Below are positions 1 through 37,618 of a stretch of 37,618 nucleotides of DNA, one piece after another. The position numbers and the translations under genes are program-made. Every line of letters starts with the position of its first letter. The first letter of the stretch is position 1. The notes beneath the pieces are model-generated. The model was not told where the DNA came from. It made no database searches and saw nothing but the letters and a program-made list of their open reading frames with translations. Source of the DNA: Clostridiales bacterium (GTDB lineage: Bacteria > Bacillota > Clostridia > Christensenellales > DTU072); assembly GCA_012800525.1 (NCBI GenBank), contig JAAZJD010000082.1, forward strand, positions 1-37,618, written 5' to 3'.

Positions 1-348
1 CCATGGTTACCAAGCATACTTTTATTTTGTATAGGCATATCTCTCATCCTATCGACTGTTTATGTGCGCTTTAGAGATATCAAACACATATATTCTGTAA
101 TTTTAACTTTATGGATGTATATGACTCCAATATTCTATGCAGCTGATATTTTAGGTGAAGAAGTATTGGCTGTTTTGGGATTTAACCCTATGTTTCATTA
201 TTTAACATACTTTAGAAATGTGGTTGCACTAGGCGTTGTTCCTAGTTTAATAGATCATTTAATTTGTTATGGATTTGGTATATGTTTTTTCTTAATTGGA
301 TATGTAATATTCAACTCAAAAAGAAAAACTTTTATTTTGTATATATAG
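1..348 (+). CDS. ABC-2 type polysaccharide export permease, C-terminal part (5' end outside window)
   Basis: The reading frame is open from base 1, so the start lies outside the window; only the last 115 codons are visible. The visible part has hydrophobic segments and the stretch YVRFRDIKHIYSVILTLWMY followed by TPIFY, typical of the C-terminal half of Wzm/TagG permeases that carry undecaprenyl-linked glycans or teichoic acid chains across the cytoplasmic membrane. It ends in a TAG stop, and the ATPase begins 14 bases later, so the two form one operon and presumably one transporter. The convergent UDP-galactopyranose mutase gene suggests a galactofuranose-containing polymer as cargo; that is inference. 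Wzm and TagG cannot be told apart from this fragment. Confidence 0.85.
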   Translation, partial: PWLPSILLFCIGISLILSTVYVRFRDIKHIYSVILTLWMYMTPIFYAADILGEEVLAVLGFNPMFHYLTYFRNVVALGVVPSLIDHLICYGFGICFFLIGYVIFNSKRKTFILYI

Positions 349-362
349 AATAGGATTCGTTT

Positions 363-1196
363 ATGAATAATGTTGATAGAAATTTAATATCCGATGAAGA
401 CTTAAAGAAAATTACTATAAAAGATAGTACTTTACAAGCTGATGAAAATTTCAAAAACTTAGAAGAAGATGTCTTAATTGATGTTCAAAATGTAAGCATG
501 AAATTTCGTATGCCTACTGAAAAAATAGACAATTTGAAAGAATATGTCATTCGTTTTTTAAAGAGAACTTTAAAATATAAAAATTTTAGCGCTTTAGATG
601 ATGTTAGTTTTCAAGTCAAACGTGGAGAAAGCCTAGCTTTAATTGGTAGAAACGGAGCTGGGAAAAGTACACTTTTAAGAATCATCGCTGGCATAATTGA
701 TCCAACATCAGGCTTTGTTAAAACGCAAGGCTCGATGGTCCCACTACTAAAATTAGGTGCTGGCTTCGATTACAATGCAAATGGTAAAGAAAATGTCTTT
801 TTAAATGGAGCAATGCTTGGTTTTAGCCACAAAGAAATGGAAAAGAAATATGATAGTATTGTCGATTTTGCTGAGCTTCATGAGTTTATGAATGTGCCAC
901 TAAAAAACTACTCTTCTGGAATGATGGCAAGACTTGGTTTTGCAATAGCTGTTGATGTGCAACCAGATATACTTTTAATTGACGAAGTACTTGCAGTCGG
1001 CGATGGTAAATTTAGAGAAAAATGTGCAAAACGCATTGATGAACTTAAAGCAAATGGAACAACATTTATTGTCGTTTCTCATAGTATGGAACAAATAAGG
1101 CGTTTATGCGATAAAGCAGTATATCTAAAAAAAGGAAAGAAAATCGCAGAAGATGATGTTGAAACCATCATCAAGATGTATGAAAATGAAGCATAA
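363..1196 (+). CDS. ABC transporter ATPase for polysaccharide/teichoic acid export (Wzt/TagH type)
   Basis: This 277-residue protein is the ATPase partner of the upstream permease. Walker A GRNGAGKST is at residues 95-103, the signature YSSGM at 183-187 (the form usual in polysaccharide exporters, in place of LSGGQ), Walker B ILLIDE at 203-208 and the H-loop histidine at 240. An AGGA ribosome site lies 7 bases before the ATG. About 40 residues precede the ATPase fold, a little more than usual. The protein stops soon after the ATPase domain, so it lacks the C-terminal carbohydrate-binding domain of O9a-type Wzt and resembles the short O2a/TagH form. A strong terminator follows directly. Confidence 0.9.
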   Translation: MNNVDRNLISDEDLKKITIKDSTLQADENFKNLEEDVLIDVQNVSMKFRMPTEKIDNLKEYVIRFLKRTLKYKNFSALDDVSFQVKRGESLALIGRNGAGKSTLLRIIAGIIDPTSGFVKTQGSMVPLLKLGAGFDYNANGKENVFLNGAMLGFSHKEMEKKYDSIVDFAELHEFMNVPLKNYSSGMMARLGFAIAVDVQPDILLIDEVLAVGDGKFREKCAKRIDELKANGTTFIVVSHSMEQIRRLCDKAVYLKKGKKIAEDDVETIIKMYENEA

Positions 1197-1199
1197 AAT

Positions 1200-1227
1200 A
1201 AACGCTAGCAAACAAGCTAGCGTTTTT
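1200..1227 (+). terminator. Rho-independent terminator, usable in both directions
   Basis: A perfect 10-bp stem (AAACGCTAGC at 1200-1209 with GCTAGCGTTT at 1216-1225) encloses a 6-base loop and runs into a T-tract on the plus strand. Read on the minus strand the same hairpin is followed by TTTATTTTAT, so it can also end glf transcripts. It sits between the convergent export ATPase and glf genes. Confidence 0.9.
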
Positions 1228-1254
1228 AGTTTGAATCTTTAACTATCCTAATAT

Positions 1255-2367
1255 TTAAATTATATTAGCACCAAACTCTTGTATTGCCATTTCAAAAGCA
1301 CTTTCAATTACTTTGTCCATATTATAATATTTATAATTTGCAAGACGACCACCAAATAAAACATTCGATTTTTCTTTAGCAAGATTTGCATATTTTTCAT
1401 AAATATTGTTATTATTTTCATCATTGATTGGGTAGTATGGCTCTTTTCCTTTTCCCCAAGATGCAGGGTATTCCTTTGTAATTATTGTGCCCTTACAGTT
1501 ATTGAATGCGAAATGTTTGTGCTCAATTATTCTTGTATACGGCACTTCTTTTTCTGTATAGTTTACAACAGCTACTCCTTGAAAATTATCTTCTTCTAAA
1601 ACGCTTTCTTTAAAGTATAAAGAACGATAGGCAAGTTCGCCATAACAATAATCAAAAAACTCATCTATGGCTCCCGTATAAACTACTTTAGTTGCCAAAC
1701 TATCATAATACTCTTTATTATCAAAATAATTTGCATTACATTTTTGGTCTATGCCTTCTAGCATGTTTTCAAACATTTTAGTATATCCTTCAATGGGAAT
1801 GCCCTGATACCTATCATTGAAATAGTTATTATCATAAGTAAATCTTAAAGGCAACCGCTTGATAATAAATGCTGGCAAATCTTTACAACTACGCCCCCAC
1901 TGTTTCTCGGTATAGCCTTTAATTAATATGTTATATATGTCAGTTCCAACTAAGCTAATTGCTTGCTCTTCAAGATTAGTAATTTCTTTTATCCCCTTAC
2001 TTTGCAAAGCTATTTTGTCTTTAGCTTCCTTTGGTGTTATAACATCTTTCCATATCTTGCTAAAGGTATTCATATTAAATGGAAGATTATAAACTTCATC
2101 TTTATACTTTGCAATCGGACAATTTATAAAGTGATTAAAACTTGCAAATTGATTAACAAAAGACCAAACCTTTTCATTGCTTGTATGAAAAATGTGGGCA
2201 CCATAGACATGAACCATTATACCGTTTTTTTCTTCAGTATAGGAGTTTCCTCCAATATGACTTCTCTTTTCTATTAGCAAGCATTTCTTCCCAGCCTTTT
2301 TTGCCAAATTTGCAAAGACTGAACCAAAAAAACCACTACCGACAATTAAATAATCATATTTTTTCAT
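1255..2367 (-). CDS. glf: UDP-galactopyranose mutase
   Basis: This cytoplasmic flavoenzyme interconverts UDP-galactopyranose and UDP-galactofuranose, the donor for galactofuranose in surface glycans. At 370 residues it has the usual bacterial length. The FAD-binding GSGFFG is at residues 10-15 with E33 at the end of the second strand; the family motif YGAHIFHT is at 55-62. TEKQWGR (W157), R171/R175, YTGAIDEFFDY (230-240), R248, R279 and GRLANYKYYNMD (340-351) match the substrate- and flavin-contacting segments of known mutases, so the enzyme looks intact. An AAGGG ribosome site lies about 9 bases before the ATG. It follows potD by 59 bases on the same strand and may be read through from the pot genes, though it fits functionally with the convergent export genes. 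Confidence 0.95.
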   Translation of the reverse strand: MKKYDYLIVGSGFFGSVFANLAKKAGKKCLLIEKRSHIGGNSYTEEKNGIMVHVYGAHIFHTSNEKVWSFVNQFASFNHFINCPIAKYKDEVYNLPFNMNTFSKIWKDVITPKEAKDKIALQSKGIKEITNLEEQAISLVGTDIYNILIKGYTEKQWGRSCKDLPAFIIKRLPLRFTYDNNYFNDRYQGIPIEGYTKMFENMLEGIDQKCNANYFDNKEYYDSLATKVVYTGAIDEFFDYCYGELAYRSLYFKESVLEEDNFQGVAVVNYTEKEVPYTRIIEHKHFAFNNCKGTIITKEYPASWGKGKEPYYPINDENNNNIYEKYANLAKEKSNVLFGGRLANYKYYNMDKVIESAFEMAIQEFGANII

Positions 2368-2426
2368 GTCTATTAACCCTTATCTTATATATCAAATTTT
2401 AAATTAATTCTATACTGATTGATATC

Positions 2427-3896
2427 TTATTCTTCATCCTCATTAAACTCATCTACTTTAGCTAAATCACCCTCTACAACATCTGATTCATCGTCGTCAT
2501 CTTCTTCATCTTCACTATCTGTTTCAGGTTTTGCTGCAACTTTTGCGATTTTGCCTTTTCTACTGGTCTTTTTCAAAATTATAATAACAACTACTGCTAT
2601 TACGATAGCACCACCTAATACACCAAATACAATGCCTAGGATTTTATTTATATTACCATAGTTTTTAACTCTTTCCCACATTGTAATTATATCAGACTCT
2701 TTATCACCATAATCTCTCATAACTGCAAGGTCTGGATCATCTAAATCTGGATATGCCATTTCATCTGCAAAATATTCTTCTATATCTTCTACTTCCATCC
2801 CATCTTTTAAAATTTCAACGGCTTCTGCACTGCCTTTTAGCGCCTCTTGACTTACACCTGATGTATAGCCAATATATACTGAATTTCTTGCAGCAACTAC
2901 TGGATCACATAGGAAATTTATAAATTTATGAGCAAGGTCAACATTTTTAGACTCTTTTGTAATAACCCAACCATCAAACCAAATGTTTCCACCAACTTCA
3001 GGAACAAAGTAGTCTAGCTTATCATTTTCAATGAGTGATGCAACCGCATCGCCACTCCATGCAAGGTTAGCATAAGCTGTGCCTTTTTCCATTTCAGCCT
3101 TTCCATCATCAACTTCATACTTTTTTAATACCTTATTTTTCTTTTGCTCAATTAAGCAATCTTCAACTAATTTTAATAGTTCATCATCAGTATTATTAAT
3201 TAGTTGTGCAACTGTCATAACTTTATACTTCTCAGGCAATCTATCTGTTTCTTTAAGGTGTAAAACTGTTGCAACCATTGCATCTCTAACACTATCTTTC
3301 ATCATAACTTTTTTCTCTAGCTTTTTATTTTGAAGAGAATTCCATAGTACACCATAACCTGCTTTTTCTGCATCTATTGGATTTACTACTGTCGTATCAT
3401 ACATAACGCCAAGGGTACCATACATATATGGAGCCATAAATTCATCCATTTTGCCTTTACCACTATTATCTTCAAAAACCTCATCCATTTTGTCATACAA
3501 TCTTTGTTCAATGTTCCCAATATTTGGAAGTAGTGTTTTGTCTAATTTTTGAATTTTATCTTGTCTAATTAATTTCTCAATAGCATAATCACTAGGACAT
3601 AAAAGATCTACCTCAGCATCACTTCCTAAAACCATATTTAACATAAGTTCATTTGTATCAGCAGTTGTATATACCACTTTAACTCCAGGATTTGCTTTTT
3701 CAAATTCTTTAATCACTGAATCCATTTCATCATCAGCTTTCGCAATGTAGTCTCCCCAATTAAGAACATACAAAGTTCGCTTTCCAGCCAAATCTTCACT
3801 AGCTTCCTCTTTTTTGCAAGCTAATAATGACAATGCACTAAAAGTCATTACTAAAATTAAAAATATACTTGTTAAAATCTTTAATCTTTTTTTCAT
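2427..3896 (-). CDS. potD: Polyamine-binding lipoprotein PotD with extra C-terminal membrane anchor
   Basis: This is the extracellular spermidine/putrescine-binding protein of the PotABCD importer. The ATG at 3896 is chosen because AAGGAG lies 8 bases before it and it directly precedes a lipoprotein signal (MKKRLK, hydrophobic core, lipobox LLAC with C27); an upstream ATG at 3941 would add 15 residues and no signal. The solute-binding fold starts with TLYVLNWGDYI, like the NWxxY stretch of known PotD. The 489-residue protein is longer than usual PotD (about 350). After the binding domain comes a membrane helix at about 419-441, then a 48-residue tail that is basic at first and then strongly acidic (EDEEDDDDES), presumably cytoplasmic. 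It would be anchored at both ends, which is unusual. Last gene of the pot unit, 72 bases after potC. Confidence 0.9.
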   Translation of the reverse strand: MKKRLKILTSIFLILVMTFSALSLLACKKEEASEDLAGKRTLYVLNWGDYIAKADDEMDSVIKEFEKANPGVKVVYTTADTNELMLNMVLGSDAEVDLLCPSDYAIEKLIRQDKIQKLDKTLLPNIGNIEQRLYDKMDEVFEDNSGKGKMDEFMAPYMYGTLGVMYDTTVVNPIDAEKAGYGVLWNSLQNKKLEKKVMMKDSVRDAMVATVLHLKETDRLPEKYKVMTVAQLINNTDDELLKLVEDCLIEQKKNKVLKKYEVDDGKAEMEKGTAYANLAWSGDAVASLIENDKLDYFVPEVGGNIWFDGWVITKESKNVDLAHKFINFLCDPVVAARNSVYIGYTSGVSQEALKGSAEAVEILKDGMEVEDIEEYFADEMAYPDLDDPDLAVMRDYGDKESDIITMWERVKNYGNINKILGIVFGVLGGAIVIAVVVIIILKKTSRKGKIAKVAAKPETDSEDEEDDDDESDVVEGDLAKVDEFNEDEE

Positions 3897-3968
3897 ATTC
3901 TTTTCTCCTTCTCGTTTTTTATTTAAAGCATATATGAACAATATTTATTCATATTAGCATTTAATTAT

Positions 3969-4823
3969 TTAAATAACATCAACTTTTTTCTGCACTTGAT
4001 TGCTCTTGTTTGTTTTTTTCGCTTCGACAATAGACTTCCGCACATTTACAATTAGCACTACTGTTATAACCAATAATATTATGATACTAGATACTGGGAA
4101 CCAGTATGTTTTCATACCATCCTGCCCCTTTAAGGAAGAATATAGATATGTAGATAATGTATCAATACCTGAAGAACCTTTGTTAAATTGTGTAATAATA
4201 AAATCATCTATTGATATGGTAAATGCCATCGCAAAGCCACTTATAATCCCAGGTAAAATATATGGTAACACTACCTTAAATAAGGCTTTTATAGGACTTG
4301 CACCAAGATCTAGGGCTGCCTCGTATGTTTGATTATCCATTGATGCAAGCCTTGGTAAAACAGATAAAACTACATAAGGTGTACAAAAAGTAATATGTCC
4401 CAATATTAATCTTGTCCATCCTTGCGGAAATTTTAATGTCATAAAAAACAACATAAAAGATACTGCCATAACAGTTTCAGAGTTAATTACTGGCATTTGA
4501 TTAACTCCATCTACAACCATCCTGGTTTTTGGCTTAAATTGATGAATGCCAACAGCCGCAATTGAACCTAAAATAGTTGAAGCAATAGAAGATACAATTG
4601 CTAGAACAAAAGTGTTTTTTAATGCTCTAAATAAATCTTCTCTATTGGCAGGTGCAAATATTTCTCTATACCCATCTAAAGTAAAGCCTTTTGAAAAAGT
4701 AAAATTACTATTATTTGAAAAAGAATATACAACAACCAAAATTATTGGAAGATACAAAAATAGAAAAACTAGCACTAAATACAGTATTGATGTAGATTTT
4801 TTTAACAGTTCTTTCTTGTTCAT
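3969..4823 (-). CDS. potC: Polyamine ABC transporter permease PotC
   Basis: This 284-residue inner-membrane permease forms the polyamine channel with PotB. About six hydrophobic segments are visible, the first at residues 11-33. The cytoplasmic EAA loop, which docks on PotA, reads EAALDLGASPIKALFKVVLP at about 168-187. A good ribosome site (AAAGGAA, about 5 bases before the ATG) sits in the 20-base gap after potB, so the two are translated from one message. Order A-B-C-D is the usual one for pot operons. Telling PotC from PotB rests on order and on closer resemblance to known PotC at the N-terminus. Confidence 0.93.
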   Translation of the reverse strand: MNKKELLKKSTSILYLVLVFLFLYLPIILVVVYSFSNNSNFTFSKGFTLDGYREIFAPANREDLFRALKNTFVLAIVSSIASTILGSIAAVGIHQFKPKTRMVVDGVNQMPVINSETVMAVSFMLFFMTLKFPQGWTRLILGHITFCTPYVVLSVLPRLASMDNQTYEAALDLGASPIKALFKVVLPYILPGIISGFAMAFTISIDDFIITQFNKGSSGIDTLSTYLYSSLKGQDGMKTYWFPVSSIIILLVITVVLIVNVRKSIVEAKKTNKSNQVQKKVDVI

Positions 4824-4843
4824 TTTCGTTCCTTTCCTCTCAT

Positions 4844-5689
4844 TTATAGTAAAGAGGATGCACTATTACCTTTATTTAATTTGCTAATAAAGACATTAGC
4901 AACTAACACCATTAAAAGCATTATTAATGACATAACCGATGCAACACCTAGTTGATTGTGCATTACTTTTGCATTAATTGAATCACCAAATAGCAAAATT
5001 TCTCCCCCACCTAACATTTCCGAAATTGCAAATGATGATATTGTTGGAATAAATACCATAATTATACCACTGATAATTCCAGGCAAAGTTAATGGAAGTA
5101 TAACCTTTGCAAAAGAAACTGGACTGCTTGCCCCTAAATCTTTTGCAGCTTCAGCATAAGACTTATCAATACCTATTAGTGAAGTGTGTATTGGTAAAAT
5201 CATAAATGGTAAATGGTTATATACCATGCCCACTAGTAATGCCCCAAAACCTAAAGAAAGATTTAAAGAATTAAATAGTTCTTTTAAAGCAAGTGTTCTA
5301 AGCAAAAAGTTTACCCACATTGGCAATAGGAAAAATATTATAATAACTCCACCTGATTTCATTTTTGAAGCTATATATGCAACTGGATATCCAATTACAA
5401 TACAACAAAGCGTTGTTAATATTCCAATTAATAGCGATTGCCATAAAACTTTTAATGAAACATTATCTTTAGCTAAAGTTACAAAATTTCCAAAAGTAAA
5501 TGCCCCAGTTCTATCACTAATAAAAGCATATGCGATTATCATTACTAAAGGCACAACAATAAATAAAATCATAAAAAGGACATATGGATAAGCAAAAACT
5601 TTTCTATTTAATTTAAAGTTTTTTATCTTATCAAAACCCTTTTTAAATATATTATCTTTTTTTAATTCAACTTTATTTTCCATTTTCAT
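4844..5689 (-). CDS. potB: Polyamine ABC transporter permease PotB
   Basis: This 281-residue permease is the second membrane subunit of the polyamine importer. A basic cytoplasmic N-terminus (residues 1-30) leads into the first membrane segment at about 33-56; about six segments follow. The EAA loop is EAAKDLGASSPVSFAKVILP at about 180-199. The start is uncertain by two codons: ATG at 5689 is followed by another at 5683, and the best ribosome-site-like AAGAG would suit either. The gap to potA is 177 bases of AT-rich DNA with a small inverted repeat (TGTTAG-AGTC-CTAACA) and no clear promoter. Confidence 0.93.
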   Translation of the reverse strand: MKMENKVELKKDNIFKKGFDKIKNFKLNRKVFAYPYVLFMILFIVVPLVMIIAYAFISDRTGAFTFGNFVTLAKDNVSLKVLWQSLLIGILTTLCCIVIGYPVAYIASKMKSGGVIIIFFLLPMWVNFLLRTLALKELFNSLNLSLGFGALLVGMVYNHLPFMILPIHTSLIGIDKSYAEAAKDLGASSPVSFAKVILPLTLPGIISGIIMVFIPTISSFAISEMLGGGEILLFGDSINAKVMHNQLGVASVMSLIMLLMVLVANVFISKLNKGNSASSLL

Positions 5690-5866
5690 CTCTTATTATT
5701 TTGCATTTAATTTAATACTTAGTTATTTTGGTATTTAATTAATTTTTAGTTTATCGATATTTAGTTTGCTTAACATTTGGTTTACTTCACATTGAGTTGT
5801 TAGAGTCCTAACACTTGTTAAGCTGTTATATGCAATTTGGGTTTCTATTTTACATATATTTGGATA

Positions 5867-7606
5867 CTATATCTTAGATTCCATACTTGCCTGCACTTCT
5901 TCTGCAACCTCTGGGGCAATCTTTTCTATCTTAATATCTTCTTTATTAAAGCTAACTCCAACTCTATCGCCTTTTAGCCAATCATCTTCAGTGTCTACAA
6001 AGAAGTTGTAATAATTATCTGCTCTAATAATACATTGATAATAATTTCCTTTATAAATACTAGAAATAACTTCGCCTGCAATTTGACCATCTTCTTCATC
6101 ATCGTGAACAATAACTTTATCAAAGTCAATTGTCACTCTAACATCTGTGTCTGCTTCTAAATCAGAAATACATTCAATTTCTTCATCACAAATATCTACT
6201 AAATTTGGCTCAATCATTTTGGTGATAATTTCATTTGTCAATCTTGCCTTTTGCATTATATGCATATCTATTGGTTTAATGAATATTCCGATTTTTTCTC
6301 CAATATCACATTTTTCTGTTTCATGGATAATTATTTCTACATCATTTATATACGCTATGATTTCAAAGTGATCGCCTTTAAAAACACATTTTTCTACAAC
6401 TGCCGTTGCTTGTGATCTTGGATTATCTGCTGGGATAATATATATATCTTCTGGACGAATAACTACGTCTATTGGTTCATTTTTCTTAAACCCTTTATCT
6501 ACACATTCAAATGTATGATCTAAAAATTCAACTTTATAATCTTCAAGCATAACTCCAGAAAATATATTACTTTCTCCTATAAAGTCTGCTACAAAAGCAT
6601 TTGCAGGCTCATCATAGACAACTTGAGGTGATGCTATTTGTTGTATTAAACCATGTCTCATAACAACAATTGTATCTGACATAGTTAAAGCTTCTTCTTG
6701 ATCATGAGTTACATAGACAAAAGTTATACCAAGTTTTTTATGCATATCCATTAATTCAATTTGCATATCTTTTCTCATCTTGAGATCTAGAGCTCCTAAA
6801 GGCTCATCTAATAGTAAAACTTGAGGCTCATTAACTAAAGCTCTAGCAATAGCTACACGCTGTTGTTGTCCGCCAGAAAGGCTACTTACATCTCTATGAC
6901 CATAACCTTCTAAATCTACAAGCTTTAAAGCGTTTTCCACCTTTTCTTTAATCTCTTGTTTTGTAAGCTTTCTCAGCCTTTCATATTCATTTCCCTTTTT
7001 ATCTTTTATTGTTCCATCTGCAATTCTTTTTAACTTTAAACCAAAGGCAATGTTGTTAAAAACATTTAAGTGTGGAAATAATGCATATCTTTGAAAAACT
7101 GTATTTACTGGTCTTTTATGTGGTGGCATATTAGTTACATCTATTCCATCAATAAAAACCTTTCCTTCAGTTGGAGCCTCAAAGCCTGCAATCATCCTTA
7201 GTGTAGTTGTCTTACCACATCCAGATGGTCCAAGTAATGTAACAAACTCACCCTTTTTAATCTTTAAAGTGACATTTTTGGCAGCTGGCATGTCGCCATA
7301 ATATTTTGATACATTTTGTAGCTCTATAATTGGCTTAGCAGTCTTTTTAGCCTTTTTCTTTGGAGCCTTTTTTGAAACATCTTTTACCGCTTTTTCTATT
7401 AATTTATTTTCAGTATTATTAGATTCATCTTTTTTGGAGGCTTCATTTGAAACCTTTTTTTCAGAAACAGACTTTTTTGAAGCTTCATCTATGATGCTTT
7501 TAGAAACTTCCTTTTTTACTGATTTTTTGACATCACTATTAGAGACTTCATTTACAGTCTTTTTATCTTCTACTTTGGTATCTACGTTTTTGATTTCTTT
7601 TGCCAT
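5867..7606 (-). CDS. potA: Polyamine import ATPase PotA with charged N-terminal extension and two TOBE-like regions
   Basis: The cytoplasmic ATPase energises polyamine uptake. The ATG at 7606 is preferred over one at 7618 because AGGA lies 5 bases before it. The first ~90 residues are rich in Lys, Ser, Glu and Val and look disordered; PotA proteins normally begin directly with the ATPase. Then come Walker [10 protein letters not shown] (126-134), a ~20-residue charged insertion around 198-216, LSGGQQQ (243-249), Walker B LLLDEP (264-269) and the H-loop in [12 protein letters not shown]-type domain (about 346-456) contains VVIRPED, and a second, similar beta-rich segment (about 490-566) ends in [12 protein letters not shown]. 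At 579 residues it is far longer than the usual 350-380. The ATPase motifs are all intact. Confidence 0.92.
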
Positions 7607-7659
7607 GTTTGTCCTCATATATAAGTTTTATATTCTTTAGAAGTTTTATCCTATTTATT

Positions 7660-8010
7660 TGTTGTTTTTAGCATTACTTAGGTTATATCCCTACTACTTC
7701 TATTTACTTGTATTTTAAAAGATTTGGGATTACGACCTATTACTTATCACTTATTTGTTATTTTTAAAGTTGCTTAGCGTTATGACCTACTCTAATCTCC
7801 CCATTTGCTTTGTTGCATTTTAAAAGCTACTTGAAGTTACCGATATTATTTATCTCTCTATTTATCTATTGTTTTTTCAAGTTATTTAGGGTTATATCCT
7901 ACTACTTTTAATTTATTGTATTTTAAAGTTGCTTAGCGTTAAGACCTACTACTATCGCTCTATTTCTTTTTTGTTATTTTAAAAGTTGCTTGGCGTTGTA
8001 ACCCAGATGA
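7660..8010. repeat. Six degenerate copies of the 3' end of the HTH-cupin regulator gene, period about 47-58 bp
   Basis: This fills almost the whole 360-base spacer between the regulator and potA. The regulator ends, read on the plus strand, TTAAAAGTTGCTTGGCGTTG (from 7979). Related blocks recur with anchors near 7919 (TTTTAAAGTTGCTTAGCGTT), 7872, 7816, 7760 (TTTTTAAAGTTGCTTAGCGT), 7712 and 7664; each is followed by a GACCTACT-like block (variants ATATCCTACT, CGACCTATTA) and a T/C-rich linker. Copies at 7919 and 7760 are closest to the gene. Most have small indels and would not keep the reading frame. No terminator or clear promoter is seen in the spacer. Confidence 0.85.
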
Positions 8011-8512
8011 TTACTGACTCGTTTTGAGCTAAGTTTTCTATATAATGACTTTTCTTTCCTGGTATATAAAAAGCCTCACCTTTTTTTGCGACATATTCTT
8101 TGTCTCCAATGACTATAGCGACTTTGCCTTTTAAAACATATCCAAACTCCTCACCTTCAAATGGAGGTCTATCTCCTGATTTTGCTCCTTCAGGCAAAGT
8201 TAACAAAATAGGCTCCATTTCATTTTTTTGTGAATTTGGTACAAGCCATGTACTTTCAGCTCCACCATGTACAGAGTTAAAAAAGTCATTTTTTCCAAAT
8301 ACAATTTGCTCTTCTTTTTCAGTAGAGAAAAAACTCTCTAGTGTTTCTCCAAGAACATTTAATATATCAATTAAAGTTGCGATTGAAGGAGATGCTAAAT
8401 CATTTTCAAGTAATGATATATATCCTTTGGTTAATTCACAGCGATGAGCAAGATCTTCTTGTGTTAATCCATATTGCAATCTCAGTTCTTTAATTTTACC
8501 ACCAATATCCAT
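7979..8512 (-). CDS. HTH-XRE/cupin transcriptional regulator, likely polyamine-responsive
   Basis: This 177-residue protein has an XRE-type helix-turn-helix at residues 6-60 (IKELRLQYGLTQEDLAHRCE, then SLLENDLASPS) and a C-terminal cupin at about 105-175 (GDRPPFEGEEFGYVLKGKV, then GEAFYIPGKKSHYI). This architecture is that of PuuR and of regulators often found next to pot genes. It lies first in the unit, 372 bases before potA, so control of polyamine uptake is the natural inference; the ligand is not proven. An AAGGA ribosome site lies 7 bases before the ATG. A perfect 7-bp inverted repeat over the likely promoter (8584-8615) is a candidate operator for self-control. Confidence 0.88.
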   Translation of the reverse strand: MDIGGKIKELRLQYGLTQEDLAHRCELTKGYISLLENDLASPSIATLIDILNVLGETLESFFSTEKEEQIVFGKNDFFNSVHGGAESTWLVPNSQKNEMEPILLTLPEGAKSGDRPPFEGEEFGYVLKGKVAIVIGDKEYVAKKGEAFYIPGKKSHYIENLAQNESVIIWVTTPSNF

Positions 8513-8583
8513 ATATTTATCCTTATATTTGCATTTTTATTTCCTAAGAAATTTCATATGCTTTTTTATTTTTATTCGGAGCG

Positions 8584-8615
8584 ATGTTGTCCAAATTATT
8601 TTAGTATAACAACAT
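8584..8615 (-). promoter_or_regulatory. Candidate operator/promoter of the HTH-cupin regulator
   Basis: ATGTTGT (8584-8590) and ACAACAT (8609-8615) form a perfect inverted repeat with an 18-base spacer. On the minus strand the spacer holds TATACT (8603-8608), a plausible -10 box 90 bases before the regulator's start codon. No good -35 box is visible at 17-18 bases. A dimeric HTH-XRE protein bound here would block the promoter, but this is inference from position and symmetry only. Confidence 0.4.
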
Positions 8616-8930
8616 TTATGGCATTATTTGTTGAGTTAAGGTTTAATTTTACAAATCTTTTTGATTAATAAAATCAAACCTATGAGTTAAATTATATTAA
8701 ACTTTTTGTTTTATTGCAACTATATTAATATATGTATTTTTGTTTATGTACTTTTTGTAATAAAAAATCTAATGCTTTGCGGATCGTTTTCGTTAAATTA
8801 AGGCTGATTTAAAATTTGTGCTTACTCTGAGAGTTAACGTATTTATATGCTTTTATATTTTTAAAACACCTAAATTTATGCTTATTTCAAAAACTTTAAA
8901 GCAATGTCATGTTGAATTTAAGACCAAGCT
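8616..8930. other. AT-rich spacer without recognisable gene
   Basis: No convincing coding region was found on either strand between the regulator promoter and the repeated 3' region of the giant gene. It contains a small perfect hairpin (TTTGATT at 8660-8666 with AATCAAA at 8672-8678) without a T-run, and short AT-rich near-repeats around 8730-8760. I see no RNA gene. Confidence 0.5.
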
Positions 8931-9079
8931 TATAACAGCTAGTTAAAGTCTTGTATATTATAGTCAAAACCAAACTACTTTGTATAAATGAATTAATAAA
9001 TTTATAAACTCTAACAATAAAAAAGACTGTTGAAAAACGATATATAAATACGCTAAAATCAAAAACATTCTTCACCTAA

Positions 9080-9133
9080 TTGTGTTTTGATAAGAGAAAA
9101 ACTGTTAACAATTTTTAGTTTCTTTACAGTCCC
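9080..9133 (-). terminator. Second terminator-like hairpin downstream of the giant gene
   Basis: On the minus strand, ACTGTAA (9124-9130) can pair imperfectly with TTAACAGT (9101-9108), followed by TTTTTC. The element, including TTGTGTTTTGA at 9080-9090, resembles the terminator at 26883-26938, so it looks like a diverged copy of the same terminator type. Confidence 0.45.
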
Positions 9134-9290
9134 AACAGTTAGCGAATTATAGTCAAAACCAAACTGCTTGTATAAATGGAATTAACAAATTTATCAACTC
9201 TAGGATAATAACAGTTAGTTAAAATTTATATTATCAGTACTGTAACTAATTTGCACGAACGGAATTAATAAATTTATAAACTCTAACAAT

Positions 9291-9324
9291 AAAAAAGACT
9301 GTAATTTTTTGTTTTTACAGTCCC
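9291..9324 (-). terminator. Rho-independent terminator of the giant surface-protein gene
   Basis: On the minus strand, GACTGTAA (9315-9322) pairs with TTACAGTC (9297-9304) around a loop of about 10 bases, followed by TTTTTT. It lies 30 bases after the stop codon of the giant gene. Confidence 0.85.
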
Positions 9325-9353
9325 TTGGATTTTTATGTATATATTAATTAAGA

Positions 9354-12300
9354 TTATGATGTTGATCTATAAACTTTAGGTTGTCTAATATGACCTATAT
9401 AGTTATATGCATTCCATAATGTTGCAGTTCCCCCTGCCTCTTCAATTTTTCCTTCAGCTAAGTTTACTCCATTATACATAATAGTGTAGTCATCATGATT
9501 TTCAGGGTTAATCACTTGATTACATACTATGTCTGTTGTGGTAGATGTTGGGGTTATCAAGGTTATTTCAGAAAAACTATAGTCTCTAGAGTATTTTCTA
9601 TCCTTTTGCAATATATGACCTAGACCTTTGATATAATATGAGCCAAGGGTTAAATATCTTATATACACTACGTTACTAGCTGGATTGAGTCTTCCAATAT
9701 CATCTATGGATCTTACGCGTGTTAAAGCAACTGGCGTGCCGTCATGTGATATTGGAGAGGTGTTATCTGAAATTGTAAGTTTCATATATTCTACTTTCGC
9801 ATTAGCTGCAGAAGAGCTAACTGCTGCTTTAAAGTTTGAAATTGCATTAACAAAGGTCTTTGCAATCGTACTTGCATCATTTTCTCTATAGACTACAAGT
9901 TTAGTAGCAAAAGTTAAATTAATAACTTGACCTTGGTTAACAGCTGAATTGTATCCAACCATGCCTGAAATAAATGCTGTGGTCGTTTCTGCATTAGGAA
10001 CACGTGTTTGCAAGTCTTTATGAATAGCATAGTTTTGAGTTTGCGAGGTATATGCTGAATTATATGCAACTTCATAAAAAGCAGAATTTTGACCAAATCT
10101 TGTTCCATAATTGCTGTAGCCATTATATTCATTACCTGCTATAGTGATGTCTATTACATTACCATTACGCATATTCCAACCTGTAACACCACCAAAGATT
10201 CCGCCACCCTTTCTCACTCCTCCATCCATTTGTGTGCTTAAATCACTTCTTAATTTAACAGCGGAGCCTTCAATTAAGTTATAGTTTTCTTCTGTAGCAC
10301 TTATCATATGCTCATTAATACCAGCTATTCCACCTACAATGCCTGAAGTTAGAGTATATATCCCACTTCCTAAATAATGGAAATTGCTAATTAAGCCTTT
10401 ATTAAGTCCTACTGCACCACCAATACCAGTAGCTTTATATGAAGCATCATCTGGCGCTTCAGCAAAATAGGCGATTGCACCCGTTACATGTGGTGTGTTT
10501 TGGGTTATTTCAACAGTTGAAGATAAAAGATTTTGATAAGAACCTAAAACTCCAAAGATTCCACCTGCAAAATTTTCTCCTACTTCTATGTTAGGATCTA
10601 TTACTTTTACATTTGTATAATTTGATACTATTGAAGATGCGGTGTCTGCAATTCCTATAAAACCACCTGCAAATTTGCCATTTAAAGATCTTACACTCAT
10701 ATCATCTAAAGTTATATTTTCAACTATAATTCTACCGCTTGCAAAACCGATGACCCCGCCTGCAGCACCCCTAGCATTATACCCCCTTAACGTAACAGGA
10801 CTGGTGCTTCCAAAAAGAGCTGTTTCATAATCTGCAGCTTCATTTGAAGGTACTACAAAATTAGAATTAACTTGAGCTCCATTTAGCGTAATATTTTTTA
10901 AAGTAAAGCTTGCCATAGCATGCGTAGATGTAGTAACTTTACCTATCAAAGACCCTACGAAATTGCCCACATAAGTTCCAAGTTCATGAGATACATCTGA
11001 AGATACACTAATGTTTTCAACTACAATTCCCATACTTTGAGATTCAGCAAGAGGTGCAAAGAATCCAGCAAATCCCATATAACTTGCAATCATATCCGCT
11101 GCAATTTTTACATTTTTAATTTCAGCGCCATCTGTTAGTATTTTAAATAACCCTGCTGAATCATTTCTATCAAGGCTAAGTCCATACAAAGTATAATTCT
11201 TTCCATCTAAAACACCATTGAATCCTAAAATACCACTTGCACAAAGAGGTTCGCTTACTGGGTTTTCCAAATCACTTAAATTAATGTCAGCCCCTAATTC
11301 AAAATGGAACCTTCCTCCACTTCCATAGTGAAGAGTATCTTCATTTCCTATATAAAGAGATTCTATTTGCTTAAATTGATATGCGCTCTTGATTATAAAC
11401 GGTAATTCTTGGCTACCTTTACCACTTTCAAAAGGTTTTTCTAAATTCTTGCCAAAAGTAACAGACTCTAGACCACCACTTTCTCCTAAATCTTTATTCC
11501 AAGTATTTACAGCTTTTGTTCCAAAAATTACAACATGTTGTTCTTTTCTTAAAGTTGGATCGTTTGCATCTAAAGTAACATCATGTTGATAGTTTTCACT
11601 TGCTAAAACTTTTTGTCCAGTAAGGAATTCACTGATTTTAATACCATAATCTGTTCTAGTTTGACCATCAATATTGAACTCTGGTTTAATTGGAATGTCT
11701 ATTAGCTTAATAACTCCAACTGTATCGTCCTCATCTAAAGGTCCATTATCTTCTACTAGACCATTTGGTATTGAAAGTTCTTGTGCCAAAACATCTGGAA
11801 GTCTAATGGCGGCACCCTCAAAGACATTATGAATATTTAGGCATCCATAAGATTTCATTCGAATTTCTACTATTTTATCAGCATTGCCTAATATAGCAAA
11901 GTTTGCACTCTTGATTGCACCGACATTTCTAGCATTTGCAGTATTTGGGGATATATGATTTTCGCTAAATGAATAGTCACTTGATACTCCACTATACCAT
12001 ACATTTGTAGATAGATCACCATTAGCATATACATATATGCCTGTATATTCATCATAATGTGGATTAAATACATAATCATTCCATCTACCAGCACCTTCTC
12101 CATTATATTGAGTATTTAGTTTAAATAAGGCAAGTTTTCCTGCAGGAACTTTTAAAGTGATAGAATATTCATCAACTCTTCCATCTATATTATCTGCAGG
12201 ATTAGCTCCACTATCTACAAGATTTCCTAGTGCCCATTTATTTTCAGCTGTTGGCGAAGACATGCCGTAGTAGTCAACTTCAAGTCTTGATTTATTTAAG

Positions 12301-15300
12301 ATATAGTTAGAACTTCCAGATTCATTTTTAACAGTAATATTTATTTCATATAAGCTTTTGTATTTTGTTCCTATTAAATAATCGCCTTCAGGCCAATCTA
12401 ACTTTAATACTAAAGTATTTTTATAGAATATATTAAAATCTACAAAAGATGCACTTTGAGGCAATAAGCCACTCGCAATTGCAGCATCTCTATCTGCAAC
12501 AGTTGCTATATATTTATATGTGATATCTTTAGTTTCTTCAGTTCCATATATAGGAACAGATGTAATTTCATTATCAAATAAGACAAGTTCTCCGTGAGGT
12601 GATACTTTTCTAGGTCTATAGTACCATCCTTCAAATATAAATTTATCCTCAATTGTATTTGGTTTTAAAATAACCACAGTATTCAAAGGTAGAGATTGAC
12701 TTACTAGACCAGTATCTCCAATTGATGGATTTACCAAATTACCAAAACTACTTGGATTTACTATATCATATTGGCCTTCGACCTCACTTGATAAATATGA
12801 AGCTATATCCAAATACACCCTTCTTTCATATTTTGGCCTTATTCTTAAAACAGGCATGCTTGCTAGATATTGACCAGGTATTATCATACCATTAGCATCA
12901 TATGTTGCTATATGATCCATTCCCATAAAGTCAGCAAAACTCCCGCCACTAAAGCCATCGGGTGTTTGAACTTCCCCGTCAGATTTTGTGTAGTAATAAT
13001 AAGTCCTATAATGGCTAGCACCACTTGTATATTGTGGCAACAACGCAGAAAGTGGGAAGGAGTAATTAGTATCTTTTGATGTAGCTATTCTTCCACCAAT
13101 CTCTTGTGTATATGGAATTGGAATCCATTCACCTTGCTCTACGCTATTTGGACTGTATGCAAAATATTCCCATTGAACAAAAGCTATGCTTCTTCTATCA
13201 TTTTCTGATAACCAGTTAAGGTTTATTACATTATTTTTCCAAATGTCATATCCATTTTCAGAGCTATTTAAAGATGAATTTACTTTTACTGGCACTTTAA
13301 GCAATCTATTGGTATATACTATTTCGCTAGTGTTAGGATCTACATATTGTGAATTAACTATATCAATATTTTCAGAAAGAGACATGCTATTTTCAGAATA
13401 TCTAATCCCTCCTACTGCAATGCTTCCAGTATCTACATATTCACCAGGCGAACTTTCATAATCATTTTCTATCAATACATTCAAAAGAGGAACAAACCTA
13501 GCAACTACTCTAACAACATATGTTTTTAAATTTGCATCATAATGGTCTGTTTCATATACAAATCTTACACCGTTTTCAAGCGTTGTATCTAAATCATTCA
13601 ATACAATGGTGGTGACATCAGCTGGATTTGGATATTCACTTCCTAAATCCCTTTCAAAATTAACACCATTAATTGAAAAACCTACAAACTGAACAGGTCG
13701 TTTATAATAATCTGATACAGTTGTTTGGTAACTTTCTTCAAGCTGATAACTTAACTCTTGATTATAATCAAAATATTGTGATGCTACAGATGTAAATTCG
13801 CCAGCTACAATACGATTTACTTGTCCATCAATTTCCTTTACAGTTCCATCTTCTACAGCACTTGGTTCATTAATTCCATTTCTAAGTAAAAGTGCATGTT
13901 TATATACTCTAATTTGTTTTACAAACTTAAAAGTCATAGATTTTTGAATTGCAAAGTTAGTAGTCCTTATTATAATTTTTTTAACTCTTTGCTTTTCTGC
14001 AACGTTTTCTGGCACTTGTAAAGTTTCCCCATTTGAATCTTCATAACGGACTGTTGTCCTTCCTTCATCATCACCTGATTTCATTGAAATCGGTTCACCA
14101 AATATTAATCTGCCATCAGATGATGAAGTGGTAGATTTATATGCCAATAAATCAAACCTATAATTTGGATTGACTGTAATGATTATTTCTAAAGTTCTGT
14201 TGTTATCTACTTTTACATATGATGATGTTAAATTTAAAGCAGAGCCACTATCAATTTTGTACTGAATATTAGCACCTGCATTTGCTTCAGCACCCAATGT
14301 TTGTCTTGTAATCAAAGCATAACCTGCTTTATTTGTAATAGCATTAACTATGAGATTTTTATTTACTGTATAGCCTGTAGATGCAAATTTAAATTCATCT
14401 GCCTTAACTTCAGAATAAGCAACATTAGGACCTCCTGGTTTTGAAATATAGTACTCAATAGCTAGACTTGCTGTAGAAGACATTCTTAGTAAAGAGCCGC
14501 TCTTTACTAAAAACTCATAGTTTACTTTATATGCTCCTGTATTAATTGGTTTTAACTCTTCTTCTAGATAATCGTTAGAGCTTGAAGTCGGATTTTCCAC
14601 ATAAGGTAATGTCCTATTTTCTGCTTCTGTTTTATCATATCTAACATATGCTTTTAAGCTCGTTTCATATCTTGTAAAGTTAGATTCTGAGGGCACACCA
14701 GTCGTTTGATATTTAGGCATAATGACAACATTCACAACAAAAACCTGATAAAATACTGCCCTAATGTTTCTATTGGCCTTTACTGAAATGGTAAGAGTTT
14801 GGTTATTGCCAGTTCCAGAAATCATTCCAGAGCTTCTTGGAATGTATTGCCATACTCCATCAATTTCTTCTTGAAAACCTACAAATTGTACTTTTCGAAC
14901 ATTTATATCTGGGATGCTTGCTATATAGCTAATGCTAGTACCATAATCATGTATACTGCCACTTCCTTCGCCAGTTATAGGCGATACTTGTTTGTTGTCA
15001 GTACTATTAATTACGACACTGGCATTTGGAATGCTTGTAACATCACTGCCAGAACTCGTATATCCAAATGCATCTGAGCCAGAAGATGCGATGTATCTAA
15101 AATATGTTTTTATTTCAAAATTCTTAATTGCAACATCATAGTATAAAAAGATTTTATTTCTTTCACTATCATGAAAATCTAAAATTTTCAATAATTCATC
15201 TCCTACAATTTTCAAAGTTCCAAAACTTGGATTTATGGAGGTAAAAGAATCTATCGTTAGAGCTTCAGCTGGCACATTTCTTCTTAGTCTATAATAATTT

Positions 15301-18300
15301 CCAATACTTTCTGCTCCGGGGTTATTTCTATTTTGATTATAAAAGTTTATTGCTTTAACTTCTGTACCTTCTTGAAGAGTGTGGTGGAAATTATAACCTT
15401 GATATGTTATATCATAAATTACTTGTGGATTTGAAAGATTGACTTGGAGCATTGATATTTCAGGACTAGTAATCAGCCTATATGCTGAAGAGCCCTCTTT
15501 TACATAAATTTCAATGTTGTATTTTAGAGATGTAAATGAACTAATTAGTGGAATTTCATAATTATTTTGTAAGTTTACCCCATCATTTACACTTGTATAT
15601 GCATCGACCATTCTAGCTTTAATACCGCTCACTGTTGTCGAATAAACATATTGATTACTTGCAGACTTTGAAGAAGTTAAATTATTGATTCTATTTGCCG
15701 CATTGATGTAGAAAGATTCTAGGCGATACCCAAAGTCAGCTATAATTTCAACTTCAAACTCGGCATGATGTTCAATTGCATCAGAGGTGGTATATATTGT
15801 ATATCCACCATGTGAAGTGGGTTCTTGCTTTAATTGATATTTTCTTATCTTATATGTAACACTTATGTTTATATTACCAGTTGCATTTTGTATTCCAATA
15901 CGGTAATCATATAGACCATATCTAGCAATGCTTAAATCATCTGCACCGTTGATTACATAAGAGATAATTCCCCCGAAATCTTCCATAGTCACTTGAATTG
16001 TACTAATGTCATATCCAGTAGGAGCAGTGATATAAATCATTACGCTATCATCATCGCTTAGACCCATATATCCATATGCATCTATTGTTTGTACTTTTGC
16101 TAAATTAGTTCCAGAACCTTCAACTGGAATTAAAGAGTTTAAAATAGATGTTCCATAACTATACGATGGATACATAGAATTTGGTGCATACATTGAATTT
16201 GCACTATCATCATTAGTTACAATTTTGATTCCAGCACTATATGTTTCACCATTATGTAAATAACCTTTGTTATATTCTCTTTCAACCGTTATATCATATT
16301 TATTTCTAGCAATTTCTACTCTAAAACTAATTGGTGTTTTAATTCCAGATAAAGTATACGTAATATTTTGTTTACCATTGCTGTCTGTTTGGTGAATGTC
16401 ATAACTTCCAACAGATGATTGATAGGATAATTGCGAACCATAAGCATAAATAGTTGTTACTAAATCAAAATTCGTAGCAGAATTTGCATATTCTAATTTG
16501 GCTAAATATGAACCTTTATCAACTATAATATTTATTGTTACACTTCCATCCCAATAAACTTCTGTTTCACTTAAAGATATTGTGGAATTTGTTATGTTTG
16601 TTGCCATTTGAGTTCTAATGGCATATTTACTTTTTGTAAATGATGCAGCTAAAATAAAGCCTTGATGCGAATTGTCAGTAAAGGAATATTCATTTTCAGG
16701 ATTATCAAAACTAACAAAAGAATTTCCTTTTAGTATGCCTGTTATCTTATATCCTTCCTCTTCAAAGTATGGTCTAACTTTATATCTTAAACTTGTATTA
16801 TGGGTGGCTATTACATATGGATATCCATCAAACCCAATACCTACTGAACCTGTGCTAATATCTAACATTTCACTTGAAGTCACATGATATTTTGAAATAT
16901 CCCAAATTATACTTCCGGTAACTGCATCTTCTACAACAATTTCCCCATATTCTCCACGATATTTTATGTTACCTGATTCATCATATTGTAGCTCCCCTTG
17001 TTCATTGCGATCTTCAATTATGCTATAATCTAGTGACACTTTATAGGTTTTTATTTCAAACAAAGAATTTGCAACAACGTTTCCAATTACAACTGCTCTG
17101 AAAGTATTTGCCCTAACAGAATATTGCCTATCTATTCCATTTATTTCAAAAATAGTTCTTTCATAACCAATGCCAGGCTCTAAAGCAATTTCATAACTTA
17201 ATCCATACTCATACATACCTTCTGGTAACTCAACTGTTAGATTTCTATCATATGGATTATATGCAAAAACCTCGCTTCCGCTTCCTTCAAATGGATATTT
17301 TGCAGTATCTGCTATTGGATATAAAGCTCTTGTATATTCAACGCTATAGATCCTTCTAGTGTACTCAACGCGAACATATTCTATATTACACTCTAGGTTT
17401 CTAATTAAATATGAGTCACTTTCATCGTTTAAAATCTCATGTGTTAAATCTTGCTCTCCTAAGCTCGCATCTGCATACTTGATATATAGCTTAGAAATAT
17501 AGTAGCCACGTGCTATTCTTGGTCTAAGATTAACCCTAACATTTGAGCCATGGGTAAAGCCTGTATATATTTGGCTTGGATTAATTTGCCTTCCTGAAAT
17601 GGCAATAGTTCCAAAATCGCTTGGATTTATATCTATATATGAAAAGTTTGGTGATGTGTTTATAGATTCTAACTTAATCGTATATGTGTTAATTACAAAT
17701 TCAATTTCTATATCAATTATTGTTTGTCCACCTGTTATATGGTCTAAAACAGCAATATTTTGTGATTTATAGTGTGTGTATAATAAAGTTGGATGAGTGT
17801 TTTGCCATTGTTGAACACCATTTATTTTTAATGCTTTGACATTGTATCCATAATTAGATTTTGCATCTATCATTATAAAATCTGTAGAATATAGTATTAC
17901 TTGGTCTAGTGGTAAAAATGGTGATAAATTTCCGCCCCTATTAATTTGAGCTGTTACACTACCATCGACACTTGCATGTAGTCTTAAACGATACTCTTTT
18001 CTTTCAAATTTAACTTCAATGTCAATGTTGCCACTTACCTTAAACGAATATTTCCCATTTTGTAAAACCGTCTCACTGTCATACTCAAAACCATTTATAA
18101 TTATAACTTTGATAAGGCTCTCATCATCGGGGTCTAACCTTAAATCATATATTTCATCATAATTTGTAACAGTTCCAAGTCCATATGCAACTAAGTCTAA
18201 TCCTTTAAATAGCTGTATTTCTCCTTGTCCTTGGCCAGTAGAAGTAATATTTAAAACATATTTTTTAGGAGTATATTCTGCCTCAACTAAAAGGTTATAT

Positions 18301-21300
18301 TTCAAGTAGTCTCCATCGCTAGCATAAACTCCACTTCCAATTTGGAATTCAAAAATTCCAGTGTTTTTATATCCTGTATTATTGGCTATGGTGTCTGCGT
18401 TTATAAAATAGCTTTCCCCATTTTCAATAAATTGTGTTACTGTAATTCTAGAAATTTCATATCCTACACTTGGTGTTGCTTTAACAAACAATGTGTCATC
18501 TTCACCGTAAAACTCCACGTTACTAGATATGAGTCCTTTACTTCCACCCTCATCTTCTACAAAAGTTATTTGACTTTTTTGTTTTACAAATATGACCTCA
18601 ACATTTTGATCTTTTGCTGTTGTATATACAATTTCTCTTGCTAGGCCTGCATCTGCTTCATCATATGTATAGCTTGCTATAATAAGACCATTTACAATCA
18701 CGGCTTTGACAGCATAGTTTTCTGCTGGTGTAATAATATAATTTACTGCACCTGAATCTACTGTGCCACCACTTAATATTGCTTGAGGCTCTTCATCAGT
18801 TGTATATGCTGCAACTGTACCTTTAGTGGTTCCACCATCTAAATATGTATCACGATATGTTATTTTGTAAGGAGAAGTATCTCCAAGACTTAGTTTTTCA
18901 AAAGCTAAAATTATTTCAAGATCAGAGGCTATATTATTAATTTGCAAAGAATATCCAACGTCACTATCTTTAATTATTGTATATGATAGTCCTTCTGGCT
19001 CATCTTCACCGTGCACATAATATTGATACTCATTAGCTCCATTTGTAGAATTTATAACCCTTACAAAACTTAAATCTTCAGGTAATCCGTCTTGAACAGC
19101 AAGACCTGCAACTTTATAACCACTTCCTGGTTCTACGCTAAGAATCAAAGCATTTCCATAAGATACAGTTCCTAGAGCTGAAAACTCATAACTAGTAAAT
19201 ATAATATTGCCACCATCTATAACAACGCTTGGAGCATTAGTCTCCCCTGTAACAGCTTTTATTGTGTAATTTGCAGTTTTCTTTACAATGCCATCTACTG
19301 TGCTATCTGGGTCCTCACCCTCTCCATAAAAAATATACTCATAGCTACTAGAGATATCATCTATCTTTATTTCATATTCGCTTGTGTTATATGGAATAGG
19401 TAGAGATGTCCAAGTTGCCTCACCGCGCTTTCTATATCTAATTATTTCAATTTCATAATTAGTATCAGCTCTTAAAATAAAGGTCAAATTTGTACCTCTT
19501 TGAATTTTATCAAAAGTACGTCCTGAATCTAGATTATATGTTACATCCTTATGACTTACACTTAAAGAATCATTTGGAGCAAATGTAACGCCATATGTTC
19601 TTGGAGCAAATTCAAAGACAACATCATAGTCTTGTTTAATTGAATCAATGGTATAAGTGTAACTAGAATCACTTGTTGAAGGTATTAGGCTCATTGAATT
19701 TACAAGCAATTTATATACGTAATAGTTATCTGTTGTTAGTCCATTTATATACACTTTCTTTCCATAGTCAACTTGCATTGGATGAGATACTTCTCCTTGA
19801 CCGATATGACTAGAAAATATCTTATAATACATTTTTGCAAACTCTACATCAATAGAAAGATCTTCATTTAATGACCTCACCCTATATCTAATGTCAGTAA
19901 CTCTCGGATCTGCTAAAGAAATGTCTGCATCTACATAATTTACTTTTATTGCATTTCCTAAATACTTATTGGTTAAAACATCATGACTTGCATAAGGATT
20001 TAAAATATAGCCATTTATTCTCACACTCTTAATGTAATATCCTGTATTTGCCTTTACATCTATATATGTATCTTCAACACCTTTGTTAAATCTTGCTGAT
20101 AGACCTTTGTTTGCTATGCCTTCATAAATTGCAGCAACGCCATTTGTCATACCAGAAAGCGGAGTAATTATTTGAACAAGATGTTGAGCTCTTTCATAAA
20201 TAATTTCAACACTAATATCTGTAGCACCTATTTCTAGCTCAAGTTTAAAGGTTCTAGCATTTTCAGTTAGATTTGGGGCCGCTTCACCATTTATCAAAAT
20301 GTTAAATATACTATAATTTAGCGGTGCACTAATGGCCAAAATTTTAGTTGAATTTCTTTGAACTGGAATCATTGCTGTCGAGGCTGTAATTACAATTGAC
20401 TCTCCAACCTCATATCCACCTTCACCATAATCTATGTCATTTAAATACTCAACTGTTCCACTTACGACATTATCACCATTAATTAAATTAATTGCACTAT
20501 TAAACATCGTATATACAACAGCTACATTTTTGTTTTCTGTTGGATTTGAAAAGACTAAATCATATGTAGTAGCGCCTGGTGCAACAACAACATCGACACC
20601 ATTAACTTTTAAACTACTTATGTAATATCCCTCATCTGCAACTAAAGACACTGTGTGTTGAGAAACAACATCGCATAAAACCGTTGATAAAATTTCTGGT
20701 CCTAAATACCAATCACCATGAGCATCTTGAAGATTCATATGAGCTTTACCAGAACCTGTTGTGCTCACATTCAAATTAATTTTATTTACTTCAAATACTG
20801 GATATACGACTAAACCTTCTTCATCTAAAATTGTGTTTAATGTAACTGAGACAATTCCACCTGGTTTATTGGTAAACCAACCAACAAATGTATAATTTTC
20901 CCTAACAGCAGGGTTTGGGAAAACTCCGTTATTTTTAACATTCTTTAAGTTGTCTTGATATTTAACTCTTAAGACTCTTGCTTCTTGCTCAGCAACATAT
21001 CCTTTATTTATATCCATAAAGTCTAAGTCTTCATTTAAGCCCTTTTGGAAAACAACATCATATGTGCCAACTTCCCATATAGCATTTAGTCTAGTATCTT
21101 GATCAAATTGAATATATGCATAATTTTCTTGCGTTATAACATGGCTAACACCTTCATGTGTATATTCCCAACCTTTAAAGACATAGCCTTTAGTTGCAAG
21201 CACATTATCTTCATATACGAATTTATCGCCTAATCTCTCTCTTTGAATAACTCCTATAACTGAAGACAATTTATTATTAAGCGATACATTGAGATTTTTA

Positions 21301-22508
21301 TTATCACGAACAACAGGTTCCCCAAACGAGTAAAAACTCAAATTAGCTTGTTCATATATTAAATTGGCTCTAATGTAGATATCATCTGCCCCTATGGAAG
21401 GCGTAAATGTCAATTGAAATTCATCTGCTGTTATTCCAATTGGACTGTAAAAATCAATAAAACCTTGGCCACCTGCTGCCACTTCAATTCTTTTGCTTTC
21501 ATCACTTGTATCTACTGGAAGTTCATGCCAATTACCAAGATAATCTCTTATGCTCCAACCTGTAAACATCCTTCCGCCATTAGCTTTTAATCTCAATGTT
21601 GCGATTTCTTCTTTTTGGAAAAAAGGTACAGCTTTTGAATAAAAATTTTCTGGTTGCTCAACCATAGCAAAAGCTTCACCATCTCTTGAAGTTATTGATA
21701 AATGAATATTTGCCGCATGCTTTTCATACACTGGTATAAAAGTCATATCTTCTGTTACACGAGTTATGTCCTTATCCCAATGAGAAAATTTATATCCATA
21801 TAGCTTCATTTGATTTTCTTCAAGCCTTGGAGCATAATTTGCAGCACTTTTACCATACTCTACTTTTCGCTCTCTGCTTAACGTACCATCTGGATATTGG
21901 AAAACAACAGTTGACTCTCTTCTAGCAAAAGTTGCTATATAGTCAGTTGATGCTTTAATTGCAGTGTCTGTCCTTGTAGGGTTAGGATTCCCATCACTCC
22001 ATTGCACAAAGATAAAACCTTCATCTGGAACTGCTCTTACCGTAGAAGCATCTTTACCAGCATCAATTTCTTGAACTTTTAAACCTTCAATTCTACCGCC
22101 ACCACTTGGTGTCGTATATCTTACAGTCAGTTTTGTTGGAACAACATTAAATTTAACATATTGTTTAAATCCGCCATAAACAAGCTCAACATTTTCTAAA
22201 AGACCAGGTTTACTTGTATCTAATCCAGAAGCTGTTAACTCACTTAAAGCAACATCTTTTATGCTTCCATCGGAATATTTTACTCTAACAAAAACATTTT
22301 TAATATCAGCATCAACACTAATTTCGTTATTATCGCTTTTGGGCATTATAGCTACAACCGTAGGTGCTTTACTAGTGTCAACCTCAGCAAAACGAGGTAA
22401 AACTGCAAATGTAACACCGATAGAAAGTATGGCAATAAAAGCAATGATTAAGACACTCAATCCTACTCTTGCATTCTTTGAAAATTTCTTCATCTTTTCT
22501 TCTGCCAA
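9354..22508 (-). CDS. Giant (4384-residue) membrane-anchored surface protein with InlB-like repeats and GLUG-like C-terminal region
   Basis: One uninterrupted 13-kb reading frame. The start is a TTG at 22508 with AGAGG six bases before it; an ATG five codons on (22493) has a poorer site. Residues 15-36 form a membrane helix or uncleaved signal; there is no lipobox, sortase signal or S-layer domain, so the N-terminal helix is the only visible anchor. An Ig-like segment follows, then InlB/Flg_new-type units (GYKFSHWDKD; GYVFKGWE near 441; NYTFVGWF near 543; KFIFEGWYY near 3290) and a long run of divergent InlB-B units with the recurring pattern GYxIxxLxVNG (GYYISSLKVNG, GYYIKSVRING, GYNVKALKING and about ten looser ones). 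From about 3690 to 4250 it resembles GLUG-containing adhesins (LDGKNYTLYGLSLDRNDSAG, GGAVGLNKGLI). Adhesin or surface-layer function is inferred. Confidence 0.85.
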   Translation of the reverse strand: MAEEKMKKFSKNARVGLSVLIIAFIAILSIGVTFAVLPRFAEVDTSKAPTVVAIMPKSDNNEISVDADIKNVFVRVKYSDGSIKDVALSELTASGLDTSKPGLLENVELVYGGFKQYVKFNVVPTKLTVRYTTPSGGGRIEGLKVQEIDAGKDASTVRAVPDEGFIFVQWSDGNPNPTRTDTAIKASTDYIATFARRESTVVFQYPDGTLSRERKVEYGKSAANYAPRLEENQMKLYGYKFSHWDKDITRVTEDMTFIPVYEKHAANIHLSITSRDGEAFAMVEQPENFYSKAVPFFQKEEIATLRLKANGGRMFTGWSIRDYLGNWHELPVDTSDESKRIEVAAGGQGFIDFYSPIGITADEFQLTFTPSIGADDIYIRANLIYEQANLSFYSFGEPVVRDNKNLNVSLNNKLSSVIGVIQRERLGDKFVYEDNVLATKGYVFKGWEYTHEGVSHVITQENYAYIQFDQDTRLNAIWEVGTYDVVFQKGLNEDLDFMDINKGYVAEQEARVLRVKYQDNLKNVKNNGVFPNPAVRENYTFVGWFTNKPGGIVSVTLNTILDEEGLVVYPVFEVNKINLNVSTTGSGKAHMNLQDAHGDWYLGPEILSTVLCDVVSQHTVSLVADEGYYISSLKVNGVDVVVAPGATTYDLVFSNPTENKNVAVVYTMFNSAINLINGDNVVSGTVEYLNDIDYGEGGYEVGESIVITASTAMIPVQRNSTKILAISAPLNYSIFNILINGEAAPNLTENARTFKLELEIGATDISVEIIYERAQHLVQIITPLSGMTNGVAAIYEGIANKGLSARFNKGVEDTYIDVKANTGYYIKSVRINGYILNPYASHDVLTNKYLGNAIKVNYVDADISLADPRVTDIRYRVRSLNEDLSIDVEFAKMYYKIFSSHIGQGEVSHPMQVDYGKKVYINGLTTDNYYVYKLLVNSMSLIPSTSDSSYTYTIDSIKQDYDVVFEFAPRTYGVTFAPNDSLSVSHKDVTYNLDSGRTFDKIQRGTNLTFILRADTNYEIEIIRYRKRGEATWTSLPIPYNTSEYEIKIDDISSSYEYIFYGEGEDPDSTVDGIVKKTANYTIKAVTGETNAPSVVIDGGNIIFTSYEFSALGTVSYGNALILSVEPGSGYKVAGLAVQDGLPEDLSFVRVINSTNGANEYQYYVHGEDEPEGLSYTIIKDSDVGYSLQINNIASDLEIILAFEKLSLGDTSPYKITYRDTYLDGGTTKGTVAAYTTDEEPQAILSGGTVDSGAVNYIITPAENYAVKAVIVNGLIIASYTYDEADAGLAREIVYTTAKDQNVEVIFVKQKSQITFVEDEGGSKGLISSNVEFYGEDDTLFVKATPSVGYEISRITVTQFIENGESYFINADTIANNTGYKNTGIFEFQIGSGVYASDGDYLKYNLLVEAEYTPKKYVLNITSTGQGQGEIQLFKGLDLVAYGLGTVTNYDEIYDLRLDPDDESLIKVIIINGFEYDSETVLQNGKYSFKVSGNIDIEVKFERKEYRLRLHASVDGSVTAQINRGGNLSPFLPLDQVILYSTDFIMIDAKSNYGYNVKALKINGVQQWQNTHPTLLYTHYKSQNIAVLDHITGGQTIIDIEIEFVINTYTIKLESINTSPNFSYIDINPSDFGTIAISGRQINPSQIYTGFTHGSNVRVNLRPRIARGYYISKLYIKYADASLGEQDLTHEILNDESDSYLIRNLECNIEYVRVEYTRRIYSVEYTRALYPIADTAKYPFEGSGSEVFAYNPYDRNLTVELPEGMYEYGLSYEIALEPGIGYERTIFEINGIDRQYSVRANTFRAVVIGNVVANSLFEIKTYKVSLDYSIIEDRNEQGELQYDESGNIKYRGEYGEIVVEDAVTGSIIWDISKYHVTSSEMLDISTGSVGIGFDGYPYVIATHNTSLRYKVRPYFEEEGYKITGILKGNSFVSFDNPENEYSFTDNSHQGFILAASFTKSKYAIRTQMATNITNSTISLSETEVYWDGSVTINIIVDKGSYLAKLEYANSATNFDLVTTIYAYGSQLSYQSSVGSYDIHQTDSNGKQNITYTLSGIKTPISFRVEIARNKYDITVEREYNKGYLHNGETYSAGIKIVTNDDSANSMYAPNSMYPSYSYGTSILNSLIPVEGSGTNLAKVQTIDAYGYMGLSDDDSVMIYITAPTGYDISTIQVTMEDFGGIISYVINGADDLSIARYGLYDYRIGIQNATGNINISVTYKIRKYQLKQEPTSHGGYTIYTTSDAIEHHAEFEVEIIADFGYRLESFYINAANRINNLTSSKSASNQYVYSTTVSGIKARMVDAYTSVNDGVNLQNNYEIPLISSFTSLKYNIEIYVKEGSSAYRLITSPEISMLQVNLSNPQVIYDITYQGYNFHHTLQEGTEVKAINFYNQNRNNPGAESIGNYYRLRRNVPAEALTIDSFTSINPSFGTLKIVGDELLKILDFHDSERNKIFLYYDVAIKNFEIKTYFRYIASSGSDAFGYTSSGSDVTSIPNASVVINSTDNKQVSPITGEGSGSIHDYGTSISYIASIPDINVRKVQFVGFQEEIDGVWQYIPRSSGMISGTGNNQTLTISVKANRNIRAVFYQVFVVNVVIMPKYQTTGVPSESNFTRYETSLKAYVRYDKTEAENRTLPYVENPTSSSNDYLEEELKPINTGAYKVNYEFLVKSGSLLRMSSTASLAIEYYISKPGGPNVAYSEVKADEFKFASTGYTVNKNLIVNAITNKAGYALITRQTLGAEANAGANIQYKIDSGSALNLTSSYVKVDNNRTLEIIITVNPNYRFDLLAYKSTTSSSDGRLIFGEPISMKSGDDEGRTTVRYEDSNGETLQVPENVAEKQRVKKIIIRTTNFAIQKSMTFKFVKQIRVYKHALLLRNGINEPSAVEDGTVKEIDGQVNRIVAGEFTSVASQYFDYNQELSYQLEESYQTTVSDYYKRPVQFVGFSINGVNFERDLGSEYPNPADVTTIVLNDLDTTLENGVRFVYETDHYDANLKTYVVRVVARFVPLLNVLIENDYESSPGEYVDTGSIAVGGIRYSENSMSLSENIDIVNSQYVDPNTSEIVYTNRLLKVPVKVNSSLNSSENGYDIWKNNVINLNWLSENDRRSIAFVQWEYFAYSPNSVEQGEWIPIPYTQEIGGRIATSKDTNYSFPLSALLPQYTSGASHYRTYYYYTKSDGEVQTPDGFSGGSFADFMGMDHIATYDANGMIIPGQYLASMPVLRIRPKYERRVYLDIASYLSSEVEGQYDIVNPSSFGNLVNPSIGDTGLVSQSLPLNTVVILKPNTIEDKFIFEGWYYRPRKVSPHGELVLFDNEITSVPIYGTEETKDITYKYIATVADRDAAIASGLLPQSASFVDFNIFYKNTLVLKLDWPEGDYLIGTKYKSLYEINITVKNESGSSNYILNKSRLEVDYYGMSSPTAENKWALGNLVDSGANPADNIDGRVDEYSITLKVPAGKLALFKLNTQYNGEGAGRWNDYVFNPHYDEYTGIYVYANGDLSTNVWYSGVSSDYSFSENHISPNTANARNVGAIKSANFAILGNADKIVEIRMKSYGCLNIHNVFEGAAIRLPDVLAQELSIPNGLVEDNGPLDEDDTVGVIKLIDIPIKPEFNIDGQTRTDYGIKISEFLTGQKVLASENYQHDVTLDANDPTLRKEQHVVIFGTKAVNTWNKDLGESGGLESVTFGKNLEKPFESGKGSQELPFIIKSAYQFKQIESLYIGNEDTLHYGSGGRFHFELGADINLSDLENPVSEPLCASGILGFNGVLDGKNYTLYGLSLDRNDSAGLFKILTDGAEIKNVKIAADMIASYMGFAGFFAPLAESQSMGIVVENISVSSDVSHELGTYVGNFVGSLIGKVTTSTHAMASFTLKNITLNGAQVNSNFVVPSNEAADYETALFGSTSPVTLRGYNARGAAGGVIGFASGRIIVENITLDDMSVRSLNGKFAGGFIGIADTASSIVSNYTNVKVIDPNIEVGENFAGGIFGVLGSYQNLLSSTVEITQNTPHVTGAIAYFAEAPDDASYKATGIGGAVGLNKGLISNFHYLGSGIYTLTSGIVGGIAGINEHMISATEENYNLIEGSAVKLRSDLSTQMDGGVRKGGGIFGGVTGWNMRNGNVIDITIAGNEYNGYSNYGTRFGQNSAFYEVAYNSAYTSQTQNYAIHKDLQTRVPNAETTTAFISGMVGYNSAVNQGQVINLTFATKLVVYRENDASTIAKTFVNAISNFKAAVSSSAANAKVEYMKLTISDNTSPISHDGTPVALTRVRSIDDIGRLNPASNVVYIRYLTLGSYYIKGLGHILQKDRKYSRDYSFSEITLITPTSTTTDIVCNQVINPENHDDYTIMYNGVNLAEGKIEEAGGTATLWNAYNYIGHIRQPKVYRSTS

Positions 22509-22580
22509 GTTAAACCTCTAACATGTTATCTATTAAAAATTCAGAGTACAAATTAAATTTTAAGATGTACACGTATATGT

Positions 22581-22609
22581 ATTATATATTATATAATAAG
22601 AGGCTTCAA
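22581..22609 (-). promoter_or_regulatory. Sigma-A-type promoter of the giant gene
   Basis: On the minus strand, TTGAAG (22604-22609) and TATAAT (22581-22586) are separated by exactly 17 bases. The -10 box is 72 bases before the TTG start. A second TATAAT overlaps it upstream with 15-base spacing. Confidence 0.65.
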
Positions 22610-22729
22610 CTCAAAATTAAAAAAATAACATCATTTTTAAAAAATTTCACTTTCATTTCACAGCTAAATAGAAATTTATTCAATGCAAACTTAAAAAACC
22701 AACTCAACTCCATCAATGTGTGAAAATTA

Positions 22730-22945
22730 AAAATGCTCAACTAAAATCTTAGTCATATACAACAATTAGAAGTGCTTCAACTAAAACTTTACTCACTTGT
22801 AGCAATTACAAAAATTAAAACTTATTAAAACTCAACTTTTACAAACTGTATAAGGTCTATCGACTGCAATTTTAAACTATAATTTACAACTAAAAATAAA
22901 AACTGCTAAATTAAAACTCAACTTTTACAAGCTTTGGAAGTATAT
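22730..22945. repeat. Degenerate copies of the 3' end of the MTA/SAH nucleosidase gene
   Basis: The gene ends, on the plus strand, with TTAAAACTCAACTTTTACAA (22911-22930). The same 20 bases occur unchanged at 22825-22844, 86 bases away, carrying the stop codon and the codons for VKVEF in frame, after which the match fades (AAGTATATCTACGA against AAGGTCTATCGACT). Two looser blocks of about 40 bases lie at 22735-22773 (CTCAACTAAAATCTTAG) and 22774-22816 (TTCAACTAAAACTTTAC). Confidence 0.8.
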
Positions 22946-23603
22946 CTACGATTAGAAAAGCCATATCTTTTGCACTTTGTTCAAGATTGAAAAAATATTC
23001 ATTGTTAGCATCTTCACCTGCTAAATCAGAAATCAATCTTATCGCAACACTTGGGATTTCAAAAAATGCAGCCACTTGAGCTATTGCACAACTTTCCATA
23101 TCACAAGCAATAGCTTTAAAATTATTTTTTATTTCATTTGCTTTTTCTTTTGAACATATAAATTGATCACCAGAAGCTAAAGTGCCTAGCTTTGCATCTT
23201 TTACTTCATCTTTTAATAAATTGACTAACTTTTCATTGCTTTTAACTTCAACAATGTTTAAATTTGGAATCAACCCTAAAGGATCACCAAAAGCTGTTGT
23301 ATCAATATCATGTTGAACTAATGTTTGGGCTATCACTATCTCCTTTGGTTTTACATGCTGAAGTCCCCCTGCAACGCCAGTACTAATTACCATATCAACA
23401 TCAAACTTAGACATTAGTAAGGTTGCACTTATACTTGCATTCACTTTCCCCACACCGCTCAAAACAATTATGACTTCATAATCTTTGCTAGTAGAAATGT
23501 AAAAAGTTTTTCCAGCATAATCTACAGTTTTATTGATATTTAATTTCTCAATAAAACCTCTTACCTCAGCAGGCACTGCAACTATGATACCAATTTTTTT
23601 CAT
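22911..23603 (-). CDS. mtnN: 5'-methylthioadenosine/S-adenosylhomocysteine nucleosidase
   Basis: This cytoplasmic enzyme hydrolyses methylthioadenosine and S-adenosylhomocysteine to adenine and the thioribose or ribosyl-homocysteine. It has the family's usual length (230 residues). The expected catalytic residues are present: E13 in the VPAEV segment (the general-base region), E170 in CDMESCAIA and D193 in RLISDLAG; SGVGKVNA (49-56) and STGVAGG (74-80) match the fold's substrate loops. The ribosome site before the ATG at 23603 is weak. Methylthioadenosine is a by-product of polyamine synthesis, but the pot genes are 15 kb away and no link is implied. The gene's last 20 bases are repeated downstream. 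Confidence 0.95.
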   Translation of the reverse strand: MKKIGIIVAVPAEVRGFIEKLNINKTVDYAGKTFYISTSKDYEVIIVLSGVGKVNASISATLLMSKFDVDMVISTGVAGGLQHVKPKEIVIAQTLVQHDIDTTAFGDPLGLIPNLNIVEVKSNEKLVNLLKDEVKDAKLGTLASGDQFICSKEKANEIKNNFKAIACDMESCAIAQVAAFFEIPSVAIRLISDLAGEDANNEYFFNLEQSAKDMAFLIVDILPKLVKVEF

Positions 23604-23829
23604 AACTTTCGCTTCAAATCAATGTCGTATATATTTAACAAAGTTAACAACACTAAACATTTTATATTGTTAAACCAATTTAGGCAATAAATATCAACAA
23701 CCAAATTTTAAACATGTGATGCTAGTGGTTTTAACATTTAACATGCTAAAAATGTTAACCTAAAAAAATTTTATGTATATTTTATATATTATTTTATGAC
23801 TATTCTTACCATATCAAAGAAAGAAGGAT
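23604..23829. other. AT-rich spacer upstream of mtnN
   Basis: It holds no gene. There are many TTAACA/TGTTAA words and an imperfect inverted repeat at 23727-23760 (GGTTTTAACATTT against AAAATGTTAACC) with no T-run on the minus strand. A TATAAA near 23660-23665 on the minus strand could be a -10 box for mtnN, but no good -35 is seen. Confidence 0.45.
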
Positions 23830-24045
23830 TTAGTCTAAAGATTTTACATAATCATAACTAGCTACATTCTCACCACATCAAGGATACTTTGACAATTCAC
23901 TTCATCTAATCTAAAGATTTTACATAATTATAACTAGCTACACGCTCACCAATCAATGATACTTTGGAAATGCACATCATTCTAATCTAAAGATTTTACA
24001 TAATCATAACTAGCTATCTTCTCGCCAATCAATGATGCATATAAC
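23830..24045. repeat. Three tandem copies of the 3' end of the first beta-helix-protein gene
   Basis: The gene's own end starts at 23981 (CTAATCTAAAGATTTTACAT). The same sequence recurs from 23905 and, as GTCTAAAGATTTTACATAAT, from about 23833; the period is about 73-76 bases. Both extra copies keep a stop at the same place. Read as protein, the gene ends SLIGEKIASYDYVKSLD, the nearer copy SLIGERVASYNYVKSLD, and the farther copy GENVASYDYVKSLD before losing frame. The unit also includes about 25 bases of 3' flank (GATACTTTGGAAATGCAC; GGATACTTTGACAATTCAC). Confidence 0.92.
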
Positions 24046-26711
24046 TCTTCCGATTCTGGCACAGGTTCAAACGGTCCAATATCTGGTGATTCTTTGTTAA
24101 AGTTATATCCCACCATGCGATTATTAGGAAGTTTTTCAACATTAGTTCCACCTATTACTCCAAGACCTAATTTAATTAATGCAAGGGTTGTCTTATCTGC
24201 ACCCTCAACATCAAAAGGAAGATCCTGACTTAAAAATTCATCATTTAAGTGCAAATTAGAATAATCGTTTTCTGAAACGCCACCTAAAACAAATAACGCC
24301 ATCGAGGCATATTCTTTTTTGCCATAGCGTTTGAATAATTGCCTCCATTCAGGAGCATCTAAAATTGCTCTCCAAAATGGTGCTACAAATTTCATCAAGC
24401 CTTCAATTGCACTGCTTTGTCTAGGATCTGATGTCCCTAAAACCATTTTAAATACTGAATGAACTACACCTTCTAAACTATCTTTGTCTTGCCAGTTATA
24501 AAAGCGATTATCACCTTCAAAATATACATGCTGCAATGAATTTTTCCCAACAGCTTGAGCTAGATTATCAACTCCATCAAAACCAATTGCTATACTTGGA
24601 GCTAAAGAATTTTTAAATACACAATTTTTAACTACAAAACTATTATCTTCTAAATGTGCCCCTGCAAGATTTCTAATGAATACACCAGTATACAAATTGT
24701 CCCCGACTATTGAGCCTTCCAAGAAAATATTGCCTGGTCTTCTAATTTCCATTCCAAAAGTACAGTTTTTAATTTGAACATATCTAAAAACTTGATCTAT
24801 TTTCATATCATAAGAATTGATACCAACACACATATTAAATAAATCACCTTCAGTTCTATATTGCTTTGTTGTTTCAATAACAATATCATCAAAGATTATT
24901 TGATCAGTTTTATCAACACTACCATCATCTAAAATTCCTCTACCATATTCACTTGAAAGCTCAATCATCGGATAGGCAAAAAGCTTTTCAGTTCCAGTCT
25001 CACCACTTAGAGAAAAACCGTTACCCCAAAAGTTTGAATAGACTTTTAGTGATGTCATTTCATCACTTGAAATCTTCTTAAGTTCAACCTCAATATCTGA
25101 TTGAAAAACAACGTTTTTAACTTTATCTGAAAAGGCTTTTTTAAGGTGTGCAAGATTATAAACATTTATAGCCTCTACATCATCAAAGACTTTAAATGTA
25201 TAGCTTCTTTTCATAGTATTTAATGGATATCCATCAACTGCCATATATGCAGTTAAGGTAACATTATCTCCACAACCAGAATCCAAAAATTTAATTTTTT
25301 GAGCATTGATGACTTCTACCTCGTCATCTTTTTCAATTTCAATAACCCCTTCTTTAGACAATGTCCAGATAATATCAAAACTACTATCATCATCAATTAT
25401 TCCAATATCCATAGTGTCTATTTTTTCTACATTTGAAAGTCTAGATTCCATTTCTACTTCTATCCCATTTTCATATCTTTCTCCACCTAGATAAAAGTTT
25501 TTTGCCCACACTCTATCTTGTCTAATTCCCCTATATTGATCTATAAATCCAAGGCTCATTTCAAAGTTATTTCTAAGCTCTCTAACAATAATTTTCTTGC
25601 TGATTGTTTTATTTTTATATGTAGCACTTACCGTAACCTCACCTGCTTTTTTAGGATAGAGATGCCCAGTTTTTTCATTAATTTCTAAAACTCTAAAATC
25701 GCTTGTTTGAAATTTTATATCTTTGTTATCATCTATTTTTTTAAATGGTTCAAGTTCGCCTAAAATAAGTCTATACATGCCATTATTTGTATATACCCTA
25801 CTAAGTCCATCAAGAAAACCAACCTCATTTTCATCTACAGAAAGAACCTTTACTTCTATTGATTTTTCTCCATGTCTTACAACATATCTATCTTCATTTT
25901 TTTCAATACTAACTACATCTTGTATATCTTCAAAAACCAAATTTTCTCGAACCCAATTTTCATTAATTTCACTAGATGTATATGCAATATCTCTTTTTAC
26001 AATAGCATCACGAAAATCTAACAATGCCCTTGATTGGCAATATCTACCGTCTTTTCCATATGCTCCTACACTAATTTCCACAAGTTCTCTTTCTAAAACA
26101 GTTAATTGCCCGTTATCATCAATATCTACAACTCCTATAGGACTTGTTCCCCATTCTAATGTATCTTTTTCAAATGCAATTATTGGATATATTTCGTTGA
26201 GTAATTTTGTACCGCCATATAGTTTCGTAGATTCAAATGAACCTAAGCTTAAGTTATTTCTTTTTGCATCTAGTACATTTATAGATGTTATACGTTTTGA
26301 AATAATTTCAAAATTCAATTGCCTTTTGATATTTATATTTGCTTTTGATGAGATTACAACTTGCACATAGCCTACTTTTTTAGGAATTAAACTATATCTG
26401 TTCTCGGTATTTTCTATTTTCTCAATTAAAATCTCGCCGACTTTTGAGCTAGCTATAGTTTCAACAATTAAGCCTTTTTCTCTTGTAATTTCTGGGAATA
26501 TATTAATTATTAAAAAATTATTTTCATCATCAATAGAAACTTCTATGACTTCATTGTCTCTAATAATCTTATTAAATCTACTTCTCACTTCAATTTCAGT
26601 AGGATTATCTGGTGTTCTCACAGCAATCACTACTGAAGCCGTGTTTAAAGCAAGTATCAGTATGATTGGAATAATCAATATTAAGATTATTAAAGTTTTC
26701 TTTATATTCAT
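23982..26711 (-). CDS. Membrane-anchored Ig-like/beta-helix protein, paralogue A
   Basis: I do not recognise a named family. The 909-residue protein starts with a hydrophobic helix (about residues 6-30), no lipobox and a weak signal-peptidase site, then TPDNPTEIEV, a stretch shared by all three paralogues. Residues ~35-380 look like serial Ig-like domains; one ends GHLYPKKAGEVTVSATYKN, a Big_2-type strand pair. About 530-720 resembles a right-handed beta-helix (FRYVQIKNCTFGMEIRRPGN, then SFVVKNCVFKNS). The shared RGIRQDRVW lies near 400, and a conserved C-terminal block contains FYNWQDKDSLEG, FWRAIL and KKEYASM. It is the most diverged of the three. No clear ribosome site precedes the ATG. 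An extracytoplasmic structural or binding role is inferred. Confidence 0.75.
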   Translation of the reverse strand: MNIKKTLIILILIIPIILILALNTASVVIAVRTPDNPTEIEVRSRFNKIIRDNEVIEVSIDDENNFLIINIFPEITREKGLIVETIASSKVGEILIEKIENTENRYSLIPKKVGYVQVVISSKANINIKRQLNFEIISKRITSINVLDAKRNNLSLGSFESTKLYGGTKLLNEIYPIIAFEKDTLEWGTSPIGVVDIDDNGQLTVLERELVEISVGAYGKDGRYCQSRALLDFRDAIVKRDIAYTSSEINENWVRENLVFEDIQDVVSIEKNEDRYVVRHGEKSIEVKVLSVDENEVGFLDGLSRVYTNNGMYRLILGELEPFKKIDDNKDIKFQTSDFRVLEINEKTGHLYPKKAGEVTVSATYKNKTISKKIIVRELRNNFEMSLGFIDQYRGIRQDRVWAKNFYLGGERYENGIEVEMESRLSNVEKIDTMDIGIIDDDSSFDIIWTLSKEGVIEIEKDDEVEVINAQKIKFLDSGCGDNVTLTAYMAVDGYPLNTMKRSYTFKVFDDVEAINVYNLAHLKKAFSDKVKNVVFQSDIEVELKKISSDEMTSLKVYSNFWGNGFSLSGETGTEKLFAYPMIELSSEYGRGILDDGSVDKTDQIIFDDIVIETTKQYRTEGDLFNMCVGINSYDMKIDQVFRYVQIKNCTFGMEIRRPGNIFLEGSIVGDNLYTGVFIRNLAGAHLEDNSFVVKNCVFKNSLAPSIAIGFDGVDNLAQAVGKNSLQHVYFEGDNRFYNWQDKDSLEGVVHSVFKMVLGTSDPRQSSAIEGLMKFVAPFWRAILDAPEWRQLFKRYGKKEYASMALFVLGGVSENDYSNLHLNDEFLSQDLPFDVEGADKTTLALIKLGLGVIGGTNVEKLPNNRMVGYNFNKESPDIGPFEPVPESEELYASLIGEKIASYDYVKSLD

Positions 26712-26897
26712 TTTTACGTATTATTAGATAAAATTTTATGTTTAGTGTTTGATTGAAATATATCACAATAACTTGAAAAAGTTAAACATTTAGCTAAAAA
26801 GCAAACAAAAGGCCACTAATAAACATTTAAGTAACTACAACATATAAACAGCTAATGTCAAAATAGCACTTCTCTAATATTTTTGTGTTTTGACAAC

Positions 26898-26938
26898 AAA
26901 AAGGCTGTTAAAAATTTTTTAGTTTTCTTAACAGCCTT
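26898..26938 (-). terminator. Rho-independent terminator of the small membrane-anchored protein gene
   Basis: On the minus strand, AAGGCTGTTAA (26928-26938) and TTAACAGCCTT (26901-26911) form a perfect 11-bp stem with a 16-base loop, followed by a T-rich run. It lies about 42 bases beyond the stop of the 26980-27924 gene. TTGTGTTTTGA just past it (26883-26893) is shared with the second terminator-like element of the giant gene. Confidence 0.88.
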
Positions 26939-26979
26939 CTTAATATCAAAAAATCTTTACAAGTTGACTATGCCTTTAA

Positions 26980-27924
26980 TTACTCACCTAGAGGAGGAAG
27001 GGAAGGTTTATGTCCAACAAATGTTATATAGCCATCTTGTGGTAGACCTACCATGCCATATTCCACGGTGCTTGGATTAATTCTTTTTACTCCAACAGTA
27101 TTAGGATCTGAGCCATCGGTAATTTCACCCTTACCAATTTTTCCAAGGTTATTTACTACCTTGCTAATTTCTTCAGCTAGTCCATCCATAAGTTTATCTA
27201 ACTTAGCTTCACTTGTAGTTGCATCTTCTCCCTCTTCACTAGCACCAGCTTTTTGTAAAAGTGCACCAATGATAGCTTGAATAACAGGGTCATCTTTATC
27301 ATTTATTTTAAGCTCATCTGAAGTTACAGTACATATGCCTTGATTATCTGCAGTTATATTAAAATATGCTACTGCATATATTTTCTTAGGGAATGTTACA
27401 AGTGGTATATTTGGCAAATCATCTACAGGAACTGCAAACGAAGTAACAAATCTAAGGCTTCCATTTTGTTTGATTGTAATTTCTTCAACAGCTACACCCA
27501 TATCTTTAATCACTGAATTATCGGTTTTTTCAACTCCATCACTTAACATATATGCTAAAGTTGTATCTTTATACACAATCATAACATCAGATTCATACTC
27601 CACTTTGTTTTCTAAAGTAGATGAGGCGTTTGTATAGTTTGATCCCGTAGTTAGTGCAGCCACATTATCTCCTTCTTCGCTAGCATTAAATGCATTATGA
27701 ACAACATCTCCCTCTTTTACAGTCGATAAACCTTTAAAAGATTTATAGATGTCCCAAAACCTTGTATCAGCAAGACCCATAGTTTCAAATGATTCTTCTC
27801 CAAATAAAGGTTTATCATGTATCTTGAGTTGCCTTGGCGTTCTAGTGACTAATACACCTGCTGCGATAACAAATATCGCTATTATAATCGCTATTGCGAT
27901 TAACACTTTAAATAGACATTTCAT
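26980..27924 (-). CDS. Membrane-anchored hypothetical protein (314 residues)
   Basis: I do not recognise this protein. It has a membrane helix at about residues 5-28 (KVLIAIAIIIAIFVIAAGVL), a short motif TRTPRQLKIHD, and then a soluble, presumably external, domain with beta-prone strands (SDVMIVYKDTTLAYML, EITIKQNGSLRFVTSF, KKIYAVAYFNI), an acidic low-complexity stretch (SEEGEDATTSEAKLD) and an amphipathic helical part (LDKLMDGLAEEISKVVNNL). There is no lipobox. Unlike its beta-helix neighbours it has a strong ribosome site (GGAGG, 6 bases before ATG), its own promoter and a strong terminator, so it is transcribed separately. Its place between two paralogues suggests it works with them; that is inference. 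Confidence 0.8.
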   Translation of the reverse strand: MKCLFKVLIAIAIIIAIFVIAAGVLVTRTPRQLKIHDKPLFGEESFETMGLADTRFWDIYKSFKGLSTVKEGDVVHNAFNASEEGDNVAALTTGSNYTNASSTLENKVEYESDVMIVYKDTTLAYMLSDGVEKTDNSVIKDMGVAVEEITIKQNGSLRFVTSFAVPVDDLPNIPLVTFPKKIYAVAYFNITADNQGICTVTSDELKINDKDDPVIQAIIGALLQKAGASEEGEDATTSEAKLDKLMDGLAEEISKVVNNLGKIGKGEITDGSDPNTVGVKRINPSTVEYGMVGLPQDGYITFVGHKPSLPPLGE

Positions 27925-27935
27925 TATTTACCTCC

Positions 27936-27952
27936 AAGCACACTTTGTGCTT
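27936..27952. promoter_or_regulatory. Short palindrome in the leader of the 26980-27924 gene
   Basis: AAGCACA and TGTGCTT form a perfect 7-bp inverted repeat around a 3-base loop. It lies between the promoter and the GGAGG ribosome site and would form a hairpin next to the site in the mRNA, or serve as an operator. Confidence 0.4.
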
Positions 27953-27967
27953 AATGTTTATACTTTA

Positions 27968-27996
27968 ATTCTATTATCAATTTGGTGTTTTGTAAA
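27968..27996 (-). promoter_or_regulatory. Sigma-A-type promoter of the 26980-27924 gene
   Basis: On the minus strand, TTTACA (27991-27996) and TAGAAT (27968-27973) are exactly 17 bases apart. The -10 box lies 43 bases before the ATG. Confidence 0.6.
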
Positions 27997-28084
27997 TAGC
28001 AAGCAATTTACATGCCTAAAACTTCTATTAAAAATCAAAAAAGATTAACCAATATCTAATAATATCTAATTAAAATTTAAAAAC

Positions 28085-28262
28085 TTCTCAATAAAACCAA
28101 ATAAGTGCTGTTTTAAGGATACGGAATAGCGGTTTCACCTGTTCTGGCTCAACAAAACCAATAAATACTATTTTAAGAAGAATACGGAATAGCGGTCCAC
28201 CTGTTACTAGCTCAATAAGATCGCTGTTTTAAGAATACGGAATAGCGGTTCCACCTGTTAAG
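28085..28262. repeat. Three tandem copies of the 3' end of the second beta-helix-protein gene
   Basis: The gene end (stop at 28229) reads TTAAGAATACGGAATAGCGG on the plus strand. Copies start at 28173 (TTAAGAAGAATACGGAATAG) and 28113 (TTAAGGATACGGAATAGCGG), giving periods of 56 and 60 bases. Each unit also carries about 20 bases of flank starting CTCAATAA or CTCAACAA. The farther copy keeps the reading frame back from its stop (TGETAIPYP against TGGTAIPYS in the gene); the nearer has a one-codon insertion and a one-base deletion. Together with a small AT-rich stretch they fill most of the 304-base spacer. Confidence 0.92.
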
Positions 28263-30913
28263 GAATTATACATTTCATATGAAGCGGGAACTGGCTCTAA
28301 GGGTAGGACATCTGGTTTTCCTTTAGAAAAATCATAGCCTACTAAATGGCTTTCATAAAGATTTTCAACTGCGCTTCCAGATGCTATACTTGCAAAAAGT
28401 TTAAAAATATCTAAAAAACTACTGGTGCTTTCACTTTTTATAGGCAACTCTTTCGTTACATATTTATCGCCAAGTTGAATTTTGCTAATATCATTTTTCG
28501 CAGTTAATCCGTATGTAAAAACACCAACAGAAGCATATTGTTTACCTTTGTGCCACATAAACAAATTCTCTACTCTCTTATCTTGCATAACCTTTTCCCA
28601 AAATGGAGATAAAATATTTCTCAGGCCATCAAAAGTACTATCATCAGGAAAATAGCTAGCAAGTATCACATCAAATAGTCTTTGAAATTGTTGTTTATCT
28701 TGCCAATTATAAATTCTTACATCACCCTCAAATTTGAGAAGGGGTAGTATGTTTTTTCCTTGGTGTTCACCAGCAGTTTCCAAATCATTAAATAAAAACA
28801 TAATACTTGGTCCACCAGAATTGGTAAACACAGAATTTTTAATAATTAATTTATCATTATCTATATTTTCATGCCAGTCGTTATAGTATATAATGCCAAG
28901 AAAGCCACAATCACCAATTATCGAACCTTCTATTTTTACATTAGCACTTTGTCTTATTTCCATACCAATTTCACAGTTTTTTAATTGAAGATATCTAAAT
29001 CTTACAGGAGTTTTGTGTATTTCCTTTGCACTAATTCCTGTACTTGCAAGTTTGGCAGTTTCTTTATCTAAAAGAGTTGGTACGGTCATAATGATAAGGT
29101 CATCAACTATAATTTCATCATCAGGCTTAGTGTTAATTAAATCTCCTCTTTCCGCATCATAACGAACTAATCCCCATTTTGCCCAATTTGTAGTCTCTAA
29201 ATTTTGAGAAAGAGTAAAGCCATTACCCCAAATATTTCCATATGTATGGAAAAAAGTAGCATCATTTGTAGCGCCATCAAGCACTATATCTGATTGATAA
29301 ACCATATCCAAAACTTTTTCTATATAAAGCTTACGACAACCTATAGCATTTGTTACATTTACCGCATTTGGTCTGTTCAATATTTTAAATGTAAAGCTTC
29401 TCTTGAAGTGCTCTATTTTATTTTTGCCATCCGACATATATGCTGTTAGCGTTACACTCTGTCCTAAACCTGTGTCTAAAAATTTAATTTTAATATCATT
29501 TTTGTCACCGATAGGATATACCCTTTCAACTTCAATTACACCTTCTTTATCATATTCCCATATAATGTCAAAATCTGCATTATCATCTTTTACAAAAAAG
29601 TCATATGTATCAACAAAATACATGCTATCAAGTCTTTCGTCCCATGAAAGAGTTAAGTCCTCGCCACCTTCAATAAACCTTGTGCCCCAAACTCTATCTT
29701 GCCTTATGCCTCTAGCTTGATCAATATAATCATGTTTTAAGGAAAAATATTCTTTAACTTCTCTAACTTCAATATCTTTCGTGTACTCTTTATCAAAAAT
29801 AAATGCAGAAACTGTACAAGTCCCATTTTTTATAGGTTGTATGCAGCCATTATTCTCATTAACTTTCAATATATCAGTATTGCTAGAAACAAACCTTACT
29901 TCACCATAATAATCAGAATAAATATCAGTTAAATCAATAACTTCTCCATTTTCTGCTTTTGATAAAACTAGTCTTGGAATAGATGTATTTGTGTATACTT
30001 TTTCTATTCCATCTGAAAAATATATGTCACTAGTAATATTGTCTACTACCGTAACAATAACTTTTCTATCATTTGCTTCAACACTAAATTTCCCACCCCC
30101 TAATTTAGTAATTGTTGCACTATCTCTATACTCTTCAAAAACAATATTATTTCTAATCCAGTTTACATCTACACTTTCAGTAGTATGCACCAAAGTTCTA
30201 TCAACAATAGCTTTTGAAAAATCTATATACGTTGTTGCTTGAAGTGGAACACCATCTTTTCCATAAGCTGTAAATGACACTTTAGTCTTCACTCTATCTT
30301 TGATTATGATATGACCGTTTAAAACTTCAGCAGCTCCAAAAGGATCAAAACTCCATTTGGGTGTAATATAATCTAGTGCATCAAATGGCTTAGCGTAATA
30401 ATCCAAATAATATGTTTCACCAAACTCATAAACTGCTGCACTTTGAATATTTGAGGCACCAAGTTGTCTCCTTTCGGAATCCAAAATATTTACTTCAGTA
30501 ATTGCATTAGACCTTACCATAAAAGAGACTTTATGTCTTAAAGATACATTTGCTTCTGCTGAAAGAATTAACTCTACATATCCTGCTTGCTTTGGTATTA
30601 TTTGATACCTATTGGTATTGCCAATTCTTTTTAACTCAAGTTCACCTGTAGAATTTGAGGTAACTTCTGGTTTATTTATATTTTTGTTTTTTGTGATTTC
30701 AGGGAATATATTTATTATGATAAAATCATCATCTCTTATTAAATCTAATTCCAAAACTTCGCCATCTTTAACAATGACATTATTTTTATCTCTAATCTCA
30801 ATTTTAGTTGGATTGTCGGGGGTATTAATAGCAACAATTGTATTAGCTCCATTTAAGGCTAATATTAAAATCACTGGGATTAACAATATAACTGCTATTA
30901 GAAACTTTTTCAT
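28229..30913 (-). CDS. Membrane-anchored Ig-like/beta-helix protein, paralogue B
   Basis: An 894-residue protein of unknown function, closely similar along its whole length to paralogue C, more distantly to A. The ATG at 30913 is chosen because its product begins MKKFLI like paralogue C; an ATG at 30949 would add 12 unrelated residues. A membrane helix at about 4-27 is followed by NTPDNPTKIEI. Ig-like segments follow (one with LKVNENNGCIQPIKNGTCTV), then DQARGIRQDRVWGTRFIEGG, a strand-rich part, and beta-helix-like strands (FRYLQLKNCEIGMEIRQSAN, KLIIKNSVFTNSGGPSI). The conserved C-terminal block contains YNWQDKQQF, FWEKVM and KGKQYASVGVFTYGL. No ribosome site is visible; a TTGACA at 30944-30949 could drive a leaderless or very short-leader message. 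Confidence 0.75.
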   Translation of the reverse strand: MKKFLIAVILLIPVILILALNGANTIVAINTPDNPTKIEIRDKNNVIVKDGEVLELDLIRDDDFIIINIFPEITKNKNINKPEVTSNSTGELELKRIGNTNRYQIIPKQAGYVELILSAEANVSLRHKVSFMVRSNAITEVNILDSERRQLGASNIQSAAVYEFGETYYLDYYAKPFDALDYITPKWSFDPFGAAEVLNGHIIIKDRVKTKVSFTAYGKDGVPLQATTYIDFSKAIVDRTLVHTTESVDVNWIRNNIVFEEYRDSATITKLGGGKFSVEANDRKVIVTVVDNITSDIYFSDGIEKVYTNTSIPRLVLSKAENGEVIDLTDIYSDYYGEVRFVSSNTDILKVNENNGCIQPIKNGTCTVSAFIFDKEYTKDIEVREVKEYFSLKHDYIDQARGIRQDRVWGTRFIEGGEDLTLSWDERLDSMYFVDTYDFFVKDDNADFDIIWEYDKEGVIEVERVYPIGDKNDIKIKFLDTGLGQSVTLTAYMSDGKNKIEHFKRSFTFKILNRPNAVNVTNAIGCRKLYIEKVLDMVYQSDIVLDGATNDATFFHTYGNIWGNGFTLSQNLETTNWAKWGLVRYDAERGDLINTKPDDEIIVDDLIIMTVPTLLDKETAKLASTGISAKEIHKTPVRFRYLQLKNCEIGMEIRQSANVKIEGSIIGDCGFLGIIYYNDWHENIDNDKLIIKNSVFTNSGGPSIMFLFNDLETAGEHQGKNILPLLKFEGDVRIYNWQDKQQFQRLFDVILASYFPDDSTFDGLRNILSPFWEKVMQDKRVENLFMWHKGKQYASVGVFTYGLTAKNDISKIQLGDKYVTKELPIKSESTSSFLDIFKLFASIASGSAVENLYESHLVGYDFSKGKPDVLPLEPVPASYEMYNSLTGGTAIPYS

Positions 30914-30984
30914 ATCAATATTTTGCCCATAACATTTGAATACTGTCAAATATATTAGGCCATCTAATATTTTATATTATACTA

Positions 30985-31285
30985 CCAATTCAAATTAAAG
31001 GCTAAATAAAAAGTTAAATAATTCTTGAAAGATAAGGTGTAGCTGCCCCAACTCTTAGTTAATCTACATCTCACATAATACTCCAATCTAAATTAAAGGC
31101 TAAATAAAAGTTAAATAATTCTTGAAGGGTAAGAGGCAACTGCTCCACCTCGTAGTGAATCATACATCTCATATGATGCTCCAATCTAAACTTTAAAAGC
31201 TAAACAAAAAGTTAAATAGTTCTTGAAGGATAAGGTGCGACTGCCCCACCTCTTAGTGAATCATACATCTCATACGACGCAGGGA
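30985..31285. repeat. Three tandem copies of the 3' end of the third beta-helix-protein gene, period 97-101 bp
   Basis: Stops of the three units lie at 31212 (the gene), 31111 and 31014. Each unit has about 70 coding bases plus about 30 bases of flank, AATTAAAGGCTAAATAAAA in the two distal units and CTTTAAAAGCTAAACAAAAA next to the gene. The nearer copy reads ASYEMYDSLRGGAVASYPS then RII, against ASYEMYDSLRGGAVAPYPS then RTI in the gene: 23 aligned sense and stop codons hold nine differences, seven of them synonymous. The farther copy is more decayed and has an internal stop. Confidence 0.95.
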
Positions 31286-33905
31286 CCGGATCTAAAGGAA
31301 GGACATCTGGCTTTCCTTTAGAAAAATCGTAACCCACCAAGAAAGAATCATAAAAATCTTCAATGTTTATTTCCAACACAACACTCACAACAAGTTTAAA
31401 TAATGATATAGTACCTTTTGTATCTTCGTTATAAATTGGTATTTCTTTTGCTGCATATCTATCGCCTATCTGAAGTTTGCTCATATCATTTTTAGCTGTT
31501 AATCCATATGTAAACATTCCAACTGAAGCATACTCTTTTCCTTTATGCCACATGAACAAATCATTCATTCGTTTATCTTTCATAACGCTATTCCAAAACG
31601 GACCAATCAAACTTTTTATTCCTTCAAACTCTGCATCAGCTGGGAAAAAACCAGACAATATTGCATCAAACATTCCATCTAATTGATTTCTATTTTGCCA
31701 GTTATAAAACCTTACATTTCCTTCAAACTTTACATTTGGCAAAATATTTTTTCCCTGATGCTTTGCGCTTTCATACATTTCACGAAATAATAACGTTATA
31801 CTTGGACCTAAAGAATTTGTAAATACTGAATTTTTTAAAATGAATATATCATCATCGATATTTTCATGCCAGTCATTATTTCTACTTATTCCTACAAGTC
31901 TATTGTCGCCTATTATGCAACCATCTACTATCGAATGAGCAACCGACTTTATTTCAATACCAAAATTACAATTTTTGATTTGTAGATATCTAAATACAAC
32001 TGGAGTTTTAGGTATGTAACCTATCCTAAGACCTACCCCTGCAAGTTTTGCTATATTTTTATCTTCAAGTGTCGGAACAGACATAATAGTAAAATCATCA
32101 AATATAATTTCATCATTTGGCACTGTTTCAATCAAACTAGCCCTTGATTCATCAAAATCAATTAAATAATCCCATTTATCAGGAGGATTCGCTTCTAAAT
32201 TTTGAGTAACAGAAAAACCGTTGCCCCAAATGTTAGAATAAACTAACAAAGATCTGTGATACGTATCATTACTATGCACTATGTCAGACTGAAAAACCAT
32301 ATCAACAGCTTTTAATTCATATGCTTTATAGCACTGCAAACTATTTGTAACATTCACTGCATTTAGCCTATTTATTACCTTAAATGTGAAACTTTTCTTA
32401 AAGTGTTCTATTTTATTCTTCCCATCAGACATATATGCTGTCAATGTAACACTTTGCCCTAAAGCAGCATCTAAAAATCTAATTTCAATATCATTTTTTT
32501 CACCAACTGGATATAATCTTTCAACTTCAATTAAGCCTTCCTTATCAAGTTCCCATATAATATCAAACTCTGCATTATCGTCTTTTACAAAAAAGTCATA
32601 CACATTAACAACTTCCATTTGGGCAAGTCTTTCTTGCCATGGTAGAGTTTCATCTTCACCACCTCTAATAAACCTGGTCCCCCAAACCCTATCTTGCCTT
32701 ATGCCTCTAGCTTGATCGATATACTCATGTTTTAGTGAAAAGAGTTCTTTAACTTCTCTAACCTCAATAGTTTTAGTATATTCCTTATCAAACACAAAAG
32801 CAGAAACTGTGCATGTTCCATATTTTTGTGGTTGTATGCAACCGTTATTTTCATTTACTTTTAAAATATCAGTGTCACTTGAAACAAACCTTACTTTTCC
32901 ATAATAATCAGAGTAAATATCAGTTAAATCAATAACTTCTCCATTTTCCGCTTTTGATAAAACTAGTCTTGGAATAGATGTATTTGTGTATACTTTTTCT
33001 ATTCCATCTGAAAAATATATGTCACTAGTAATATTATCAACTACATTGATAACTACCTTTCTATCATTTGCCTCAACACTATATTTCCCCCCTTCTAACT
33101 TGTTAATCATTGCATCATCTCTATACTCAGGAAATACAATATTATTTCTAATCCACTCTTCATCTACACTTTCAGTAGTATGCACCAGGGTTCTATTAAC
33201 AATAGCTTTTGAAAAATCTATATATGTTGTTGCTTGAAGCGGAACGCCATCCTTTCCATAAGCTGTAAATGACACTTTAGCTTTTACTCTATCTTTGATT
33301 ATGACATGACCATTTAAAACTTCAGCAGATCCAAAGGGATCAAAACTCCATTTTGGACTAGTGTAGTCTAGGGCATCAAAGGGCTTTGCATAATAATCTA
33401 AATAATATGTTTCACCAAATTCATAAACAACTTCACTTTGGACATTTGATACCCCAAGTTGTCTTCTTTCGGCATCTAAAACGTTTACTTCAGTAATTGC
33501 ATTTGATCTTACCATAAAGGTCACTTTACGCTTTAGGGAAACATTCGCTTCTGCTGAAAGTATCAACTCAACATATCCTGCCTTTTTTGGTATAGCTTGA
33601 TACCTATTGGTGTTATCAATTCTTTTTAGTTCAACTTCACCAATAGAATTTGCTGTAACTTCAGGTTTGTTTATATTTTTATTTTTTGTAATTTCAGGGA
33701 AAATGTTTATTATTATAAAATCATTACGGATTAAATCTAACTCTAAAACCTCACCATCTTTAACTATCACATTATGGCTATTTCTAATTTCAATTTCAGT
33801 CGGGTTATCGGGGGTATTAATAGAAACGATAGTGCTAGCTCCATTTAAAGCTAGGATTAAAATAATAGGTATTAAACATATCACTACTATTAAAAACTTT
33901 TTCAT
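31212..33905 (-). CDS. Membrane-anchored Ig-like/beta-helix protein, paralogue C
   Basis: An 897-residue protein of the same unrecognised family; large stretches are near-identical to paralogue B (for example GKDGVPLQATTYIDFSKAIV), showing a recent duplication. The membrane helix is at about 4-27, then NTPDNPTEIEI, Ig-like segments, DQARGIRQDRVWGTRFIRGG, beta-helix-like strands (FRYLQIKNCNFGIEIKSVAH, FILKNSVFTNSLGPSI), and the C-terminal block with YNWQNRNQLDG and KGKEYASVGMFTYGL. A minus-strand TATAAT at 33935-33940, 29 bases before the ATG, may be its -10 box; the -35 is poor (TAGACA at 19 bases). GGGG lies 14 bases before the ATG, too far to be a strong ribosome site. The ABC permease ends 72 bases upstream. 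Confidence 0.75.
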   Translation of the reverse strand: MKKFLIVVICLIPIILILALNGASTIVSINTPDNPTEIEIRNSHNVIVKDGEVLELDLIRNDFIIINIFPEITKNKNINKPEVTANSIGEVELKRIDNTNRYQAIPKKAGYVELILSAEANVSLKRKVTFMVRSNAITEVNVLDAERRQLGVSNVQSEVVYEFGETYYLDYYAKPFDALDYTSPKWSFDPFGSAEVLNGHVIIKDRVKAKVSFTAYGKDGVPLQATTYIDFSKAIVNRTLVHTTESVDEEWIRNNIVFPEYRDDAMINKLEGGKYSVEANDRKVVINVVDNITSDIYFSDGIEKVYTNTSIPRLVLSKAENGEVIDLTDIYSDYYGKVRFVSSDTDILKVNENNGCIQPQKYGTCTVSAFVFDKEYTKTIEVREVKELFSLKHEYIDQARGIRQDRVWGTRFIRGGEDETLPWQERLAQMEVVNVYDFFVKDDNAEFDIIWELDKEGLIEVERLYPVGEKNDIEIRFLDAALGQSVTLTAYMSDGKNKIEHFKKSFTFKVINRLNAVNVTNSLQCYKAYELKAVDMVFQSDIVHSNDTYHRSLLVYSNIWGNGFSVTQNLEANPPDKWDYLIDFDESRASLIETVPNDEIIFDDFTIMSVPTLEDKNIAKLAGVGLRIGYIPKTPVVFRYLQIKNCNFGIEIKSVAHSIVDGCIIGDNRLVGISRNNDWHENIDDDIFILKNSVFTNSLGPSITLLFREMYESAKHQGKNILPNVKFEGNVRFYNWQNRNQLDGMFDAILSGFFPADAEFEGIKSLIGPFWNSVMKDKRMNDLFMWHKGKEYASVGMFTYGLTAKNDMSKLQIGDRYAAKEIPIYNEDTKGTISLFKLVVSVVLEINIEDFYDSFLVGYDFSKGKPDVLPLDPVPASYEMYDSLRGGAVAPYPSRTI

Positions 33906-33977
33906 ATCGTTTTCGCTTTCCCCTTCAGTTGCTTATTATAGCTTAACAACATTATTTATTGTCTATAGCTAAACTAT

Positions 33978-35582
33978 TTAGTTGTTAATAGAATAGTATT
34001 TTTTTCTTAAATTAATCTCATATCGTAGGATTGCATAAATAAAGCCTAACATGGTGAGAGAAAATATTACTAAGATAATTAATTTTAATTGTGCCCCAAA
34101 TATCATGCCAAGCATACCAAGTAACAATGAAACCAACATTCCAGTTGTTACAGCTCTTGTGGTATTTACATTATTGTTTTGAATCTCTCCACCGTCACCT
34201 ACTAAATTAAATGCAGGTTTATCAATGTCTGTGCGCATAGCAATTAAAGTCAATGATATTGAGTTTAATTGAACTATTACAAATGTTATTAGAGCATAAT
34301 TAACACTCATTTGTTTTGCTCCAGCAATTACAACAAGGCTTATGCTATTTGCAAGGAATGAGACAATGAAATACATTGTAAACTTTGCAAACAATTGCAA
34401 TCTTATTTTAACAGGAGCTGTTTTAGTTAAATAAAAACTATGACCTTCCCTACTTACTGTTGTAGCAGCAAAAGAAGTAATTATAGTTGTAAATACCATC
34501 ATAACAAGCAGTGTTACACCAAAAGTCATTCTCTCGCCTGATTGTTGTCTTGCTAAAGTTTGAACTATGCTATTGCTAAAAAACACCATTCCTGGCATTG
34601 CACATGCTAAAACAAAATATTGAAATGAATAGTTTACTGAACGGAATACTTGAATAAATTCTTTATTAAGCAAAGTGAAAAACACGGGTCTAACTGTATT
34701 TCTTGTCTTTCTTTTAAATGCACTTCCTTCAATTTCTACATTTATTAATAAAGTTTTAAAATACAAAGTTTCAACAATTAAAAATGTAAGTGCAATTCCC
34801 ACCCCTGTTGGAATAAGCAAGAATGGATATGCCATATATAACTTTTCACCAGTTAAAAGGTCTGCAAAAGCTTTAGGATATAAATATCTAGAGGCCATCT
34901 CTATTTTATTTACAATTTCTTGATCAAAAACAGAAAAGTCTTGCTCTTTCATATATACAACCATTTTATTGAAAAGCATCATATAGCCTGCAAATAATGC
35001 CATCACTATAATTGCAAGAGAAATTATTATTAAGATAAACTTATTTCTTATCTTATTTGTCAAATGCATAACAGGAATAGCTAGTACATTTGACAAACAA
35101 AAAGTTATTAATACCATAAATATTACCACTAGTGGTGCTCTATACATAAAAGCTTTGTTAACCGTTTCTATTTGGGTATAACCATATAAGAAAGGGATTA
35201 ATATTAGAATGGTTGTGATTATTTGCCTAATTAATAAAAATAGAATTTTGCTTGTAAATATTTCATTACCTGTAAGTGGATATCTAATTAAAATTTCATT
35301 ATCACTTTTAAAATATAGAACTTTGATAGTTCCACTTGTACCAGTAATTGTCAACAATGCAAACACAACACTAAAGAAAATAATTAAAGCTTCATATGCA
35401 ATACCAGCGGTTTTGAACATACTAAAATATATTTTAGATGCAAATAATGCAAAAAAGAAAAATGCTACCACAACGCCTGCATACATAACAAGCTTAAACC
35501 AACTTTTGTAATCTTTAACTCTAAAGTTACCAAGGCCTGTATCTTTTATTTCAAGTTTTAATAAAGTAAATATATTATTCAT
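33978..35582 (-). CDS. ABC exporter permease (ABC-2-like, many membrane helices)
   Basis: A 534-residue integral membrane protein with about a dozen hydrophobic segments, the first near 30-52. It resembles the large permeases of two-gene ABC-2-type exporters found in Firmicutes, with a cytosolic FKSDNEILIRYPLTGNEIF stretch after the second or third helix. The substrate is unknown. The matching ATPase gene lies directly upstream, separated by 217 bases filled with repeats of the ATPase's 3' end. No ribosome site is obvious before the ATG at 35582. A weak single repeat of its own end may be present (TATAGCTTAACAACATTATT near 33936 against TATAGCTAAACTATTTAG near 33965), too degenerate to list separately. 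Confidence 0.8.
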   Translation of the reverse strand: MNNIFTLLKLEIKDTGLGNFRVKDYKSWFKLVMYAGVVVAFFFFALFASKIYFSMFKTAGIAYEALIIFFSVVFALLTITGTSGTIKVLYFKSDNEILIRYPLTGNEIFTSKILFLLIRQIITTILILIPFLYGYTQIETVNKAFMYRAPLVVIFMVLITFCLSNVLAIPVMHLTNKIRNKFILIIISLAIIVMALFAGYMMLFNKMVVYMKEQDFSVFDQEIVNKIEMASRYLYPKAFADLLTGEKLYMAYPFLLIPTGVGIALTFLIVETLYFKTLLINVEIEGSAFKRKTRNTVRPVFFTLLNKEFIQVFRSVNYSFQYFVLACAMPGMVFFSNSIVQTLARQQSGERMTFGVTLLVMMVFTTIITSFAATTVSREGHSFYLTKTAPVKIRLQLFAKFTMYFIVSFLANSISLVVIAGAKQMSVNYALITFVIVQLNSISLTLIAMRTDIDKPAFNLVGDGGEIQNNNVNTTRAVTTGMLVSLLLGMLGMIFGAQLKLIILVIFSLTMLGFIYAILRYEINLRKKYYSINN

Positions 35583-35587
35583 ACGAC

Positions 35588-35835
35588 TAATTTTTATCTA
35601 TCCCTAAGACCTCATCTCCAAATATTTATTCATAGGTCCAATTTTTGTATATATAATCTTTTCCACAAAACTAAATTTTTATCTCTTACCTAATCTTATA
35701 ATTAAATCTATCGTTTTATATGTAGGACCATTTCCTATCTTCAAACTTATCTTTTACCTAATCTTTGGATTAAGCCATCATTTTATATATGTGACTATTT
35801 TATCTATCTTCAAACTTATCTTTTACTAATTTTTC
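35588..35835. repeat. Four tandem versions of the 3' end of the ABC ATPase gene, period about 65-75 bp
   Basis: The gene end and the nearest copy share CTATCTTCAAACTTATCTTT plus three more bases unchanged (gene copy from about 35804, repeat from about 35735). Farther copies near 35668 (CTAAATTTTTATCTCTTACC) and 35586 (ACTAATTTTTATCTATCCCT) are more diverged. Each is followed by a related flank (TTTTATATATGTGACTATTT, TTTTATATGTAGGACCATTT, TTATTCATAGGTCCAATTTT). The nearest copy lacks the gene's stop at the aligned position. The array fills the spacer before the permease gene. Confidence 0.85.
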
Positions 35836-36579
35836 TAAAGCCAAATCTTCTTCTGACTTTGAGTCATTTGATGATGTTATTTTTACAAATTGCTCTTCTA
35901 GCGTCTTTTTATTTTCCGGTATTTTTAAATCAATAACACATTGTAGCTTGCCATCTTTTATAATTGCAGCCCTATCACAAACCTTTGCAACTAAATCTAG
36001 ATTATGGCTTGAGAAGAAAACAGTATTACCTTCTTCACAGTGTTCATTCATTCTCTTTAAAATCTCTATCATAGATTGATGGTCAAGTCCCATCATAGGT
36101 TCGTCTAATACCCAGAGCTTAGGATTGTGAATTAATGCAGCAATAACACAAATTTTTTGTTTCATACCATGAGAATATGATTTTATTTGCATATCCACAG
36201 CATGTGTTAATTTAAATTGTTCAACATATTTATCAAAACGCTCAGCTCTATTTCTTTTGTTAACTTTATAAATATCAGCTGTATAGTTGACAAACTCCCT
36301 ACCCGTCAACTTTTCATAAACAGCATGGTTATCTGGCACATAGCCCATATTCATTTTTGCTAAAATTGGATCTTTTGAAATATCATATCCACAAATTCTA
36401 ATTGTTCCACTCGTAAAAGGATATATTCCTGTCAAACATTTAATCGTTGTAGATTTTCCTGCACCGTTTTGTCCTAAAAAGCCAAAGATTTCTCCCTTCT
36501 CTAAAGTCAGGGACAAATCTTCAACGGAAAATCTTTCACTATTTCTATATTTTTTATATAAATGCTCTATTTCTAGCAT
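35800..36579 (-). CDS. ABC exporter ATPase
   Basis: A 259-residue ATPase of the type that pairs with ABC-2-like permeases. Walker A GQNGAGKST is at 36-44, the signature is YSHGM (135-139) where LSGGQ is usual, Walker B is LWVLDEP (155-161) and the H-loop is in FFSSHNLDLV. The C-terminal ~35 residues are highly charged. A strong GGAGGAG ribosome site lies 5 bases before the ATG, and a near-consensus promoter lies upstream, so this starts the exporter operon. Cargo is unknown; the neighbouring surface proteins are candidates for linked function only by position. Confidence 0.92.
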   Translation of the reverse strand: MLEIEHLYKKYRNSERFSVEDLSLTLEKGEIFGFLGQNGAGKSTTIKCLTGIYPFTSGTIRICGYDISKDPILAKMNMGYVPDNHAVYEKLTGREFVNYTADIYKVNKRNRAERFDKYVEQFKLTHAVDMQIKSYSHGMKQKICVIAALIHNPKLWVLDEPMMGLDHQSMIEILKRMNEHCEEGNTVFFSSHNLDLVAKVCDRAAIIKDGKLQCVIDLKIPENKKTLEEQFVKITSSNDSKSEEDLALEKLVKDKFEDR

Positions 36580-36629
36580 ATCAACTCCTCCATATTTTAA
36601 CCACTACGGATATATGTCTCTACTTCTTA

Positions 36630-36658
36630 AATATACATTTATAATTATCTTATGTCAA
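36630..36658 (-). promoter_or_regulatory. Sigma-A-type promoter of the ABC exporter operon
   Basis: On the minus strand, a consensus TTGACA (36653-36658) and TATATT (36630-36635) are exactly 17 bases apart, 50 bases before the ATPase start codon. Confidence 0.75.
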
Positions 36659-36688
36659 TTTTTTATTATATATATAAAATTTTAGACG

Positions 36689-37618
36689 TGTTGGGTTGTC
36701 AAACATCTGTTACACTTTCCCCATAAAAAAAGCATTTACGACTTCGTTAGGCGATTTCCACTTTAATGGTCGCATCGGATATGTGTTTGATACTCGATTG
36801 TAACGCCTTAATTGTTCACGATAATCTTCTAGATTGTAGAAGCTTCTACCTTCATAGAACCATTCAGAATCTTTTCTGTGACTTCTTTCTACTTTCCCAT
36901 TGTGCCTAGGTGTAAAGGGTCTAATACGCTTGTGTTTAATACCAACGTGAGCTAAATATTGTTCGAACAATGTTGGCTTGTAGTCTACACTTTTACCTAA
37001 GTTAGGAGAGAATGCTTTAGTAAATTCTTGACCATTATCCGTTTGCACGCATTCAATTTCAAATTCAAAAAATCTAATCACTTCTTGCATAAATATCATG
37101 GCAGAATAGGTGCTGTTATCTGAGAATCCCTGCAGATATCTCTGCCTAGAATATTCATCGATTGCTGTAAACTGGAAAAGTTGATTTCCATGTCCTAAGG
37201 CTTTCGTGCAATCCTGAGGCACATATTTGACATCTATCTGTATCCTTTGACCAGGTCTCTCCATTTTTTCATAGGGTTGAGGTATATACTTTTTCTTCTT
37301 TTTTCTCTTTTCATTAAAGTAACCTAATCTCTTCATTACACGATATAGTGAAGATATGTTTCGTGTATAACCTCTTTTAACTAACCTAATCCAAAGCATA
37401 GTTAAGCCTAATTTAGGGTTCCGCCTTCGCATATCTGCAATCAGTTTAAGTTCTTCTTCAGTATGCTGATTAGGATGACTATGGGGACGTCTTGACAATT
37501 CCATTAATGACTTAACATCACCCGTATAACGTTTCCGCCAGTAGTAGATCCACTGTCGTGTTTTCTTGTATCTAATGGCAGCTGCTGTAACGCCATAATT
37601 ACAAGAATACTTAATTAC
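36689..37618. mobile_element. IS481-type insertion sequence, incomplete at right edge of window
   Basis: The element holds the transposase gene described separately. Its left end is probably the TGT-starting sequence from 36689 (TGTTGGGTTGTCAAACATCT), which overlaps the transposase stop codon region, as is common in IS481 elements. The matching inverted repeat would lie beyond the window, so the exact ends and target duplication cannot be checked here. Confidence 0.7.
36710..37618 (-). CDS. IS481-family transposase (5' end outside window)
   Basis: The reading frame continues without a stop to the right edge, so the first ATG in view (37504) is internal: the 38 codons before it encode the usual helix-turn-helix start (VIKYSCNYGVTAAAIRYKKT). 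The next part, LSRRPHSHPNQHTEEELKLI, is typical of the family. The rve-type catalytic core has the expected acidic residues: the D of QIDVKYVP, the D of QTDNGQEF and the E of HNGKVERSHR. The C-terminal PLKWKSPNEVVN is intact and the visible part has no frameshift, so the enzyme may be active. Confidence 0.93.
   Translation of the reverse strand, partial: VIKYSCNYGVTAAAIRYKKTRQWIYYWRKRYTGDVKSLMELSRRPHSHPNQHTEEELKLIADMRRRNPKLGLTMLWIRLVKRGYTRNISSLYRVMKRLGYFNEKRKKKKKYIPQPYEKMERPGQRIQIDVKYVPQDCTKALGHGNQLFQFTAIDEYSRQRYLQGFSDNSTYSAMIFMQEVIRFFEFEIECVQTDNGQEFTKAFSPNLGKSVDYKPTLFEQYLAHVGIKHKRIRPFTPRHNGKVERSHRKDSEWFYEGRSFYNLEDYREQLRRYNRVSNTYPMRPLKWKSPNEVVNAFFMGKV

Follow-up and report, generated by a model that had tools for sequence, protein, structure and literature searches.

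The window analysed here, a stretch of 37,618 nucleotides with a G+C content of 31.6%, is one contig (C39) of a genome of 1.78 Mb in 109 contigs. It carries the gene for a surface-type protein, here called paralogue C, which begins with a hydrophobic segment at its N-terminus and resembles Beta_helix only weakly, below the threshold. Two paralogues are located near gene C: paralogue B, arranged in tandem with C and 74% identical to it, and paralogue A, which is 39% identical. The end of gene C carries the motif P-x-DP(V/I)P...ELY..L.G, which is also found in same-family genomes. The homologues of C in these genomes terminate in P-G-D-P-V/I-P...ELY..L.G, and the conserved part corresponds to the upstream half of the tail described below. 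A single open reading frame of 4384 amino acids, apparently encoding a giant surface protein, lies near the paralogue cluster (9354-22508, minus strand).

Gene C is followed by partial copies of its own end. Tandem Repeats Finder reported these as one array at 30974-31274 (period 101, 3.0 copies, score 410), and the repeat is not due to chance. The repeated unit contains the stop codon of the open reading frame, and the first unit is the true gene end. The two further units, tail copies 1 and 2, share their starting junction (GATTGGAG...), and the periodicity of about 101 bp runs through the spacer; the spacer adjoining copy 1 carries additional substitutions and indels. Copy 1 is out of frame with the stop codon of gene C (101 = 2 mod 3) and a second stop codon follows 4 codons beyond the gene's own, so that read-through from gene C into copy 1 was rejected. 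Tail copies were also found at other genes of the window: they are present at 5 of its 16 gene ends, whereas the remainder of the genome has them at about 3% of ends (P = 0.0002). The four arrays at genes other than C are unrelated in sequence and differ in their periods. Table 1 gives the positions of all these features.

Table 1 Gene C and tail arrays in the window (positions refer to the window)
Feature	Position	Strand	Description
Paralogue C gene	31212-33905	−	897-aa surface-type protein; tail copies derive from its final 69 bases (31212-31280)
End of gene C	31280-31212	−	True stop codon at 31212-31214
Whole array behind C	30974-31274	−	Period ~101, 3 copies; unit comprises gene tail, stop codon and ~32 bp of 3′ spacer
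Tail copy 1	31111-31179	−	Last 23 codons including stop; no frameshift, no internal stop; finishes in TAA at 31111
Tail copy 2	31014-31081	−	Decayed: 1-bp deletion and TCA to TAA stop; finishes in TAA at 31014
Array following paralogue B (gene at 28229-30949)	28087-28271	−	Period ~63/53; analogous, unrelated
Array following paralogue A (gene at 23982-26711)	23834-24036	−	Period 76
Tail array behind ABC-transporter ATPase gene (35800-36579)	35679-35830	−	Period 68-69
Weaker tail copy behind 5′-methylthioadenosine/adenosylhomocysteine nucleosidase gene (22911-23603)	22825-22949	−	Period 86; start inferred from the period

Copy 1 and the end of gene C differ in 9 of 23 codons. Seven of these differences are synonymous (gene C to copy 1: GCG to GCA, TCG to TCA, AGA to CGA, GGG to GGA, GTC to GTT, GCA to GCC, TAT to TAC) and two are non-synonymous (CCT to TCT, P to S; ACT to ATT, T to I). 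The coordinates and counts given in the initial annotation, made from the same DNA, are exact, and its description of the farther copy as freely decaying was equally borne out, as copy 2 has lost one base, which shifts its frame, and has acquired a stop codon. The nine differing sites are spread over all 69 bases, and gene C and copy 1 have diverged at 13% of sites.

To polarise the changes at this locus, copy 2 was brought in as a third sequence. This results in synonymous to non-synonymous ratios of 3:1 for the gene branch, 4:1 for copy 1 and 0:8 for copy 2. Private to copy 1 are CGA, GGA, GCC, TCT and TAC. Paralogue B agrees with the polarisation at several sites (TCA, the first base of AGA, TAT) and shows one homoplasy (GGA). 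It had been suggested, as one possibility, that the gene itself did most of the diverging. This is half right: about half of the differences between gene C and copy 1 (4/9) fall on the gene branch, and three of these four are synonymous, in keeping with a C-terminus conserved among the homologues. On the branch of copy 2, seven of the eight changes affect second positions of the former frame and none a third position, which is probably due to chance.

Mutating the actual codons gave a neutral synonymous share of 21-30%, depending on the mutation model. Under purely neutral drift, at least seven synonymous changes out of nine are expected with P = 0.0007-0.004. With a constrained gene branch this value rises to P = 0.024-0.042, the synonymous share of 0.63-0.75 on that branch being an assumption; it is reasonable at C because homologues in the protein family conserve the upstream half of the tail. 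When copies 1 and 2 are pooled, the ratio of 4:9 fits neutral drift (P = 0.44). Copy 1 alone remains slightly odd (P = 0.017 under neutrality; Fisher P = 0.007 against copy 2), and its 4:1 is too small a sample.

Tail copies elsewhere in the same genome were used as a control. The survey covered 1.306 Mb (contigs L033-L052, L073-L112 and L132-L191), including about 60 kb of short contigs apparently reading as N. Genes were called mechanically by codon bias, the final 75 bases of every gene were compared with the 400 bases behind them, and a local score of at least 20 was counted as a tail copy. Such copies follow 31 of 825 gene ends, many of them ends of unrelated genes, and none was obtained with shuffled pairings. 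Copies of the gene head were found at 13 of 761 starts, compared to 1 in shuffles; among 702 segments from the middle of genes, 7 were duplicated in the same way. With a uniform gene caller, 30 of 804 ends and 11 of 755 starts have copies (P = 0.006). The units are mostly about 54-180 bp long, present in 2-3 copies and strongly diverged. One of the 31 cases is a whole-gene duplicate: at L140:7411-8082 two adjacent genes of 102 amino acids show about 92% DNA identity, a whole-gene tandem duplication with a period of 339.

Without C and this duplicate, the tails show 31 synonymous and 114 non-synonymous differences, a synonymous share of 21% compared to a neutral expectation of about 23% (0.228) for the same codons. 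With C included, divergence is evenly distributed over codon positions 1, 2 and 3 (65/508, 60/519 and 69/519, corresponding to 12.8, 11.6 and 13.3%; P = 0.72 by chi-square test). Frame-breaking indels are present in 19 of 30 tails. As a class, the extra units evolve like non-coding DNA and are not maintained. The initial annotation had named neutral ratios in the copies as the outcome that would speak against its reading, and such ratios are what we found across the loci of this one genome. A search of other genome contigs for a comparison between strains gave no match, and when viral contigs were probed with 16 bases of the tail, the 13 matches were judged to be chance.

Locus C has to be seen against this background, as it is the most extreme case and was picked afterwards from many. 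Among 29 tails its pair ranks as the most extreme, with a family-wise P = 0.014 if no gene end is constrained; if changes on the gene branches are 40-63% synonymous, the family-wise probability of a tail like that of C is 6-32%. Averaged over the tails of the genome, the gene branches show little constraint. The argument from constraint therefore leans on the conserved motif of gene C itself. Constraint on the gene end, together with luck in a small sample, best accounts for the mostly silent differences at C. They do not point to a spare end that is kept or expressed, since the pooled tail copies drift like non-coding DNA.

According to this, the tail copies very probably represent neutral tandem duplications spanning the stop codon, the silent excess at C being the sum of constrained changes on the gene branch and a few, mostly silent changes in the copy. 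We infer that replication slippage or illegitimate recombination made short tandem duplications across the stop codon of paralogue C. The complete gene would stay upstream, untranslated partial copies of its end would come to lie downstream, and these would then evolve neutrally. On the gene branch the conserved C-terminus would filter out amino-acid changes, and the branch of copy 1 would hold a handful of changes that are mostly silent by chance. That ends are duplicated more often than starts is what one would expect if a duplication spanning the stop codon leaves the gene intact and is harmless. Microhomology at the junctions was measured by how far the matched length exceeds the period; the values varied widely to both sides of zero.

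Among the other explanations, an exchange of tails deserves consideration first. Long direct repeats at such spacing are generally known to recombine. Recombination between the direct repeats of about 100 bp would delete one unit, the copy would become the real gene end and come under selection, and re-duplication would restore the array. Copy 1 would indeed provide an intact end (ASYEMYDSLRGGAVASYPSRII*), and its four synonymous changes to one non-synonymous change would suit such a history. Nevertheless, we consider it unlikely: with 13% divergence between gene C and copy 1, exchange cannot be frequent, copy 2 decays freely, and the other tails of the genome are without trace of selection. 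It is just as doubtful that copy 1 is an occasional spare end that was under selection for some of its past, and that tail duplication throughout the genome lets the lineage remodel its C-termini. The earlier proposal that the copy at times serves as the expressed end is not supported, given the same divergence, the shifted reading frame (101 = 2 mod 3) and the neutrality of the tails genome-wide.

Gene conversion between the end of C and copy 1, which had also been put forward as keeping both in register, is very unlikely. Conversion would erase synonymous differences too, but the nine differing sites run along the whole 69 bases, the spacer has its own substitutions and indels, and no homogenised tract is seen in the one genome examined. 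The coding bases of copy 1 are free of indels and contain fewer non-synonymous changes than copy 2, which speaks in favour of conversion. The proposal is nevertheless not supported, given the 13% divergence, the neutral tails elsewhere in the genome and a divergence that is the same at codon positions 1, 2 and 3.

Paralogues B and C are arranged in tandem and are 74% identical, and gene turnover therefore occurs at this locus. Copy 1 might thus be the surviving end of a full-length tandem paralogue C′, which would have gathered synonymous changes as long as it was coding and whose body was then deleted. The junction shared by both copies and the periodicity of about 101 bp fit tandem duplication of one unit and not two separate deletions, and many other genes of the genome carry such tails, which makes this origin highly improbable. 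Least probable of all, with hardly any likelihood, is that the array serves as a functional 3′ element (a terminator or an RNA structure) kept for its RNA, because despite its position directly 3′ of gene C and the presence of such arrays at many genes, there is no terminator-like site, folding is no better than that of shuffles (z = 0.36), and the units differ in sequence between genes and decay with indels.

In antigenic variation by silent cassettes (pilS/pilE, vlsS/vlsE type), an expressed surface-protein gene is adjoined by partial copies of itself that are not translated. Likewise, untranslated partial copies are located beside the surface-protein gene C. Unlike the cassettes, however, these copies comprise the last ~23 codons only and decay by frameshift and stop codon, and the tails show neither homogenised tracts nor selection as a class. 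Furthermore, tails occur equally behind housekeeping-type genes (ABC ATPase, MTA/SAH nucleosidase). Silent cassettes require donor copies in register; here copy 2 is frameshifted and contains a stop, and 19 of 30 tails are broken in frame.

A literature search for a named phenomenon of tail duplication retrieved only variable-number tandem repeats (VNTRs) overlapping the ends of open reading frames. In Yersinia pestis, 16 of 88 VNTRs overlap open reading frames, 10 of them at the stop codon and 6 at the start codon. The authors remarked that a gene might be less disturbed by variation that spans its stop codon (PMC3689786). Minisatellites and short variable segments made by slippage are described in other bacteria (PMC2884548). 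Like the stop-overlapping repeats of Y. pestis (PMC3689786), the arrays described here consist of head-to-tail units that include the end of the open reading frame and its stop codon, the gene remains intact since the first unit holds the true end, and 3′ ends are favoured over 5′ ends. In contrast to these VNTRs, the units in this genome are longer, strongly diverged and seemingly commoner per gene. The stop-spanning minisatellite is a known kind of repeat, and it is unusually common in this genome.

Tail copies follow 30 of 804 gene ends in this genome (about 3.7%, or roughly 1 gene in 27) compared to 0 of 219 sampled from same-family genomes (261 kb; P = 0.001). Arrays touching non-coding DNA amount to 0.25 per non-coding kb in this genome and to 0.06 in the same-family genomes; about 72 arrays with a period of at least 30 lie in 286 kb of non-coding DNA, and two in the 31.8 kb of the same-family sample. 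A lineage-specific rise in short tandem duplication is possible. The relatives are more compact and their sample is small, and the density of tail copies is therefore a lead and not a result. Loss of a FEN-type 5′ nuclease or of MutS was considered as a cause; like its relatives, this genome encodes a Pol I 5′-nuclease domain and two proteins of the MutS type, so losing these two repair functions does not explain the density.

A striking synonymous excess in one short pair of repeats thus vanishes once the changes are polarised and tails from the whole genome serve as a control. The density of the arrays points to an unusually high rate, or a poor removal, of tandem duplications of about 50-180 bp in this lineage.
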